Virus record (IMG/VR): IMGVR_UViG_3300044679_000035
Location: 1 to 58,814 of that record
Direction: 5' to 3' (one strand)
Source of the DNA: a virus
DNA: 58,814 bases
Numbering within the stretch: position 1 is the stretch's first letter; each line of letters starts with the position of its first letter. The translations under genes and the position numbers were made by a program. Below, in pieces: positions 1 through 58,814 of this stretch. The notes below the pieces were generated by a model. The model did no database searches. It was not told where the DNA came from and saw only the letters and a program-made list of their open reading frames with translations.

Positions 1-415
1 CGGCACTCTTGCCGCATTTGGGCAGTAGGATATCGGGCTCATTTGCTGCTCTCCGTAGTTGCATGGTGGATTGCATGATACGCGCGCCAGACTAACGATG
101 CGTCAACATGGTGGCCCTACTCCCTGCCCGTTGTCTCAGCCCAGGCGCGCTGCATCTGTCAGACAATCTAGCAGGTCCGCCCCCCCGCGTCAACCGTCAT
201 CAACCGCGACATCCTGACACAGGCGGCCGCAATTACGCGGCTTGTCCGATTCGAGCGAATCACGGCTTGATTCCGGGGTCGGGCGGCCACCCGACATTCG
301 CGGTTGTCGGCCGGGCTTGGGCGTCCCGAGCCAGGTCCGGCGACAGCTTTCGGGACAGGAACAAATGAAGCCCACCCCAAATGACAGGCAAGTTGCGTCC
401 GGCGCGGTCCGCTGA
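1..415. other. Leader region without a convincing gene
   Basis: Open frames on both strands here are Arg/Pro/Gly-rich and look like chance frames of GC-rich DNA. A 16-codon frame at 365-415 has an AGGA ribosome site and stops directly before the replication gene, so it could be a leader peptide. A longer plus frame ending at 368 overlaps that ATG by 4 bp but has no recognisable character. The region probably carries the promoter of the rightward operon; I cannot point to a convincing -35/-10 pair. Confidence 0.4.
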
Positions 416-1228
416 ATGGCGCGGATACGCTCGATCAAGCCCGAATTTCCGCAATCCGAAAGTATGGGTCGCGTGTCGCGCGAATCGCGGCTGTGCTTCC
501 TGATGCTCTGGACCATTCTCGACGATGAGGGGAGGGCTCGCGGGTCCTCGCGAATGCTCGCGAGCCTTCTCTACCCCTACGACGACGATGCGCCGAAGAA
601 AATCGACGGCTGGTTAACCGAATTGGAAGCAGAGGGCTGCATCATCCGCTACTCGATCGGCAGCGACCACTATATCGCCTCCGTAAATTGGCTGAAACAC
701 CAGAAGATTGACCGCCCAAGCCCGTCCCGCCACCCAGCACCACCAACAAAACCAAAACAGTCTGACACGAGCCCTCGCGAGCCCTCGCGACAATTCGATG
801 CTGATCTAGGATCAGGATCAGGATCAGGATCAAGGATAGGGACCAAGGAAGAGGAGATCTTGCCCGGACCCATCGAAGCCCCATTCATCGCCATCCCGAC
901 AAACCACAAGGGCGAAGAGTTCCACGTCCTCAAAGCCCTGGTCGACGAGTTCCAAAAATCATACCCAGCCGTCGATGTCCCCGCGCAGCTCCGCAAGATA
1001 CGATCGTGGTCGTTGAGCAATCCAGACCGCAGAAAAACAAAAAACGGCATGCGCAGATTTATCAACTCGTGGCTTTCCAAGGAGCAGGACAAAAATCATG
1101 GACCAACCAACGGAACCACCAACGGAACCGGAAGACGCGAAACTGCACACGATCGGTTCCTTGAAGGGACCGCTGACCTCATTGCGGAAATCAGAGCACG
1201 AGGTAGCGGCAGAAGCCCAGAAGGATGA
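416..1228 (+). CDS. Phage replication initiator-like protein
   Basis: 270 residues. The opening MARIRSIKPEF followed by a compact domain (about 1-95: LCFLMLWTILDDEGR, LLYPYDDDAPKKIDGWLTELEAEGCI) is the winged-helix arrangement seen in many phage replication proteins of the lambda O type. A Pro/Ser/Gly linker with a GSGSGSGS run (about 133-140) separates it from a C-terminal part (about 160-230) with RRKTKNGMRRFINSWL, which ends many such proteins. It is likely to bind the phage origin and recruit the replisome; repeats inside the gene fit this. First gene of the rightward operon. The family call rests on motif resemblance only. Confidence 0.65.
   Translation: MARIRSIKPEFPQSESMGRVSRESRLCFLMLWTILDDEGRARGSSRMLASLLYPYDDDAPKKIDGWLTELEAEGCIIRYSIGSDHYIASVNWLKHQKIDRPSPSRHPAPPTKPKQSDTSPREPSRQFDADLGSGSGSGSRIGTKEEEILPGPIEAPFIAIPTNHKGEEFHVLKALVDEFQKSYPAVDVPAQLRKIRSWSLSNPDRRKTKNGMRRFINSWLSKEQDKNHGPTNGTTNGTGRRETAHDRFLEGTADLIAEIRARGSGRSPEG
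537..832. repeat. Iteron-like repeats inside the initiator gene (candidate origin)
   Basis: Three CTCGCG copies occur at a 10-nt period (537, 547, 557). Two further CTCGCGA copies occur at the same period (774, 784). Four exact GGATCA units follow at 809-832. An A-rich stretch (about 740-765) lies just before the second cluster. Direct repeats plus an AT-richer patch within an initiator gene recall the lambda O/ori arrangement. Function is inferred. Confidence 0.4.
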
Positions 1229-1574
1229 GGCCATAGCCGTGCTTCTCAGCCGCCTGGCGCTGCAGTATTGGCGCCCTGACCACACGCCGCCGCACGTCAA
1301 ATTGTTGATGGAGGACATGATCGAGGATTTGCGCGAATATCCGATGGAGGCTATTGCTGACGCCGTGCGAACGTATCGCCGCCGGGCGGAGAATCGCTTT
1401 TTCCCGACCAGCGGAGCGCTCCGGGCGATCATCGAAGACCCGGGACCATTTTGCTTCACCGGCCCCAGCGCCCATCTTGCAAAACTGGCGGGGGACGCAA
1501 AAAAGGAAATTGCCGAATTGGCCCTCGCGATTGCCGCAAAATCGCAGACGGCATTGCCACCGAAGCCCGAATAG
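1098..1574 (+). CDS. Unknown protein next to the replication gene
   Basis: 158 residues. The start lies 131 bp inside the preceding gene; AAGGAG stands at 1079-1084 upstream of the ATG, and a later start cannot be excluded. The middle (about 50-115) is a coherent helical segment (LALQYWRPDHTPPHVKLLMEDMIEDLREYPMEAIADAVRTYRR). Position suggests a replication accessory role such as helicase loading, but no Walker motif is visible, so I assign none. Confidence 0.6.
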   Translation: MDQPTEPPTEPEDAKLHTIGSLKGPLTSLRKSEHEVAAEAQKDEAIAVLLSRLALQYWRPDHTPPHVKLLMEDMIEDLREYPMEAIADAVRTYRRRAENRFFPTSGALRAIIEDPGPFCFTGPSAHLAKLAGDAKKEIAELALAIAAKSQTALPPKPE

Positions 1575-1615
1575 CGCTAAGTCACGCGCAAACGGAAAAC
1601 GTAGGGGAATGTAAA

Positions 1616-2263
1616 ATGGGCTTTGGCAAACTCGGAAGGAGGGACAAACAAACAGCGAGCAGATCGCCGAATGCAGCGCCGTGGATGAAAGGTCTCACGG
1701 ACATCGAGATACAAATCATTCGCGAGTATTTGGTTGATCTCAATCGCACTCAGGCGATGTTGCGCGTCCGCCCGGAGCTTGATTACAACACGGCTGGCGT
1801 TCGGGCTTCCGAGTTGTTTGGCAAGGTGCACATCATCGAAGCTCTCGATCTTGCGCTCGAAGCAAATGGAGCGGGGCCGCGCCAATGGCTCATCAACAAG
1901 TTGGCGGCGATCGCGGATTCTAGTATCGACCATTTCTTCGACTGGCTCCCGCATGATGGAGTAATAACATTGAAGAAAGGCGAGGATGTACCAAAGGCCG
2001 TCCGCGCGCTCATCAAGGAAATCAGGTTGAAGGAAAATGGCGAGGTCGTGCTGAAGCTGCACGATCCGCTGAAAGCGATGGAACTACTCGCCCAGGTTCG
2101 CGGAATTGCCCTGACCGCGCAGCAGCACGACCACAAGCATACCGTCGGGCTCGATCAGCTGCTGGGGTCGTACTCGCCGCCGGAGCCAGCGCAGGTTGCG
2201 GCGCCGGACCCGATGAAACAAATAGCGTCGGCGATTGACGCGGAGTTCGAGGCGGCGAAGTGA
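1616..2263 (+). CDS. terS: Terminase small subunit
   Basis: 215 residues from an ATG preceded by AGGGGA; an open frame runs further upstream but lacks this signal. The N-terminal half (LTDIEIQIIREYLVDLNRTQAMLRVRPELDYNTAGVRASELF) has the helix-turn-helix layout of phage small terminase subunits, followed by a middle stretch on DPLKAMELLAQV seen in that family. It recognises the packaging site on the concatemer and hands DNA to the large subunit, encoded five short genes downstream. The stop overlaps the next ATG (TGATG). Confidence 0.75.
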   Translation: MGFGKLGRRDKQTASRSPNAAPWMKGLTDIEIQIIREYLVDLNRTQAMLRVRPELDYNTAGVRASELFGKVHIIEALDLALEANGAGPRQWLINKLAAIADSSIDHFFDWLPHDGVITLKKGEDVPKAVRALIKEIRLKENGEVVLKLHDPLKAMELLAQVRGIALTAQQHDHKHTVGLDQLLGSYSPPEPAQVAAPDPMKQIASAIDAEFEAAK

Positions 2264-2349
2264 TGAGAATCTCGACCACGCTTGTCGACAATTGGGGTCG
2301 CGCGCCAGATTTGGCCGTTCTCTTCCGCCGGCCAAATGCTGCCCCGTAG
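2263..2349 (+). CDS. Possible 28-residue peptide, coupled to terS
   Basis: The ATG overlaps the terS stop codon and the stop is followed immediately by the next ATG. This is the coupling pattern used throughout this genome. There is no recognisable function, and chance is possible at this length. Confidence 0.3.
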   Translation: MRISTTLVDNWGRAPDLAVLFRRPNAAP

Positions 2350-2526
2350 ATGGCCTCGCGCCGGCCCACAGCGCAGCGGAGAGCCGTGGGAAGCGATCCG
2401 AAACTGGTCTCTATGTGGCCGGGTCATCGAATCGCGCTGTGCGAGCCTCTCAGGTACCGTAGCGTCGAAATCAGCCACAGGATGAATATGGCATGTGCCA
2501 GCAACCTCAAGTGGAAAATGTGGTAA
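2350..2526 (+). CDS. Small hypothetical protein, 58 residues
   Basis: Starts directly after the preceding TAG and ends 13 nt before the next gene, filling an otherwise unexplained gap in a tightly packed operon. Arg-rich N-terminus, then a mixed segment (VSMWPGHRIALCEPLRYRS). No family recognised. Support is the abutting arrangement rather than homology. Confidence 0.4.
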   Translation: MASRRPTAQRRAVGSDPKLVSMWPGHRIALCEPLRYRSVEISHRMNMACASNLKWKMW

Positions 2527-2539
2527 CAGGATACCGCAA

Positions 2540-2752
2540 ATGACCGACCATCTCTTCGCGTCCGTGGCAGCACTTGACCCGGCGATTCCCGCTCTCGAAG
2601 CGCAGCGCGATACGCTCTGGCGGCTGGCGCAGGATGCGAATTCGGAGGACATGATATGGCTTGAGGTTGCGTATCAAACGAGCGTGATCCGGCTTAACAA
2701 ACAAATAATCGAACTGGCGAGGCGCGCAATGATGAGGAGATATGGTAGATGA
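2540..2752 (+). CDS. Small helical hypothetical protein
   Basis: 70 residues (MTDHLFASVAALDPAI...). The ATG at 2540 is preceded by ACAGGA; a 15-codon upstream extension is possible. Predicted mostly helical with a basic tail (ARRAMMRRYGR). Overlaps the next gene by 4 bp (ATGA). No function assigned. Confidence 0.65.
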   Translation: MTDHLFASVAALDPAIPALEAQRDTLWRLAQDANSEDMIWLEVAYQTSVIRLNKQIIELARRAMMRRYGR

Positions 2753-2958
2753 GCGATCCAACATTGCGCGTGCTGTTCTCCGCATTACGCGCCGGCACAG
2801 GCAAGACATTCATCGCCGTCGCATTCATGCCCAATCGTTTTGAGTTCGCAGGAAATGAACATGCCCGCGCCCTCGAACAAGCTTGGATCAGCGTATGGGC
2901 TGTAGTATTCTTAATTATTAGTCTGGCATTTCTGATGAAGGCCATTATTAACCGATGA
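2749..2958 (+). CDS. Small membrane protein
   Basis: 69 residues with one hydrophobic C-terminal segment (AWISVWAVVFLIISLAFLM). An AGTGKT stretch near residue 16 resembles a P-loop, but the protein is too short for a nucleotide-binding fold, so I read it as chance. Coupled by 4-bp overlaps to both neighbours. Function unknown. Confidence 0.6.
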   Translation: MSDPTLRVLFSALRAGTGKTFIAVAFMPNRFEFAGNEHARALEQAWISVWAVVFLIISLAFLMKAIINR

Positions 2959-4412
2959 CCATCGAAGCCGCCAAGGAAACACTTGACCGGTGGCGCGAGA
3001 AGCCGCGTGCCATGGTGGAGGAACTTTGGGGCGTCAAGCCCGATCCATGGCAGGCTCAGGCGCTCGACGCATTCCCACACTGTCCCCGTATCGCGTTCAA
3101 GGCCAGTAAAGGGCCCGGCAAGACGGCAACGCTTGCGTGGCTCGGTCTCAACTTCATGCTCACGCGCCCATTTGCCAACGGCGCGGCGGTATCGATCACG
3201 GGTGATAACCTCAAGTACGGCCTCTGGAAGGAGATGGCAAAATGGATGGCGGTGGACAAGCGCAACCCCGCGACGCCGCTGTTTCAACAGATATTCGACC
3301 AGACCAGTGAGCAGATATCGCATAAGCAATTCGGCAAGCGATGGTTTCTCGGCGCGCGGCAATTCAGCAAGACGGCGAACAAGGAGCAGCTGGGCGATAC
3401 CCTGGCCGGACTGCACGAGAAGTTTGTGTTCGTTTTGATAGACGAGGCGGGCGGCGTCCCGATCGCAATTCTGCAGGCGGCGGACGCCATTCATTCGAGC
3501 GCGACCGAAAGCCATGTCGTCATCGCCGGCAATACCAACACGCTCGAAGGCTCTCTGTACCTGGCTTGCGTCAAGCAGGCTCATCTCTGGAAAGTCATTC
3601 CAATCAGCGGAGACCCGGACGATCCAGACAGATCGACGCGCGTCGATATCGAGTGGGCGCGCGAATTGATCCGTGCCAACGGCCGCGACGACCCATTCGT
3701 CAAGGTCATGGTCCTCGGCGAATGGCCGGCCGCGTCGCTGAATGCATTGATTGGTCCCGACGAAGTCGAAGCGGCGATGCGGCGGAACTATCGCGACTAC
3801 CAGTATCGCGACTTTGCGAAGGTGATTGGTGTCGACGTCGCGCTCAACGGGCTCGATGCCAGCGTAATAACGAAACGGCAGGGGCCGCTCATTCTCCCGC
3901 AGCTCGTGTATCGCAATGTGAACAGTATTCAGGGTGCCGGCATTGTTGCTCGCGAGTGGGGCGACTGGGACGCCGATGCCTGTTTCGTCGATGCGACCGG
4001 AGGCTTCGGCGCCGGCTGGATCGACCAGCTGCGACACCTCGGTCGTGCCGCGATCGGCGTCCAGTACGCGGGCGAAGCGCTGCAGAAATCGAGGTACTAC
4101 AACAAACGAACCGAGATGTACTTCGAGCTCGTGGACTGGATCAAGGCGGGCGGCCAACTGCCGCCGCATCCCGAGTTGACGGCGGCGCTGACCAACACGC
4201 TGTTCGCCTTCAAGGGTGACCGGATGATGTTGGAGCCCAAGCTCGCGGTTAAGGCCAAGATCGGGTACTCGCCCGACCATGCCGACAGCGCCGCCCAAAC
4301 CTTCCACTCGCCTGTCACGCCGAGGGGCTTCCGTCAGCAGCCGAACAGGTCTAGGATGACCGCCGAATACGATCCATTCTCGAAGGCGTTTGAGGTCATG
4401 GAGGGGCGATGA
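2955..4412 (+). CDS. terL: Terminase large subunit
   Basis: 485 residues, full length for a packaging motor. The ATPase domain has Walker A SKGPGKT (51-57) and Walker B VLIDEAG (about 160). The C-terminal RNase H-like nuclease begins at VIGVDVALNG with further conserved acids in ACFVDATGGFG and DHADSA. It powers DNA translocation into the prohead and cuts the concatemer, docking on the portal encoded at 6414. Overlaps both neighbours by 4 bp. Confidence 0.93.
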   Translation: MTIEAAKETLDRWREKPRAMVEELWGVKPDPWQAQALDAFPHCPRIAFKASKGPGKTATLAWLGLNFMLTRPFANGAAVSITGDNLKYGLWKEMAKWMAVDKRNPATPLFQQIFDQTSEQISHKQFGKRWFLGARQFSKTANKEQLGDTLAGLHEKFVFVLIDEAGGVPIAILQAADAIHSSATESHVVIAGNTNTLEGSLYLACVKQAHLWKVIPISGDPDDPDRSTRVDIEWARELIRANGRDDPFVKVMVLGEWPAASLNALIGPDEVEAAMRRNYRDYQYRDFAKVIGVDVALNGLDASVITKRQGPLILPQLVYRNVNSIQGAGIVAREWGDWDADACFVDATGGFGAGWIDQLRHLGRAAIGVQYAGEALQKSRYYNKRTEMYFELVDWIKAGGQLPPHPELTAALTNTLFAFKGDRMMLEPKLAVKAKIGYSPDHADSAAQTFHSPVTPRGFRQQPNRSRMTAEYDPFSKAFEVMEGR

Positions 4413-5173
4413 GCGAGCAATCTGACGGCCAAAATCAGGCATTGGTCGATCCGGTGACCGGAGTTGACGGCCCCCCGAATCACCCCCCGATGCAGCAGGC
4501 CCAATTGCCGCGCTGGCGGTCGCACAAGACCGTGTGGGCGGCGAAGATCACCGAGGTCGACTCCACCGAGGCCGGAGCGCGCCGCTGGCTCCTCGATGGG
4601 GGTGACCACGTTGACCCGACCCCGCAGCTTCAGAGCCGCATTCCGGCGGGAACGGATCCGATCGGCGGCTACTACGTCCGCTACGAGGACGGATTCGAAA
4701 GCTGGTCCCCTGCCGCGGCGTTCGAGGGCGGCTACACGAGGTTTGAACCAGGCGCCGCCGACGATGCCGCCGGCCCGACCGAAGCGCAAATCCTCGCCTC
4801 GCGCCAGGGCACCGGGATCATCGCATCTGATGCTGCGGCCGCCGCGGTTTCCAAGGCCGCAAGGGTCTCACTCGCCGATATCGAGGCTGCGATCAAATGG
4901 CGGTTCGACGTCAACGCGGCACAGGCCGTCGGCGCCACCGAAGGCCACAAGGTCAATGCGGATTCCTCGAACAGCATGGAGAGTCTGGCCGTGCTGTCGC
5001 TGTGCATCCTCGTCATGCGCAACGGGTATAGCGTGGTTGGTACATCGGCGCCGGCACACCCGCAGAACTACGAGCAGCAACTCGGCAAACGATTGGCCTA
5101 TGAGGATGCCATCCGCCAAATATGGCCCCTGATGGGGTGGCAGTTGCGCAGCAAATTGGCTGGTCTCGGCTAA
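4409..5173 (+). CDS. Gp49/Gp66-type phage protein
   Basis: 254 residues. The C-terminal half (about 140-254) contains an AARVSLADIEAAI start, GHKVN, then NGYSVVGTSAPAHPQNY and the ending LAYEDAIRQIWPLMGWQLRSKL. That ending matches the phage gp49/66 family, whose role is unknown. The N-terminal part (KTVWAAKITEV... GYYVRYEDGFESWSPAAAFEGGYTRF) resembles a short accessory domain of other phage proteins. Follows terL by a 4-bp overlap. Confidence 0.65.
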   Translation: MSEQSDGQNQALVDPVTGVDGPPNHPPMQQAQLPRWRSHKTVWAAKITEVDSTEAGARRWLLDGGDHVDPTPQLQSRIPAGTDPIGGYYVRYEDGFESWSPAAAFEGGYTRFEPGAADDAAGPTEAQILASRQGTGIIASDAAAAAVSKAARVSLADIEAAIKWRFDVNAAQAVGATEGHKVNADSSNSMESLAVLSLCILVMRNGYSVVGTSAPAHPQNYEQQLGKRLAYEDAIRQIWPLMGWQLRSKLAGLG

Positions 5174-5175
5174 CG

Positions 5176-5493
5176 ATGTTCCCGGCGAGCGTTTTAACGG
5201 TCGCGCTGGCCGACCGAGTGAACCAACCGGCCCTGCAGTGCGGCTCGCCGGGCGGGAGCGTTGTACCGCCAAGGGCCGGAAGCCAGCGACCTGCCACCGC
5301 GGAATCATCGCTGATCGGAGATCCGGCGGGCGTGCTTCCGGGAGACGCGCTGATTGCGTCCCGCCGGGACGAGGCTCCGGGTTCATTCGCCATCAGTGTT
5401 TCTTGTCAGGCTATTGAATTCGAACCGATTCCAGCGTCTGAAGCCACTCTCTTAATTCGGGAATTCCATTTCGGGGAAGGCGAGCCGCGCTGA
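5176..5493 (+). CDS. Hypothetical protein
   Basis: 105 residues from the ATG two bases after the preceding stop; its own stop overlaps the next ATG (TGATG). No family recognised. The Pro/Gly/Ser-rich middle makes disorder likely. Gene status rests mainly on its fit between neighbours. Confidence 0.5.
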   Translation: MFPASVLTVALADRVNQPALQCGSPGGSVVPPRAGSQRPATAESSLIGDPAGVLPGDALIASRRDEAPGSFAISVSCQAIEFEPIPASEATLLIREFHFGEGEPR

Positions 5494-5708
5494 TGTCGTT
5501 CCTCGCACCATCGCTTCCAAAACCGATTCCGCCGCCGATTCCGCCGTCGCTGGCAAGCGGGCAGATCGCGATGTCGATGCAGCAGCAGGCGGCGGCTGCG
5601 GCGGCGGCGGAAGGCATGGGCGGCGAAGGAACGATCTCGACCTCGCCGGAAGGCGCGGAATCGCCCAACACTGCAGGAATCGGGCTCAAGGCGAATCTGG
5701 GAGGCTGA
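5493..5708 (+). CDS. Small Pro/Ala-rich phage protein
   Basis: 71 residues: Pro-rich start (FLAPSLPKPIPPPIPPS), an Ala-rich helix (QQQAAAAAAAEGMGGEG) and a short glycine tail. Small proteins of this build often lie near the portal gene in podovirus genomes; their role is not established. Confidence 0.6.
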   Translation: MSFLAPSLPKPIPPPIPPSLASGQIAMSMQQQAAAAAAAEGMGGEGTISTSPEGAESPNTAGIGLKANLGG

Positions 5709-5709
5709 G

Positions 5710-5964
5710 ATGCAGCGCGAACTCGCCCTCGGTGTCATCGTTTCCGCCGCGATATATCTGTTCGGGATCATCCTTGTTTCGCTCTGCCTGCATCTTTTCC
5801 TGCCGGCGTTTGCAGCCATCGAATGCGCCGGCTTCTGCTGGGTTGCGTACTCTGTGCAACTCTACGGCTCTCCGCGCTGGCTCTGCGCCGCGTCTGTTAT
5901 TCTGTCCGCGCTGCTCGGGTTTGCGGCGGGGCTGCTGCTGATCGTGCTGGCGGTGATCGTTTGA
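5710..5964 (+). CDS. Small integral membrane protein
   Basis: 84 residues, nearly all hydrophobic, with about three membrane segments (LGVIVSAAIYLFGIILVSLCLHLFL is the first; the last ends LLLIVLAVIV). Inner membrane by inference. No lysis genes adjoin it, so a holin role is not supported. Confidence 0.65.
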   Translation: MQRELALGVIVSAAIYLFGIILVSLCLHLFLPAFAAIECAGFCWVAYSVQLYGSPRWLCAASVILSALLGFAAGLLLIVLAVIV

Positions 5965-6188
5965 TGCCAGGCCCGGCGAAGTCAGCACAACGGCTCGCGA
6001 TCGAGGCGCTTGGTGTCGGCGGTGCCCATGCGGTCCGCGTCGCATTGAAACGCAGCGCAAAACCGTTGCGCGTTCGCCTGTCCGTCATGGTGAACACCAT
6101 GCACAAGCGCGGTCCTGAGCGATATCGGATACGCACGAAGCACGAGCCTGACGGCGCATCGTGCATCACCGTCGAGCGGGTGTCGTGA
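5964..6188 (+). CDS. Small basic hypothetical protein
   Basis: 74 residues from the ATG overlapping the previous stop (TGATG). Basic, with a likely beta-rich core (VRLSVMVNTMHKRGPERYRIRT). No family recognised. Confidence 0.55.
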   Translation: MPGPAKSAQRLAIEALGVGGAHAVRVALKRSAKPLRVRLSVMVNTMHKRGPERYRIRTKHEPDGASCITVERVS

Positions 6189-6343
6189 GCATCCGGACCT
6201 TAAGGCATTTCGACGAAAAAGCGCGGATGTTTGTTCCGGCCGGCACACGCATCAATGCCTATGTCGCCGGAACAGGAACCATCCTCGGCTACTGGGAATG
6301 CGTCGAGCCGGAGGATGGCGGCATCTGGAGAAGCGTGCTATGA
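6185..6343 (+). CDS. Small hypothetical protein, GTG start
   Basis: 52 residues beginning at a GTG that overlaps the previous stop (GTGA); an upstream ATG at 6161 would give 60. Beta-rich, ending LGYWECVEPEDGGIWRSVL. No function assigned. Confidence 0.5.
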   Translation: MSIRTLRHFDEKARMFVPAGTRINAYVAGTGTILGYWECVEPEDGGIWRSVL

Positions 6344-6414
6344 GCGAAACATCCTACCGCATTCTCGGCGTCATCATAGCCGTTCTTGCTGTTGCGATTC
6401 TTTGGGGGAAGTAA
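6340..6414 (+). CDS. 24-residue membrane peptide
   Basis: Reads MSETSYRILGVIIAVLAVAI then LWGK: one membrane segment after a short polar start. Starts in a 4-bp overlap with the preceding gene, and its TAA overlaps the portal ATG. Its 3' end carries the GGGGG ribosome site of the portal gene, so it may also act in translational coupling. Confidence 0.5.
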   Translation: MSETSYRILGVIIAVLAVAILWGK

Positions 6415-8306
6415 TGGCCCTCCAGTTCCTGCACTTTCTCGCCACGATGACGCCGCTGGCTTCGGCTTTTGCACGCTACGAGATGGCGACGCCGCAACTG
6501 CTGGCCGAGCAACCGCCGACGGCACCCGAGAGGCTGGCCGAGTTTGATCCCGACTGGGAGACCATGTTTTCCCACCTGGAGTCGACGCTCGCGGCGCTGA
6601 AAGACTGGCGTTACTCGTGGTGGACCTATTGGAGCAAGCTGGCGGAATATTTGCTGCCACGAAGATACCGTTGGCTGGTCACGGCGAATCTTATGCGCAA
6701 AGGCAACGCGATCAACCAGGCCATCATCGACTCCACCGCCGGGCTCGCCAAGAATATCTGTTACACCGGCATGGTCGAGGGACTCATCCCGACGACGCGG
6801 GTGTGGTTCAAGACCGGGATCATGATGCCCGGAATCGAACTGAACGCCGACGAAAAGGCGTGGCTGGAAGCCGTCGATCGCGTCCTGTATCTCGTGCTGG
6901 CGAAGTCGAACTTCTACACCGAAATGGCGCAGATGGCCGAGGATGAAGTCGTCTTCGGGACCGGCGTGGTGTTCCTGCAGGAGGATGCCCGCAACGTCAT
7001 CTGCTGCTCCGTGCCATGCGCCGGCGAATATTCTCTGGCCGTCGGTGCGCAGAACACGGCGGATACCTGCTACACAGAAGAGACCAAGACCGTCAAGCAG
7101 CTCGTCGATATGCTCGGACTGAAGGGATGCCCGCCAGTGGTTCAGAGGTTGTGGGAGGAGGGCGGCGCCAGCCTGCAGAACGAGTTCGTGCTGGCGCGCG
7201 CCGTGGAACCGAACTTTGCGCTGGACGGCCGCGGGAGAGCCCGGGGCACGCGCGTCCAGCCGGTGCCGATGTCCTTCGCCTACCGCGAAATCTACTGGCT
7301 CCGCGGGCAGAATACCGGGCGGCCGCTCTCGGCGCGGGGCTACCACGAAAAGCCATTTGCGGCCTTCCGGTGGGCAAAAACCGGCAACGATCCCTATGGC
7401 CGCGGTCCCGGCATGGAAGTCCTGGGCGATACGATCCAACTCCAGATCATGACGCGCCGGCTCAACGAGGCGATCGAGAAGCAGGTGCGGCCGGCGATGG
7501 GCGCCGATCCCACGATGAAAAACGAGCCAGCCTCGATCAACCCGGCGCAGATCACCTATGTCAACACGGAGAACGGCCGCAAGGGCTTCTGGAGCCTGTT
7601 CGACGTCAAGCTGGAACTCGCCGGCATGGTTGCAACCATGGAGAAGATCTGCACCCGGATCGACAGGGGATTTTATAACCACGTCTTCATGGCGATCAGC
7701 CAGATGCAGGGCGTCCAGCCGCGCCAGAACCTCGAAATTCAGGAGCGCAAAAACGAGGCCATGCAGCAGCTTGGCCCCGTCATCGGGCTCTGGAAGCAGG
7801 AGATGCACGAAGTCCTGTCCCGCTGCTTCGATATCGCCTCGCGCAAGAAACTGATCCCGACGCGGCCGCAGCGGCTGCGCAAGATGGCGCTGAAATTCGA
7901 TTTTCTCGACATGGTTACGCTGGCGCAGCTCGGGGCCAAGACCGCGGAAATGGATCAGGGCTTCGAGCAGGCCGGCAAACTGTCGCTGGCCGCCAAGGCC
8001 GCGACGCTTCCGGATCCGATGCGCTGCGTCAATCTCGACGATGCCCTGCGGGCCTATCTCGAAGCCTGCCAGTTCCCGCCGACGCTGGTCTACGACCAGC
8101 AGGAAGTCCACGAGCACGACCAGGCCAGGGCCCACGCCGCGCAGGCAAAGCAGCTCATGGCCGTGGCACCGGCGGCCCAACCCGCCGTCGATGCCGCGAA
8201 AGGGCTTGCCAGCATCCCCCCGGATGGTGGTAACTCCTTACTCGGACAGATTCTTGGCGGCGGCAAGGCCCCACAGGGAGGCCAGCCGGCGGCTCCGGGA
8301 CAGTGA
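6414..8306 (+). CDS. Portal (head-tail connector) protein
   Basis: 630 residues. Matches the podovirus head-to-tail connector family: an N-terminal helical part (WRYSWWTYWSKLAEYLLPRR), STAGLAKNICYTGMVEGLIP, then the segment around EDEVVFGTGVVFL and a long C-terminal helical crown. The dodecameric portal is the DNA gate and docking site for terminase and the gp11-type adaptors. Start set by GGGGG five bases before the ATG; a longer upstream frame is open but overlaps three small genes. The Gln/Ala/Pro-rich tail is probably flexible. Confidence 0.88.
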   Translation: MALQFLHFLATMTPLASAFARYEMATPQLLAEQPPTAPERLAEFDPDWETMFSHLESTLAALKDWRYSWWTYWSKLAEYLLPRRYRWLVTANLMRKGNAINQAIIDSTAGLAKNICYTGMVEGLIPTTRVWFKTGIMMPGIELNADEKAWLEAVDRVLYLVLAKSNFYTEMAQMAEDEVVFGTGVVFLQEDARNVICCSVPCAGEYSLAVGAQNTADTCYTEETKTVKQLVDMLGLKGCPPVVQRLWEEGGASLQNEFVLARAVEPNFALDGRGRARGTRVQPVPMSFAYREIYWLRGQNTGRPLSARGYHEKPFAAFRWAKTGNDPYGRGPGMEVLGDTIQLQIMTRRLNEAIEKQVRPAMGADPTMKNEPASINPAQITYVNTENGRKGFWSLFDVKLELAGMVATMEKICTRIDRGFYNHVFMAISQMQGVQPRQNLEIQERKNEAMQQLGPVIGLWKQEMHEVLSRCFDIASRKKLIPTRPQRLRKMALKFDFLDMVTLAQLGAKTAEMDQGFEQAGKLSLAAKAATLPDPMRCVNLDDALRAYLEACQFPPTLVYDQQEVHEHDQARAHAAQAKQLMAVAPAAQPAVDAAKGLASIPPDGGNSLLGQILGGGKAPQGGQPAAPGQ

Positions 8307-8393
8307 GGTCGGAATGGCTGACGCGCCGATGTTCAAACTATGTGAGCATGTGAACTGATGGCGGCCACGTAGGATGAAATTCGAGAGGTTCCG

Positions 8394-8774
8394 ATGATCA
8401 AATTGCTGTGCAGCAGAGTGACAAAAACCGGTCGGCGGCTTGGGCCGTCGCACGATGTCGTCGTCACGTTCACCGACCTGGGCGATTTCATGCCGATGTT
8501 CATCGACGGAAAGACCGTTGACGCGCTGACCAGCAAGATGGAATTTGATGGCCGGACGATCTACTCGCAAATCAATCTTGCGAATGCAAGGGGCACCCAA
8601 GACGCTCGCAAGAAATGGGACACTGAAGTGCTGCTGCGGGAGGGGATTGATATGACTGAATACCGACTGGCTGAGTACAGCGACGGATGGACTCTCGGTC
8701 TCGTTGATCGCGTACCGTTTATTGTTCGTGCCCGCTCGGTTTTGCGCCGCATTGCTTCCGTATTGGCTGCATAG
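8394..8774 (+). CDS. Hypothetical protein
   Basis: 126 residues after an 87-nt gap holding only very short frames; ribosome site GAGAGG. N-terminal half likely beta-rich (HDVVVTFTDLGDFMPMFIDGKTVDAL); the C-terminus has a weakly hydrophobic stretch (GLVDRVPFIVRARSVLRRIASVLAA). No family recognised. Sits in the head gene cluster. Confidence 0.6.
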   Translation: MIKLLCSRVTKTGRRLGPSHDVVVTFTDLGDFMPMFIDGKTVDALTSKMEFDGRTIYSQINLANARGTQDARKKWDTEVLLREGIDMTEYRLAEYSDGWTLGLVDRVPFIVRARSVLRRIASVLAA

Positions 8775-8776
8775 CA

Positions 8777-9220
8777 ATGGCCACCCTCCAGGAGATTGAA
8801 ATTTTAGATCGCCTCAAGAGCAGCCTCCGCGAAGCCGCCGATCAAGCGGACCGTCTGGCGAAAGGCGAGCGCGGGCGTTTGTATCCGCAGTTCCGCGAGA
8901 ACATGAAACTGATCTGGGGCTGCTGTCGTCAGATGACGCAGTGGCGCTTCGATTCGCGCTGGGGCGTCTTCGGCAACAAGGTCAAGGACTGTCAGGAACG
9001 CTGCCGGAGATGGCTGGTCGAAAAGCATGGGCCGGCGATGTACAAGAAACTTGCCGAACAGTTGCGATTCGCGCTGAAACAGGCAACCGACCTTGAGACG
9101 ATGCGAACCGGCAAACGTGGCGCCATCACGCCACGCATACTGACGCCGGACACCCGCACGCAGGGGCGGCAGATACTTGTCCCGCCAGGCTTCAAGGACA
9201 TCAGGGAGACCGTGCATTGA
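8777..9220 (+). CDS. Hypothetical helical protein of the head cluster
   Basis: 147 residues, mostly charged helices (EIEILDRLKSSLREAADQADRLAKGER; MYKKLAEQLRFALKQATDLETM). Located two bases after the previous stop and overlapping the next TTG start. A role in head assembly is suggested only by position. Confidence 0.65.
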   Translation: MATLQEIEILDRLKSSLREAADQADRLAKGERGRLYPQFRENMKLIWGCCRQMTQWRFDSRWGVFGNKVKDCQERCRRWLVEKHGPAMYKKLAEQLRFALKQATDLETMRTGKRGAITPRILTPDTRTQGRQILVPPGFKDIRETVH

Positions 9221-9792
9221 CGCTCGCAAAGGCATTTGCGCTTTTCCGGAGCAAGGTTTCGGCAGAAGCGAAGAATTCATCGGACGAGGAATGGGCGGAA
9301 GCTCTGGCGACGATTGCGGAATCCGCCCTGAACTCGCTGGAGCGCATCGCTGTCGCCTTGGTGAAGTTGCTCAGACAAATGAGCAGCCTCCCAAAATGGG
9401 TCAACAAGCCGATCTATCAGGCGCAGACCGTCCCGATCCTGCAAATCAATCTGGCCTCGATGTATGCGGCTTGCGGGATCGCGAATAGCATGGCTGCGTG
9501 TGCCATCGCGCGCGGGGTGCCGGAGAAGCCGCCGGCATGGGTGCGCTTCGACAGTTGGGCCGCGCTCTACGAAAATTCGACGCCCGACGAGTTCCAGGTG
9601 CTGCTCGGTGACATCCATCGCCGCTCCGTCGAATATGCCGAGGAGCAGCGGAAGCGCGCCAGGGCGCTGAAGAACTGCAGGCATCGCTGGTCGATCACGC
9701 ACGGCGTCGCGACGAAGGCTTGCATGGATTGCGGACGCGTCGAGCCGGTCGTGCCGGAACGAAAACTGGAACTTGCCCAGGATGCCGTGTGA
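9217..9792 (+). CDS. Hypothetical protein with C-terminal zinc-ribbon-like motif
   Basis: 191 residues from a TTG overlapping the previous stop, with CAGGGAG about seven bases upstream. Helical N-terminal two thirds; C-terminal CRHRWSITHGVATKACMDCG offers Cys/His ligands for a zinc ribbon (about 165-185). No family recognised. Confidence 0.6.
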   Translation: MTLAKAFALFRSKVSAEAKNSSDEEWAEALATIAESALNSLERIAVALVKLLRQMSSLPKWVNKPIYQAQTVPILQINLASMYAACGIANSMAACAIARGVPEKPPAWVRFDSWAALYENSTPDEFQVLLGDIHRRSVEYAEEQRKRARALKNCRHRWSITHGVATKACMDCGRVEPVVPERKLELAQDAV

Positions 9793-10027
9793 GCAGGTCA
9801 GATTTGAGAATGGCGTATCCGCCATCATCTGCACGAAGCGGAAGCGCAAGAAGTGTGCGTTCTGCGAGCGATGGGCGACGCGGCTCTGCGCCTTTCCTCA
9901 TTCGTTGCGGAAAAGCGGGACATGCGACAAGCCGCTCTGCGATCGTCATGCGCGGTCGATTCTGGACGCCGATTACTGCCATGACCATCCGAAACTCCCG
10001 GTTCACCAACTGGCGCTTGCCCTGTGA
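9782..10027 (+). CDS. Small Cys/His-rich putative zinc-binding protein
   Basis: 81 residues from the ATG at 9782 (a TTG at 9773 is also possible). Cys/His spacing CAFCERWATRLCAFPH, CDKPLCDRH, YCHDH suggests one or two zinc sites. Overlaps the previous gene by 11 bp and the next ATG by one base. Metal binding is inferred from spacing. Confidence 0.6.
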   Translation: MPCEQVRFENGVSAIICTKRKRKKCAFCERWATRLCAFPHSLRKSGTCDKPLCDRHARSILDADYCHDHPKLPVHQLALAL

Positions 10028-10467
10028 TGCCTCCTGAGCCCTTCATCTCGCCGGCCAACGAATACGAGGACGCGCCCTCCGAGGACGAAATCGCGGCAAC
10101 GGCCGCACTCGACGACACGGAAGCCGCCGCATCCCCCGAGGACATGGCGCGGCGCAATCGGCGGATCAAGCTGCAGGTCGAGCGTGTCCAGCGGGCGTGG
10201 AAGGACATGATGGCGACGCCGCATGGCCGCGAGGCGGTCTGGGAACTTTTGAACGATTGCGGAATCACGCAGATGCGCATCGCGAAGAGCCCGTTCGGAT
10301 TTCCGGACACCAACGAGACATTTTTCGAGGCCGGAAAGCATGCCGTCGGCGAGGCGCTTTCACAGAAGCTGCAAATCATCGACTATGAGTCTCACCGCGC
10401 GATGATGCTGGAACATCACCCGGCGTTCGCGCCGCCGAGGAAAACGAAGAGGGCAAAACCGCAATGA
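10027..10467 (+). CDS. Bbp19-like phage structural protein
   Basis: 146 residues. After an acidic N-terminus the segment about 50-120 (QRAWKDMMATPHGREAVWELLNDCGI... NETFFEAGKHAVGEALSQKL) has the layout of the BPP-1 Bbp19 family: a one-turn lead, GR, a helix, then ETFF.AG...VG. It lies just upstream of scaffold and capsid genes, as in BPP-1-like phages. Exact role unknown. Confidence 0.65.
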   Translation: MPPEPFISPANEYEDAPSEDEIAATAALDDTEAAASPEDMARRNRRIKLQVERVQRAWKDMMATPHGREAVWELLNDCGITQMRIAKSPFGFPDTNETFFEAGKHAVGEALSQKLQIIDYESHRAMMLEHHPAFAPPRKTKRAKPQ

Positions 10468-11324
10468 GCGAGCCACACGATCCCGCCGTAGAGGCCCAGC
10501 CGTCAGTTCCGGATGCCAGCGCCGCGCCGGCGGCCGCCGAATCGGTCACAGCGGCCCCGGAGACAGCCCAGCAGCCCGCACAGACCCCGGAACCGGCGCC
10601 CGAAGGTGCCAAACCGGAAGGCGAGAAGCCTGCCGAGCCGCGACCCCATTTCGACGAGCCGTCCCTGCTCGAATCCGGTAAGAAGCCGGACGAAAAGGCG
10701 GTCGAGAAGTCGGTCGATAAAAAGCCTGACGAAGCGGCAAAGCCCGACGGACAGCAGCGTGAGCAACCCCAGGCAGAGCCGTTCAAATTCGATGCCTACG
10801 TGCTGCCGGAGGGCTTCAAGGCCGATGACGCCTTGATCGGACGCTTCAACGAGACGCTGACAAAGGCGGACCTGAATCCGCAGGCCCGCGGACAGGAACT
10901 GCTCAACATGCACGCCGAGGCCATGACGCGCTATTCCGAGCAGGTCGCCGAGCAGCAGATGAAGCTTTTCTCCGATACCCGGCGCAGCTGGCGCGATCAG
11001 ATCAAGGCTGACCTCGAAATGGGCGGCCCGTCCTACAATTCTACGCTGAAAGATGCGGCGGAAATGCGCGACCTCTTCGTCTCTCCGGCTCATATGCAGG
11101 AATTTGACGAGTTCTGCCGCTTCACCGGCGCCGGGGATCATCCGGCCTTTACGCGGCTCATGCGTGCCATCGCGCGCCGCTTCAAAGAGCCGGGACCCAA
11201 GACGCCGGCCTTCACCCCCCCATCGGACATCGGCCAGAAGCCTGCCGGGCGCGCGGGGGCCAGACAGCAGACGCTTTACGAGCACCCACGGTCACAGGAA
11301 GCCCGCGACCAGCAGCGGAAATAG
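10464..11324 (+). CDS. Putative capsid scaffolding protein
   Basis: 286 residues. The first third is a disordered Ala/Pro/Glu/Lys-rich region; the rest is helical (DALIGRFNETLTKADLNPQARGQELLNMHAEAMTRYSEQVAEQQMKL). Helical scaffold character, an acidic disordered half and a position between portal and major capsid support an internal prohead scaffold removed before DNA filling. No protease domain is visible. Confidence 0.7.
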   Translation: MSEPHDPAVEAQPSVPDASAAPAAAESVTAAPETAQQPAQTPEPAPEGAKPEGEKPAEPRPHFDEPSLLESGKKPDEKAVEKSVDKKPDEAAKPDGQQREQPQAEPFKFDAYVLPEGFKADDALIGRFNETLTKADLNPQARGQELLNMHAEAMTRYSEQVAEQQMKLFSDTRRSWRDQIKADLEMGGPSYNSTLKDAAEMRDLFVSPAHMQEFDEFCRFTGAGDHPAFTRLMRAIARRFKEPGPKTPAFTPPSDIGQKPAGRAGARQQTLYEHPRSQEARDQQRK

Positions 11325-11361
11325 GCTTTACACGCGAAGGCCGCTTAGCTATTTTCCGAAT

Positions 11362-11433
11362 AGAGCGGTGGAGCAGTGGTAGCTCGTCAGCCTCATAAGC
11401 TGAAGGTCGCCGATTCGAATTCGGCCCGCTCCA
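11362..11433 (+). tRNA. tRNA-Met (anticodon CAT)
   Basis: Cloverleaf read by hand. Acceptor 11362-11368 pairs with 11426-11432, with an A:C mismatch at 1:72. D stem GAGC/GCTC. Anticodon stem TCAGC/GCTGA encloses loop CTCATAA. T stem GCCGA/TCGGC encloses loop TTCGAAT. CCA is not encoded. The anticodon stem lacks the GGG/CCC of initiators, so an elongator Met (or Ile2 precursor) is more likely. The IS-like element begins seven bases after the gene. Confidence 0.88.
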
Positions 11434-11439
11434 ATTACG
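11429..11439. repeat. Left flanking direct repeat of the IS1595-type element
   Basis: CTCCAATTACG, matching CTCCAATTCCG at 14265 in 10 of 11 positions. The first four or five bases are the 3' end of the tRNA gene. It abuts the left terminal inverted repeat, as expected for a target-site duplication; IS1595 family duplications are usually 8 bp. Confidence 0.65.
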
Positions 11440-11464
11440 GGCGATTATGTCTTTGACAAAGGTA
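11440..11464 (+). repeat. Left terminal inverted repeat of the element
   Basis: Begins GGCGATTATG and ends TTGACAAAGGTA. Differs from the right copy at positions 10 and 13. Contains a TTGACA, as does the right copy, and the ATG of the first passenger frame. Confidence 0.75.
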
Positions 11465-11656
11465 TCCGCAATGGATAGAGATGGCGCCGACAGGCCGACG
11501 CTAGAAATCACTCCGTCGATGGCGGCGGCTGGCGCTGACGCCATCGACGGTGGCTTCGACATAGACGGGGAACAGAATTACCCTTCCCGGGCGGAATGGG
11601 CTTCCGACATATTCCGCGCCATGTGGGCCGCTAAGGCAAAAGACGGTCCCGCGTGA
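11447..11656 (+). CDS. Small hypothetical passenger protein
   Basis: 69 residues. The core LEITPSMAAAGADAI... AEWASDIFRAMWAAKAK resembles small proteins of unknown role common in Alphaproteobacteria that begin near M-ITPEM-EAG. The first ATG lies inside the terminal repeat, so the ATG at 11471 or a later start may be the true one. Its 3' end overlaps the MltR-like gene tail-to-tail by 26 bp. Confidence 0.5.
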   Translation: MSLTKVSAMDRDGADRPTLEITPSMAAAGADAIDGGFDIDGEQNYPSRAEWASDIFRAMWAAKAKDGPA

Positions 11657-12224
11657 CGATCTTCCCGAGATGTTCGAGCGTTCCGGGCTTCTTAGGCTTC
11701 AGAATGTCAGACTTCAGGCAACTCGCGATGTAAAGGCACGTCTCGATGTAGCGAACACGCGGCTTTGCCAAGTCACGCCCGGCAGTCTCCATCAAAGTCA
11801 TCCAGTCTGCCATCTGGAGGAGCCCGCAAGCATTCTCGACGGCTTCTGTGGCAAAACCAACGTACCTCACAGAGTGAGCGAAGACATTCCGGATTTCTCG
11901 TATGCGGTTTAGGTCCGCGAGGGTCTTGGGTCCGAAGATTCCCAAGGCGTCCGCGAGCTTGATCCGGGCCGAAAAATCGGCAATCGGTCCATTGCAGTCA
12001 TAGCGGAAAAGCCTTGATCTTTCGTCCCCGGACAGAGGCCGCAAATGCGCCAATATTGAAACCTCAAGAGCCTTTTCGAGGAGTGATGCCCCGATCATTG
12101 CTATGGCATGGTCCGAAAAATCGTTATGCTCAGGCTCAAGGTGTCGGAGCGTAAGGCGGATAATCTCATCGCTTGGGATTTCGGCCGCTAGATCACGGAG
12201 GCGTTTTGATGTCGCAGAAGCCAT
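11631..12224 (-). CDS. MltR-like family protein (passenger gene)
   Basis: 197 residues from the ATG at 12224. The segment MIGASLLEKALEVSILAHL... ADFSARIKLADALGIFGPKTLADLNRIREIRNVFAHS has the helical layout and NxFAH motif of the MltR (mannitol repressor-like) family, many members of which are not mannitol regulators. DNA binding is not evident from the sequence. Its 5' end overlaps a divergent small gene by 16 bp. Probably captured host DNA. Confidence 0.65.
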   Translation of the reverse strand: MASATSKRLRDLAAEIPSDEIIRLTLRHLEPEHNDFSDHAIAMIGASLLEKALEVSILAHLRPLSGDERSRLFRYDCNGPIADFSARIKLADALGIFGPKTLADLNRIREIRNVFAHSVRYVGFATEAVENACGLLQMADWMTLMETAGRDLAKPRVRYIETCLYIASCLKSDILKPKKPGTLEHLGKIVTRDRLLP

Positions 12225-12379
12225 CAGAAACCTATTCCGACGCGGAAGCCACCCAGCGCATGAATGAGGCGGTCCGGCGCGCCCTGAACACCCCACACAA
12301 GCCCCATGCGCCCCTGAAGGCTAAGCCGAAACCAGAGCCGGCAAAAGCCGCCACGAAGCGGGCTCGCAAGCCAGCCTGA
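12209..12379 (+). CDS. Small Lys/Ala-rich hypothetical protein (passenger)
   Basis: 56 residues with a clean GGAGG upstream of the ATG at 12209. TYSDAEATQRMNEAVRRAL followed by a Lys/Pro/Ala-rich tail is typical of short proteins of unknown function in Rhizobiales, some of which sit next to toxin genes. Read divergently from the MltR-like gene with 16 bp of overlap. Confidence 0.65.
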   Translation: MSQKPSETYSDAEATQRMNEAVRRALNTPHKPHAPLKAKPKPEPAKAATKRARKPA

Positions 12380-12415
12380 TTCGCGATAGCCTTACCCGAC
12401 CACCCGGGGGAGAAA

Positions 12416-12766
12416 ATGCGCGTTTCTATCGCCGCTGCCGCCGCCGCACTTCTGTTCGGGACGCCCGCTTGCGCGCAAGGCTGGACAGGCAATGATCTTT
12501 TGACCATGTGCCAAGACACGAACCCCCAAAACCCGACGATATCCAAGGGTATGTGTCTAGGCTACGTCACCGGCGCCTACGAAACGTATTCTGAAACGCT
12601 GCCTCAGATAGCCTGCACCGGAAACGGCGTGACTGGCCAACAGTTGATGGACATCGTCGTCAAATTTCTTCTGCTCAACCCAGAAAAGAGGAATAAGGGG
12701 GCCGCGCTGTTGGTGGGCGCCGCATTAGCCGATGCATTCCCATGCCAAAATTCGAAATTGCAGTAG
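12416..12766 (+). CDS. Rap1a/Tai-like secreted immunity-family protein
   Basis: 116 residues: Sec signal peptide (cleavage likely after PACA, about residue 20), then LLTMCQD... MCLGYVTGAYETYSETLPQIAC... VTGQQLMDIVVKFLLLNPEKRNKGAALLVGAALADAFPC. The four Cys and overall pattern match the Rap1a/Tai immunity family, which in Serratia protects the periplasm against type VI amidase effectors. Ribosome site GGGGGAG. Within this element it is a passenger gene; whether it protects against any enzyme is unknown. Confidence 0.7.
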   Translation: MRVSIAAAAAALLFGTPACAQGWTGNDLLTMCQDTNPQNPTISKGMCLGYVTGAYETYSETLPQIACTGNGVTGQQLMDIVVKFLLLNPEKRNKGAALLVGAALADAFPCQNSKLQ

Positions 12767-12798
12767 GCGAGCAACGGAAATAATGTAGAGTCGGAAAC

Positions 12799-12820
12799 GG
12801 CGCAGGCTGGCACCTGCGCC
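12799..12820. terminator. Hairpin between convergent genes
   Basis: Perfect 8-bp stem GGCGCAGG/CCTGCGCC with a 6-nt loop, lying between the convergent Rap1a-like and BssS-like genes. No T-run follows on either strand, so intrinsic termination is uncertain. Confidence 0.4.
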
Positions 12821-12884
12821 GCCGAAAGTCGATCGCGAACCGCCAGGCCCGCGCGAATCGTATACGCGCGAGGCTTTCGAATGT

Positions 12885-13139
12885 CTAGTTCGCTGGACCG
12901 TCCCGAGTCCCAAAAAGAATCAGGTCTACCGCTAGCTGTAAATCCGTTATCAGTTCTTGTGCTTGCTCGACGGTCATGGCCACTTGTGCAATGTCTGGAG
13001 ATTTTTCAGGTCCATCCGGATTGTGTGCGAGTTCAAGGCGCAGACCAATTCCCGTCTGGTGCAATTGTGCGGTCTGATACTGGCGGAGTGGCGTAAGCCA
13101 TATGTTTCCTTGGCTATTTTTGTCCCAATCGTTGAGCAT
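12885..13139 (-). CDS. Small BssS-like protein (passenger)
   Basis: 84 residues with a strong AAGGAG before the ATG. The core GIGLRLELAHNPDGPEKSPDIAQVAMTVEQAQELITDLQLAVD resembles BssS-type small proteins (IGLRL...P...AQ..LT...A..LI..L). BssS affects biofilm formation in E. coli; the resemblance is weak. Lies just downstream of the transposase on the same strand. Confidence 0.6.
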   Translation of the reverse strand: MLNDWDKNSQGNIWLTPLRQYQTAQLHQTGIGLRLELAHNPDGPEKSPDIAQVAMTVEQAQELITDLQLAVDLILFGTRDGPAN

Positions 13140-13181
13140 AAGAACTCCTTGGTCTTTGGCGATTCCAAGGATAGCTGGAAA

Positions 13182-13208
13182 GGGGAACCGGAGTCAGTCC
13201 GGCTCCCC
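13182..13208 (-). terminator. Hairpin after the transposase gene
   Basis: Stem GGGGA/TCCCC plus CCGGA/TCCGG around a GTCAG loop, with one mismatched pair in between. Read leftward it is followed by a short T-run. It could end transposase transcription before the BssS-like gene. Confidence 0.45.
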
Positions 13209-13272
13209 GTCCAGTAGCGCCAAAATCAGGCGCAGTCGCTTCCGGCCTTCGCGGAAGCCGCGCGTCTCTTTT

Positions 13273-14196
13273 TCAATGAGGTTGCCGGTATGTCAGGCGC
13301 TTGCCGACTGCCCCTTTGACGGCGCGCTCTGTCCGCATCGTGTCATCGATCCCGAACCGGACGCGGTTGCTCATGCGGAAGTCGAATTCGGCCAGATAGC
13401 GCGGTAAATGCTGCGCCGACATGTGCTGGTAGGTGCCCACAAGCCCGCGCTTGAAGATCGAAAAATAGCCTTCCGCCGAATTCGTATAGACGCGCGTGCC
13501 GTCTTCCGCCGTCTTGGCGAATTCCTTGTAATGATCGACAACTTCATGCTTCGTGGCGATGAACGGCACGCGGTAGGCGTGGTAGCCATCCGTGTGCAGG
13601 AAACTGGCCGGGTCAAGATGCTCTTTCACGATCTTGCGGATTTCCGGCACGATGGACCCTTCCGCGCCGGTCAGACGGCGCGAGCGGACGCGCCCGCCAC
13701 GCTCGACCAGCGACACGAATTTCAGGTTCTTGGTCTTGCGCGGGCGCGACTTAGGCGACTTGCCAATTTCCGTCTCGTCCACTTCCACAATCGTTTCGGG
13801 ACCGCCAAGAGGTGCGGGATCGGCTGGCGTCATGGCAGCACGAATTCGGTGGGCCATGAACCACGCGGCCTTGTACGTGATACCAAGCGAGCGGTGCAGT
13901 TGGTGGGCCGAGATGCCTTTCTTGCTGCTGGCCATAAGCCGGAACGCCAGCGCCCATTTCGTAAGCGGGAGGTGGCTGCTTTCCATGACCGTGCCTGTCG
14001 TGACCGTGAACTGGCCTTCGCAAGCGTTGCAGTGGACAAGCCCGGGGCGGTGCGCTTTGCCGTTCAGCCGGTAAACCCGTTCCGTCTCGCCGCAATGCGG
14101 GCAGACCGGACCATTCGGCCAGTGCTGTTCCTCAAAATATGCGCGGGCCTTGGCTTCGTCGGTAAAGATCGGGTCGTTCAGCAAAATCGCGGTCAT
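13273..14196 (-). CDS. tnp: IS1595-family transposase
   Basis: 307 residues from the ATG at 14196 (a TTG 15 bases earlier is open). N-terminal zinc ribbon (CPHCGETERVY... CNAC). The catalytic core has VEVDETEIG, HTDGYHAY and an Asn-flanked E...K (NSAEGYFSIFKRG), followed by YLAEFDFRMSNR. This is the IS1595/ISXO2 layout with a DDE-type catalytic set. No internal stop or frameshift, so it may be active. Promoter in the right terminal repeat. Confidence 0.9.
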   Translation of the reverse strand: MTAILLNDPIFTDEAKARAYFEEQHWPNGPVCPHCGETERVYRLNGKAHRPGLVHCNACEGQFTVTTGTVMESSHLPLTKWALAFRLMASSKKGISAHQLHRSLGITYKAAWFMAHRIRAAMTPADPAPLGGPETIVEVDETEIGKSPKSRPRKTKNLKFVSLVERGGRVRSRRLTGAEGSIVPEIRKIVKEHLDPASFLHTDGYHAYRVPFIATKHEVVDHYKEFAKTAEDGTRVYTNSAEGYFSIFKRGLVGTYQHMSAQHLPRYLAEFDFRMSNRVRFGIDDTMRTERAVKGAVGKRLTYRQPH

Positions 14197-14222
14197 GGCG
14201 GCAACTCTCAATTTCTGCCGCT

Positions 14223-14251
14223 AATCTAGAGGTCGCGCGTACCTTTGTCAA
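14223..14251 (-). promoter_or_regulatory. Transposase promoter
   Basis: Read leftward: TTGACA (14246-14251), 17-nt spacer, TAGATT (14223-14228). The -35 box lies inside the right inverted repeat. The transposase ATG is about 27 nt beyond the -10 box. Confidence 0.6.
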
Positions 14252-14264
14252 GGATATAATCGCC
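14240..14264 (-). repeat. Right terminal inverted repeat of the element
   Basis: On the minus strand begins GGCGATTATA and ends TTGACAAAGGTA; 23 of 25 positions match the left end. Confidence 0.75.
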
Positions 14265-14275
14265 CTCCAATTCCG
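14265..14275. repeat. Right flanking direct repeat of the element
   Basis: CTCCAATTCCG, abutting the right inverted repeat; the copy at 11429 has A in place of C at the ninth position. Confidence 0.65.
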
Positions 14276-14290
14276 CCATAGCGGCGAGCG

Positions 14291-14521
14291 CTACCGCGCC
14301 ACCCTGATCGTGCCGTTTTCGCGGTCCAGAACACGCACCGCCGACCTGTCGTTGCGGTGCGTCATCCAGTCGTCCAGTGCCCGCCGCAGCATGTCCGGGA
14401 AACTGATTCCCAATATCTTCGCCTCGGCGGTCAAGGCGTTCACGACTCGGCCCGTGAGGGCGACGGAAAGTTTGATTTTCTGCTCTCGTTCTTCGCTCAA
14501 GCGGTGCCCTGTGGGTGCCAA
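14291..14521 (-). CDS. Ribbon-helix-helix-like small protein
   Basis: 76 residues from a TTG; a second TTG seven codons later is an alternative. KIKLSVALTGRVVNALTAEAKILGISFPDMLRRALDDWM has the short beta strand followed by two helices of a CopG/Arc-type DNA-binding protein. It is read against the late operon, just outside the IS-like element and divergent from the capsid gene, so it might regulate capsid transcription. Start and role are uncertain. Confidence 0.5.
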   Translation of the reverse strand: MAPTGHRLSEEREQKIKLSVALTGRVVNALTAEAKILGISFPDMLRRALDDWMTHRNDRSAVRVLDRENGTIRVAR

Positions 14522-14658
14522 GAAGCGGCGGAATGTGGGTGAAATCGCACCCGTTTGGATGCCGAATCACTCCCAACGGCAACTTTCTATTGCAGAAAGG
14601 ATCGGTCCGGCAAGAGCTTGAGCCCGGCAGTCGAATTTTCCGGGTCAGGAGCTATAAC

Positions 14659-15705
14659 ATGGCAACCGGGCAGTGGCCAAACATCATGGACGTGGCCAAT
14701 CGGCTCGATCCGCACGGAAAAATAGATTACATCGCTGAGATGCTCTCGCAGTGCAACGATCTGCCGGACGATGTTCCGTGGATCGAGGCCAACGAGTTCG
14801 AGGGACATAGCTTCACCTTCCGGACATCGATTCCCGCTGGTTCGTGGCGCGGCGTCAACATGGGCGTCCCTTACAGCAAGTCCACGACCGCAAAGGCGCA
14901 TATCGGGCTGGCATCGCTGGAGGACTACAGCCAGATCGATCGTCGCCTTGCCGAGGCATCCGGGGACATCGATGGCTATCGGGAGACCGAGGACTCCGCC
15001 TTCCTCGAAGGCATGGGGCAGACTTGGTCGCAGACCATGTTCTACGGGAACACGGTCGCCAATCCTCTGCAATTCATGGGGCTTTCCGGCTTCTACAACA
15101 CGGTTTCGACGGCATCCGCCCAGAATGCCGCGAACGTCTTCGACGGCGGCGGCACAGGGTCTTCAAATGCGTCGCTCTGGCTGCCGTGCTGGGGCACCCG
15201 AACGATTTTCTGCGTCTATCCGCGCGGTTCCAAGGGCGGGCTCGCGATGGAGGACAAGGCCGATACGGTTCCGGGATTCGACAATCTCGGCAACCGCTTC
15301 GAGGCCTACACGAGCTGGTTCCGGCAGCAGGGCGGTCTCTGCCCGATGGACTGGCGAAATTGCGCCCGCATCGCGAACATCGATGTCACGGCCAACGGCC
15401 TCGCTGGCAGCAATGCGCTCGACATCTTCCAGGCCCTCGCGGAAATCATGTATTTCCCGCCGGCGCTGGGCAAGCGGCAAAGCGGAATTACGCGCACCGA
15501 CGCGCCCGAGGATTCAAACCCCGGCATCCGATCGGTCATCTACACCAACCGCACGGTACGGCACTGGGCGGACGTCCAGATGATCCGCAACCGCAACGTC
15601 TGGCTGCGCGTCGACGACTACGCCGGGCGCCCCTGCGACGGCTTCCGCGACACCCCGTGGAAAATCGTCGACCAGCTGCTCAACACGGAAGCGAGGGTTG
15701 TGTAA
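14659..15705 (+). CDS. Major capsid protein (BPP-1 Bbp17-like)
   Basis: 348 residues from the ATG preceded by CAGGAG; the frame is open for 48 more codons upstream but without such a signal. Features include WIEANEFEGHSFTFRTSIP, YRETEDSAFLEGMGQTWSQTMFYGN and a Gly/Asn-rich loop before ASLWLPCWG, typical of podovirus capsids of the BPP-1 group with an HK97-type fold. It builds the icosahedral shell with the cement protein encoded directly after it. Confidence 0.82.
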   Translation: MATGQWPNIMDVANRLDPHGKIDYIAEMLSQCNDLPDDVPWIEANEFEGHSFTFRTSIPAGSWRGVNMGVPYSKSTTAKAHIGLASLEDYSQIDRRLAEASGDIDGYRETEDSAFLEGMGQTWSQTMFYGNTVANPLQFMGLSGFYNTVSTASAQNAANVFDGGGTGSSNASLWLPCWGTRTIFCVYPRGSKGGLAMEDKADTVPGFDNLGNRFEAYTSWFRQQGGLCPMDWRNCARIANIDVTANGLAGSNALDIFQALAEIMYFPPALGKRQSGITRTDAPEDSNPGIRSVIYTNRTVRHWADVQMIRNRNVWLRVDDYAGRPCDGFRDTPWKIVDQLLNTEARVV

Positions 15706-16262
15706 TGCTCTATGACAGCCAATTCGCTTTCGTTCCCTACGGCGCTCCGCTGTCCTGCGTGGGGGCCGGGGGCGCCAGCTTCGCCTCGACCGTCATCGAC
15801 CTTCTGGGCGAGGGTGTCGGTGTGGCGCCCGAAAGCATTATCGGCTCGGAAACGGCGCTGTTCGGCACCGATCTGGGTAACGCGAGTTCCGGAATCGCGG
15901 TGCCGAAGCTGATGATGGCGACGGGCGCCGCCTTCGTGACGGCCAATGCCTGCACGCTGAGCGTCGCCTTTGAACTCGCCCCGGATACCGGCGCGGCAGG
16001 CAACTACCAGCCCGGCGCCTGGCAGGCCGTGCTTAACCAGGACAACCTCACCGCGGCTCAGCTTGCCGCGGGAACGGTCTTCGGCCGCTTCGACTGGCCG
16101 CCGGTATTCCCGGCCTCGTTGCGGCCGCGCTTCAGCCGCCTGCTGTTCACGACGCCGGCCGGTCTCAGCTTCACGGCGGGGACGGTGGCTTACGCTTTCG
16201 TCACCACGGCGCGCGACGATCAGGCCAACCGGCAGGCAGCCAGAAACTACACCGTGGCATGA
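15705..16262 (+). CDS. Capsid cement protein (Bbp16-like)
   Basis: 185 residues; ATG overlaps the capsid stop (TAATG). MLYDSQFAFVPYGAPLSCVG... and VAFELAPDTGAAGNYQPGAWQ fit the Bbp16 family, which forms trimers clamping capsid subunits from outside in BPP-1. The order capsid then cement is conserved in this phage group. Confidence 0.75.
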   Translation: MLYDSQFAFVPYGAPLSCVGAGGASFASTVIDLLGEGVGVAPESIIGSETALFGTDLGNASSGIAVPKLMMATGAAFVTANACTLSVAFELAPDTGAAGNYQPGAWQAVLNQDNLTAAQLAAGTVFGRFDWPPVFPASLRPRFSRLLFTTPAGLSFTAGTVAYAFVTTARDDQANRQAARNYTVA

Positions 16263-17080
16263 TGGAAAACATGGAAAACACCGAGTCGGCCGACGTGACC
16301 AACGACGCACGGATGCCTGCGCCGAAGAAGCCTGCAAAGCGTGGCCGAGGCCGCCCCCGCAAGGTGATGACGCCGCGCGCCGAAGCCAAGGCCATCACGG
16401 AGACCCCGGAGTTCCGCAAGGCGCTTCAGGACGCCGTCTCCGAGGTCACGAGGGAGCTGGTCGAAAAGCTGGCGAATGCCCGCAGCGATGCCGGGACCGA
16501 CGCGGCACCATCCGCGGACGCCGCACTCATCAAGTCGCTGGCGACCACGCTGTTCGAGATGTCCGATCAGGGCACCAACCGGGCGCCGCGCGTCGACCCC
16601 GACGAACTGGCGGCACGTCAGGCAGCGCGCGCGAAAATGGAAGATGTCCTCATCCAGGCAGCCGCCGAAGGCCGCGTGGTAAGCTATCAGTTGACCCGCA
16701 CCGTTTTTCTCGACGAGCAGATCGTTGAGCCGACCCGCCGGGACCCCCAGAGCAAGGCGCTTTGCACGCAGGATGTCGATTGGATCGGCGTCCCCGACGA
16801 GTCGATGGTCCCGCTGAACGAAACCGCGCGCGAAGTCCACGCCCTTTTCATGCGGTCCATCGGCGGCAAGACCAAGGAAGCCAAGGTTCCTTTCAAGCAT
16901 GCCCGCGACAATCCGAGGCTGCGCATCCATGGGCAGGAGCAGTCGCAGCCGGTTCGCGATGTCGCCGCGCCGCTCGCCAGCGGTGGCTTGCGGGTCCACA
17001 ATCCCGGGGCTCAGGGGCAGATCAAAGACGTCCGCGTTTTGGGGACTCTCTCCGAGCCCGCGCGGCAACTGGCGGCGTAG
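16259..17080 (+). CDS. Hypothetical protein with AT-hook-like motif
   Basis: 273 residues beginning MM in a 4-bp overlap with the cement gene. KRGRGRPRK (about 28-36) is an AT-hook-like DNA minor-groove motif. A helical region with RAEAKAITETPEFRKALQDAVSEVTRELVEKL follows. A role in packaging or in holding DNA in the head is possible; nothing more specific is visible. Confidence 0.6.
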   Translation: MMENMENTESADVTNDARMPAPKKPAKRGRGRPRKVMTPRAEAKAITETPEFRKALQDAVSEVTRELVEKLANARSDAGTDAAPSADAALIKSLATTLFEMSDQGTNRAPRVDPDELAARQAARAKMEDVLIQAAAEGRVVSYQLTRTVFLDEQIVEPTRRDPQSKALCTQDVDWIGVPDESMVPLNETAREVHALFMRSIGGKTKEAKVPFKHARDNPRLRIHGQEQSQPVRDVAAPLASGGLRVHNPGAQGQIKDVRVLGTLSEPARQLAA

Positions 17081-17134
17081 GTCATGGGGCGCCGCGATTT
17101 CGCATGCGCGCGCCTGCTCGCGAGGGTCGCCTAA

Positions 17135-17755
17135 ATGGGAATCCCCGCTCCAAACGGCGGAACGCCCAACAGTCTGCCGGCAAATGACCAGGCAAACTCC
17201 GGGATCATCGGCAGATTCACAGGCGTCGGTCCGAGCCCAGCGTATGCTTTCTGGGGCGCCTTCAACGTGGCGCTCTGGGGTTCCGCGGTCACCACGCTTA
17301 CGACGGTCGCCGGGAGTCTCGCCGCCACGGTCGCTTCAGCAACAGGGCTTGCCGTCGGCGACGCGATCAACAGCAAGAATGTTCCGGCAGGCACCACAAT
17401 CGGCGTCCTCGCCGGGACCAATGTCACACTGGCGCTGCCGCCGGGGGCAACGGACGCTCAAATCCTTGGCGGCGCCGATGCCGCGGCCAGCTTCGGAAAC
17501 GTGCCATATGTCGGCTCGGTGCAACTGGAACGCAGCTTTGACGGCGGTTCCACATTCATCGTCTGCGGTGTCGGCGGTTCCGGTCAGCAGGCCATTTATG
17601 CCGGCGGGACGGCGGTGTCGATCGTGGTAACCGAGCCCGAGCGTGGAGTCCTTTACAGGCTGAACTGCACGGCCTACACGGCGGCGGTTCCAATCAATTA
17701 TCGGATGTCGGCGTCGGGCCAGGCCGCCATGGCCTGGGGCGTGCCGGGAGCATAG
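17135..17755 (+). CDS. Structural protein, beta-rich, unknown
   Basis: 206 residues, rich in Gly/Ala/Thr/Val with few charges (SLAATVASATGLAVGDAI; VQLERSFDGGSTFIVCG), as in decoration or fibre-type virion proteins. Follows the head genes after a 54-nt gap. A GVGPSPAYAFWGAFNVALWG start may be a capsid-binding segment. No family recognised. Confidence 0.6.
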   Translation: MGIPAPNGGTPNSLPANDQANSGIIGRFTGVGPSPAYAFWGAFNVALWGSAVTTLTTVAGSLAATVASATGLAVGDAINSKNVPAGTTIGVLAGTNVTLALPPGATDAQILGGADAAASFGNVPYVGSVQLERSFDGGSTFIVCGVGGSGQQAIYAGGTAVSIVVTEPERGVLYRLNCTAYTAAVPINYRMSASGQAAMAWGVPGA

Positions 17756-17763
17756 AGGGAAAC

Positions 17764-18108
17764 ATGGTAGCGACACCCGCGGTACCCGGCGCACTGAACG
17801 TCACTCCGGTCGGCAACGAAATCGTTGCGCTGGCCGGCGCAGGGCCGACATGGCAGCAATGCACGGTTGCTCAGATCGCGGGCGGCGGCTCGGCGTGGCA
17901 GGGTACGTTCGTCCTCAACGGGTCCACGGCCGTCGTGGTGCCAAACGTGAATGTGGACGCCAATTCCGTGGTCCTGATTTCGCTGAATACGCTCGGCGGC
18001 ACGCAGGGCGCGGCGCCGACGGTGACCGCCAAAGCGGCCGGCGTCAGTTTCACCGTCGTCGGCACGGCGGGCGATACGAGCACCTACAATTACGTCATCC
18101 TCGGCTAA
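17764..18108 (+). CDS. Small beta-rich virion-type protein
   Basis: 114 residues, almost free of Lys/Arg, built of Val/Thr/Gly-rich strands. The C-terminal strand pattern TVVGTAGDTSTYNYVILG is common at the ends of phage decoration and fibre proteins. Operon context suggests a virion surface component. Confidence 0.55.
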   Translation: MVATPAVPGALNVTPVGNEIVALAGAGPTWQQCTVAQIAGGGSAWQGTFVLNGSTAVVVPNVNVDANSVVLISLNTLGGTQGAAPTVTAKAAGVSFTVVGTAGDTSTYNYVILG

Positions 18109-18120
18109 GGAGGCCGAACC

Positions 18121-19422
18121 ATGAAGAAAATCCGCAGCATTGCACTGGGTCTGGCGCTTGCCGGTGCCGCGATATTCGCAGCGGCGCAGACCGTTGCCCC
18201 GCAGGTCTCGACCATCAATCCCGGCGACCTGTTTCAGGATGTCGTCAATGGGCAGCCCCAAGCCGGGAATCAGTACGCGCCGGCATCGCTGTTCAGTGCC
18301 ACATTCGGCAACGGTTCCCCGAGCCGCGGCAATGCGCTGATCGGCGGCGATGCCACCACAAATCTGTGGCAGCGCAGCACGGCGGGGACCACCGAAACCA
18401 CGACGGTCGCCTATGGCAGCGCGGATCGCTGGCCCTATTGGAGCGGCACCTCGACCGCCATGAAGGTGATCCGGGACTCCACGGCGGCAGATCTCCCGGC
18501 AGGTTACGAATACGCCTTCAAGATGCAGCGCACGGCCTCGCAGACCGGTGTCGTGCAGATGTGCATGGCGCAGGAGGTCGCGAGCGTCAATTCCTACCAG
18601 TTCCAGGGCCAGACCGCCGAACTCGATTTCCATGCCTATCTCGGCGCGACCTATAGCGGCGGCTCGAGCCTGACCGCCTATATCGTCTACGGTACCGGTG
18701 TCGATGAGGGCACCACCGACCTTGCCTATGGCATCAATGCCGGCGGCGGCGGCTCGGTTGGCTGGACCGGGCAGGCGAATGCCACGGCTGCCGTCATTCC
18801 GCTTTCGACTGTCAGCACCGGAGGCCGCTACGCCGCCATCGGCTCGATCCCGGCCACGGCCACGGAAGTCGGCGTCGCGATCTGTTACACGCCGACCGGC
18901 ACCGCCGGCTCGACCGATTACGTCGCGCTTGCCGGTATCCAGCTGGTCCGCAACCCCGCCAACACCAGCTTCGTCAACACCGGCGTCGGGTATCAGTCCG
19001 GGGTCACGCCGAATCTCACGCTGGCCGCGTTCGAACGGCGCCCCGCCGCGCAGGAAGCCTACTATCAGTACACCTATTACCAGCAGTGGGCCGACAGTCT
19101 TGCCGCTACTTTCGTGCTGCCGGAAACCTGCACGGAAACGACATCCGGCTCGACCGCGACATGCCTGTTCGCCTTCCCCGTGGCGCTGCGGACCACGCCG
19201 ACTGTGGCCGTTGCGACTGCCACTTCGTTCGGCATGACCAAGGTTGCCGATGGGACCGCGGAAGCCTGCACGACCTTTGCCGTGATTTCGTCCACCGCGA
19301 CGCCGAATAATTTCAAGGCGACCTGCGCGGTATCCGAGACCGCGGCTGTCGGGACCATGCACATCGGCCTTTACGCCAACACGGGAGCCGCGAATACCCT
19401 GACGGTGAGCAGCGAACTGTAA
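18121..19422 (+). CDS. Fibre-like virion protein with a signal peptide
   Basis: 433 residues. The start MKKIRSIALGLALAGAAIFA then AA-Q is a textbook Sec signal peptide, unexpected for a protein assembled in the cytoplasm. The rest is beta-rich (LWQRSTAGTTETTTVAYGSADRWPYWSG; AFKMQRTASQTGVVQMCMAQEV), like carbohydrate-binding jelly-roll domains of tail fibres, with an ATPTV-like strand repeat near the C-terminus. AAGGAGG ribosome site. Other phage proteins in this window share such leaders. Confidence 0.6.
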   Translation: MKKIRSIALGLALAGAAIFAAAQTVAPQVSTINPGDLFQDVVNGQPQAGNQYAPASLFSATFGNGSPSRGNALIGGDATTNLWQRSTAGTTETTTVAYGSADRWPYWSGTSTAMKVIRDSTAADLPAGYEYAFKMQRTASQTGVVQMCMAQEVASVNSYQFQGQTAELDFHAYLGATYSGGSSLTAYIVYGTGVDEGTTDLAYGINAGGGGSVGWTGQANATAAVIPLSTVSTGGRYAAIGSIPATATEVGVAICYTPTGTAGSTDYVALAGIQLVRNPANTSFVNTGVGYQSGVTPNLTLAAFERRPAAQEAYYQYTYYQQWADSLAATFVLPETCTETTSGSTATCLFAFPVALRTTPTVAVATATSFGMTKVADGTAEACTTFAVISSTATPNNFKATCAVSETAAVGTMHIGLYANTGAANTLTVSSEL

Positions 19423-19649
19423 TGCCCTGGGGATCTGGCAAGGAGTTCGCCGGGCGGCACAACTCCAAGCTCCATGGAAAAGCGGCTCGCGGCACCAAGG
19501 ATGTCGCCAATAAGCTGCTTTCCGAGGGCAAGCCGGAAGGTCAGGCGATCCGGGAGGCGAATGCGGTCGGCGACCGTCTCATGGGCAGGAATAAGCCCAA
19601 GGAACGGACCCAGCGGCAGAAGATGCTCTACGACCGGCTGAGGCGATGA
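19422..19649 (+). CDS. Small basic protein, possibly paralogous to the next gene
   Basis: 75 residues, strongly basic. The C-terminal KERTQRQKMLYDRLRR resembles KRTSRQRAMYDGKE at the end of the following protein, suggesting a duplicated small family. ATG overlaps the preceding stop. DNA-binding or assembly role possible. Confidence 0.6.
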   Translation: MPWGSGKEFAGRHNSKLHGKAARGTKDVANKLLSEGKPEGQAIREANAVGDRLMGRNKPKERTQRQKMLYDRLRR

Positions 19650-19951
19650 GCCGACCCGGCATCATGGATTTGGCGCAGAGGAGCGCGGGCGTGGCCGAGA
19701 AGCGCAAGAAAGGGTGGATACCGAAGTCCCGTTTTCATCCCGGGGGTGAAAAAGGCAAGCTGCATCGCGAGCTCGGAATCTCGACCGATTCCAAGATACC
19801 GGCATCGCGCCTTGCGGCGGCGACTCGCTCGCGCGATCCTGAAATCCGCCGCGACGCGATTCGTGCCAAAACGATGTCGAAGTGGCACCACGGCGGCAAA
19901 GGCGACAAGCGGACATCTCGGCAGCGCGCGATGTACGACGGCAAGGAGTGA
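19646..19951 (+). CDS. Small basic protein
   Basis: 101 residues, Lys/Arg-rich. KGWIPKSRFHPGGEKGKLHRELGI and a C-terminal segment like that of the preceding gene. Overlaps it by 4 bp. Proteins with this start occur in phage structural clusters; function unknown. Confidence 0.6.
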   Translation: MSRPGIMDLAQRSAGVAEKRKKGWIPKSRFHPGGEKGKLHRELGISTDSKIPASRLAAATRSRDPEIRRDAIRAKTMSKWHHGGKGDKRTSRQRAMYDGKE

Positions 19952-19956
19952 GACCG

Positions 19957-20505
19957 ATGGCGAAAGAGTCCGAAAAGAAGAAGCCTGAGCCGAAGGAAGA
20001 AAAGCGCGAGGAGAGCAAGCCCCGCGAGGCCGGGCACACCGCCGAGAGTCGCCGGAAGGCCATCTACAGTCATCCCCGCAGCGAGAAGCGCCGCGTGGAA
20101 GAGCATGAGGACGAAGAGGGCGGCGAAGGCGAGCGCGACGGCGCCATGGGCGAGCGCCACGGCGAGGCCCGCATGGAGATGGCAAAGCGGCACGAGAAGG
20201 AACGCATGGAACTCCATGGCGCCCATCGCGACGAGCACCGTAAAATGGCCGACCGCCATGCCGAGGAACATGAGGGCGTCGAGGGCCGGCACGAGATGGT
20301 CGCCCTGCACCGCCGTCAGGAGCAGGAACACCGCGCCATGCACCACCGCCATCACGCCGCGCACCGCGATATGATGGCGAGGCACGAGCAGGACTTAAAC
20401 GGCCTCAACACGGCGCAGGAAGGCGAAATGCCGGAGACCGGCGAGCAGCCGGCCCCGGGCGCCCAACAGGAACAGGCGGCAGCGCCAGCCCCGGCGGCGG
20501 CCTAA
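19957..20505 (+). CDS. His/Glu/Arg-rich low-complexity protein
   Basis: 182 residues from the ATG after GGAGTGAGACCG. Lys/Glu-rich start; then about 85 residues dense in His, Glu, Arg and Met (HEKERMELHGAHRDEHRKMA; HRAMHHRHHAAHRDMMARHE), likely a long charged helix; then a Gln/Ala/Pro tail. Metal or nucleic-acid binding is conceivable. Sits between fibre-like and staple genes. Confidence 0.6.
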   Translation: MAKESEKKKPEPKEEKREESKPREAGHTAESRRKAIYSHPRSEKRRVEEHEDEEGGEGERDGAMGERHGEARMEMAKRHEKERMELHGAHRDEHRKMADRHAEEHEGVEGRHEMVALHRRQEQEHRAMHHRHHAAHRDMMARHEQDLNGLNTAQEGEMPETGEQPAPGAQQEQAAAPAPAAA

Positions 20506-20515
20506 AGGAGCGAAC

Positions 20516-20881
20516 ATGGCAGAGAATGATGCGGCCGCAGGCGCGGCAGATGTCACCGCAGCCGAGAATTTTGCTGCGGTGCGGACCGATATCGTCGCGC
20601 TGAAGACCGACCTTGAGGCGCTGGAGGATCGTGTCGCCAAGCTGGAGCAGGCACCGAAGGCGGCGTCAGGGTCGAATGGCACCGCTGTCGGCGGCATCGT
20701 CACCTACACCGGCGACGAATCGAACGGCGGCACCAGCCATCCCGCGATGGTCACAGGCGTCGACGACAAGGGGAATGCCAATCTGATCGTTTTCTTCGAT
20801 GGTTCGCCGCCTGGCGTCCGCAAGGGCGTCGCGCGGAAGAACGATCATGGCGACCAGACCAGTTATTGGTCCGCGGGCTGA
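20516..20881 (+). CDS. Small coiled-coil plus beta-domain protein
   Basis: 121 residues: an N-terminal heptad-like helix (VRTDIVALKTDLEALEDRVAKLEQ, about 22-45), then a beta domain (GGIVTYTGDESNGGTSHPAMVTGVDDKGNANLIVFFDG). A trimerising coiled coil with a small globular head would fit a virion appendage. Ribosome site AAAGGAG. Confidence 0.6.
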   Translation: MAENDAAAGAADVTAAENFAAVRTDIVALKTDLEALEDRVAKLEQAPKAASGSNGTAVGGIVTYTGDESNGGTSHPAMVTGVDDKGNANLIVFFDGSPPGVRKGVARKNDHGDQTSYWSAG

Positions 20882-20887
20882 TTCGCC

Positions 20888-21211
20888 GTGGGCTGGAGCC
20901 GCCTTGTATCGGTCGAATTGACGGACGAGGAAAAGCTCGACGCCAATCTTCCGCCGGCGCTCGCGGATATGCCCGACTATCCTTACGGGCTCCGCATCTC
21001 GCTTGACCAGCGCACGCTCGCCAAGCTCGAGCTTGAGCCTGATTGCGAGGTCGGCGACTACCTCGACATGCGCTGCTTCGGCCGCGTGATGTCGGTCTCG
21101 ATCAATGACCATCCCGATGGCAAGAGATGCTGCGTCGAAATCCAGATAGAGCAGATCGCCATCGAGAATGAATCCGACGAAGAGCCGGAGCCAACCTACC
21201 GCAGGGAGTAA
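20888..21211 (+). CDS. Capsid staple protein-like
   Basis: 107 residues from GTG. The pattern VSVELTDEEK..., MPDYPYGLRISLDQRTLAKLELEPDCEVGDYL... VMSVSI... CCVEIQIEQI matches small phage proteins now called capsid staple proteins (YPYGL-I-L motif, C-terminal VELQI strand), which lace neighbouring capsomers together. Its place in the structural cluster agrees. Confidence 0.7.
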   Translation: MGWSRLVSVELTDEEKLDANLPPALADMPDYPYGLRISLDQRTLAKLELEPDCEVGDYLDMRCFGRVMSVSINDHPDGKRCCVEIQIEQIAIENESDEEPEPTYRRE

Positions 21212-21215
21212 TCGC

Positions 21216-24200
21216 ATGTTTCGCAAGGGCGGCACGCTGGCAATGGGCGGCATCGTGGCCGCCTTTCTCGCATTTTGCGGTGTCGCTTTCGGCCAGGGTG
21301 CGATTCTTCAGGGCGGCCCGGTCACGGCTTCTCACCCCGTTGTTTGGTATTATAGCGGTCTTGTCGGAGATCCAGGCAACGCCGCCGGCTTCGGCCCCAA
21401 CGGCGTCGCCGGCGTCGGCATCTCCGAGCTTCTGCTGGTCCACCAGGGCACCGGGACGCCGCCCTATGCCAATGTCGGCACCGGCCCGATGTACGCGACG
21501 AATTGCGGCTATGACGGCCCGGTCAGCAGCGGCAGCGGCTATCACTACCTCTGCCTCGATCCGAATGCGAACGGCGGCGGCCTCATTGAATACGGCTACT
21601 CACCCCCGGCTACGCCGCTTCCCCTGAACCTGTGCGTCAATGGGAGTTGCACGGTTCTCCCGCAATCCGGTGGCAGCGGCTCGACCCCGGCTACACGCCA
21701 GATCACGACCGGGAACGTCGACACCGCCACGACGACCGACAATCAGATCCAGTGGGCCAGCGCATCCCCCGGCTTCAAGATCGAAAATCTGTACGGATGC
21801 GGGCCGACCACGAAGGGTTTGTGGCTCAACGTCTCGGACGAAGAAGGCACCGCAGCGCTCTATCCGATCATGCTGGTTGCCGGGGCCGGAAATACAGTCG
21901 CGGGCACCTCGACGGCCATGATCGCGACTACGCTGGCTGGAACTCGAATTTCCTGCGACGGAATCTCGAACTGGACGGCCTCCCCGGTCAATCCGAACAC
22001 GATGACGGAGTGGATCAACCCGGTTTCGCAATACGGCGCGATCGGCGACGAAGATGATTCCTACCATTGCTCGTGGACTTCGCAGCTTACCTGTCCGGGC
22101 AAGAACATCGCGTATTTCACCGGCACCAAGATCGTGGACATCGGCTATGCCGGCCCGGGCTACGGCGCCTATGTCGGCACCGCAACATGGAACAGCCAGC
22201 ACGTTCTCAATCTGAGCCCGACCCCGACGACGGCGGGACCACTCATCCACGTCACCGCGATCGGGCTCACCACGGCAACGGGCATCGGTTATCTGGTCGG
22301 CGATGAAGTCGGCATGGACTGCGGTTCCGGCTGCACGCAATTTAATCAGTCCACCGGCTATGTCAGCGAGATCGGGTTTTACAACGACAACGCATCGGGA
22401 CATCTGCCGACCGTCGCTGCGGCGGGCACGGGAGGGGTGGACAATGCCAGTTGCACCGTCATTGCGAACGGTAACGGCACTTCGGCTGACGGCTACGCGC
22501 TCCAAGGAAATTACATTCAAGTCAACGTCGTCCTAAATTCCTCCGGCAATCTCGGCAGTGGTGCCACGATCAGTTCCTACGCCAATGCGAGCACTCTCTA
22601 TACCGCGAACATGGCCTCTCCCGCTGACGAGCCGGTCAGTGCCGGAACCTGCACCGGCCTGACCGGGGCCGCGCTGAATTTCGAGCCCTCGGGAATTCCG
22701 GTCACCTTCGCCTTCAATATCAAGGCCAACGACATCACGACCGGATTCTATTCGGCGATCGGATGCGCGAGCACGGCGACGGCGCTCGATACGCTATCCG
22801 GCGCCGGTTCCGGTGCGACAGCGGAATGCAACGCCGCGACTTCGGACGCCCGCTGGTGCACCGACAACACGACGGCGTTCGCGAATGTCATCGCCGCGGC
22901 CAACAATCAGTCCGCGCTGAATCGTCCCTTCCGGGTCCACACCCCGGCCGGCGGTTACTGCCTGAAGCCGACGCTTACCCCGATCAACGGCTACGGCAAT
23001 TTCGAGGGCGAAGGTCACAACCACACCGTATTTTTCCTGATCGCAAACACGGCCGGAGACTGGCCGGCCACGCTCGATTCGAATCAGAACGGCTCCCTGC
23101 AAAATCAGGGCGGCACCATGACCTATGGCGACGAAGTCAACCCGAACCGCGGCGGCGAGCATTTCGGCGGGTACACCGTCATCGGCGACTGGTCCAGCGC
23201 GGCGACGCAAAACGCTCTGATGAACTACGGCCCGACTGACTGGATGCACGTTTATGACTACGAGGCGTATTACGTGCATGGGCGTTGCTGGGGCGTCGGG
23301 GCAGATGGCCCGTACCCGACCGGCAAAGGCAGCGTCCGTGAAAGCGACGCTCAGGATGTCCGCTTCGAGGACTGCGGCGCGCCCGGAATCCCGCCGCTCG
23401 ATATCGTGAGCCTGGGCCAGATCTACGGCCCCAACAATCTGCACTTCCGCAATGTCCGCGTCTTCGATCCCCACGGCCCCGGGCAGGCATATCGTTCCTG
23501 CGGCAACAGTGACCCGGCGCATATCATCACGTGGGACGATTCCCACATCGAACTGTCCTCCATGAGCGGGACATCGCTGGTCGCGGACGGTCTGCAGCTT
23601 GGCGACGCGAATTGCCCCAACGAGTCTTTTCCGGCGGTCGGCGGCGGCTCCTACACGCCGTCGAGCTCTCCGAGTCCCGGCATCGCCAGCTTCATCGGCG
23701 CCGGCGATACTTTCAGCAACATACCTGCTGGTTACGGCGCTACGGCGGGCACCACGGCGGCCGTCCATGTCTACAAGGGAGCCAACAATTCCAATATCAT
23801 ACTTTCCGGAACCATTGGCGCCGCAGGCGGAGCGGCCGGAGGCGGCGTCTATTTCGATGGCGGCAACAAGAGCACGTTCAGGTTCCAGTCCAACGGCGCC
23901 AGCGATTATCAATGGAGGGCCGGGACATCGCTGAGTTCGACCAATGTCGGCCCCGGCGTCACATATGATTGCGGCTATCTGGGCTGCCCGCTGTCGCAGC
24001 TCGTCGAAACCGACGCGCAGCCCGGAGGCGCCAATCCACTGTCATTTCCAATGTACAGCAATGCCCTGAACCATCCCCTTGGCCTGATGTGGTCGCAGAC
24101 GGTCGGTGTCGCCAACGCGACGAGTGGCGGCCAGACGATGTTTGGCACCGGGATCGGTTCGAGGGGGTTCGGACCCAATTACCCGGTTGTCGGCACCCTG

Positions 24201-24575
24201 TTCGAGACCAAGGCGTTCGGGACCTATTCGACAGCCGCATCGCCGGGGACCACAACCTTCGCCGTCAGTCTCGGCGGGACGACGTTGCTGAACTGGCCCA
24301 CCCTGGCGCTGGGCAATTCGCAGACCACGGTGCCGTGGTCTCTCTACGCGACCTGCACGTTCACGGCTGTCGGCATCGCGGCCACCGCAAATTGCTGGGG
24401 CACCGTCAGCGCGTCTGGTGCCGCGACGGTGCCGTTCTTCGAGGCCGCATCCGTGACCGGTCTCAATACGACCACGATCATCGGCGCCACTCTTAACCTG
24501 AAAACGACATGGAACGCCTACGCGAGCGGGGATACCATCATCTGGAATAATGGCGGCATCTGGGTGCCGAATTAA
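21216..24575 (+). CDS. Tailspike-like beta-helix protein with a signal peptide
   Basis: 1,119 residues; ATG after CAGGGAG. An N-terminal hydrophobic leader (LAMGGIVAAFLAFCGVAFG) looks like a Sec signal. A YGAIGDEDD motif (about 270-280), NTTAFANVIAAANNQ and RPFRVHTPAGGYCLKPTLTPINGYGNFEGEGHNHTVF follow, which is how a pectate-lyase-type right-handed beta-helix begins. The middle and C-terminus are Gly/Ser/Thr-rich repeats. Such spikes bind and often cut host surface polysaccharide; catalytic residues cannot be named. Confidence 0.65.
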   Translation: MFRKGGTLAMGGIVAAFLAFCGVAFGQGAILQGGPVTASHPVVWYYSGLVGDPGNAAGFGPNGVAGVGISELLLVHQGTGTPPYANVGTGPMYATNCGYDGPVSSGSGYHYLCLDPNANGGGLIEYGYSPPATPLPLNLCVNGSCTVLPQSGGSGSTPATRQITTGNVDTATTTDNQIQWASASPGFKIENLYGCGPTTKGLWLNVSDEEGTAALYPIMLVAGAGNTVAGTSTAMIATTLAGTRISCDGISNWTASPVNPNTMTEWINPVSQYGAIGDEDDSYHCSWTSQLTCPGKNIAYFTGTKIVDIGYAGPGYGAYVGTATWNSQHVLNLSPTPTTAGPLIHVTAIGLTTATGIGYLVGDEVGMDCGSGCTQFNQSTGYVSEIGFYNDNASGHLPTVAAAGTGGVDNASCTVIANGNGTSADGYALQGNYIQVNVVLNSSGNLGSGATISSYANASTLYTANMASPADEPVSAGTCTGLTGAALNFEPSGIPVTFAFNIKANDITTGFYSAIGCASTATALDTLSGAGSGATAECNAATSDARWCTDNTTAFANVIAAANNQSALNRPFRVHTPAGGYCLKPTLTPINGYGNFEGEGHNHTVFFLIANTAGDWPATLDSNQNGSLQNQGGTMTYGDEVNPNRGGEHFGGYTVIGDWSSAATQNALMNYGPTDWMHVYDYEAYYVHGRCWGVGADGPYPTGKGSVRESDAQDVRFEDCGAPGIPPLDIVSLGQIYGPNNLHFRNVRVFDPHGPGQAYRSCGNSDPAHIITWDDSHIELSSMSGTSLVADGLQLGDANCPNESFPAVGGGSYTPSSSPSPGIASFIGAGDTFSNIPAGYGATAGTTAAVHVYKGANNSNIILSGTIGAAGGAAGGGVYFDGGNKSTFRFQSNGASDYQWRAGTSLSSTNVGPGVTYDCGYLGCPLSQLVETDAQPGGANPLSFPMYSNALNHPLGLMWSQTVGVANATSGGQTMFGTGIGSRGFGPNYPVVGTLFETKAFGTYSTAASPGTTTFAVSLGGTTLLNWPTLALGNSQTTVPWSLYATCTFTAVGIAATANCWGTVSASGAATVPFFEAASVTGLNTTTIIGATLNLKTTWNAYASGDTIIWNNGGIWVPN

Positions 24576-25145
24576 ATGCTCGGCGAAACGCCTCTCACGC
24601 TCGTTAATCGGGCCATCCAACTCTTTGGTGACGACCAGCCGCCGGTCACGGGCACCTACCCGGATTTCGACAGCAGCCCGGCGGGCGTTGCCGCTGCGCA
24701 ACTCTATTTGCCCTGCGTGCAGACCGTGGCGAAGCGGTGGGGCTGGGATTACGCCCGCAGCGTCGTTGCCCTCGTCCTGACCGGCAACACGGCCCCCTAC
24801 GGCATCGCCTACGAATATGCCTACCCCACGAACGGCATCGAAATCGGCGACCTTTTCCCTGCCGCGCCGGACCCCAATAATCCGCTGCCGGTGAATCACA
24901 CGGTCGGCAACGTGATGGTCGCGGGGGTCCCGACCAAGGTGATCTGGACCAATCTGCAGAACGCGAACGCATCCATGACCGCGCAGCCGCCGCCCGCGCT
25001 GTGGGATGCAGACTTTGCCGAATCAGTGGTACGGTTGCTGGCATCGGAGATGGCTATGGCGATCGCAGGGCGTCCGCAGACCGGTTCGCAGCTCATCGGA
25101 GAAGCCGACAGCTTTGCCACGGCGGCGGAGGGCAGACCTGGATGA
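24576..25145 (+). CDS. gp11-like head-tail adaptor, copy 1
   Basis: 189 residues. LTLVNRAIQLFGDD, WGWDYARS, YGIAYEYAYP, NLQNANASMTAQPPPALWDADFAESVVRLLASEMA: the layout of T7 gp11-type adaptor proteins that form the ring between portal and nozzle. Starts directly after the tailspike stop. Its last ten codons (FATAAEGRPG) are duplicated about 540 bp downstream. Confidence 0.72.
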   Translation: MLGETPLTLVNRAIQLFGDDQPPVTGTYPDFDSSPAGVAAAQLYLPCVQTVAKRWGWDYARSVVALVLTGNTAPYGIAYEYAYPTNGIEIGDLFPAAPDPNNPLPVNHTVGNVMVAGVPTKVIWTNLQNANASMTAQPPPALWDADFAESVVRLLASEMAMAIAGRPQTGSQLIGEADSFATAAEGRPG

Positions 25146-25147
25146 GC
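25113..25147 (+). repeat. Copy 1 of the gp11-1 gene end
   Basis: 35 nt beginning TTTGCCACGG and running into the DUF1643 start (GGATGAGC). Matches 25657-25691 at 33 of 35 positions. Confidence 0.9.
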
Positions 25148-25648
25148 GCGGCATCTGGCGACCTTTTCATGGGCCGCGCGGCCATCGTCTCTGGTGACGG
25201 CAAATACCGCTACCTTCTGCATCGTGTATGGGACGCCGGCAAGCCGCGCGCGCTATTCGTCATGCTCAATCCGTCCACAGCGGACGCCGAGATTGATGAT
25301 CCGACGATTCGGTCCTGCATTCGGCTATCGAAATCTTGGGGTTACGGCAGTTTCGAGGTCGTGAATCTCTATGCCTTTCGCGCGACAGACCCGCGCGCCC
25401 TTGCGCGGGAACCGTTTCCGGTGGGGCCAGACAACAGTGGGGCGCAGGATGCCGCCATCGAGCGCTGCGATGTTGTTATTTGCGCATGGGGCGCGCATGA
25501 AATAGACACGGCGTTGGCGCGCGACCTCTACGACCGCGCCACTCTCCACCACCCCGTTTGTTATTGTCTCGGAACAACCAAATCTGGCGCCCCAAAGCAT
25601 CCGCTCTATATTGCGACAGGGGCTCCATTGGTGGAGTATCGGGCATGA
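25142..25648 (+). CDS. DUF1643 family protein (cargo gene)
   Basis: 168 residues; ATG overlaps the gp11-1 stop. YLLHRVWDAGKPRALFVMLNPSTADAEIDDPTIRSCIRLSKSWGYGSFEVVNLYAFRATDP is the signature of DUF1643, a family frequent in phages and mobile DNA with no established activity. It interrupts a row of tail-adaptor genes, so it is an accessory insertion. Its stop overlaps the ATG of a hybrid mini-ORF. Confidence 0.82.
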   Translation: MSAASGDLFMGRAAIVSGDGKYRYLLHRVWDAGKPRALFVMLNPSTADAEIDDPTIRSCIRLSKSWGYGSFEVVNLYAFRATDPRALAREPFPVGPDNSGAQDAAIERCDVVICAWGAHEIDTALARDLYDRATLHHPVCYCLGTTKSGAPKHPLYIATGAPLVEYRA

Positions 25649-25659
25649 CCAGCGTTTTT
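25642..25659 (+). repeat. Copy 1 of the gp11-2 gene start
   Basis: GGCATGACCAGCGTTTTT; the true start of gp11-2 at 26435-26452 matches 17 of 18. Confidence 0.88.
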
Positions 25660-25689
25660 GCCACGGCGGCGGAGGGCAGGCCGGGATGA
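25645..25689 (+). CDS. Hybrid mini-ORF (start of gp11-2 joined to end of gp11-1)
   Basis: Encodes MTSVFATAAEGRPG. MTSV equals the start of the gp11-like gene at 26438 and FATAAEGRPG equals the end of the gp11-like gene at 24576. Its ATG overlaps the DUF1643 stop and its TGA overlaps the methyltransferase ATG. Most likely a recombination scar that now works as a coupling leader, with GGAGGG as ribosome site for the methyltransferase. Confidence 0.7.
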   Translation: MTSVFATAAEGRPG

Positions 25690-25691
25690 GC
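25657..25691 (+). repeat. Copy 2 of the gp11-1 gene end
   Basis: Same 35 nt as at 25113 with two substitutions; here it precedes the methyltransferase start. Confidence 0.9.
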
Positions 25692-26441
25692 AATCTTCGC
25701 CTCGTGCACGGCGACTGCCGGCGCGCCATGCGCGGGCGCAAGTACGATCTGATCATTGCCGATCCGCCCTATGCCGTGACATCGCTGCGATGGGACAAAT
25801 CTGTCGATGGCTGGCTGGAAATCGCCGCCGATACCTTGCGGCCAAGCGGCTCGCTGTGGCTGTTCGGCTCCATGCGCTCCCTGATGGCGTCAGCCGTCGA
25901 GGTCGCAAATGCCGGGCTGCGCTACGCCCAAGATATCGTTTGGGAAAAGCACAACGGAAGCGCATTTCACGCGGACAGGTTCAAGCGCGTTCACGAACAT
26001 GTCGTACAGTTTTATCGCGCGGACTCACCGTGGGCTGGCGTTTGGAATGAGGTTCAGACCACGCCGGACGCAATGGCGCGCATCGTCAAACGGCGGAAGC
26101 GACAACCTTCGCACCTTGGCGAGATCAACGAGAATGGCTCGGGCTACGAGTCGATCGACGGTGGTCCGCGCATCATGCGGTCGGTTATCTATGTGCGGTC
26201 GTGCCACGGCCACGCAATCCATCCCACGGAGAAGCCTGTCGATCTTCTCGAAATCTTGATCCGGACATCGTGTCCGCCGGACGGTCTCGTCGGGGACTTC
26301 TTCGCGGGCTCCGCCGCGACAGCAGAAGCCTGCAGTCGCGCAGGGCGGCATTATCTCGGAGCCGAAATTGACGCGGACTACCATGGCGCCGCGATGGAGA
26401 GATTACGTTCGTCGCTATTTACCGGAGGCGCGGTGGCATGA
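25686..26441 (+). CDS. DNA adenine/cytosine-N4 methyltransferase (cargo gene)
   Basis: 251 residues. Catalytic motif DPPY at 26-29, then HPTEKPVDLLEILI and the AdoMet site DFFAGSAATAEA near the C-terminus: catalytic motif before AdoMet motif, as in beta-class N6-adenine or N4-cytosine enzymes. Likely modifies phage DNA against host restriction; no partner nuclease nearby. Start at 25686 follows from GGAGGG and the overlap with the mini-ORF stop. Confidence 0.85.
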   Translation: MSNLRLVHGDCRRAMRGRKYDLIIADPPYAVTSLRWDKSVDGWLEIAADTLRPSGSLWLFGSMRSLMASAVEVANAGLRYAQDIVWEKHNGSAFHADRFKRVHEHVVQFYRADSPWAGVWNEVQTTPDAMARIVKRRKRQPSHLGEINENGSGYESIDGGPRIMRSVIYVRSCHGHAIHPTEKPVDLLEILIRTSCPPDGLVGDFFAGSAATAEACSRAGRHYLGAEIDADYHGAAMERLRSSLFTGGAVA

Positions 26442-26452
26442 CCAGCGTTCTT
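26435..26452 (+). repeat. Copy 2 of the gp11-2 gene start
   Basis: Native position of the sequence duplicated at 25642. Confidence 0.88.
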
Positions 26453-27007
26453 CAGAGCCCGGAGGACATCTGCAACGCTGCCCTGGTCCGTCTCGGCTAC
26501 AAGAAAACCATCGGCAATATCTACGAAGGTTCGATGGCCTCGCGGATATTTCTGCGCATCTACGGCCAGACCCGCGACGCCCAGCTGCGCGCCAGCGATT
26601 GGGGCTTCGCGGAAGGCATCGCGGCAGGTGTGGTGGCGGGGATCGCACCGTTCCCGTGGCTGTACCAGTATGCCTATCCCGGCGACTGCCTGAAGGTCCG
26701 CGACATCTTCAATCAGCAGTCCTATGCCGGGGATCAGAACAATCCGACGCCGAACGACTGGCGCACCGGCAACGCGCTTATCAACAACGTCAGTCAGGAA
26801 GTTGTCTGGGCCAATATCGTCAATGCCACGCTGGTCTACACGCGGCAGGTCACATCGCCCGCAGCATGGACAAGCGATTTCGCCGAAGGTCTCATCGCCG
26901 CACTTGCCCGGCGCGCGCTTCCTGCTTTTCAGGAGGCGCAACTGTTGCCACAAGCAGCAAAAGACGAAGAGACCATGATCCAGATCGCCGATGCGACGCA
27001 GGGGTAA
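26438..27007 (+). CDS. gp11-like head-tail adaptor, copy 2
   Basis: 189 residues; ATG overlaps the methyltransferase stop. EDICNAALVRLGYKKTIGN-YEGS--S, TRDAQLRASDWGFAEG, YQYAYPGDCLKVRDI and WTSDFAEGLIAALARRALP define a gp11-type adaptor. Strongly similar to copy 3 over the first 65 residues, so these two are tandem duplicates. Confidence 0.75.
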   Translation: MTSVLQSPEDICNAALVRLGYKKTIGNIYEGSMASRIFLRIYGQTRDAQLRASDWGFAEGIAAGVVAGIAPFPWLYQYAYPGDCLKVRDIFNQQSYAGDQNNPTPNDWRTGNALINNVSQEVVWANIVNATLVYTRQVTSPAAWTSDFAEGLIAALARRALPAFQEAQLLPQAAKDEETMIQIADATQG

Positions 27008-27010
27008 TTC

Positions 27011-27640
27011 GTGGCACCCCTTCAAACACCGGAGCAACTCTGCAACGCCGCTCTCGCGCGCATCGGCTACAAGGAGCGCATCGGGAACCTGTACGAGGGC
27101 TCGATGGCGTCCAAGGTCGCGCTGCAACTCTATGCGGAGACGCGCGACGAAAAGCTGGCATCGTTCGAGTGGGGATTTGCAGAACGTAATGCCCAACTCG
27201 CATTGCTGAAATCGGCTCCGGTCGGCGGTTACATTCCACCTGCGGTCTGGAACCCGGCACAGAACCCGCCGCTGGGATGGAGTTACGAATTTGCCTATCC
27301 GGGCGACTGTCTCAAGGTGCGCTCGCTGCGGGTGCAGCTATTCTTCACGCCAGACTACGATCCGAAACCCGTCGAGTTCCGCATCGTGCAGGACAACACG
27401 CTGGCGACACCCGCAAAGGTCATCCTCTGCAACATCAATCCGGCATTCGTGGTCTACACCGCGCAGGTCACAAATCCGCTGGCGTGGGAGCCGGGATTCG
27501 TCGAAACACTGATCGACGCGCTCTCCAAAACCTTCGCACCCGCGCTCGCGAGAGTCGATCAGGCCGGATTCGAGGCTGAGAAAGCCGGGGCCGCGATGGA
27601 AGGCGCAGAAGCCGGACAGGCGGAAGCGAGGCTGGGATGA
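27011..27640 (+). CDS. gp11-like head-tail adaptor, copy 3
   Basis: 209 residues from GTG. PEQLCNAALARIGYKERIGN, LYEGSMASKVALQLYAETRD, WGFAERN and YEFAYPGDCLKVRSLR parallel copy 2; an Ala/Glu-rich tail is extra. Copies 2 and 3 might form a mixed ring or successive rings between portal and nozzle. Overlaps the next gene by 4 bp. Confidence 0.75.
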   Translation: MAPLQTPEQLCNAALARIGYKERIGNLYEGSMASKVALQLYAETRDEKLASFEWGFAERNAQLALLKSAPVGGYIPPAVWNPAQNPPLGWSYEFAYPGDCLKVRSLRVQLFFTPDYDPKPVEFRIVQDNTLATPAKVILCNINPAFVVYTAQVTNPLAWEPGFVETLIDALSKTFAPALARVDQAGFEAEKAGAAMEGAEAGQAEARLG

Positions 27641-28545
27641 CGAAGCCGCTTGCTATTGACCTCTGCTGCGGCCTTTTTGGCTGGTCATCTGGCCTGGTCG
27701 CGGAAGGCTGGGAGGTAATTGGGGTTGACCTTGAAGACATGCACGCGAAATTTGGTATCCCGCGACCGCCGGAATACCGGTTGATTATCCAGGATATTCT
27801 CACGCTGCGCGGCTCGCAATTCAGGAACGCCGACCTGATCGTCGCATCACCGCCCTGTCAAAAATATTCGTGGATGGCGATGCCGTGGAAGCGCGCGAAG
27901 GCCGCAGCGGCGGCAATCCGTGCCGACGAAACAGGACAGATGCTGGCCGACCTGAACCGGCTCTTCGACGCCTGCTTCCGCATCCAAGCCGAAGCGTCGC
28001 TTGCCGCCGGTCGCCATATCCCCATGATTGTCGAGAATGTCAGAGGTGCGCAGCCGTGGGTCGGACGGGCTCGACATAACTTCGGATCGTTCTATTTGTG
28101 GGGCGATGTGCCAGCCCTCATGCCGAGAGCGGAGAGGGCGCAGAAGTTCAATCCTGACGGCACGGCTCACGGTCCCGGGTCGTGGTTTGCGATTGCCGAT
28201 AGCAAAAATCGCGGCGCGAACGGTCAGAAGAATCCAGGGTTTCGGTTCGACGGCAGCGGGCGCAGTTTCCAAACCGAAAGCGTTGCGCGCCATTGCGGGA
28301 CGAAAGTTCCGACGCAAAGTGCCGGGCGCAGTCCTGCGCCCGGCACTGGCGAGCGGTTCACGTCTCGGGACTGTGGCACGAAAAACGGGAACGATTGGTT
28401 TGGGGCGGGCGAGGATTGCAGCTTGCAGCGCCGTCAAGGATCGAAGTCAATTGGTCGAAAAGCGGCCAGCGCCATGATCGCGAAAATCCCGGAGCCATTG
28501 TCTCGTTACATCGCAACTACGTTCAAGCCGCGCGAGGCTGCATGA
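27637..28545 (+). CDS. DNA cytosine-5 methyltransferase-like protein (cargo gene)
   Basis: 302 residues. Motif I DLCCGLFGWSSGL (8-20), motif IV with PPCQ (72-75, catalytic Cys 74), ENV (133-135), and a C-terminal IPEPLSRYIATTF like motif X. Shorter than bacterial enzymes, with an unusual region of CGTK repeats between motif VI and the end. Together with the N-methyltransferase it probably protects phage DNA. Inserted among adaptor genes with 4-bp overlaps at both ends. Confidence 0.82.
   Translation: MTKPLAIDLCCGLFGWSSGLVAEGWEVIGVDLEDMHAKFGIPRPPEYRLIIQDILTLRGSQFRNADLIVASPPCQKYSWMAMPWKRAKAAAAAIRADETGQMLADLNRLFDACFRIQAEASLAAGRHIPMIVENVRGAQPWVGRARHNFGSFYLWGDVPALMPRAERAQKFNPDGTAHGPGSWFAIADSKNRGANGQKNPGFRFDGSGRSFQTESVARHCGTKVPTQSAGRSPAPGTGERFTSRDCGTKNGNDWFGAGEDCSLQRRQGSKSIGRKAASAMIAKIPEPLSRYIATTFKPREAA
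28318..28347. repeat. Perfect 14-bp inverted repeat inside the C5 methyltransferase gene
   Basis: Left arm AGTGCCGGGCGCAG, two-base centre TC, right arm its exact complement. It falls in-frame at about residues 228-237, outside the methyltransferase motifs. Confidence 0.85.
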
Positions 28546-29468
28546 GCGGAACCCCGGCATCCTTGGTCAATAGAGCCCTCGATCAGCTCGGCAGACCGGA
28601 GCTTGCGCTCGGAGAATTGGAAGAGGGTACCGAAGGCGCCAAGCCTGCGCTTCGTGCCTATGGTCCAGCCGTGCGCCAGTTGCACCGCGTCGCGCATTGG
28701 GACTTCGCCCGGAAACAGGCACCCCTCCTCATGCTCGGCGATGCGACCGGGCAAACGCCGAATGTTGGCAAGAAAGTGTTGGCCCCATTTTGTTATGAGT
28801 ACGCATTACCAATCGACTGCATGAAAATGCGTTTCGTGCCGTGGAACTCCAATCCGCAGCAACCAAACCCGCCGATCATGACGGGGCTCGGGCAGCAACC
28901 GCTCAATGCCGTCCGCCTGAGACCTGCCCCGTTCCTGCTGTCGCTCGATTATAATTATCCAGTCGAGACCGGGAACGCCATCGTTGCGCAAGGAATACCG
29001 GACTGGGCGAACTGCACCGGGACCGGGCCGCAGCAGCGCACCGTGATCCTGACGAATGTCCCGCCGCAGCCGCAGACCAATGCGCCCGTCGTCATGCCGT
29101 GTGCCGTCTACACATGCCTTGTCGTCTATCCGAGCCAGTGGGATTCGCTGTTCGAGCAGGCGCTTGTAAATTATCTGGTCCAGCTTCTCGCGATGGCTTT
29201 GGTCAAGGGCACGATTGCGGAGAAGCGGGCCGTCAGGGATGACGCAATCAAGATCGCGAAAGGGATGATCGAGGAAGCCCGCGCGACCAACGCAAATGAA
29301 AGCGGCTATCCCCAAACGACTTCGCATACGCCAGATTGGATCAGCGCCCGAAACCAAGGAGGAGGGAATTACGGCGGATGGGGGGGTAGCTACGACGGCT
29401 ACAGCGGGCCGGGGATACTGTGGGGCGGCTATGATTCGGTGGCGTGGTCAGATGGAAGCGTGTATTGA
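28542..29468 (+). CDS. gp11-like head-tail adaptor, copy 4 (long)
   Basis: 308 residues. ASLVNRALDQLGRPELALGELEEGTEGAKPALRAYGPAVRQLHRVAHWDFARKQAPLLMLGD is a clear gp11-type opening, followed by YEYALPIDCMKMRFVP. The C-terminus carries an added Gly/Tyr-rich tail (GNYGGWGGSYDGYSG) that could bind the nozzle or a fibre. Overlaps its neighbours by 4 bp. Confidence 0.75.
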   Translation: MSGTPASLVNRALDQLGRPELALGELEEGTEGAKPALRAYGPAVRQLHRVAHWDFARKQAPLLMLGDATGQTPNVGKKVLAPFCYEYALPIDCMKMRFVPWNSNPQQPNPPIMTGLGQQPLNAVRLRPAPFLLSLDYNYPVETGNAIVAQGIPDWANCTGTGPQQRTVILTNVPPQPQTNAPVVMPCAVYTCLVVYPSQWDSLFEQALVNYLVQLLAMALVKGTIAEKRAVRDDAIKIAKGMIEEARATNANESGYPQTTSHTPDWISARNQGGGNYGGWGGSYDGYSGPGILWGGYDSVAWSDGSVY

Positions 29469-32400
29469 GCACGCCTTTCATCCTGCCTTCATTCGCCGCC
29501 GGAGAACTCGCGCCGTCGATGTATGGCCGTGTCGATCTGGCGAAGTTTCATATAGGTCTGGCAACGGGCAGGAATGTGTTCGTCGGATTCCGCGGCGGCG
29601 TCTATTCCCGCGCCGGAACCGCTCTCTGCAACTACTCCAAGCAGACCGGGCGCAATGTTCCGCCGCGCACGGTCGCATTCCAGTTCTCCGCGCTTCAGGG
29701 CCTCTGCCTTGAGTTCGGCAATCTCTACATGCGCGTCTTCTCCAACGGGCAGGCCGTCACCGAGTCGCCCACGGACATCTCCGCGATCACGCAAGCCAAT
29801 CCCGGCGTCGTCACGGACACCGGGCACGGTTATTCCAATGGCGACTGGGTTTATCTGTCAGGCATCGGCGGGATGACGGAATTGAACGGTCGCACGCTGG
29901 TCGTGGCCGGCGCGACCACAAACACGTTCACGCTCACCGATGTTTTCGACAACGCGATCGACACGACGGCATACGCCGCCTACACCAGCGGGGGTACCGC
30001 AGCGCGCATCTATACCCTGACGACGCCCTATTCCGAGGTCGATCTGCGCTGGCTGAAATTCACGGAGAGCGACGATGCCGTCACGATCTGCGGCTGGAAT
30101 CAGGCGACGGGCGCCAATTACCCGCCCTACGCCCTGTCGAGGTCCGCTGACGATAGCTGGACGCTGACGGAACTGACATTCGGCTCCGTGATCGCGGCGC
30201 CGGCGACATGCACCGGAGCGGCCAGCAACATCTACGGCGGCAGCGGGTCACCTAACAACAAGCCGACCGATTATCAGTACGTCGCGACCGCCGTCGATTT
30301 CAATACCGGGCAGGAAAGTCAGGCATCGCCGATTGCGAATATCCCGAATTCGGTGGACATCGCCCTTTCTGCCGGCTCAATCAGTCTGACTTGCGCCCCT
30401 GTGACCGGCGCTTATTACTATAACTTCTATCAGGCACCCCCGGCCTACAACGGTACCGTTCCGGATGGCAGCCTGTTCGGCTACATCGGAACCAATTTCG
30501 GACCAAGCTTTGTCGATACCAACATCGAGGCCGATCTCTCTCAGGTTCCTCCGCTCCACAATGATCCTTTTGCGCCGGGGCAGATATTCGCCATCGAAGT
30601 GACGAACCCGGGTTCCGGACTGGAATCCGTGACGTGGACAATCGGGATAGGGACGGCAGCCGGCGTCGGAACCGGATTCGAGGGCTATCCGATCATCGTC
30701 AACCAGCAGCTTCTCGGATTCTTTGTCACCGACAACGGCACCGGATACCAGGTCGGCAATACGATCACTTTCGACGGTGCCGCCTTCGCGACGGGCACGC
30801 TGACCTTTGCCGCGCAACCGACGGCAGGTGACACCATCGGACTGGGAGTGCTGCCCGCCGTGACGTGGACCTTTGTCGCGACGCGCGGCGGCTCCAACCA
30901 GACCGTCATCCAGGATAACTTGGCCGACACCCTGATCCAGCTCGCGACCGATCTCTCCAATTCCGCAGTTCCCGACATCGCGGCTGCCAATTACGTCGCG
31001 ACATCGGGCACCGTTTTGACGATCCAGTACGGGACGGCGGGGATAGGGGGAAATTCCTACACGCTGGCGACATCGAGCGCGAACGTCACTCTTTCCGGTG
31101 CCACTCTCAGCGGCGGCAGCGGCAGTTCCGGCACGGCACCCTCCGCGGTGCTCTCCATCGGCCCGCTGCTCGGCACCTATCCAAGCGTCCCGGCCTATTT
31201 TCAGGAACGCTTGGCGCTGATGGCGACCCCGAACCAGCCGGACACCTATCGGTTCTCGCAGCCCGGAAAGTTCAACAATTTCGACAGCCGCGTCCCTCCG
31301 GTGGACAGCGACGCCATCACAGGAACTCCATGGGCCGTCGAGGTCAACGGAATCCAGTGGGGCATCCCGATGCCGGGCGGACTCGTTGTGCTGACCGGTC
31401 TCGAAGCGTGGCAGCTCACCGGCGCCGGGGGCTCTGCGATCAATCCGCAGCCGATTACGCCGTCGAGCCAGCAGGCCCAGCCACAAGCCTATAATGGCTG
31501 CTCCGCGATCATCGCGCCGCTGAAAATCGACGCCGATATCCTCTACGCGCAGACCCAAAACCAGCAATGGTTCGATCTGGCGTATCAATACTGGGTCAAC
31601 ATCTACACCGGCGCCGACCTGACTTTCATTTCGCCGCACCTCTTCGCGAACTATCAAATCTGGGATCGGGCCTGGTGTCAGGTGCCGAACCGGATTCTCT
31701 GGAGCGTGAGAAACGACGGTATCCTTCTCAGCCTGACCTATTACAAGCAGCAGGATGTCATGGGATGGACGCGGCACGATACCAGCGGACAGGTCTGGAG
31801 CGTTGCTTCCGTGACGGAGCCGCCGGTCGATGCGCTTTATCTGGCGACGTCGCGCTTCACCTATGGCGGCGAAGCCTATTTCATCGAGCGCATGGACAAC
31901 CGGATATGGACGGCTTCCGAAAATACGTGGTGTGTCGATTGCGCGCTGTCGAGCCTGTCATCGTTCGCCTATCCCGACGCCATTCTCAGCGTCACGGCAG
32001 GCGGCGCGAATGGCCTCGGTATCCCGACCGGCGTCACGGGACTCGTCGGAGGGTCCGGCTATTCGGCGGCGACGGCCGGCAGCATCGTCGATCCGACCGG
32101 CTCCGGTTGCGTGGTCAATCTCACCATCGTGGCCGGAGTCATTACCGCAGTCGGCTTTACCGGCGGCACGAATTACACCTATCCGCAGCTTGTTTTTAAT
32201 GATCCAAACGGCACCGGAGAAGGAGCGTCGGCGACGGTCACGCTGAACAACGGCGCGACATTCTTGGCCTCGGCCGCCGTGTTCTCCGGCGGCGACGTCG
32301 GCTCCGCGATCAGGATGGGTGGCGGTCGCGCCATCATCACGACGGTAAATTCCTCCACGACGGTTACCGCAACGATTGTCGCCCCAATCGTGCAGGTCAA

Positions 32401-33085
32401 TCCCGAGGGCGGCATGCTGCCGTTCCCGGCGCAGTCCGGCTCCTGGAGCATGGCGCCGCAGTCGACCAGCTTCGGCGGCCTCTGGCACCTCGAAGGCCTC
32501 GGCGTCATCGGAATCGCGGACGGAATCCCGGTCGGTCCCCTCACGGTGCAGCCCGACGGCACCGTGACGCTGCCTTTCGCGGCCAGCTACGTCACGCTGG
32601 GGTTCGGGTTCACCCCGCAGGTTCAGTCCCTGATGACGGATTTCGGGCAGCCGACTTCACAGGGGCGCCGCAAGAAAATTTCCGCGATCTCGGCGCGGCT
32701 GGAGGCTTCCGGGGCCGATTTCATCATTGCCGGGGCCAACCAGCCCGATGGATCCGCACAGAGCCCGCCGGAGGTCACGATTGCATGGCCCGGCATGACC
32801 GCAGAAGTCCAGTTGCCGCCTAATCAGGGCAGGCCGCCCTACGGCAGTTCGGTCGATCCGCTTTTCACCGGAGACGTCCGTGTGGCTGTCGCTGGCGGGT
32901 TCCAGAAACCGGGACAGGTTGCTCTGCAGCAGACCGTTCCGCTTCCGATGAACCTGCTGGCCTTCATGCCGGAAATTTTAGAAGGAGATGAGCCACAGGA
33001 GCAGCCAGTTCAGGAGCCGGGCGGCGTCAAGCGGTTCTCGTGGGGGGCGTCGCAACTGCTGGGCCGGCAGAGGCGCGCGGCGTGA
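29465..33085 (+). CDS. Tail nozzle protein, gp12-like, enlarged
   Basis: 1,206 residues from the TTG overlapping the previous stop, with GGAAG seven bases upstream; a GTG seven codons earlier is an alternative. The start FILPSFAAGELAPSMYGRVDLAKFHIGLATGRNVFV is the standard opening of T7 gp12-type nozzle proteins. T7 gp12 is about 800 residues; the excess comes from inserted beta-rich domains (about 110-200 and 360-560) with a TGHGYSNGDWVYLSGIGGM ubiquitin-activating-like motif. Closes the tail tip. Confidence 0.82.
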   Translation: MSTPFILPSFAAGELAPSMYGRVDLAKFHIGLATGRNVFVGFRGGVYSRAGTALCNYSKQTGRNVPPRTVAFQFSALQGLCLEFGNLYMRVFSNGQAVTESPTDISAITQANPGVVTDTGHGYSNGDWVYLSGIGGMTELNGRTLVVAGATTNTFTLTDVFDNAIDTTAYAAYTSGGTAARIYTLTTPYSEVDLRWLKFTESDDAVTICGWNQATGANYPPYALSRSADDSWTLTELTFGSVIAAPATCTGAASNIYGGSGSPNNKPTDYQYVATAVDFNTGQESQASPIANIPNSVDIALSAGSISLTCAPVTGAYYYNFYQAPPAYNGTVPDGSLFGYIGTNFGPSFVDTNIEADLSQVPPLHNDPFAPGQIFAIEVTNPGSGLESVTWTIGIGTAAGVGTGFEGYPIIVNQQLLGFFVTDNGTGYQVGNTITFDGAAFATGTLTFAAQPTAGDTIGLGVLPAVTWTFVATRGGSNQTVIQDNLADTLIQLATDLSNSAVPDIAAANYVATSGTVLTIQYGTAGIGGNSYTLATSSANVTLSGATLSGGSGSSGTAPSAVLSIGPLLGTYPSVPAYFQERLALMATPNQPDTYRFSQPGKFNNFDSRVPPVDSDAITGTPWAVEVNGIQWGIPMPGGLVVLTGLEAWQLTGAGGSAINPQPITPSSQQAQPQAYNGCSAIIAPLKIDADILYAQTQNQQWFDLAYQYWVNIYTGADLTFISPHLFANYQIWDRAWCQVPNRILWSVRNDGILLSLTYYKQQDVMGWTRHDTSGQVWSVASVTEPPVDALYLATSRFTYGGEAYFIERMDNRIWTASENTWCVDCALSSLSSFAYPDAILSVTAGGANGLGIPTGVTGLVGGSGYSAATAGSIVDPTGSGCVVNLTIVAGVITAVGFTGGTNYTYPQLVFNDPNGTGEGASATVTLNNGATFLASAAVFSGGDVGSAIRMGGGRAIITTVNSSTTVTATIVAPIVQVNPEGGMLPFPAQSGSWSMAPQSTSFGGLWHLEGLGVIGIADGIPVGPLTVQPDGTVTLPFAASYVTLGFGFTPQVQSLMTDFGQPTSQGRRKKISAISARLEASGADFIIAGANQPDGSAQSPPEVTIAWPGMTAEVQLPPNQGRPPYGSSVDPLFTGDVRVAVAGGFQKPGQVALQQTVPLPMNLLAFMPEILEGDEPQEQPVQEPGGVKRFSWGASQLLGRQRRAA

Positions 33086-33141
33086 TGTGGCGGAGCCGGG
33101 TGCTGCCGGAGTCGACCCGAATGCACATGGGTGATCATTGA
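33085..33141 (+). CDS. Possible 18-residue coupled peptide
   Basis: MWRSRVLPESTRMHMGDH, overlapping the stop of the nozzle gene and the ATG of the next gene by one base each. May be a coupling leader or chance. Confidence 0.3.
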   Translation: MWRSRVLPESTRMHMGDH

Positions 33142-33656
33142 TGGTCGCCATCGTCACCGTCGAGGCCAAGCCGCATCACTGCGGGCAGGCCGTCCACCGG
33201 CTCCGGCCGGCACACCGCAGGGCGCTCGCGCTGACCGGACGCCATGCCCACCGCGAACTCAGGTGCCTCTTCGAACAGTCCGCGCGGGCCTATGCGCTGA
33301 TCGCGGATGGTCGCTTGGCTTGCCTGTGGGGCGTGCAGGGCTCGCTTCTGGACCCCCGCGGCTATGTCTGGATGGCGCTCACGGAAACCGCGCTCCTGTA
33401 TCCTCGGCAGACCGTGCGCGAGGCAAAGCGGCGTTTGCTGGAATGCGCGGCATGGTATCACGAGCTTGCCACAACGATTCTCGGCGAGGATCGCGCTGGC
33501 CTGTCCTTCGCGCTGGCCCTCGGCTTTCACGCCCGGGACGACGAACCGGAGACCGACAGGCGGAGACTTGTCGCAAAGCTTCTGGCGGACGAAAGCTTGC
33601 GGATTCCGGTTGGTGCGACTTTTGTGCTACCGCTGGGCTGGCACGCGAAGGGGTAG
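33141..33656 (+). CDS. DUF2833 / gp13-like internal virion protein
   Basis: 171 residues. RPAHRRALALTGRHAHRELRCLFEQSARAYALIADGRLACLWGVQG... GYVWMALTETALL has the acetyltransferase-like fold pattern of the DUF2833 family that includes T7 gp13. In T7 it is needed for assembly of the internal core. Its position between nozzle and the gp14-like gene is the same as in T7. Confidence 0.7.
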   Translation: MVAIVTVEAKPHHCGQAVHRLRPAHRRALALTGRHAHRELRCLFEQSARAYALIADGRLACLWGVQGSLLDPRGYVWMALTETALLYPRQTVREAKRRLLECAAWYHELATTILGEDRAGLSFALALGFHARDDEPETDRRRLVAKLLADESLRIPVGATFVLPLGWHAKG

Positions 33657-33662
33657 CCGGGC

Positions 33663-34205
33663 ATGAGCTTCATTACCTCAACGGCCGGACTGCTATCAGG
33701 GAGCTTGGAAGCGGCCGGCGGCCTCTTCAAAGGCGTCGGCAGCATCGGATCCGGCTACGCCTCGGCCAACGCTGCTGATTACAATGCCGAAATCGCGCGC
33801 CAGAGTGCGGCCAATGCCAGCGAAGCCGGCCAGTCCCAAGCCACCGTCGAGAGCCTCAAGGGGGCCGATGTTCTCGGCAACGTGAAGGCATCCCAAGCGG
33901 CCAACAACATCGATGTCGACTCCGGCTCGGCGCTCAAGGTTCAGCAGGGCGCGCGCGCGGCCAGCGTCTACAATACCGAAAGCGTCGAGAACAACGCGCT
34001 GCTTGCCGCTTACGGCTACAAGAACACGGCGGCGCTCGATACCGAAGAGGCCCAGGAGGACATCACGGCCGGGTACATCGGGGCCGGGGGAGACGTTCTC
34101 ACCGGCGCGAGTTCGCTTGCCGGTCCTCTGGCTGCGATGCAGAATCCCGCAAATGATGGTGGCACTGCGGCGGGAGACGGCGGCTACACCGGGCTTGGCG
34201 AATAA
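33663..34205 (+). CDS. Internal virion protein, gp14-like
   Basis: 180 residues, Ala/Ser/Gly-rich and helical, with an N-terminal amphipathic stretch (STAGLLSGSLEAAGGLFKGVGSIGSG) and EIARQSAANASEAGQSQATVESL. T7 gp14 is similar in size and place and forms the outer-membrane channel at ejection. Assigned by character and synteny. Confidence 0.65.
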   Translation: MSFITSTAGLLSGSLEAAGGLFKGVGSIGSGYASANAADYNAEIARQSAANASEAGQSQATVESLKGADVLGNVKASQAANNIDVDSGSALKVQQGARAASVYNTESVENNALLAAYGYKNTAALDTEEAQEDITAGYIGAGGDVLTGASSLAGPLAAMQNPANDGGTAAGDGGYTGLGE

Positions 34206-36454
34206 TGGCGCGCGTCGAAGGCAGCGTTGGTATCCCGGATGTCGCACCGCAGATCGAGGGCGAGCGCGTACAGGCCAATCCGGAACAGGCCGGCGCACAG
34301 GTCGGGCAGGCGCTTCAAGGCGCCGGGACCGCTGCGATCGACGCCGGCAAGCTGTACGGACAGGTCGCCGCCGATCAGGCCAATAACGAATACATGGACA
34401 GCGCCACGGCGATCCGGGCGCACATGCGCAGCCTCCGCGGTCAGGACGCCATCACGTATCTGCCCGAAGCCCAGCAGCAGCTCGACAATCTTTATAAAAC
34501 CACCAAGGCCAAGCTCTGGACAACCGAATCGCAGCTATCCTTCGATCAGGATTCCCGCCGGACTCGCGCGCTGATTTCAGGCGATATTCAGGACTACGCC
34601 TCGGGGCAGCATCTGGATTGGGCAAAATCGGTTAACGACACCGGGATATCCTTCTGGAAGGGGCAGGCTGCGGTCGCGGCGCAGAGCGGCGATCAGTTGC
34701 TTTCCGCGATGGCCCTGCATCACCTGCGCACCTATTACGGGCAAAATGCCGATCTCGTTTTCGGCCAGGCGACTGATTCCGGAACGCCGCAAGGGCAGGC
34801 GAAACTTCAATATCTGAACCAAGCGGACGCCGAGTTCGCAAAGTCGCAGTTCAACGCCATCGTCGATAAAGATCCGGTGCGCGCCCAGAAAATTCTGGAT
34901 CAAAACGCCGGCGTTCTCGGAAGCGATCCAGACTACGACCGGATGCTCCGCGAGGCCAAAACGCAACTGGTCGAGTCCAATATCACCCCAATTGTTGACA
35001 GCCATATCAGTGCCGCGCTTTCGCAGGCACAGGCAGCGTCATCCGGGCAGGCGCAGGCGGGCGCTTCCAACGCGAACAATCTTGGAAATGTGAAGGATGC
35101 GACCGGCGGCTTCGCGGCCCCCGCGACTCCCGTCGATGGGGCCGTTCTCGCGGCGAACACGCTGCGCACCGGCTACCGTGGGCTGACGCTTGAACAGATT
35201 GCCGCGAAGTGGGCTCCGGCATCGGACCACAACAACCCGGCTCAATGGGCGGCGAATGTCAGTCGAGTGTCGGGCATTTCGGTCAACGGCACGCCGAATC
35301 TGGACGATCCGAAACAACTCAGTGCAGTCCTGCATGGAATTACCGTTGCGGAAAAGAGCGGTGCCGATCAGGGAAAATTCACTCCGGAAATAATCAATCA
35401 GGGCGTGACGGCGGCGCTCTCGGGCCAAAAACCGACATTGCGCGCCGCCGCCTGGTGGAGCGGCGCGCATCTCAGCATCCCCGATCAGTTGCGGCTCAAC
35501 GAAACGGCATTCCTCGACGGCGTCCGCAAGGATGCCAAGGCAAAATTCGGTGACCAATACCCTGACGCCGTGGAACGTACCGTGACGTCGGCGCAGCGGC
35601 AGTACGAGCAGAGGTTCAGCCAGCAGGAACAGCAGTACACCGTGGCGTCCCACATCGTGCAGATCGCGATGGTCGACAATCACTATATCTCAGAAGCGCA
35701 GCTTTTGCGAGACCCGCAAGCCGGGCCAGCATGGGAGATAATGAAAATCAATGATCCTTGGCACGCGGGAGCTATTGAGAATGTGTTCAACGCCAACGCT
35801 CGCGGGAAAGCGGTCAATTACGGCACGGATTTCGGCTCCCTGCTGGATCGTGTGCTGGCACCCCGCGGGGCGCCGTCGCGGCTCAATGATCCGTCGTCAA
35901 CGTGGGACTATGTTACGCCCGGTGAAGATGGACCGCTGACGAACACCGGCAATACTGTGCTCGCCGGACTGATGAAAATGCGTGAGTCGCCGAAAGGGGA
36001 GGCAAACGCGACGTTGCTGCGCAACTTCTTCCGCGAGGCTCATACGCTGCTGTCGCGCCAAGACCCGAATCTCGGTTTTTATGATCCGAAGGGGGAGACC
36101 GCGTACAACCGATTCATCGCTGGTGCGCTCCCGATGATCGAAGTCGCGATGGCTCAGCATGAACCTCTTTCCGCCATTCTCGCGCCGAAGGGCGATGTCT
36201 ACAATTCGATATTTCAGTACAAGCGCAAGCCCGGCCAGGACATGGCGGACCGCATCCAAGACCCCAATAATCCGATGGTGCAGGCGGCAAACCAGACCGA
36301 CGATCAGCGCGCTCAAGCACAAGCCGATCTGAAGGCCCGCTACGCCAAGGCCAAGACACCGGATGAAAAGGCCGCGATCGCTCAGGAAGGCATTCAGCGC
36401 GGCTGGATCGCGGCACCACAGGCACCGAAGCCAGAGGTTCAGTGGCCGCAATGA
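34205..36454 (+). CDS. Internal virion protein, gp15-like, with a P5-like domain
   Basis: 749 residues, mostly helical, in the place of T7 gp15, which spans the periplasm at ejection. Residues about 290-400 differ: NNLGNVKDATGGFAAPATPVDGAVLAANTLRTGYRGLTLEQIAAKWAPASDHNNPAQWAANVSR resembles the phage structural P5-type domain (NPGNI...F..FP....G..A....L..Y...T...I...WAP..ENN), often found in wall-penetrating virion proteins. Peptidoglycan cleavage is possible but unproven. ATG overlaps the previous stop. Confidence 0.65.
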   Translation: MARVEGSVGIPDVAPQIEGERVQANPEQAGAQVGQALQGAGTAAIDAGKLYGQVAADQANNEYMDSATAIRAHMRSLRGQDAITYLPEAQQQLDNLYKTTKAKLWTTESQLSFDQDSRRTRALISGDIQDYASGQHLDWAKSVNDTGISFWKGQAAVAAQSGDQLLSAMALHHLRTYYGQNADLVFGQATDSGTPQGQAKLQYLNQADAEFAKSQFNAIVDKDPVRAQKILDQNAGVLGSDPDYDRMLREAKTQLVESNITPIVDSHISAALSQAQAASSGQAQAGASNANNLGNVKDATGGFAAPATPVDGAVLAANTLRTGYRGLTLEQIAAKWAPASDHNNPAQWAANVSRVSGISVNGTPNLDDPKQLSAVLHGITVAEKSGADQGKFTPEIINQGVTAALSGQKPTLRAAAWWSGAHLSIPDQLRLNETAFLDGVRKDAKAKFGDQYPDAVERTVTSAQRQYEQRFSQQEQQYTVASHIVQIAMVDNHYISEAQLLRDPQAGPAWEIMKINDPWHAGAIENVFNANARGKAVNYGTDFGSLLDRVLAPRGAPSRLNDPSSTWDYVTPGEDGPLTNTGNTVLAGLMKMRESPKGEANATLLRNFFREAHTLLSRQDPNLGFYDPKGETAYNRFIAGALPMIEVAMAQHEPLSAILAPKGDVYNSIFQYKRKPGQDMADRIQDPNNPMVQAANQTDDQRAQAQADLKARYAKAKTPDEKAAIAQEGIQRGWIAAPQAPKPEVQWPQ

Positions 36455-39400
36455 GTGCCACCGGCAAGCTACCCACAGCGGACGAATTTTTCGGGTCCGG
36501 ACCGTCCGGCACCCTGCCAACCGTCGACCAATTTTTTGCCCCTCCAAAGCCAACCTTGGCGCAGGGCGCCATGTCTGCGCTCGCGGTCGCCGGCAGCGAA
36601 ATGGAGGGGCTTCCGCACGCCGAAGCTTCCGCCGACATGGACGATTTTATTAAAAATACTCCCGTCGGGCATGTTCTGGACGCCTTCGGGCAGGGCTTTC
36701 GTCAGCAATGGGGAACCGATGCTGGAACGTTTCCAGAGGAGGTGTCGGACTGGCTCAAAAAGGCTGGCCTCTTCCACGATTATGAGAAGCGTCGAACCGG
36801 GCTCATCAATAGCTTCAACGAGGGAATCATCCGGGCCACCTACGGGCTCGCCGATATGGCGAACCGCGCCATCGGCGGTGTCGTCGGTGGCGCCGAACAG
36901 GCCGCCTACCAGACCGGCATCGAGACGGGGCAGCCCCAACTTGGGCATGAAGCCGCCGCGGGCATCGAATACGCGACGCAGCGCGGCGATATCCTGGCCC
37001 GATCAATTCCGGAGACGACATATCTGGGCGGCCAGATCGCCAAAGCGCGCGGGCTGGCCGTCATCGGGGAAGGCGAGGGCGGATTCTTCGGCACCAAAGA
37101 GCCGACGCCGGAGACCGCAGCGGCGCGCGCCGAAGCCGTCAAGGCCGAAACCGAGCATGCGGCGGCGCAAGCAAAGGAGACCTGGCAGCCAGAACCAGGT
37201 GCCCAGGGCCAAGCCGAAACGCCGGCGCAGCGGGCGCCGCAAGCGCCCCCAGAGCCAACGCTCGACGACATCGCGCGCCAGATCGCACCGCAAGCCTTCC
37301 AGCAACGCGATGCGCTCGCCGTTCGGGAGCAGACCTATCGGCGATGGCTCCGCGAACTCGGCGATGCTCGCGCGCAGCTTCCGGAAGTGCAGGAACTCCA
37401 AGGCCGCATCGGGACCATTCTGGACAAGGTGAACGGCGTCGAGGATCGCCTGACCGGGAAGGCGGCGCAGCGGTTGAGCGATGCCCGCGACCGTCTCGAT
37501 GAAATCTTCCGCACCGACACCGGCGACATGGCCCACGTCCGCGCCAATTTGATGGAAGCCACGCACGGACTCTGGGATGTGGCGCCGCGGATCCGCGCGG
37601 CCTACGAGGAAGCGCAGCGCCGCTTGCCGCCGGCACCTGAAAATGTTTCTGTGGAACAGAATGTTGCACGCGCCGAAACGTCGCCGGAAGCACAACCCGC
37701 CACCCCTGCGCAGCCGCCAGAACAAGCGGCCGCTGGGCAAAACGTGCAGCCGGTGCTCGCTGCAGGCCCCGAGTCCGGGGCAGCGGTATTGCCTGGATTG
37801 CCACGCGGAGGCGCAGCGGGCTTACCGCTGCCGCCAGCGGCTGCTGAAGGAATGGCTGCGGCGCAAGGTGAAGGAACTGGAGCGCCGATTGGAGCAGAGA
37901 AACTTGGCGATTTAGGCGGTGCACAGCCGCCAGCCGTCCCAGCACAGCCACAACCAAGCATCGCCACCGATGTAGCCCGAAAACTCGTTTTCGCCGGACG
38001 CCCGCAGGAAGAAGCCGACGCGGCGGGCGCGCTGCTACAGGCCCATTATGAGGCCCGTGCGGCGCGCTTCAATGGCGCTCTCGGGACAGCCGATCAAATC
38101 TATGCCCGCGAAGGCCCCGCGATCCGTCGTGGGCGCGGACTGGGGCCGGTGCCGGCACCGCAGCCGGGCCAAACTGCTGCGGCTCCGGCACCGAAACCTG
38201 CCGACCCCACAAAGGCACCTTCGGAACTGGAATCGCTGGACCCCGCACAGATCAAGGTCGATCCGGGGCGCTTCCAGTTCAAAGCCGATACCGGCGAGCG
38301 CGGTATCTCGGAACGGCTTCAGGGCGTCGAGCAATGGGATCCCAGACTTGCCGGCACCGCGCTGGTCTGGCGCGACGCCACCGGACAGGACTGGATCGCC
38401 GACGGTCACCAGCGGTTAGGGCTCGCGCAGCGGCTCACGGAAGCCGGACAGCCAGGAATCCGCCTCAATGCCTTTGTTTTGAATGCCGCCGAAGGGGTCA
38501 GCGACGCAGACGCGCGCGGGATCGCAGCGGCCAAGAATATCGCGGAAGGCACCGGGACCGCTATCGATGCCGCCAAGGTGATCCGCGAGGCCAAGGCGAA
38601 GGGGATCGAATTGCCGCCGATGCCGCCGCGATCCGCTTTGGTCCGCGATGGTCGGGCGCTGGCGCGGCTGTCACCGGAAGCGTTCGGCATGGCCGTCAAC
38701 GATGTCGTCCCCACCAATCAGGCCGCCATCGTGGGGCGCCTTGTCGATGATCCTTTGGCGCAGACCGAGGCCATGCGGGTGCTCGCCAAGACGAAGCCGG
38801 AGAACGCGCGCCAGGCCGAAATGATCGTCCGCGACATGCTGGCATCCGGCGTCGAGGAAATGACGAAGCAGGGCGGATTGTTCGGGGAAGAGCATTTCGC
38901 CGCCTCGACCGTCATGGAGCGCGCCAAGATCGCCGACGAAGCGATGCGCCAACTCAAACGCGACAAGGCGACATTCAAGGTTCTCGTGGATGAGGCCGCG
39001 CGCATCGAAGGCCACGGCCAAAATGTGCTTGACGTTGAAGCCAACAAGGGACGATTGACCACCGATGAGCAAGCGGCACAGTTCCTCACCCAGCTCGCAA
39101 CCCGCAAAGGTGAAGTCAGCGACGGCCTCACCGCCATCGCCAAACGACTCAAATCCGGCGACGTCACGGCCGCAGCCGGAGCCCGGGAGTTTCTCGGGAT
39201 TGTCCGGACCGCAGCTGAAAAAGGCTTGGCAGCAGGGCCAGACCTTGGCCGCGCTGAGTCTGGGCCAGAGCGAGACATCGAACTCTTCCAATCCGGATTA
39301 AAACAGACCGAACTCCCGGGGCTCGCCGACGAGACGGCCGCCGAACGGAAGGCGCGCCTCGGCCGCCAACTGATCGAGGAAAGCAGGCAGTTGCCGCGCG

Positions 39401-42400
39401 CCGTTTCGCGCAAGGCGCAGAAGCCGCTCGAAGAGGGATTGTTCGCGCCGCCGCCGGAGCGGACGCTGTTTCAAGGTGGCGGCGAGCAACCGACATTTTA
39501 TTCCGCGCTGACGCGATCCGTCGAAGGACTGAAACTCGAAAAGGCTCCCGCCGATCAGTGGCTCAACACGATCCGCAATATTCCCGGCGTCAAGAAAGAA
39601 GAACTCGAATGGAGCGGCGTCGAGGACTGGCTCAAAGAGCAGAAAGGTCCCGTCACCCGTGCGGCGGTTACTGATTATCTCCACGAGAATGAAGTGCACG
39701 TGCAGGAAGTGCAGAAGGGCGGACCGCATGGCGCGACCGACGATGAACAGGGCGCGCTCGAAGTCGCCATGACCAATGCCGTCAACAAAGGCATCGTCGA
39801 TAATGGCGCATCGGCAAAATTCTATGACGACATCGTTCGTGGAGATTCGCAGGCCATTGGCGATGCGGAGGCAATCGGCATCCCCGATAGCGTACTCGCG
39901 CCATTCCGAGATCGTGAACGGGCACCCACAAAGTTTGGTCCCGGATCAGGTCCGGGCGCACCGCTCCCCGGCGGCGCCAACTACCGGGAACTGCTGCTGA
40001 CGCTGCCAGAGAATCCGGAAGTCAGAAGAGCCGGAGATGCAGCCGCAGACTCCGCAAAACGCATGCGCGAAAAGTACGGCGAGCGATGGGCCATGACGGC
40101 GCCTGCTGACGAAGTGCTTGCCCATGGTGGCTTGGAAGAGCGGCGCCAGGCATTGTCGAAGCAAAACGAGTTCCGCGCTTCGCATTGGGCCGAACCGAAT
40201 GTCCTCGCGCATGTCCGCTTCGATGATCGCACCGGACCCAACGGCGAGAAGGTTCTGCACGTCGCGGAGATACAGAGCGACTGGCATCAGAAGGGGAGAA
40301 AGCAGGGATATGAGCAAGCTGCAGGACCGGAGTATTACCTCAGAATGCCAGATGGAGAAATCGGCCAGGATTTCGCTTCGCGCGAGGAAGGGGAGGCGTT
40401 TATTCGTGATCATCCCGGCGCTGGCATCCTCGACAGGCAATCGCCAAATACAACTGGCGTCCCCAACGCTCCCTTCAAAACTTCATGGCCCGAACTCGCG
40501 ATGAAACGCATGATCCGCTACGCCGCCGAGAACGGCTATGATCGGATTTCGTGGGATACCGGCGACACCAACGCCGAACGGTACGACCTTAGCAAACAAA
40601 TAAATGAGATTCATTATCTCAAGCGTCCTGACGGCCGCTATGACATCGTTCCGATAAAGAACGGGCACGTCTTTGAAGGTTTGCGTCACGACGCAGTGCC
40701 AGAAGAAAAATTGCCCGATATTCTTGGGAAGGATGTAGCCAAAAGAATTGCCGATGGTGCCGGTGACGATCTCGCGCGCGGGTACAAAAAATTGACTGGC
40801 GATAATCTCAAGGTCGGCGGCGAAGGAATGCGCGCATTCTACGACAAGCACCTTCCGATCATAGCAAACAAGCTCGGCAAGAAATTCGGCGCGAAGGTCG
40901 AGGAATCGCGCTTGGGAATGCCAGACGATAAGACCGTGCAGAACGAAGGAACCGCCGCAACGCGCGCCGCCCTGGGCATAGACACGGTTCATTCCCTCCC
41001 GATCACCGACACCATGCGCGACTCCGTCATGGAGGGCCAGCCGCTCTTCCAAGGCAAACGCGGTGCCATCGCATTCCGTGATGCCCGCGCCACGATCCGC
41101 TTCATGCGCGATGCCGACTCGTCCACGTTCCTGCACGAGACTGCGCATCAATGGCTCGAAGAACTGATCCGTGATTCCCGCGACCGGCGCGCGCCGCCGG
41201 ATGTCGGGGCCGATGTCGGAACCGTTCGTGACTGGTATAATAACGTCAAGCGAAACACGGAGCCGGAATGGAAGGCCGATGGGGCGGTTCCAGATGAGGC
41301 CCATGAACTCTGGGCGCGCGGCTTCGAGCGTTACTACCGCGAGGGTGCGGCACCATCGCAGCGGCTCGCAACCATCTTCGCGAAATTCAAGGCGTGGCTG
41401 ACGAAAATCTACAAGACGGCGGAAGAACTGCACGCGCCGATCAATGACGAAATCCGCGCCGTCTACAGCCGCCTTCTCAGCACGCCGGAGGAACGCGCCG
41501 CCATCGCGCCGGAGCGTCCCGCGCCCCCGACATTGGCCGACATGCACGAGGAAGACGCGGCCCTGACGCCGGCGCAACATGCCGGAACGATGGCCGATGT
41601 CATCCGCAGCGAAATCGACAACAGGGCAAAGGATGTCGCCCCGGAGGTCCACAATGAACTCCCCGGAAAAGCAGAAACTGGACGAATCCAGCGAGAGAAC
41701 CCGCCTCTTCCAGGTGGCGGCGATGAGGCCGGGCCAATCCCCGGAGAAAATGCTGGCGCTGGCGGAACTGGAGCGGAGCCAAAGGGCGGAAACCCGATTG
41801 CGGCAGAAGGCGCTCGCCCACGCGGAGGAGCAGGCGGCGCAGGAACCAAACCCCCAAGCGGACCAAACGCCGCTTTCGAGCGACCAGAGTCAGACCTGAT
41901 CGACAAGGCCGGAAATATCCGCGTCGATAATCTGAACACGACGGCGGATGTCGATCGCCTCATCCATGATGTCGCCGACGAGAATGGCGGCTTTGCGGGC
42001 GTCCGAATCCCGATGTCCGACTCGCAGGCGCTCGATCTCGCCGACGCGATGGGGCTGCGGCCGGAGGACCTGAATGGCACCCAACTCGCCAATTTCACCC
42101 GTGCGCACGCCTTTGCGGTCCGCAAGCTTTTTGTCAGCGTCGCCACAGAAACCAACAGGGCAGCCGCCAAGGCGGCGGCCGGAGGCGACGCCGACGTGCT
42201 GGCCTATGCTGCGGCGCGCTCCCGGATGCGGATGGCGCAGGAACATCTCTCGGCGCTGACCTATGCGGCTGGCTCCGTGCTGCGCGGATTCCAGAAGCTC
42301 CCCGGCACTGCAGAGGCCAAGGGGCTCGCGCAAATGATGGGCGACCTTTCGGAACAGCGCAGCCTGTTCCAGTTGAAGCAGGAAGCCAAGCGCGTGGCCC

Positions 42401-44262
42401 GGCTGGACACGCCGGCGAAGGTGTCCAAGTACCTGCGCGACCAGGATACGCCCGGTCTCGGCGAGATGGGGCTCGAGCTTTTCATCAACAATCTGATCTC
42501 GGGGCCGATCACCCACGCGACCTATGCCGTCGGCAACACGATGCTGGCGCTATGGAAGGCTGTACCGGAAACGGCCGCAGAAGCCCTGATTGGCATGGGG
42601 CGCGAGGCATTGGGCGCGCCCCCGGGCCAGCGCGCCTACATGGGCGAGGTCGGCGCGCAGCTCTACGCGATGTTCGGCAAGGGCCAGCGTGACGGCTTCC
42701 GTGCGGCGTGGGACGCCTTGAAGTCTGGGCAGACCACGGCACTCCCCGGCGAAGTCTTGGACGCCTCGAATGATCTCTTTTCGACGACGACGACGCGACC
42801 GACGACACCGTTCACATCATCGAAGGCAATCCCGAACTTTGAAATCGGCGGCGTTCCGGTGCCGGTGGGCTCCATCGTCCGGGCGCCTGGCGAGCGCATG
42901 GTGGCACCGATCCATTCCTATTATCGCACCGTCGGCTACGTGCAGGCCGTGGCACGGGAAGCCTACCGCCAGGCCATGAATGAGGGGCTAACCGGTGACG
43001 CCTTCTCTGCTCGCGTCGCCGATCTCTCCGCCAGCCCGTCATCGGCCACGATGGACCTTGCCCGCCACGAAGCGACCGACCAGACCATGATGGGACAGGG
43101 CGGCGAATTGATGCGGCGGCTTTCCTGGCTGCTCAGTTATCCTGTTCCGTTTCCGCGCCCGATCGGGCCGACCAGACTGCTCCGCTTCATCGACCCCTTC
43201 GTGCAGGTCTTCGGTTCGATCATGCGGGAGACCGTCATCAAGCGCGGGCTGCCGGGATTGCTCAGCGACGACATGCGGGGCCGTAACGGTCCGCTGGCGC
43301 AGAACAGGGCCGGCGCCCGCGTCGCGGTGGGCGTCAGTCTTTCCGTCGTGGGCGCCGGGCTTGCCGCCGAAGGCGTCCTGAACTCATCGGCACCGTCCGA
43401 TCCTCGGGCACGCGGCCTCTGGACGCTGGTCAACGGAATGCCGCACAGCATCCGCGTCGGCGATCTCACCTTCGATCTGAGCCGCCTTGGCGTGCTCGGC
43501 ATGCATCTCGGCATCGCGGCCGATCTCTACAATGTCGCTGATACCGCGGCGCACGGCGACATGGTCCATGCCGGAAGCCTTTTGGTTCATTCCATCGCGC
43601 AGAATTTCCTCGACGAAGGCTTCGCGGAAGGCATCTCGGAAATGCTCAAGGCTGTCGATGATAACGACCGCTACGGGCAGGCATGGGTCCGCAATTTCGT
43701 CAAATCCTTCGTGCCCTATGCGGTCGGGCTGTCCCAAAGCGCGCGCATGATCGATCCCTATGCGCGGGAGGCCCGCACCGTCACGGACAGCATCCTGGCC
43801 GGAATTCCGTTCGCGTCGGAATCCCTTGAGCCCCGCCGCGACATCTGGGGCGAGCCGATCCAGAACCGGAACTGGGCGCTGGTCTATTCGCAGCGCATCC
43901 AAGATGACCCCGTAAACCGCGAACTTTTGGGACTCGGCGTCTTCCCGGCGCAGCCACAGCGCAAAATTCGCGGTGTCGCGATCACCGATGCCCAATATGA
44001 CGATCTTTCCCGCATCGGCGGCCGCTATGCCAAGGCACTTCTGGACAACGATGTCCGGACGCCGGGATGGAGCTCAATCCCGGCAGAGCACCGCATCGAG
44101 ATCATCAAAAAGGACATCGAAACCGCCCGGGAATCGGCACGCACCACGATCATGATGAGCCATTACGCAACGGCGCCGCCGGGGCAGAGCATCATTGATC
44201 GCGCGTACGCGCTCAAACTTCATCCTCTACAGAATGCGGTTGGTCCCGGCACCGCTCCATGA
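36451..44262 (+). CDS. Giant polyvalent internal virion protein, gp16-like
   Basis: 2,603 residues; ATG overlaps the previous stop. The N-terminus has two short GKLPTADEFF-like repeats. Residues about 590-700 look like a ParB/sulfiredoxin-type domain (IADGHQRLGLAQRL). Residues about 1020-1490 include polyvalent-protein associated domains (HVQEVQKGG; LHVAEIQSDWHQKG; AMKRMIRYAAENGYDRISWDTGD). HETAH at about 1562 is a zincin metallopeptidase motif. The C-terminal 600 residues hold hydrophobic helices like an ejected core protein. Probably injected with DNA; enzymes delivered are inferred. Confidence 0.8.
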   Translation: MSATGKLPTADEFFGSGPSGTLPTVDQFFAPPKPTLAQGAMSALAVAGSEMEGLPHAEASADMDDFIKNTPVGHVLDAFGQGFRQQWGTDAGTFPEEVSDWLKKAGLFHDYEKRRTGLINSFNEGIIRATYGLADMANRAIGGVVGGAEQAAYQTGIETGQPQLGHEAAAGIEYATQRGDILARSIPETTYLGGQIAKARGLAVIGEGEGGFFGTKEPTPETAAARAEAVKAETEHAAAQAKETWQPEPGAQGQAETPAQRAPQAPPEPTLDDIARQIAPQAFQQRDALAVREQTYRRWLRELGDARAQLPEVQELQGRIGTILDKVNGVEDRLTGKAAQRLSDARDRLDEIFRTDTGDMAHVRANLMEATHGLWDVAPRIRAAYEEAQRRLPPAPENVSVEQNVARAETSPEAQPATPAQPPEQAAAGQNVQPVLAAGPESGAAVLPGLPRGGAAGLPLPPAAAEGMAAAQGEGTGAPIGAEKLGDLGGAQPPAVPAQPQPSIATDVARKLVFAGRPQEEADAAGALLQAHYEARAARFNGALGTADQIYAREGPAIRRGRGLGPVPAPQPGQTAAAPAPKPADPTKAPSELESLDPAQIKVDPGRFQFKADTGERGISERLQGVEQWDPRLAGTALVWRDATGQDWIADGHQRLGLAQRLTEAGQPGIRLNAFVLNAAEGVSDADARGIAAAKNIAEGTGTAIDAAKVIREAKAKGIELPPMPPRSALVRDGRALARLSPEAFGMAVNDVVPTNQAAIVGRLVDDPLAQTEAMRVLAKTKPENARQAEMIVRDMLASGVEEMTKQGGLFGEEHFAASTVMERAKIADEAMRQLKRDKATFKVLVDEAARIEGHGQNVLDVEANKGRLTTDEQAAQFLTQLATRKGEVSDGLTAIAKRLKSGDVTAAAGAREFLGIVRTAAEKGLAAGPDLGRAESGPERDIELFQSGLKQTELPGLADETAAERKARLGRQLIEESRQLPRAVSRKAQKPLEEGLFAPPPERTLFQGGGEQPTFYSALTRSVEGLKLEKAPADQWLNTIRNIPGVKKEELEWSGVEDWLKEQKGPVTRAAVTDYLHENEVHVQEVQKGGPHGATDDEQGALEVAMTNAVNKGIVDNGASAKFYDDIVRGDSQAIGDAEAIGIPDSVLAPFRDRERAPTKFGPGSGPGAPLPGGANYRELLLTLPENPEVRRAGDAAADSAKRMREKYGERWAMTAPADEVLAHGGLEERRQALSKQNEFRASHWAEPNVLAHVRFDDRTGPNGEKVLHVAEIQSDWHQKGRKQGYEQAAGPEYYLRMPDGEIGQDFASREEGEAFIRDHPGAGILDRQSPNTTGVPNAPFKTSWPELAMKRMIRYAAENGYDRISWDTGDTNAERYDLSKQINEIHYLKRPDGRYDIVPIKNGHVFEGLRHDAVPEEKLPDILGKDVAKRIADGAGDDLARGYKKLTGDNLKVGGEGMRAFYDKHLPIIANKLGKKFGAKVEESRLGMPDDKTVQNEGTAATRAALGIDTVHSLPITDTMRDSVMEGQPLFQGKRGAIAFRDARATIRFMRDADSSTFLHETAHQWLEELIRDSRDRRAPPDVGADVGTVRDWYNNVKRNTEPEWKADGAVPDEAHELWARGFERYYREGAAPSQRLATIFAKFKAWLTKIYKTAEELHAPINDEIRAVYSRLLSTPEERAAIAPERPAPPTLADMHEEDAALTPAQHAGTMADVIRSEIDNRAKDVAPEVHNELPGKAETGRIQRENPPLPGGGDEAGPIPGENAGAGGTGAEPKGGNPIAAEGARPRGGAGGAGTKPPSGPNAAFERPESDLIDKAGNIRVDNLNTTADVDRLIHDVADENGGFAGVRIPMSDSQALDLADAMGLRPEDLNGTQLANFTRAHAFAVRKLFVSVATETNRAAAKAAAGGDADVLAYAAARSRMRMAQEHLSALTYAAGSVLRGFQKLPGTAEAKGLAQMMGDLSEQRSLFQLKQEAKRVARLDTPAKVSKYLRDQDTPGLGEMGLELFINNLISGPITHATYAVGNTMLALWKAVPETAAEALIGMGREALGAPPGQRAYMGEVGAQLYAMFGKGQRDGFRAAWDALKSGQTTALPGEVLDASNDLFSTTTTRPTTPFTSSKAIPNFEIGGVPVPVGSIVRAPGERMVAPIHSYYRTVGYVQAVAREAYRQAMNEGLTGDAFSARVADLSASPSSATMDLARHEATDQTMMGQGGELMRRLSWLLSYPVPFPRPIGPTRLLRFIDPFVQVFGSIMRETVIKRGLPGLLSDDMRGRNGPLAQNRAGARVAVGVSLSVVGAGLAAEGVLNSSAPSDPRARGLWTLVNGMPHSIRVGDLTFDLSRLGVLGMHLGIAADLYNVADTAAHGDMVHAGSLLVHSIAQNFLDEGFAEGISEMLKAVDDNDRYGQAWVRNFVKSFVPYAVGLSQSARMIDPYAREARTVTDSILAGIPFASESLEPRRDIWGEPIQNRNWALVYSQRIQDDPVNRELLGLGVFPAQPQRKIRGVAITDAQYDDLSRIGGRYAKALLDNDVRTPGWSSIPAEHRIEIIKKDIETARESARTTIMMSHYATAPPGQSIIDRAYALKLHPLQNAVGPGTAP

Positions 44263-44387
44263 TATTGCGATTCCGTCTCGAATCGGGGAGCAGCATCCTT
44301 GACCATGGCACGGCCCCCGCGGAAAGCGGTGAAACCCCCTCCGCACAAGCCACAGAAGCGAACCGTCGCCCGCAAACCGCTCGATAA
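44259..44387 (+). CDS. Possible 42-residue peptide
   Basis: Starts in a 4-bp overlap with the giant gene (MILRFRLESGSSILDHG...). MILRF-LESG-type openings occur in small phage peptides. It overlaps the next frame for most of its length, so one of the two may be spurious. Confidence 0.35.
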   Translation: MILRFRLESGSSILDHGTAPAESGETPSAQATEANRRPQTAR

Positions 44388-44439
44388 GACGAAGCGGGCG
44401 CGGCACGGGCTATTCGTCGTCCAGGAGTCCAAAAAATGA
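44305..44439 (+). CDS. Small Lys/Arg/Pro-rich protein
   Basis: 44 residues, very basic (MARPPRKAVKPPPHKPQKRT...), ending in a 4-bp overlap with the next gene. Function unknown. Confidence 0.45.
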   Translation: MARPPRKAVKPPPHKPQKRTVARKPLDKTKRARHGLFVVQESKK

Positions 44440-45536
44440 GATTGAGCCGCGCTGCAGCCCTGCTCGCCGTCATCGGCATCATCATCGGTACCGGCACTCC
44501 CTGCGGGGCGCAGGTTCCGGGCGGCGGACTTTACCCGTTCGGGGCCATCACGCCGGGCGACTGCGCGGAATGGTATGGGCCTTGGCAGTTGGAGGACGCT
44601 GGCGGGGCCTGCGGCGGCAGCGGAGGTGGAAATGCCAATTTTGGCACGGCAACCGGCAATACCGCCAACGATGTCGTCACGATGTCGAACACGACAGTCG
44701 GCGTGAAGGACTCCGGCATCGCGGGCGCATCGCTTGGAACCTTTGCGACTGCAACCGGCAATACCGCCAACGATGCTGTCTGCATGTCGAATACGACGGT
44801 TGGCGTGAAGGATTGCGGTTCGGCGCTTGGAACCGCAGCTGCACAGAGTATAGGAACTTCTGGCAGTACGCTTTGCCTGCTGAACGCGAATTGCACGTTT
44901 GGCGGTACGGATAATTTCACAGGTACATTCGAGATAGGCGGCACTGCGCAGACCTTCCCCGGCAGCGGGCTCATCGCAGGCACCACGGATACGCAAACGC
45001 TCACAAATAAATCCATTGCCGGAAGTGAGATCAATTCCGGCGTGGTAGGGCAATCATACGGAGGGGCCGGGACTATAACAGGCGCCTTGAAAGGCAACGG
45101 CTCCGGCACTGTATCGCAGGCCGCGTGCGCCGATCTTTCAAACGCCGCGTCCGGATGCTCATCGACGAATGGGCCAATCGCCGCCGTCGAGTACGTCATC
45201 GATGGTGGTGGCTCTGCGATCACCACGGGGGTCAAGGGCTTCATTGAAGTTCCGTTTGCCTGCACGATCAACCGCGTGACGTTGATCGCTGACCAGACAG
45301 GTTCCATCGTGGTTGACATCTGGTCGAAGGCATATGCCTCGAACTCGCCGCCGACCGTGACAAACACGATCACGGCCTCCGATCTCCCCACGCTTTCCAG
45401 CGCGCAGACCTATCAGGATTCGACACTCACGGGCTGGACCACATCCATCGCGGCGGGGAACATCATCGGGTACAACGTCAACAGCGCCACGACCGTTACC
45501 CGCGTGACGGTTTCAATGAAATGCACCAAATCATGA
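44436..45536 (+). CDS. Secreted fibre-like protein with internal repeats
   Basis: 366 residues. Clear signal peptide (LLAVIGIIIGTGTPCGAQ). ATGNTAND-V-MSNTTVGVKD-G is repeated twice (period 34 residues); TLTNKSI and GALKGNGSG motifs are typical of phage tail fibres. The C-terminal domain (about 245-366) looks like a compact beta-sandwich. Together with the next gene it is a candidate receptor-binding part. Confidence 0.6.
   Translation: MRLSRAAALLAVIGIIIGTGTPCGAQVPGGGLYPFGAITPGDCAEWYGPWQLEDAGGACGGSGGGNANFGTATGNTANDVVTMSNTTVGVKDSGIAGASLGTFATATGNTANDAVCMSNTTVGVKDCGSALGTAAAQSIGTSGSTLCLLNANCTFGGTDNFTGTFEIGGTAQTFPGSGLIAGTTDTQTLTNKSIAGSEINSGVVGQSYGGAGTITGALKGNGSGTVSQAACADLSNAASGCSSTNGPIAAVEYVIDGGGSAITTGVKGFIEVPFACTINRVTLIADQTGSIVVDIWSKAYASNSPPTVTNTITASDLPTLSSAQTYQDSTLTGWTTSIAAGNIIGYNVNSATTVTRVTVSMKCTKS
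44649..44818 (+). repeat. Two copies of a 102-nt unit in the fibre gene
   Basis: Copies begin GCAACCGGCAATACCGCCAA at 44649 and 44751. Synonymous and a few amino-acid differences show they have diverged. Confidence 0.8.
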
Positions 45537-46291
45537 TGAGGCAGATAGCTTTTGCTCTTGCGTGCATTCTGTGCTTCGGACAAGAGGCGCAAGCATCATT
45601 GAGCATCACTGCCCTTGGGAAAGCACAAGGGGCCACCAGCGGCAGCAAGTTGATAATTACAACAGGAGCCGACTGCCCTGTTGGAAGTCTGATTGTAATT
45701 TTCACTGCTACGGCTGCCGTAACCAGCGATCTGTCGTCCGTGACGGATGAGGTAAGCAACTCTTATGCCACGCTGGACCCGCAGACCAATGCGGCGGGGG
45801 TCATATCGCTGCAATGGGCCGATGCCGCGCACACCACATCGGATTTGCCGAACGGCGATACGATTAGCGTGACTTTTACTACGAACATCGTACAGGAATT
45901 GGTCGCGGCCGTCTGCATCACCGGGGCAGCTACGTCGCCGCTTGATATTTCCGGAAAGACGGCAAACGGGGGAGCCACGGGAGCGACAACGGCACTGACA
46001 GTATCGTCCGGCACGCTTTCGACTGCCAATGAAGTAATCCTTGTAGGAACAGCACTCGGGGGCAATTCAGGGACTTTTTCTTGTTCGGGCAGCTGGACGA
46101 AAGAGGAGACCCAATCAACAGGGGGAAGCCCGACAGGTACTCTGGGCGGTCAGATCGTCTCTTCAACATCGTCCGTGTCGTCCACAGCGTGCAATACATG
46201 GGCGACGAGTCAGACATATATAGTAGACATGACTACGTGGAAAGCCGCGCCCCCGCAGACACCTCGGAACCAAGCGGTAATCTTGCAATAG
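45533..46291 (+). CDS. Secreted beta-rich protein, possible fibre part
   Basis: 252 residues from the first of two consecutive ATGs overlapping the previous stop; an ATG 12 bases upstream is also possible. Signal peptide MRQIAFALACILCFGQEAQA; then a low-charge Thr/Ser/Ala-rich beta protein (AVTSDLSSVTDEVSNSYATL; LSTANEVILVGTALGGNSGTF) resembling surface or fibre domains. No family named. Confidence 0.55.
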   Translation: MMRQIAFALACILCFGQEAQASLSITALGKAQGATSGSKLIITTGADCPVGSLIVIFTATAAVTSDLSSVTDEVSNSYATLDPQTNAAGVISLQWADAAHTTSDLPNGDTISVTFTTNIVQELVAAVCITGAATSPLDISGKTANGGATGATTALTVSSGTLSTANEVILVGTALGGNSGTFSCSGSWTKEETQSTGGSPTGTLGGQIVSSTSSVSSTACNTWATSQTYIVDMTTWKAAPPQTPRNQAVILQ

Positions 46292-46300
46292 GAGACTAAC

Positions 46301-46480
46301 ATGGAAAAGACTCAAATCTATTCGTGGAACGATCTCAAGGCGTTCATCGACACGCTGCACGAGGGCGTCCGGAACACGCAGGTACAGGCAACCCTCAGCG
46401 GCAGCGGGGAGCAGCTGTACGCCGTGACGGGTGCGGCGCTTGTCGATGGCGGCGCGCCGGCGATTCAGGTGAACAGTTGA
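46301..46480 (+). CDS. Small hypothetical protein, 59 residues
   Basis: Strong TAGGAG ribosome site. MEKTQIYSWNDLKAFIDTLHEG... ends in a beta-like AVTGAALVDGGAPAIQVNS. Stops two bases before the lysozyme-like gene. No family recognised. Confidence 0.65.
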   Translation: MEKTQIYSWNDLKAFIDTLHEGVRNTQVQATLSGSGEQLYAVTGAALVDGGAPAIQVNS

Positions 46481-46481
46481 C

Positions 46482-46949
46482 GTGTACGACGCCGCACAGC
46501 TTCTGTCGGATGTGAAAGCCGCAGAAATTCTCCGCGACAAGAACGGAGATTTCTGCGGTCTCGCCTATGACGACGCGACCGGCAAGCTCATCAAGCCCGG
46601 CATGCTGGTCAAGGGCCACGTCACCGCAGGATACGGGATTGCGCTCGATGTGGACCCCCTCACCGAGCCAGAGGCGTCATTCCTGCTGACAAATCGCCTC
46701 CAAGCCCATGCGGCGGCTACGCTGGCGAAAATGCCGTGGGTCGGCAATTTGTCGGACGCGCGGCAGCGGGCCGTGATCGAACTGTCCTTCAATCTCGGCG
46801 ACGGGGGGCTGCAGGCTTTCGACACGTTCCTGAGCCTCCTTCGCCAAGGTCAATTCGATGCCGCGGCGGACGATCTGGCCGGCACGAAATGGGCAAAGCA
46901 GACAAAGGACAGGGCGGCGCGCATCGTCGCGCAGATCCGCAACGGGTGA
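46482..46949 (+). CDS. GH24-type lysozyme (endolysin) with altered active site
   Basis: 155 residues from GTG. YDDATGKLIKPGMLVKGHVTAGYG (29-52), LPWVGNLSDARQRAV-like core, ELSFNLG and KWAKQTKDRAARI match phage GH24 lysozymes, which cut peptidoglycan at lysis. The Asp (D31) and Thr (T48) equivalents are present, but the catalytic Glu expected seven residues before Y29 is missing: the stretch reads RDKNGDFCGLAYDD, with one extra residue. Activity is therefore doubtful. No secretion signal, so it would rely on the holin. Confidence 0.78.
   Translation: MYDAAQLLSDVKAAEILRDKNGDFCGLAYDDATGKLIKPGMLVKGHVTAGYGIALDVDPLTEPEASFLLTNRLQAHAAATLAKMPWVGNLSDARQRAVIELSFNLGDGGLQAFDTFLSLLRQGQFDAAADDLAGTKWAKQTKDRAARIVAQIRNG
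46519..46558. repeat. Quasi-palindrome in the lysozyme gene
   Basis: Arms 46519-46534 and 46544-46558 form a 15-bp stem with one bulged base around a 9-nt loop. It covers codons 13-26, where the catalytic Glu should be. Confidence 0.85.
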
Positions 46950-47030
46950 GATGCTCGGCGTCCCGATCGGTGCTATGAACGTTTCCTGATTCGGCGCACC
47001 ATCCGGCGCGACCCCACGAAAGGATTTCCC

Positions 47031-47621
47031 ATGTCTCAGCAGGGCGGCACTGGCCTCGGCCAGGTCATTCTTAACGATCTACAGAAAGCGGGCGGCTGGC
47101 TCGAGAACGAAGCCTCGCAGTTCGGCCTCGCCGCATGGAACGGCGTCAAGGCGCTGTTCCAGAACATCAAGGCCAAAACCTATCTGGACCTCAAGGCGCT
47201 CGTTCAGGAAGCCAGCGCCGACGAAAACAGCGGCATGGGCGTCGAGGCGACCGTCGCCGATGTCCTCACCCTGGCCGCGCAGAAGGGCATGAGCGAGGTC
47301 GCGCAGATCCCGGGCGAGGCTCTGACGGCGGCGATCGCGCTCTGCCGGCAGGAACTCGGGCTCGGCAAAGCAAAGGGCACCGCGGCCGTTTCGACTTCGA
47401 AGATCACGGCGACCAAAGGCGTCTTGTCGGAAGCTGAAGCCAGGTTCATCTCGGGCAGGATTTCCGGCTATCTGAGCGACATCGCGACCGGCAAGCTTTC
47501 GGCGGATGCCGCGGCGCAGTCCATCATCACCGCCGGCGCCGCAGAGACGCCGCCGCTTCTCCAGAAAATTCCCATCGCGACGGTTGTTGACATTCTGCAC
47601 GTCGGGGCGGAGACTGCCTGA
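47031..47621 (+). CDS. Hypothetical protein of the lysis region
   Basis: 196 residues, Ala-rich and helical; no signal or membrane segment. LSEAEARFISGRISGYLSDIATGKLSADAAAQSIITAG could pack against a membrane or virion. Ribosome site GAAAGGA. Followed by a terminator, so it is the last gene of the late operon. Role unknown. Confidence 0.6.
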   Translation: MSQQGGTGLGQVILNDLQKAGGWLENEASQFGLAAWNGVKALFQNIKAKTYLDLKALVQEASADENSGMGVEATVADVLTLAAQKGMSEVAQIPGEALTAAIALCRQELGLGKAKGTAAVSTSKITATKGVLSEAEARFISGRISGYLSDIATGKLSADAAAQSIITAGAAETPPLLQKIPIATVVDILHVGAETA

Positions 47622-47663
47622 GTCCGCAAGGACTGGGGTCCCCACCCCCCATGAAGAAGAGCT

Positions 47664-47700
47664 GAGCGCGCGGGCCTTGACAGCCAGCGCGCTCTTTTTT
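47664..47700 (+). terminator. Intrinsic terminator of the late operon
   Basis: Perfect 8-bp stem GAGCGCGC/GCGCGCTC, 15-nt loop, six T. Lies between the hypothetical gene and the holin gene. Confidence 0.8.
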
Positions 47701-47737
47701 GTGCATAATCGGGGGGTGATTCGCCGAAGGGGTCGCC

Positions 47738-48139
47738 GTGCTGAACCTGATCCGCGCGCTACTTCCGAATCCTTGGGTTCGGGCACAGCTTCTGAACGGT
47801 CTGCGCCTGCTCGGGGCGGCGGCTTCCGGATTTGCCATCAAATGGTTGATTGCTCACGGCGTTGCGGATGGCGATGCGGCGGCGATCGGCGCCGCGCTCG
47901 CGGCGCTGATCTTGGGGGGAGGCTCGGCACTATATGGGATACTCGACGTCAACGGCGTCGACAAGCAGCAGAAGCAGGCGGTGGCGAACACGGCGCACAC
48001 CGTGGCCAGCGGGATCGAATCGGGGGCCGTGACTGCGCCCGCCATCGCTTCGCAAGCCAGCGCGGCTTTGGCGCTCGGCAACGGGGCATCGAAGCGGCTT
48101 GCCTCGACGATTGCGGCGCTCAAGGCGGATGCGGCGTGA
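47738..48139 (+). CDS. Holin (Pam3 gp28-like)
   Basis: 133 residues from GTG. Two likely membrane segments (LRLLGAAASGFAIKWLIAHG and AAIGAALAALILGGGSALYG) with a short DGD turn, then a soluble Ala-rich tail. The pattern HG-AD-D...G---A--G resembles the Pam3-gp28-type holin family. Forms the inner-membrane lesion that frees the endolysin. Confidence 0.65.
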   Translation: MLNLIRALLPNPWVRAQLLNGLRLLGAAASGFAIKWLIAHGVADGDAAAIGAALAALILGGGSALYGILDVNGVDKQQKQAVANTAHTVASGIESGAVTAPAIASQASAALALGNGASKRLASTIAALKADAA

Positions 48140-48153
48140 AGGCTGGTTAATTT

Positions 48154-48399
48154 ATGCGCAAATCTACAAATCCCGCAATTCTGGGAATTTTCTCAACGGC
48201 CATCCTTGTCGGCTGCGCGTCAACGCCGCCGTCGACACCATGCGAGCCGCTGAAAACTGTCCTACCGCACACATCGCTTGAGCAGTCCGCGCTCGCGGAC
48301 GAACTGGCGGAAGACGGGCCAGAAAGCCAATTATGGCTGGAAGAGTATACTGGGCTCCGCGCGGCGGGCGCCGTCGTCTGCCCGGCACCGGAAAAGTGA
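48154..48399 (+). CDS. Small lipoprotein, probable outer-membrane spanin (Rz1-like)
   Basis: 81 residues with signal peptide and lipobox ILVGC (Cys at about 21). The mature part is short and Pro-containing (ASTPPSTPCEPLKTVLPHTSLEQSALADEL). Size, lipobox and position after the holin suit an o-spanin acting with an inner-membrane partner, perhaps one of the next membrane genes. Confidence 0.6.
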   Translation: MRKSTNPAILGIFSTAILVGCASTPPSTPCEPLKTVLPHTSLEQSALADELAEDGPESQLWLEEYTGLRAAGAVVCPAPEK

Positions 48400-48406
48400 G
48401 ATAACC

Positions 48407-48682
48407 ATGAGCTACACCCTCCGAGACGCATGGCGTGATTTCATCAGCGCCCTTACCGGCATCCATCCGGAACTCGAAAAGCATGTCGAGGCAGCCGAGC
48501 CGGTCACCGCCATTCCGGAGATACCGCTGCCGGGCAAGCCGGTCATCAGGGTATTCCTACCGTCCGATCCGAAGCCCGTGCAGGGCCGCAAGCGGAAGGC
48601 GCCGGCACCGGTGAAGGCCAAGCGGAAAGCCAGGGGCCTGGGACTGCGTACGAAAGGTCAGCCCGGCAAGCGCAGGCCATAG
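48407..48682 (+). CDS. Basic Pro/Lys-rich hypothetical protein
   Basis: 91 residues from the ATG after GAGATAACC. N-terminal helix (LRDAWRDFISALTGIHPELEKHVEAAEP), Pro-rich middle, then a strongly basic tail (KRKAPAPVKAKRKARGLGLR). Function unknown. Confidence 0.6.
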   Translation: MSYTLRDAWRDFISALTGIHPELEKHVEAAEPVTAIPEIPLPGKPVIRVFLPSDPKPVQGRKRKAPAPVKAKRKARGLGLRTKGQPGKRRP

Positions 48683-48701
48683 GCTTAAGCGTGGGGCGGC
48701 G

Positions 48702-48968
48702 ATGGATTACGTTGGCACCATAAACGCAATCGAGGCGACAGTGCGCCCGATGATCGAACTCGGGACACTGGCCGTTTCCTGCTACGTCGCTTGGAGCACA
48801 AGCCGTAACGCGAGCAAGATCAACAAGATCGAAATCTCCGTCGACGGCGTGCTGCATTCCCTGGCGGCCGCGAACAGGCGTGCCGACCATGCGGAAGGCC
48901 ACATGGAAGGCCAGCGGGCCGAACAGGAGCGTCAGGCGGCGGATCCGAGGAATGGGGATTTGCGGTGA
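48702..48968 (+). CDS. Small membrane-anchored protein
   Basis: 88 residues: N-terminal membrane segment (MIELGTLAVSCYVAWSTS) and a polar helical C-terminus rich in Glu/Gln/Arg. Topology suits an inner-membrane spanin or holin accessory. Overlaps the next GTG start by 4 bp. Confidence 0.55.
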   Translation: MDYVGTINAIEATVRPMIELGTLAVSCYVAWSTSRNASKINKIEISVDGVLHSLAAANRRADHAEGHMEGQRAEQERQAADPRNGDLR

Positions 48969-49174
48969 GCGACCCGCACAACGGGCATCGGCGCTGTGAC
49001 GCTCTGGAGCGCCGCCAACGCGAGCAAGACGCCGCAATCGCCAAGCTCCGAGAGGACATGATAAAGGAAATCGAGAGCCTGACGCGGACGTTCGAGCAGG
49101 CGCTGCAGTCGAGAAATCGCGTCATTCAGGATCACGAACGCAGGCTCAAGCGTTTAGAGGATGGGGGGACATAG
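48965..49174 (+). CDS. Small coiled-coil protein
   Basis: 69 residues from GTG, one long charged helix (LERRQREQDAAIAKLREDMIKEIESLTRTFEQAL). Could pair with the coiled coil of either membrane neighbour. Its stop overlaps the next start. Confidence 0.55.
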   Translation: MSDPHNGHRRCDALERRQREQDAAIAKLREDMIKEIESLTRTFEQALQSRNRVIQDHERRLKRLEDGGT

Positions 49175-49500
49175 TGGCCGACCAGACAGCATCACAGAAA
49201 GTAGGCGCCTTCATGGCGAACGGCGGCGGCGCAATTACTTTCCGACTAATTGCGACCGCGCTCGGAATGATTACGCTCGGGCTGGTCACCTACGAGGGTG
49301 AGCGGATGAATAATCACCTCGACGCGATCACCGACAAGGCGCTATCCGATTCGGCGCGCATTGATGTCCACGCCCAGCGCCTTGACACTCTGGATGCCGG
49401 TCAACTGAGGTTGTGGACAGCGGTTCACGGGAATGGCGTCACGCTGCAGGACCACGAGCATCGGATAACCGTGCTTGAGGCGACGGAGCCGAGGCGGTGA
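49174..49500 (+). CDS. Membrane protein with coiled-coil tail
   Basis: 108 residues from GTG: membrane segment ITFRLIATALGMITLGLVTY (about 20-39) and a heptad-like C-terminus (LDTLDAGQLRLWTAVHGNGVTLQDHEHRITVLE). Resembles XhlA/holin-associated phage proteins. Last plus-strand gene; its stop lies 13 nt from the convergent minus-strand block, with no terminator visible between. Confidence 0.6.
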   Translation: MADQTASQKVGAFMANGGGAITFRLIATALGMITLGLVTYEGERMNNHLDAITDKALSDSARIDVHAQRLDTLDAGQLRLWTAVHGNGVTLQDHEHRITVLEATEPRR

Positions 49501-49513
49501 GTGATGTCGAACT

Positions 49514-49789
49514 TCATCGCCGACAATCCTGCGGGTCGTCGGGGTCTTCCTTCGGGGCATTTCGCCACCAGACCGTGCATTTTTTCGTGTTGTCGAAGTC
49601 CGATTCGACCCTGTGCATTTCCTCAAGCTGAGCGAGCAGCCGGATCACGTTCATGTAATCGTTCGACGGCTCGTAAAGCGGCCCGCAATCGATCCGCAGG
49701 CCCTCCGCGATTTCGCGCGACGACATCCTTTGCCCGTCGTAACTTTCGAGAAGCGCGATCGTGCGATGCCAGAGCAGGTAAGCCGTCAT
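49514..49789 (-). CDS. Small hypothetical protein, possibly winged-helix
   Basis: 91 residues. LESYDGQRMSSREIAEGLRIDCGPLYEPSNDYMNVIRLLAQLEEMHRVES reads like a winged helix-turn-helix (recognition helix, then wing). Last gene of the minus-strand operon. Could regulate early genes; unproven. Confidence 0.55.
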   Translation of the reverse strand: MTAYLLWHRTIALLESYDGQRMSSREIAEGLRIDCGPLYEPSNDYMNVIRLLAQLEEMHRVESDFDNTKKCTVWWRNAPKEDPDDPQDCRR

Positions 49790-50253
49790 GTGCCGTCACC
49801 AGGCAGCAGCGCGCGGGCGCGGCGCAGGTCGCCAACGGTGTACGAGGCTTCGTAATCGTCCTCAAAGCCTTGTATTTGCGGGGTGTAATCGTCTGGCACG
49901 GATGTATCGTCATAGCATGCAGCCTCGCGCGCAAACGGCTTCAGCCCCGCTCTCAGCGCCCGAATCTCCGCTGCGAGCCGCTGGACGGTGGCGGGATTGG
50001 CGGCGGCGATGAAGGCGGCATTGGCCTCTGCTTTGGAATAATCCTCCGCATCCATTTCTGTCGGAGCGAGGGTTGCCCATGCAATCAGTCCGTTGCTCGC
50101 GCCACGACCTATTTCGCCAGGCCATGCTATGACCCCAACGCCATCTTCCGGTGCCGAATGATTTTGCGCTTCCCAGTGAAGCGGCGTCGCCTTCCCCGCC
50201 AGCGCATCGAGCGCGTCGAGTTCGGCGGATGGAATTGGTGTGCGGTCGGTCAT
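49786..50253 (-). CDS. Hypothetical early protein, Ea22-like
   Basis: 155 residues from the ATG at 50253 (upstream in-frame codons overlap the next gene). PATVQRLAAEIRALRAGL with IAAANPATV resembles the Ead/Ea22 class of phage early proteins, whose role is unknown. Overlaps its downstream neighbour by 4 bp. Confidence 0.6.
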   Translation of the reverse strand: MTDRTPIPSAELDALDALAGKATPLHWEAQNHSAPEDGVGVIAWPGEIGRGASNGLIAWATLAPTEMDAEDYSKAEANAAFIAAANPATVQRLAAEIRALRAGLKPFAREAACYDDTSVPDDYTPQIQGFEDDYEASYTVGDLRRARALLPGDGT

Positions 50254-50258
50254 GGCTC

Positions 50259-50723
50259 TCACCACTCCATGATGGTCAAAGGTTTGTCGTCCGGCGATCC
50301 GCCAATCGCAAGATGTCTGGCAAGCGCCGCCTCGCAAGCCTCTGCGGCGGCCATCTCTTCTTCATCATCCGGCCGTGGCGGGTGCTCGCGCCAATAGTCC
50401 GCACACTCCTGGTAGGACGGCGTGCATTTTTCGCAGATGTAGCAACTGTCAAGTGTGGTCATGTATTTGTCGCCGTGCTTGATCGGCTTGCCGCAACTTT
50501 CACAGATGAAATGGTCATCATACGGCGGCGGTTGATAGCCTGCTATCCGCAATGCAGCTTCAAGGTCGTCCGAGAATTCCGGGTCAACGTCGCGCCGACG
50601 CTGTGCGTATTGCCATAACAGGTCTTGCGCCATCGTGTCTTTGACGCTCAGCGGAACCTTGCCTCGCGGTGTTGTCGGATATTTGTCGGACTGAAATTCT
50701 CCGTTGATTAGATGCGTACTCAT
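50259..50723 (-). CDS. Early protein with zinc-ribbon motif
   Basis: 154 residues. HFICESCGKPIKHGDKYMTT... CYICEKC gives a two-knuckle zinc site (about 98-123) flanked by helical acidic parts. Its ATG lies in a repeated gene-junction sequence and overlaps the upstream stop. Confidence 0.6.
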   Translation of the reverse strand: MSTHLINGEFQSDKYPTTPRGKVPLSVKDTMAQDLLWQYAQRRRDVDPEFSDDLEAALRIAGYQPPPYDDHFICESCGKPIKHGDKYMTTLDSCYICEKCTPSYQECADYWREHPPRPDDEEEMAAAEACEAALARHLAIGGSPDDKPLTIMEW

Positions 50724-50962
50724 TTTCTCTCGCTCTCCGGCTTCGGATTGGCTTTGTTCCATCGCTCGCGCAGCTTGAACCATTCTTTATCATCATCCAG
50801 CTTTGGATATGGCTTTAGCGCCGCACAAATAAATCCGTTAGTCGCTGTGCAATCTGTAGACTGCGCGTGATCGATGTAGTGCGACACGCCTATTTTGCCG
50901 TTCACGCGCAGCCTAGTTGCGCCCATGCGAACGTCGTCGCCGCAACTAATGCACCTATTCAT
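50720..50962 (-). CDS. Small Cys-containing early protein
   Basis: 80 residues. MNRCISCGDDVRMGATRLRV starts with a CxxC knuckle; the C-terminus is PKPESERK, nearly the same as in the next upstream gene. Flanked on both sides by the junction repeat. Confidence 0.55.
   Translation of the reverse strand: MNRCISCGDDVRMGATRLRVNGKIGVSHYIDHAQSTDCTATNGFICAALKPYPKLDDDKEWFKLRERWNKANPKPESERK
50721..50747 (-). repeat. Gene-junction repeat, copy 3
   Basis: Read leftward: AAGCCGGAGAGCGAGAGAAA just before the ATG at 50723; encodes PKPESERK of the upstream gene and supplies GGAGAG as ribosome site. Confidence 0.7.
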
Positions 50963-51120
50963 TTCTCGCTCTCCGGCTTCGGGGGTGATGGGAACGCGAC
51001 ACGTATATAATCGTCTCGCGTCCATTCATGTGGCTCGGGGTGGCCGTCCGGCAGCATACAGGTTGTCGAACAACCATCCTCCGTACATGGCCCAGATTCC
51101 CAGCAATGCAGTTCGTTCAT
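50959..51120 (-). CDS. Very small Cys-rich protein
   Basis: 53 residues with five Cys (MNELHCWESGPCTEDGCSTTC...) and C-terminus PSPPKPESEK. Candidate metal-binding or disulfide-rich peptide. Sits between two copies of the junction repeat. Confidence 0.5.
   Translation of the reverse strand: MNELHCWESGPCTEDGCSTTCMLPDGHPEPHEWTRDDYIRVAFPSPPKPESEK
50960..50992 (-). repeat. Gene-junction repeat, copy 2
   Basis: 33 nt matching 51118-51150 with a handful of substitutions; includes the end of one gene (PKPESEK), the ribosome site and the next ATG. Confidence 0.75.
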
Positions 51121-51449
51121 TTTCCGCTTTCCGGCTTTTGGGGTGATGGGGCGGATGCAGCCGAAAGCAGGTCCAGAAATTCCTGTCGCGCCTTGTCTGA
51201 CGCATCCCATATCTCGCGCAGTCTCTTGTCGCTCCGTAGCCACACCGACTCCGATTGCCACGCGTGGGCATGGGTGCGCTCGAATTTCGTAAACGCGGCC
51301 CCGAGTGGCGTGGCTCGGAACACTCTGTCGCGCTCCTGCAAGCGAAAAATCTCATCGTCGCTCATTCCATGCTTTCTTTCGCAGGTATTTCCCGAAACCC
51401 AAGAGCAATCTTCATGCCCGCATACCGTGCAATGCGTTCCCCACGTCAT
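51117..51449 (-). CDS. Hypothetical early protein, Cys-containing N-terminus
   Basis: 110 residues. N-terminal CTVCGHEDCSWVSGNTC could bind zinc; helical middle; C-terminus PSPQKPESGK, the tag repeated in the next two genes. 4-bp overlaps with both neighbours. Confidence 0.55.
   Translation of the reverse strand: MTWGTHCTVCGHEDCSWVSGNTCERKHGMSDDEIFRLQERDRVFRATPLGAAFTKFERTHAHAWQSESVWLRSDKRLREIWDASDKARQEFLDLLSAASAPSPQKPESGK
51118..51150 (-). repeat. Gene-junction repeat, copy 1
   Basis: Includes the end of the 51117 gene (KPESGK) and the ATG at 51120; see copies at 50960 and 50721. Confidence 0.75.
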
Positions 51450-51682
51450 TCCGCACCCCCCGCTATTTCGGCTTCGCGCGCCAAGACAGCCAGCGACCGC
51501 GCGATGCTCATTGTTATCTCCGACTCGAGTTCGGCTTCGTTGATGGTCGCATCGCTGCCAGCGTGAAGGCATGATCGCGGAATCCATACGTCAGTGCTGG
51601 CGGTTTCGTCGGTCGCGACGCAAATAGCCTTCTTGGTGCGCCGCACAAGGATGACCGACACGGTGACATATTCGTCGCTCAT
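51446..51682 (-). CDS. Hypothetical early protein
   Basis: 78 residues from the ATG at 51682. Beta-rich start (YVTVSVILVRRTKKAICVATDE) and acidic C-terminal helix. Directly after the RecT gene with a 4-bp overlap. Unknown role. Confidence 0.55.
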   Translation of the reverse strand: MSDEYVTVSVILVRRTKKAICVATDETASTDVWIPRSCLHAGSDATINEAELESEITMSIARSLAVLAREAEIAGGAE

Positions 51683-52677
51683 GACGTGGTTGCCGTTTCG
51701 GCTTGCTCGGCAAGCGGCTTGATGGTTTTGTCCTTGAACTGCCTCAAAGCGTGCTGAAGACGGGGCGACGTCTTGCCAAGACGCTCCCACAGTGCCGAAA
51801 CAGGTGCCAGCCCACCCTCGGCCGCCTCCAGAAGTTCGCGCTTCCAGCGCTCAATCTCGGCGTCTGGCTTGGGTCCGATGATTTCCTGCATCGGCGGCGT
51901 CTCGCTGGCCTGCGCGGGCGGGAAGGGGGACTCGGTGCGGCCGTCGACAATGAGCTGCCCATCCTCGCTAATGGCGCTCGACAGGCCCTGCTCCTCCCAA
52001 GCCTCGTCGATACGCGCGGCGAGATGGTAATCGCGGGTCAGGGCGTTCATGGGCATGGAGCGCCGCAGTCGGCGGCGGCATGTCTTGGCGTACATCGCCG
52101 GCCGGCCGACCTTGGGATCGGCCCAGGGGGAGAATCCGTCGCCCTTGTTCGCGGCCTGCGATTTTTCGCGCACGGCTTCCAGATCCGAAAGGCGTAAGAC
52201 CTCGATCAGGGCGGGCAGCGTTTTCGACTCCGCCACCGCCCAGGCGCAAATGATGCGCCCCTCTTCCGCCATGTTGATCTTGTGTCGCAGATAAGCCCCA
52301 GTCCCCTTCATATACTCGAAATCGTCTTTTTCCCTGACGACATCGGCGTTGATCGAATAGCCTGACCGCGCGCCAAGTGTGTTGAGTCCACAATAACCCG
52401 TCTGGAATTGCGCAATGAGGCCTAGCCTCTTGTCATTGTAGGGCACGAGGTAGCCTTGCCCCGTCACCCCATCGACCTCCAAGCCGAGGAAAGCCGCAGT
52501 CATGGCCGAACTGAACAGACTTTGCCGCGAGCACTCCAGCAGCTTTGGCGTCTTCTCGCAGGACACCATGATCGTGCGCATCAGCCGTTCCGCCGGCATC
52601 CGGTCCGCAAGGGCCTGCTGCAGCTTCGGCAGTAGCGGACGGAGCTGCGTTTCGAGGAGGACGAGATCGTTAGACAT
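51679..52677 (-). CDS. recT: RecT-family single-strand annealing recombinase
   Basis: 332 residues from the ATG at 52677. CSRQSLFSSAMTAAFLGLEVDGVTGQGYLVPYN, LIAQFQTGYCGLNTLGARSG and GRPAMYAKTCRRRLRRSMPMN match the RecT fold. It anneals complementary single strands in phage recombination and end repair, working with the YqaJ-type exonuclease encoded upstream. The start overlaps the ATPase stop by 8 bp. Acidic disordered C-terminus. Confidence 0.9.
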   Translation of the reverse strand: MSNDLVLLETQLRPLLPKLQQALADRMPAERLMRTIMVSCEKTPKLLECSRQSLFSSAMTAAFLGLEVDGVTGQGYLVPYNDKRLGLIAQFQTGYCGLNTLGARSGYSINADVVREKDDFEYMKGTGAYLRHKINMAEEGRIICAWAVAESKTLPALIEVLRLSDLEAVREKSQAANKGDGFSPWADPKVGRPAMYAKTCRRRLRRSMPMNALTRDYHLAARIDEAWEEQGLSSAISEDGQLIVDGRTESPFPPAQASETPPMQEIIGPKPDAEIERWKRELLEAAEGGLAPVSALWERLGKTSPRLQHALRQFKDKTIKPLAEQAETATTS

Positions 52678-53965
52678 CGAGCCCTTCTTGCGCTTCCTGC
52701 GCTTTGACGTGGCCATCTTCCATGACGATTCCGACAGTGCCGGAACCGTTAACCTCTTCCGTCCATATCTGTAGATTGTTTTCGTCGGCGAATGTTTCGA
52801 GACGCTTCATTGCATCTTCGTCCAGCAATGACGCGTCCCGGATACGGATGACGCGAAGCTTCGGATTGAGGGCCGCGGCGATCGCTGTGGCAACCATCAA
52901 CTGCTCGGCATCGCTGGCTTGGTCCAGCGGCAGACCTTTGTAGGTGACCTGCTCGTCGGCGAAGGCCAATCCCTCGATCGGCATCTTGGCTTCCGCGACC
53001 ATCTTCTCCTTGCTGGCATCGAGGGCTTCGATTGCCTTCGTGTGGGTGTCGCGGGCCGCGGTCAGTTCGGAGACTTTGAGTGTTGCCGCAGCTTTGCGCG
53101 CCCGCAGTTCGATACCCTTGGCGATGGCATTGGCCGCGTTGAGTTCGGCGCGGATCGCGCCGGCATCTTGGAGTGCACCAGCTGCCGCAAAAAACTTTTC
53201 CGCTTCCTCCATCGCAAGCTCTGCGGCCACTCGATGCGCCTGAGCTTTCTTCGCGCGCTCGCGGGCGGCTTCGATTTCTGCGATTGCCGCTTCCTCGCGC
53301 CGTTTCGCGTCTTCCCATGTCAACCGCGACATAGACACGGTGCCCTCTTTGCGCCGGATCGCGGCATTGTGGGTGTCAACGCCGACCAGCCGCTCTGTGA
53401 TCGCCGCGGTATCCGGTGCCGCATCTGGCAATCCTTCCGGCACGCTGATCGCAGCCGCCGCACCCTCCGCGGTCTTCAAATCGCGACCAACCTGTGTACG
53501 GTTGTAGTACTCGATCTCGCGCTTCTTCTCGATGTCGGACAGGTCGATACCGACCAGCTTGCGCAGCGTCTCGAACTGCTTCTTTGCCGGATCGCGCATG
53601 AAGCCGAGCGGATCGAAGCTGCGGGCCGCGTACAAATCATCCAGAAATTTCTGCGGCGACGGATAGCGCAGACCCTCGGGGCTCCTGATTTCCAGCGTCG
53701 AACCCTTCGGCGTGAATTTGCGCTCGACGACAAGCTCGACTTCCTTCCCGCCCAGTTCGACCTTGATATTTGCCTTTTCCTGGCCCTTGCGGATCGGTTG
53801 CGTCTGGATGCCTTCGGTGCCAGCCAAACCCCAGAAGATCGAGTCTAAAACACTGGTCTTCCCCTGCCCGTTTTTCCCGGTGATGCGGACCAGATTGCCC
53901 TTCGGCGTGATCTCGACGGCGGTGATTTTCTTGATGTTCTCGACTACGAGGCGGATGATTTTCAT
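52670..53965 (-). CDS. RecF/SbcC-like ATPase
   Basis: 431 residues. MKIIRLVVENIKKITAVEIT, Walker A GKNGQGKT (about 30-37), a long coiled-coil middle (about 150-330) and C-terminal LPLDQASDAEQLMVATAIAAAL (signature-like) with LLDEDAM as Walker B. Typical of phage SMC-type ATPases placed between exonuclease and annealase, probably organising DNA ends. Its first 12 bases and upstream ribosome site are duplicated at 54212. Confidence 0.85.
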   Translation of the reverse strand: MKIIRLVVENIKKITAVEITPKGNLVRITGKNGQGKTSVLDSIFWGLAGTEGIQTQPIRKGQEKANIKVELGGKEVELVVERKFTPKGSTLEIRSPEGLRYPSPQKFLDDLYAARSFDPLGFMRDPAKKQFETLRKLVGIDLSDIEKKREIEYYNRTQVGRDLKTAEGAAAAISVPEGLPDAAPDTAAITERLVGVDTHNAAIRRKEGTVSMSRLTWEDAKRREEAAIAEIEAARERAKKAQAHRVAAELAMEEAEKFFAAAGALQDAGAIRAELNAANAIAKGIELRARKAAATLKVSELTAARDTHTKAIEALDASKEKMVAEAKMPIEGLAFADEQVTYKGLPLDQASDAEQLMVATAIAAALNPKLRVIRIRDASLLDEDAMKRLETFADENNLQIWTEEVNGSGTVGIVMEDGHVKAQEAQEGLDV

Positions 53966-53979
53966 GTCGCGTTCCTTTG
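53952..53979 (-). repeat. Copy 1 of the ATPase gene start
   Basis: 28 nt identical to 54212-54239: ribosome site AAAGGAACGCGAC, ATG and the next codons (MKII). Confidence 0.92.
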
Positions 53980-53980
53980 A

Positions 53981-54133
53981 TTATTTGCGTTTCTTCCATA
54001 ATTCTGGCGTGGCGGCCCACGCGAGCATGGCACCCCCCGTTACGGCTTCGGCCAGTGAAAGCGGAATCTGCGCGCGGTCAATCCACGCCCAGATAAAATC
54101 CCCGATACCAACGGCGAAGATTAGCGCCCTCAT
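53981..54133 (-). CDS. 50-residue membrane protein (cargo gene)
   Basis: MRALIFAVGIGDFIWAWIDR... AVTGGAMLAWAATPELWKKRK: one or two membrane segments and a basic tail. GGAGG ribosome site. Its ATG overlaps the stop of the hybrid mini-ORF. Phage genomes often hold such peptides; function unknown. Confidence 0.65.
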   Translation of the reverse strand: MRALIFAVGIGDFIWAWIDRAQIPLSLAEAVTGGAMLAWAATPELWKKRK

Positions 54134-54225
54134 TTTGCCTCCGGTGCATAGACGCTCACGGTCTTGAACGTGTAGTCGGCTTCACGCTGTAGGCGCCGCG
54201 CGACTGTTAGTCGGATGATTTTCAT
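54130..54225 (-). CDS. Hybrid mini-ORF (start of ATPase joined to end of YqaJ-type gene)
   Basis: 31 residues. MKIIRLTV copies the ATPase start; DYTFKTVSVYAPEAK copies the exonuclease C-terminus. The middle is the exonuclease 3' DNA read in another frame, returned to the exonuclease frame by a 2-nt difference. The TGA overlaps the next ATG. A scar that has stayed open. Confidence 0.7.
   Translation of the reverse strand: MKIIRLTVARRLQREADYTFKTVSVYAPEAK
54132..54206 (-). repeat. Copy 1 of the exonuclease gene end
   Basis: 75 nt matching 55471-55543 except for two extra bases. Confidence 0.92.
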
Positions 54226-54239
54226 GTCGCGTTCCTTTG
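54212..54239 (-). repeat. Copy 2 of the ATPase gene start
   Basis: Exact 28-nt copy of 53952-53979, placed before the hybrid mini-ORF. Confidence 0.92.
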
Positions 54240-55466
54240 TTAGCCTTTCACATTGACGACTTGGCGCAAGCGGCGGACAATTTCGACCAGATCGGATTGC
54301 GCGGTCATGACGGCACCGATCGGCTTGTAAGCCGCCGGGCTTTCGTCGATCACGTCGGCGTCAAGCCTGGCCTCAATGCCCCTCATCGCTTCCGCGTGCT
54401 GCTCCATCGAGATGGTCTTGCGTGCCGTGCCGCGTGACATCGCGCGGCCGGCACCATGCGAGCATGACTGAAATGATTGCGGGTTGCCCTTGCCGCGCAC
54501 GATGAAGCTGCCGGTTCCCATTGAGCCCGGAACGATACCAAGATCGCCGTCGCGCGCCCGGACCGCCCCCTTACGCGTGACGATGACGTTCTGCCCGAAA
54601 TGATGCTCGCGCGCGACGTAGTTGTGGTGACAATTCACGGCTTCCGCAGTGATCGTGATTTCGCGGCCGAGCGACGCGGACACAGCTTCGCGAACCGCTT
54701 CCATCATCAGACACCGGTTCGCCAGTGCGTATTCCTGAGCCCAATCGACGGCCTCGACGTAATCCTTGAAATCGTCCGTTCCATCCGGAAGGTAAGCAAG
54801 GTCCTGGTCTGGCAGATCGATAAAATATCGCCGCATGTGCTCCTTCGCGCGCTCGATGAAATATTGCCCGATCTGGTTACCGACGCCGCGCGAGCCGGAA
54901 TGCAGCATGAGCCAAACCGCGTCGCTTTCATCAAGGCAAACCTCGATGAAATGATTGCCGGTACCAAGCGTCCCGAGATGGCGCTGATACCGCGTCGTCC
55001 ACCGCGCTAGGCGGGGATGCTTTGCCCCGATGGCCGCAAAACCTTCATTCATCGGCCCGTTGTTCTTCGCGAAGGCTTCGACGCGCGGCGAAAGGTCGTG
55101 CCACGATCCGCGGTCATTATCGCCGCCGTTGTCCGTGCGGCCGTGCGGGACAGCCGCCTCGATTGCAAGGCGGACAGCGTGCAAATTGTCGGGCAAGTCG
55201 CCAGCGACCAAGTTCGTTTGCGCCGCGACCATACCGCATCCAATGTCAACGCCAACCGCCGCTGGCACGATTGCGCCCTTCGTGGCGATCACGCTCCCGA
55301 CAGTGGCACCCATACCCCAGTGACAATCCGGCATCGCAGCGACGTGCTTGAAAATGAACGGCAGTCGCGATACATTTTCAAGCTGCGCCATGGCCTGCGT
55401 TTCTACCGAAACGCCATCCGTCCACATCTTGATCGGCGCGCCGCTTTCCGTCTGGTGAACCTGCAT
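54240..55466 (-). CDS. rtcB: RtcB-type RNA ligase (cargo gene)
   Basis: 408 residues, full length. PDCHWGMGATVGSVIATKGAIVP, GVDIGCGM, HSGSRGVGN, CHHNY and FQSCSHGAGRAMSR give the manganese ligands and the guanylylated His region of RtcB. It joins 2',3'-cyclic phosphate and 5'-OH RNA ends, as left by anticodon nucleases. A phage copy could repair tRNAs cut by host defence; the phage also carries a tRNA. Inserted between exonuclease and ATPase genes. Confidence 0.93.
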   Translation of the reverse strand: MQVHQTESGAPIKMWTDGVSVETQAMAQLENVSRLPFIFKHVAAMPDCHWGMGATVGSVIATKGAIVPAAVGVDIGCGMVAAQTNLVAGDLPDNLHAVRLAIEAAVPHGRTDNGGDNDRGSWHDLSPRVEAFAKNNGPMNEGFAAIGAKHPRLARWTTRYQRHLGTLGTGNHFIEVCLDESDAVWLMLHSGSRGVGNQIGQYFIERAKEHMRRYFIDLPDQDLAYLPDGTDDFKDYVEAVDWAQEYALANRCLMMEAVREAVSASLGREITITAEAVNCHHNYVAREHHFGQNVIVTRKGAVRARDGDLGIVPGSMGTGSFIVRGKGNPQSFQSCSHGAGRAMSRGTARKTISMEQHAEAMRGIEARLDADVIDESPAAYKPIGAVMTAQSDLVEIVRRLRQVVNVKG

Positions 55467-55468
55467 CT

Positions 55469-56422
55469 CTATTTTGCCTCCGGTGCATAGACGCTCACGG
55501 TCTTGAACGTAGTCGGCTTCACGCTGTAGGCGCCGCGCGACTGCTGCTTGATCTTTACCTTGACGCCGTGGGGCAGGAGGATTTCGTCGTTGTCTTCCGC
55601 CAGCGCGAGGAACCGGGCTTTGAGTTCCTTCTCCGCCCGCTCATGCCCGAGCCGTTCCGCGCTGTGATAGTTCAGCATCCGAGCGTCTTCCATCAGCGCA
55701 ATCCGGGTCTTGTCGCCCGCGTCCTCAATCGCCAGCCCGTCGCCTTCGTGAGCCCCGACCAGCGTGGACAGGTCCAGCTTCTTGCCTTCGACGGTCGTGA
55801 ACAGCTTGGTCAGCAGCGGGACTTCGATGGGGGCGCCGAACGGGGCCGGCTCGCGTCCGGCATCGACATCGGCCAGCATCTCGCGGGCCTTCGTTTCGAG
55901 CAGTTCCCACAGGTCCGGCATCGGTTTTCGCTGGAAGTAGAACATCTCGCCGGCGCACCAGACCCCGATGACGCCCCACTTATAGGGAACGCCGCCTTCG
56001 CCGACAAACATTTGCGTTTGAAGTTGAATTTCGATCTCGCGCGGGACCGTCTTGCCGCCCCCCCACTTCTCCATCCAGATATTGTAGGCGAAACAACATT
56101 TCGCATCGAGCGCGCCGGGGCCGCGATCAGGACAGATGATCGTGGCATCCCGCGTGCAGCCAAGCGGCCCACGGCTCACATAAGGTTCGTTTCCTTCCGC
56201 ATCCACGTTAGGGTGGACCTCGAAATGTAGCTCCCTAGATGCTCTTTTCAGGACGTAGGGCTGTAGATATTTACCTGCTGCCATCCTGTTGTCCTCAGGG
56301 TTCGGGATTTCCTCGCCGTACTTCAGCCAGCGGTAAAGCGTCCAACGCGTCATATACGGGGACGCATCGACGAGCGCGCTGGCTTGCGTGGCGGAGATGG
56401 TCTTGCGGGTCGCGTCAGGCAT
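55469..56422 (-). CDS. YqaJ-type viral exonuclease
   Basis: 317 residues from the ATG at 56422. SPYMTRWTLYRWLKYGEEIPN, RGPLGCTRDATIICPDRGPGALDAKCCFAYNIWMEKW and IEIQLQTQMFV give the PD-(D/E)xK layout (D-K in LDAKC, Q in IQLQ) of YqaJ-like recombination nucleases. Resects DNA ends for RecT. Its last 73 nt are duplicated inside the hybrid mini-ORF at 54130. Confidence 0.82.
   Translation of the reverse strand: MPDATRKTISATQASALVDASPYMTRWTLYRWLKYGEEIPNPEDNRMAAGKYLQPYVLKRASRELHFEVHPNVDAEGNEPYVSRGPLGCTRDATIICPDRGPGALDAKCCFAYNIWMEKWGGGKTVPREIEIQLQTQMFVGEGGVPYKWGVIGVWCAGEMFYFQRKPMPDLWELLETKAREMLADVDAGREPAPFGAPIEVPLLTKLFTTVEGKKLDLSTLVGAHEGDGLAIEDAGDKTRIALMEDARMLNYHSAERLGHERAEKELKARFLALAEDNDEILLPHGVKVKIKQQSRGAYSVKPTTFKTVSVYAPEAK
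55471..55543 (-). repeat. Copy 2 (native) of the exonuclease gene end
   Basis: Native position of the sequence duplicated at 54132. Confidence 0.92.
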
Positions 56423-56633
56423 CGACGGGCACAATCTCAAAATCGTTGTCGATGATCTGCTCAATGGGCTGGCCCGTCGCATCGCGCATCGCCAGCGTCA
56501 TCGGAGCAATCCCGCCGCCGAGCATGGCCTTAATGATCGCGGTCGCGGCTTCGGCGTTCTGCGGGCCGCCAAAGTGCATACGCCGCCGCACTCGCATCGT
56601 CACGTCGAAAACCCAAACCTTTGGTTCAGTCAC
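56415..56633 (-). CDS. Small hypothetical early protein
   Basis: 72 residues from GTG with GGGAGG upstream. EPKVWVFDVTMRVRRRMHFGGPQNAEAATAIIKAMLGG is a plausible beta-alpha unit. Overlaps the exonuclease start and the upstream stop by 8 bp each. Confidence 0.6.
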   Translation of the reverse strand: MTEPKVWVFDVTMRVRRRMHFGGPQNAEAATAIIKAMLGGGIAPMTLAMRDATGQPIEQIIDNDFEIVPVDA

Positions 56634-56901
56634 GGCCAACCTCCCTTTTTTTGATGATTGCCCACAGTTTTGCAGCGTGGGCGTCCGGGCAGCAGATAAA
56701 GAATTGCCACGGGTTAACGTTGAACCGCTCCCACAGCAGTTGTAGCTCGCGCGGCGTCCGATCACGCGCGTCCGGGATCGTCGGCTCGAACTCCCATCTG
56801 TCGATGTTGCACAGGATGCGCAGTCGCGCGTGAAATCGGCGCATCTCGGGATCGTCAGCGGTCATAGCAGCTTGTTCTCCAGCGATTGCAGTGTTGCTCA
56901 T
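56626..56901 (-). CDS. Hypothetical early protein
   Basis: 91 residues from the ATG at 56901. RFHARLRILCNIDRWEFEPTIPDARDRTPRELQLLWERFNVNPWQFFICCPDAHAAKLWAII; similar early phage proteins carry an NPWQFFI-like motif but no function is known to me. Confidence 0.6.
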   Translation of the reverse strand: MSNTAIAGEQAAMTADDPEMRRFHARLRILCNIDRWEFEPTIPDARDRTPRELQLLWERFNVNPWQFFICCPDAHAAKLWAIIKKREVGRD

Positions 56902-57077
56902 TTCAGATACCTCAGACCTTCGTAGGTTATGCGCCACGATCCGTTCGACAGGATGCACCAGCGGCGACGCTCACATGCCCGGACGGTCGAATTGCCGTAA
57001 CCGGCGAAGGCGGGGCGCACGCCACCGAGCTTCTGCAGCTTCAGGAGAAACCCGTACTGTGGTCGCGTCGGTGTCAT
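56898..57077 (-). CDS. Small basic early protein
   Basis: 59 residues from the ATG at 57077 (MTPTRPQYGFLLKLQKLGG...). Two short strands and RRRWCILSNGSWRITYEGLRYL suggest a small beta domain. 4-bp overlaps at both ends. Confidence 0.55.
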   Translation of the reverse strand: MTPTRPQYGFLLKLQKLGGVRPAFAGYGNSTVRACERRRWCILSNGSWRITYEGLRYLK

Positions 57078-57184
57078 TTGCACAGCAGCCTCCACGCGGC
57101 CCAGTAGCAGAGTGCGCTGCAGCCCAAGATGATGACGGCGCAAAGCCAGACCGGGAGCGGAGAATTTTGGCGGTCGCCGTTCAT
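57074..57184 (-). CDS. 36-residue membrane peptide
   Basis: One membrane segment (VWLCAVIILGCSALCYWAAW). GGAGG upstream; overlaps the Rieske-like gene by 4 bp. Its start lies within the end of that gene. Confidence 0.55.
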   Translation of the reverse strand: MNGDRQNSPLPVWLCAVIILGCSALCYWAAWRLLCK

Positions 57185-57762
57185 GTGCGTGCCTCCGCGG
57201 AAGGGTTGCCGGGACTGGCGGCCAGCACCCTTCGCGTTCGCGTGCAGATTCGAAGCCCATGAAGCAGGCATGTCACGACGCCATTTTCGTCAGGCGATAT
57301 GTGGTGCAGCGGCGCGCCACGATGCGGACAAATAAGGCCGCGCGGGCCTTCCGCAACCGGCCGACCGGCAAAATGCTTTTGCACTACGCCAAACCGCTCC
57401 GGGGATCGGACTTCCTCCGGCATCTGGATAGCCCTTTTGCACTTGAACCTTTTCAAGGTTGTCTCAGCAGGAACCGGCAAGCCGCGCTGGAAAAGAGGCC
57501 ACGCGAACATCTGCGCATCCGGGGTTAGTAGTGAGTACAGGGTCTCGCGCGCCTTTTTATACCCGTTCGTCGGCGTGAATCTCCAATCGTGATGATAGTG
57601 GATGTCTGGGAAACGGAGCAGTTCAGCGTCTTCGTGGGCCGAGCCAAGAACCGGCCACCACGCGACTTTCTCAAAGAACCGATACCAGATCGCCGGGACC
57701 ATGTAGTATTGCCCGACGATCGGATCGCCGATGGTGTCGTCTAGTATCCTGGTCCGGCTCAT
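57181..57762 (-). CDS. Rieske-like [2Fe-2S] protein
   Basis: 193 residues from the ATG at 57762. The C-terminal RGLICPHRGAPLHHIS... GVVTCLLHGLRI has C145-x-H147 and C165-x2-H168, the spacing and CPHRG...C..HG context of Rieske clusters. The N-terminal half (GQYYMVPAIWYRFFEKVAWWPVLGSAHEDAELLRFPDIHYHHDWRF) is a separate conserved-looking domain. No oxygenase catalytic domain follows. Cluster binding is a motif-based prediction; its task in infection is unknown. Confidence 0.72.
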   Translation of the reverse strand: MSRTRILDDTIGDPIVGQYYMVPAIWYRFFEKVAWWPVLGSAHEDAELLRFPDIHYHHDWRFTPTNGYKKARETLYSLLTPDAQMFAWPLFQRGLPVPAETTLKRFKCKRAIQMPEEVRSPERFGVVQKHFAGRPVAEGPRGLICPHRGAPLHHISPDENGVVTCLLHGLRICTRTRRVLAASPGNPSAEART

Positions 57763-57766
57763 TTGA

Positions 57767-57904
57767 CTACCTCGCACACAAAACGACGGCCCAGATCCAC
57801 GCCGACACGACGATTGCCGTGAGTGCCGCGACACCGATGATGGTCCGCCAGAACTCGGAAATCAGGTGCGGGCGACGGCGCTTCGGCATGTAGATAGGAA
57901 TCAT
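57767..57904 (-). CDS. 45-residue membrane protein
   Basis: MIPIYMPKRRRPHLISEFWR then a membrane segment TIIGVAALTAIVVSAWIWAV. Starts in a 4-bp overlap with the upstream gene. Basic start suggests the N-terminus is cytoplasmic. Confidence 0.6.
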   Translation of the reverse strand: MIPIYMPKRRRPHLISEFWRTIIGVAALTAIVVSAWIWAVVLCAR

Positions 57905-58188
57905 TCCCCCATCTCCAGGCCCCGTCGGATTTCCTCAAGCGTTTCGCCGCCTCTGATAATCGAAATGATGCAGCGAAAATCGGCATCGATTTCGCCTGCC
58001 CTCGCCATTTGCACGATTTTCTCGCAGCGGTTGCGTTCTTCCGCTAATCGTTCCGAAGCTTCGGTGGAAAGCATGGTTGCGATGCGTCGGATTAATTCAC
58101 CCTGTGCGACTTCTGGCCTGCATCCTCGCATATCATCTTCCCACTCTGACACCAAAGCGACGGCGCGTTCTGTTGGTAGATTACTCAT
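57901..58188 (-). CDS. Hypothetical early protein
   Basis: 95 residues, helical and charged (RAVALVSEWEDDMRGCRPEVAQGELIRRIATML... GEIDADFRCIISIIRGGETLEEIRRGL). No family recognised. Confidence 0.6.
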   Translation of the reverse strand: MSNLPTERAVALVSEWEDDMRGCRPEVAQGELIRRIATMLSTEASERLAEERNRCEKIVQMARAGEIDADFRCIISIIRGGETLEEIRRGLEMGE

Positions 58189-58232
58189 TCCCGGCTCCTT
58201 CCGTGTCGCTCATCTGCGGTCACTCCCGCGTG

Positions 58233-58814
58233 TTATGACGTTTTCCCGGTCACGGCTACCGCACCAACAGGCACTGTTCCATCTGCTTCATGTTGCGCCA
58301 TTGTCTCGATGTACGCGAGCGCCCACGCATCTGGAATTGCGCCGAAATTCTGGAGCGGCCAACCCGGATGCGCGGCGTCATGGATCAGCGCGGCAGCGCC
58401 AGCAAATCCAACTTTCTTTCTGAGATTCCATCCAGCTTCGCCGGCCAGACTCACCAAATGTCCAGCACAGCACATTGGTGTGTTGCAAAGGCTCGGTTCT
58501 GGCGTTGGAGAATTTTCCGGACCCCATGTTGATTGTTTGAAGGTTCGCTTACCCGCGTTTATTTCGGCGAGCATCCTAGAATACGGCTTATCGAGAACGG
58601 GAATTTCGCCGAGCCCGGCCCTGAGGTCGCTCGGGGTCCAGCCGGCCGCCATGAGGTCGCTCGGGGTCCAGCCGGCCGCCCTGAGGGCGCTCGGGGTCCA
58701 GCCGGCCGCCATGAGGTCGCTCGGGGTCCAGCCGGCCGCCATGAGGTCGCTCGGGGTCCAGCCGGCCGCCATGAGGGCGCTCGGGGTCCAGCCGGCCGCC
58801 ATGAGGTCGCTCGG
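58233..58814 (-). CDS. Repeat protein, 5' end outside the window
   Basis: At least 194 residues; the start is not in the window. The N-terminal visible part is at least six copies of a 10-residue unit (M/R)AAGWTPS(D/A)L. A domain follows with TPMCCAGHLVSLAGEAGWNLRKKVGFAGAAALIHDAAHPGWPLQNFGAIPDAWALAYIETMA, which recurs in phage early proteins of unknown role. Decapeptide arrays of this sort fold as solenoids in related repeat families. Confidence 0.6.
   Translation of the reverse strand, partial: PSDLMAAGWTPSALMAAGWTPSDLMAAGWTPSDLMAAGWTPSALRAAGWTPSDLMAAGWTPSDLRAGLGEIPVLDKPYSRMLAEINAGKRTFKQSTWGPENSPTPEPSLCNTPMCCAGHLVSLAGEAGWNLRKKVGFAGAAALIHDAAHPGWPLQNFGAIPDAWALAYIETMAQHEADGTVPVGAVAVTGKTS
58621..58814. 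repeat. 30-bp tandem repeat array
   Basis: Six full units and 14 bases of a seventh. Units differ at only two positions (ATG/CTG and GGTCG/GGGCG). The array runs off the right edge of the window. Confidence 0.95.

Follow-up and report, generated by a model that had tools for sequence, protein, structure and literature searches.

A hybrid mini-ORF between two stacked cargo genes in a phage tail gene row, probably a scar of unequal recombination

Introduction

How do two unrelated cargo genes come to be stacked at a single boundary in a tightly overlapping row of phage tail genes, with a hybrid open reading frame of only 14 codons between them? We consider this question for an uncultured, podovirus-like phage known from a virus record of 58.8 kb (58,814 nt), the whole of which is referred to here as the window. 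Profile matches identify a head-tail adaptor (phrog_332), an internal virion protein and gp11/gp12-like tail genes in it. An original prediction, made from the sequence of this locus, held that the small reading frame combines the start of one tail gene with the end of another, and that it arose by recombination between relatives with different cargo. We asked how these claims fare against related phages, control junctions and known systems.

The tail gene row and its cargo

The row reads, all on the plus strand, A, DUF1643, mini-ORF, methyltransferase, B, C, a cytosine methyltransferase-like gene, D and a gp12-like gene. A (gp11-1, 24576-25145), B (gp11-2, 26438-27007), C (gp11-3, 27011-27640) and D (gp11-4, 28542-29468) all match the profile of the T7 gp11-like tail protein (phrog_394; E-values from 9e-13 to 5e-27). 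The gp12-like tail gene (29465-33085) probably starts at a TTG within a TTGA overlap with D, an alternative GTG start lying at 29444. Elsewhere in the window, a gene of 2606 codons (36442-44262) has partial profile matches to an internal virion protein and an endolysin, and a 30-bp tandem repeat of 6.6 copies (58618-58814), inside which the contig ends, codes on its minus strand for a repeated MAAGWTPSDL. The window also holds a transposase gene of the IS1595/ISXO2 type (13273-14211, minus strand); a search nearby found no terminal inverted repeats, so this gene is possibly a fixed or degraded element.

The first cargo gene (25142-25648) belongs to DUF1643 (PF07799; 145 bits against a cut-off of 22.5). 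Its AlphaFold model has a pLDDT of 90.6 and matched no fold in the PDB at E <= 0.001, with best TM-scores of about 0.3, which leaves the idea of a uracil-DNA glycosylase-like protein unsupported. On its profile match (PF01555; 117 bits, cut-off 26.7) and its DPPY motif (ADPPY), the second (25686-26441) is assigned as an orphan N6/N4 DNA methyltransferase. A third cargo gene, C5-cytosine methyltransferase-like (27637-28545), occupies the C|D boundary, where it overlaps each neighbour by ATGA and shows no scar; homologues of it occur in two related assemblies (L171 and L087), in both cases outside the row. DUF1643, N6_N4_Mtase and DNA_methylase are the only Pfam domains among the cargo of the window, and Pfam gives no endonuclease domain in or flanking it.

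The two stacked genes show no sign of being a travelling unit. Of 30 related records, L130 is the only one with a near full-length homologue of the N6/N4 methyltransferase; this homologue belongs to the corresponding gene row, is 60% identical, sits at D|gp12 and meets gp12 in a TGATG junction. DUF1643 homologues occur in two of these records. In other phages, the 45 loci with a methyltransferase homologue and the 30 with a DUF1643 homologue are mostly separate and mostly outside gp11 rows, and the best relatives of one gene are rarely near the other. These separate distributions fit two separate acquisitions that were stacked later, and both genes are accessory. A DNA similarity search in annotated phages returned just short matches in the DUF1643 region.

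The mini-ORF and its copied gene ends

Between the two cargo genes lies the hybrid mini-ORF MTSVFATAAEGRPG (25645-25689, plus strand; 14 codons, 45 nt), in which the four codons that open B are fused in frame to the last ten codons of A, with the translation MTSV-FATAAEGRPG. Both halves proved to be copies, as predicted: its opening (25642-25659) agrees with the start of B (26435-26452) at 17 of 18 nt, and its closing (25657-25691) with the end of A (25113-25147) at 33 of 35 nt. Each cargo gene therefore has an end of A upstream and a start of B downstream. The two mismatches between the A ends, AGA/AGG and CCT/CCG, are both synonymous. Each pair is unique within the window, and shuffled sequence gives expected numbers of chance matches, at up to three mismatches, of 0.00 (A end) and 0.14 (B start). 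Ungapped scores in the cargo region reached 29 and 15, whereas shuffles gave at most 11 and 10, respectively. Chance is excluded as the origin of the repeat pairs.

At the fusion point, B-derived ...AGCGTT abuts A-derived TTTGCC... with no overlapping base, and the longest exact repeat is 23 nt. The earlier proposal that the two pieces were joined through a short TTT match has to be given up: B proper reads GTTCTT here, so that a C-to-T change must be assumed, and the breakpoints at this left joint resemble each other no more than random pairs do. Stop and start codons were also predicted to overlap by 1 to 4 bp at the four internal junctions from A to B; they do overlap at every one, but by a uniform 4 nt (ATGA at 25142, 25645, 25686 and 26438).

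Such stop/start overlaps, here four times ATGA, are a mark of termination-reinitiation. The copied end of A has GGAGG some 10 nt upstream of the ATG, so that the original copy provides the Shine-Dalgarno and ATGA overlap of DUF1643 and the second copy those of the methyltransferase. Predicted duplexes with the anti-Shine-Dalgarno have energies of -10.0 kcal/mol for DUF1643 and -11.2 kcal/mol for the methyltransferase, within the best 2-5% of background or random sites. Because the copied A end brings with it the Shine-Dalgarno of the next gene, the scar probably preserves translational coupling into the methyltransferase. In E. coli, fifteen nt of the upstream gene are enough for termination-reinitiation (PMC10666635), from which we predict that an ORF of 45 nt could relay coupling. 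RNA structure at the junctions gave no signal (z ~0.4).

Cargo slots in related phages

Alignment scans with gp11 and gp12 yielded about 180 loci of relatives, which clustering at 90% identity of A reduced to 63 clusters that hold A and a next gene. A junction was counted as occupied at >= 90 bp for A|next and at 120 bp for C|D and D|gp12. Among the 63 clusters, 51 leave A|next empty and 12, counting the window, have cargo there, which bears out the description of this junction as an occasional cargo slot and supplies the cargo-free relatives that had been looked for. Empty junctions are usually of the TGATG type or ATGA, with a 1-nt overlap in 31 of the 51 and a 4-nt overlap in 5. Relatives with a single cargo gene at A|B, be it DUF1643 or the methyltransferase, were also sought; none was found in searches from which records very close to this phage may be missing, and the nearest A protein among relatives is 58% identical. 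No relative carries the mini-ORF or a copied flanking end. In viral contigs, a search for close relatives by the B protein gave three pattern matches, none of them confirmed, and a degenerate pattern for the A-end peptide matched nothing; a search for the A gene in 397 genomes, from the order of a prophage-bearing Rhizobium strain, recovered just that known prophage relative.

Cargo is also found further along the row, at 14 of 71 distinct C|D junctions and 12 of 65 distinct D|gp12 junctions. At C|D, seven loci hold EndoVII-type proteins, in which the domain is C-terminal save for one of intermediate reading; an EndoVII motif at the C-terminus typifies the F-CphI endonuclease clade (PMC6083498), and these proteins may home. 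The C|D cargo of L166 is a methyltransferase, the A|C cargo of L170 is an HNH_3 protein with a weak AP2 match, and D|gp12 holds minus-strand genes for GIY-YIG or HNH_3 proteins in L010, L178, L123, L134 and L174. The D|gp12 slot of L130 (3108-5160) contains the methyltransferase homologue, an ORF of 78 codons that has a relative in L154 and, on the minus strand, a gene whose GIY-YIG match is sub-threshold, so that a putative endonuclease and a methyltransferase share one slot. Two A|C insertions stand out: one in L153 (758-1378) matches PF20911, the GP7 major capsid protein, which is odd between tail genes, and one in L022 (4351-7453) spans 3.1 kb and includes a collagen-repeat protein. Extra C-like copies occur in L113 (A-C-C-C-D), L109 (A-C-C-D) and L025 (A-C-B-C-D), and these expanded rows suggest tandem duplication of adaptor-like genes.

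Cargo does not always enter such rows by copying the flanking gene ends. A further 26 cargo junctions served as a control, C|D of the window among them, and none showed a copy of a flanking end above shuffled sequence. In six comparisons of filled with empty junctions, with flanks about 67-89% identical, the stop before the cargo and the start after it are both intact, and nothing is duplicated. The hybrid mini-ORF is thus a one-off scar and not the normal mode of cargo entry.

Origin of the scar

We think it likely that the mini-ORF is the recombination scar of an unequal exchange between a phage with A-DUF1643-B and a phage with A-methyltransferase-B. The parents would have been two closely related phages, each with one passenger between A and B. 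During a mixed infection, unequal exchange would have linked the first phage, from a position 12 nt into its B gene, to the second, at a position some 33 nt short of the end of its A gene, with A - DUF1643 - [B start/A end] - methyltransferase - B as the product. On the right, ordinary homology within B presumably completed the exchange, while the left joint, with no shared bases, would be illegitimate or formed through longer homology that has since been lost. By luck the joint would have kept both frames, so that the 14-codon product restores the chain of stops and starts (ATGA...ATGA), and the copied A end would place a strong Shine-Dalgarno directly before the methyltransferase, leaving the second cargo gene coupled. 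That A-end copies identical at 33 of 35 nt differ only synonymously fits parents from one closely related group. Of the original claim of recombination between relatives with differing cargo, the fusion and the empty junctions speak for it; single-cargo parents were absent from the relatives examined. The sequences themselves show the fusion and its uniqueness, the empty junctions of relatives, the copied Shine-Dalgarno and the recombination genes; from these we infer that there were two such parents, which enzyme acted and that coupling takes place in vivo.

The window encodes a candidate agent, a RecT single-strand annealing protein (51679-52716, minus strand), together with a YqaJ-type nuclease (55469-56482, minus strand) that is its likely partner. 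RecT may have carried out this exchange; phage Rad52-like recombinases tolerate diverged sequence (PMC3945230). An RtcB RNA ligase gene (54240-55466, minus strand) adjoins these recombination genes.

The same final structure could have arisen within one lineage, had two copies of A-X-B, for example those of a concatemer, undergone unequal exchange to A-X-[b/a]-X-B and one X then been swapped for the other cargo gene through flanking homology. Unequal exchange does occur in these rows, as their varying copy number indicates (A-C-D, A-B-C-D, A-C-C-C-D), and the near identity of the A-end copies agrees with such a duplication. The route needs two events, however, and a duplicated cargo gene is present in no relative, so we regard it as unlikely and favour the two-parent exchange on grounds of parsimony: that one event fits best, accounting for the two copied pieces as well as for the order in which they stand and their being adjacent. 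Somewhat less probable still is an origin in homing endonuclease damage, in which the enzyme of a co-infecting relative cuts near the start of B, one-sided repair copies B, the methyltransferase and the A end of another phage, and end-joining closes the break at the scar. Such repair should leave one joint homologous and the other illegitimate, as inferred here, and endonuclease genes are frequent at the row junctions of relatives (EndoVII-like in seven loci at C|D, HNH_3 in L170, GIY-YIG or HNH_3 in five loci at D|gp12, besides the sub-threshold GIY-YIG of L130). Yet the row of the window is free of endonuclease genes, none of the relatives' endonuclease loci at the A-D junctions bears a similar scar, and no cut site is known; moreover, damage of this kind would refine the two-parent exchange rather than replace it.

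It is improbable that the mini-ORF was selected for a function, such as that of a leader peptide or a coupling relay, and arose by local copying of the ribosome-binding site at the end of A instead of as a side effect of stacking. The strong Shine-Dalgarno of the copied segment, its ATGA overlaps on both sides and the synonymous nature of both A-end changes speak for such a part, but local copying leaves the adjoining copy of the B start unexplained, cargo in relatives sits beside stops and starts with no such element, and the RNA structure signal is absent. The record was apparently assembled from uncultured material, which raises the thought of an assembly or amplification chimera of two strain variants. 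Assemblers join at shared k-mers, whereas not one base is common to the two sides of the b/a joint, and no exact repeat exceeds 23 nt. Neither frame is broken, every overlap has been kept, and two synonymous sites distinguish the copies of the A end. We consider a chimera very improbable.

Comparison with known systems

The two-parent exchange has a close counterpart in mycobacteriophages. Gene 68 of Island3, compared with Brujita, is an inserted gene that comes with 18 codons (~50 bp) copied from the end of its upstream neighbour, and recombination through the copied sequence was the explanation given (Pope et al., 2011; PMC3029335). In both phages a gene missing in a relative comes with a copied upstream gene end; Island3 has one inserted gene and one copied end, whereas the window has two cargo genes with a fusion of B start and A end between them, as a separate mini-ORF. 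With copied flanking ends (33/35 and 17/18 nt) and an insertion absent in 51 of 63 clusters, we class the scar with mosaic-junction scars of the Island3 gene 68 type, to which the window adds the B-start/A-end fusion between two stacked cargo genes. Models of phage mosaicism invoke conserved boundary sequences or relaxed recombination (PMC3945230; discussed in PMC3029335). The window resembles both in the exchange of related phages at gene boundaries and in encoding an annealing recombinase, but here the exchange would have been unequal, so that cargo was added and not swapped, and the illegitimate joint is still readable.

Two other classes of inserted gene resemble the cargo in position. Morons typically carry their own promoter and terminator. 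Like them, the cargo of the window consists of extra genes between two genes that are contiguous in relatives, but it is locked into the operon by 4-nt overlaps; ATGA at all boundaries leaves no intergenic space for a promoter or terminator, promoters inside coding sequence aside, and we reject this classification. Free-standing homing endonucleases and HEG-islands also lie between conserved genes, as do the seg and mob genes of T4 (PMC2988022) and those of ICP1 (PMC10448857), and may share a stop/start overlap with their neighbour, as in the UAAUGA of T4 nrdA/mobE. Genes of this kind occupy row junctions of relatives, but the DUF1643 and methyltransferase cargo of the window has no endonuclease domain according to Pfam and none flanks it in the row, so that it is neither a homing endonuclease element nor a HEG-island.

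Implications for phage mosaicism

More tentatively, and with considerable doubt, the gp11 row could be viewed as a serial docking strip in which every boundary can take passengers between a stop and a start, unequal exchange can stack them, and the B/A fusion acts as a minimal 14-codon relay that sustains translation into the added gene. At most mosaic joints of phages the trace of origin has been lost, whereas the joint in the window can still be read: it shows gene ends joined in what would have been an unequal exchange, by which a gene was added and not swapped, while the frames and the chain of stops and starts were kept. The boundaries of the row are repeatedly used cargo slots, often taken by endonuclease genes, and their comparison makes the entry of cargo into tightly overlapping operons a testable question.
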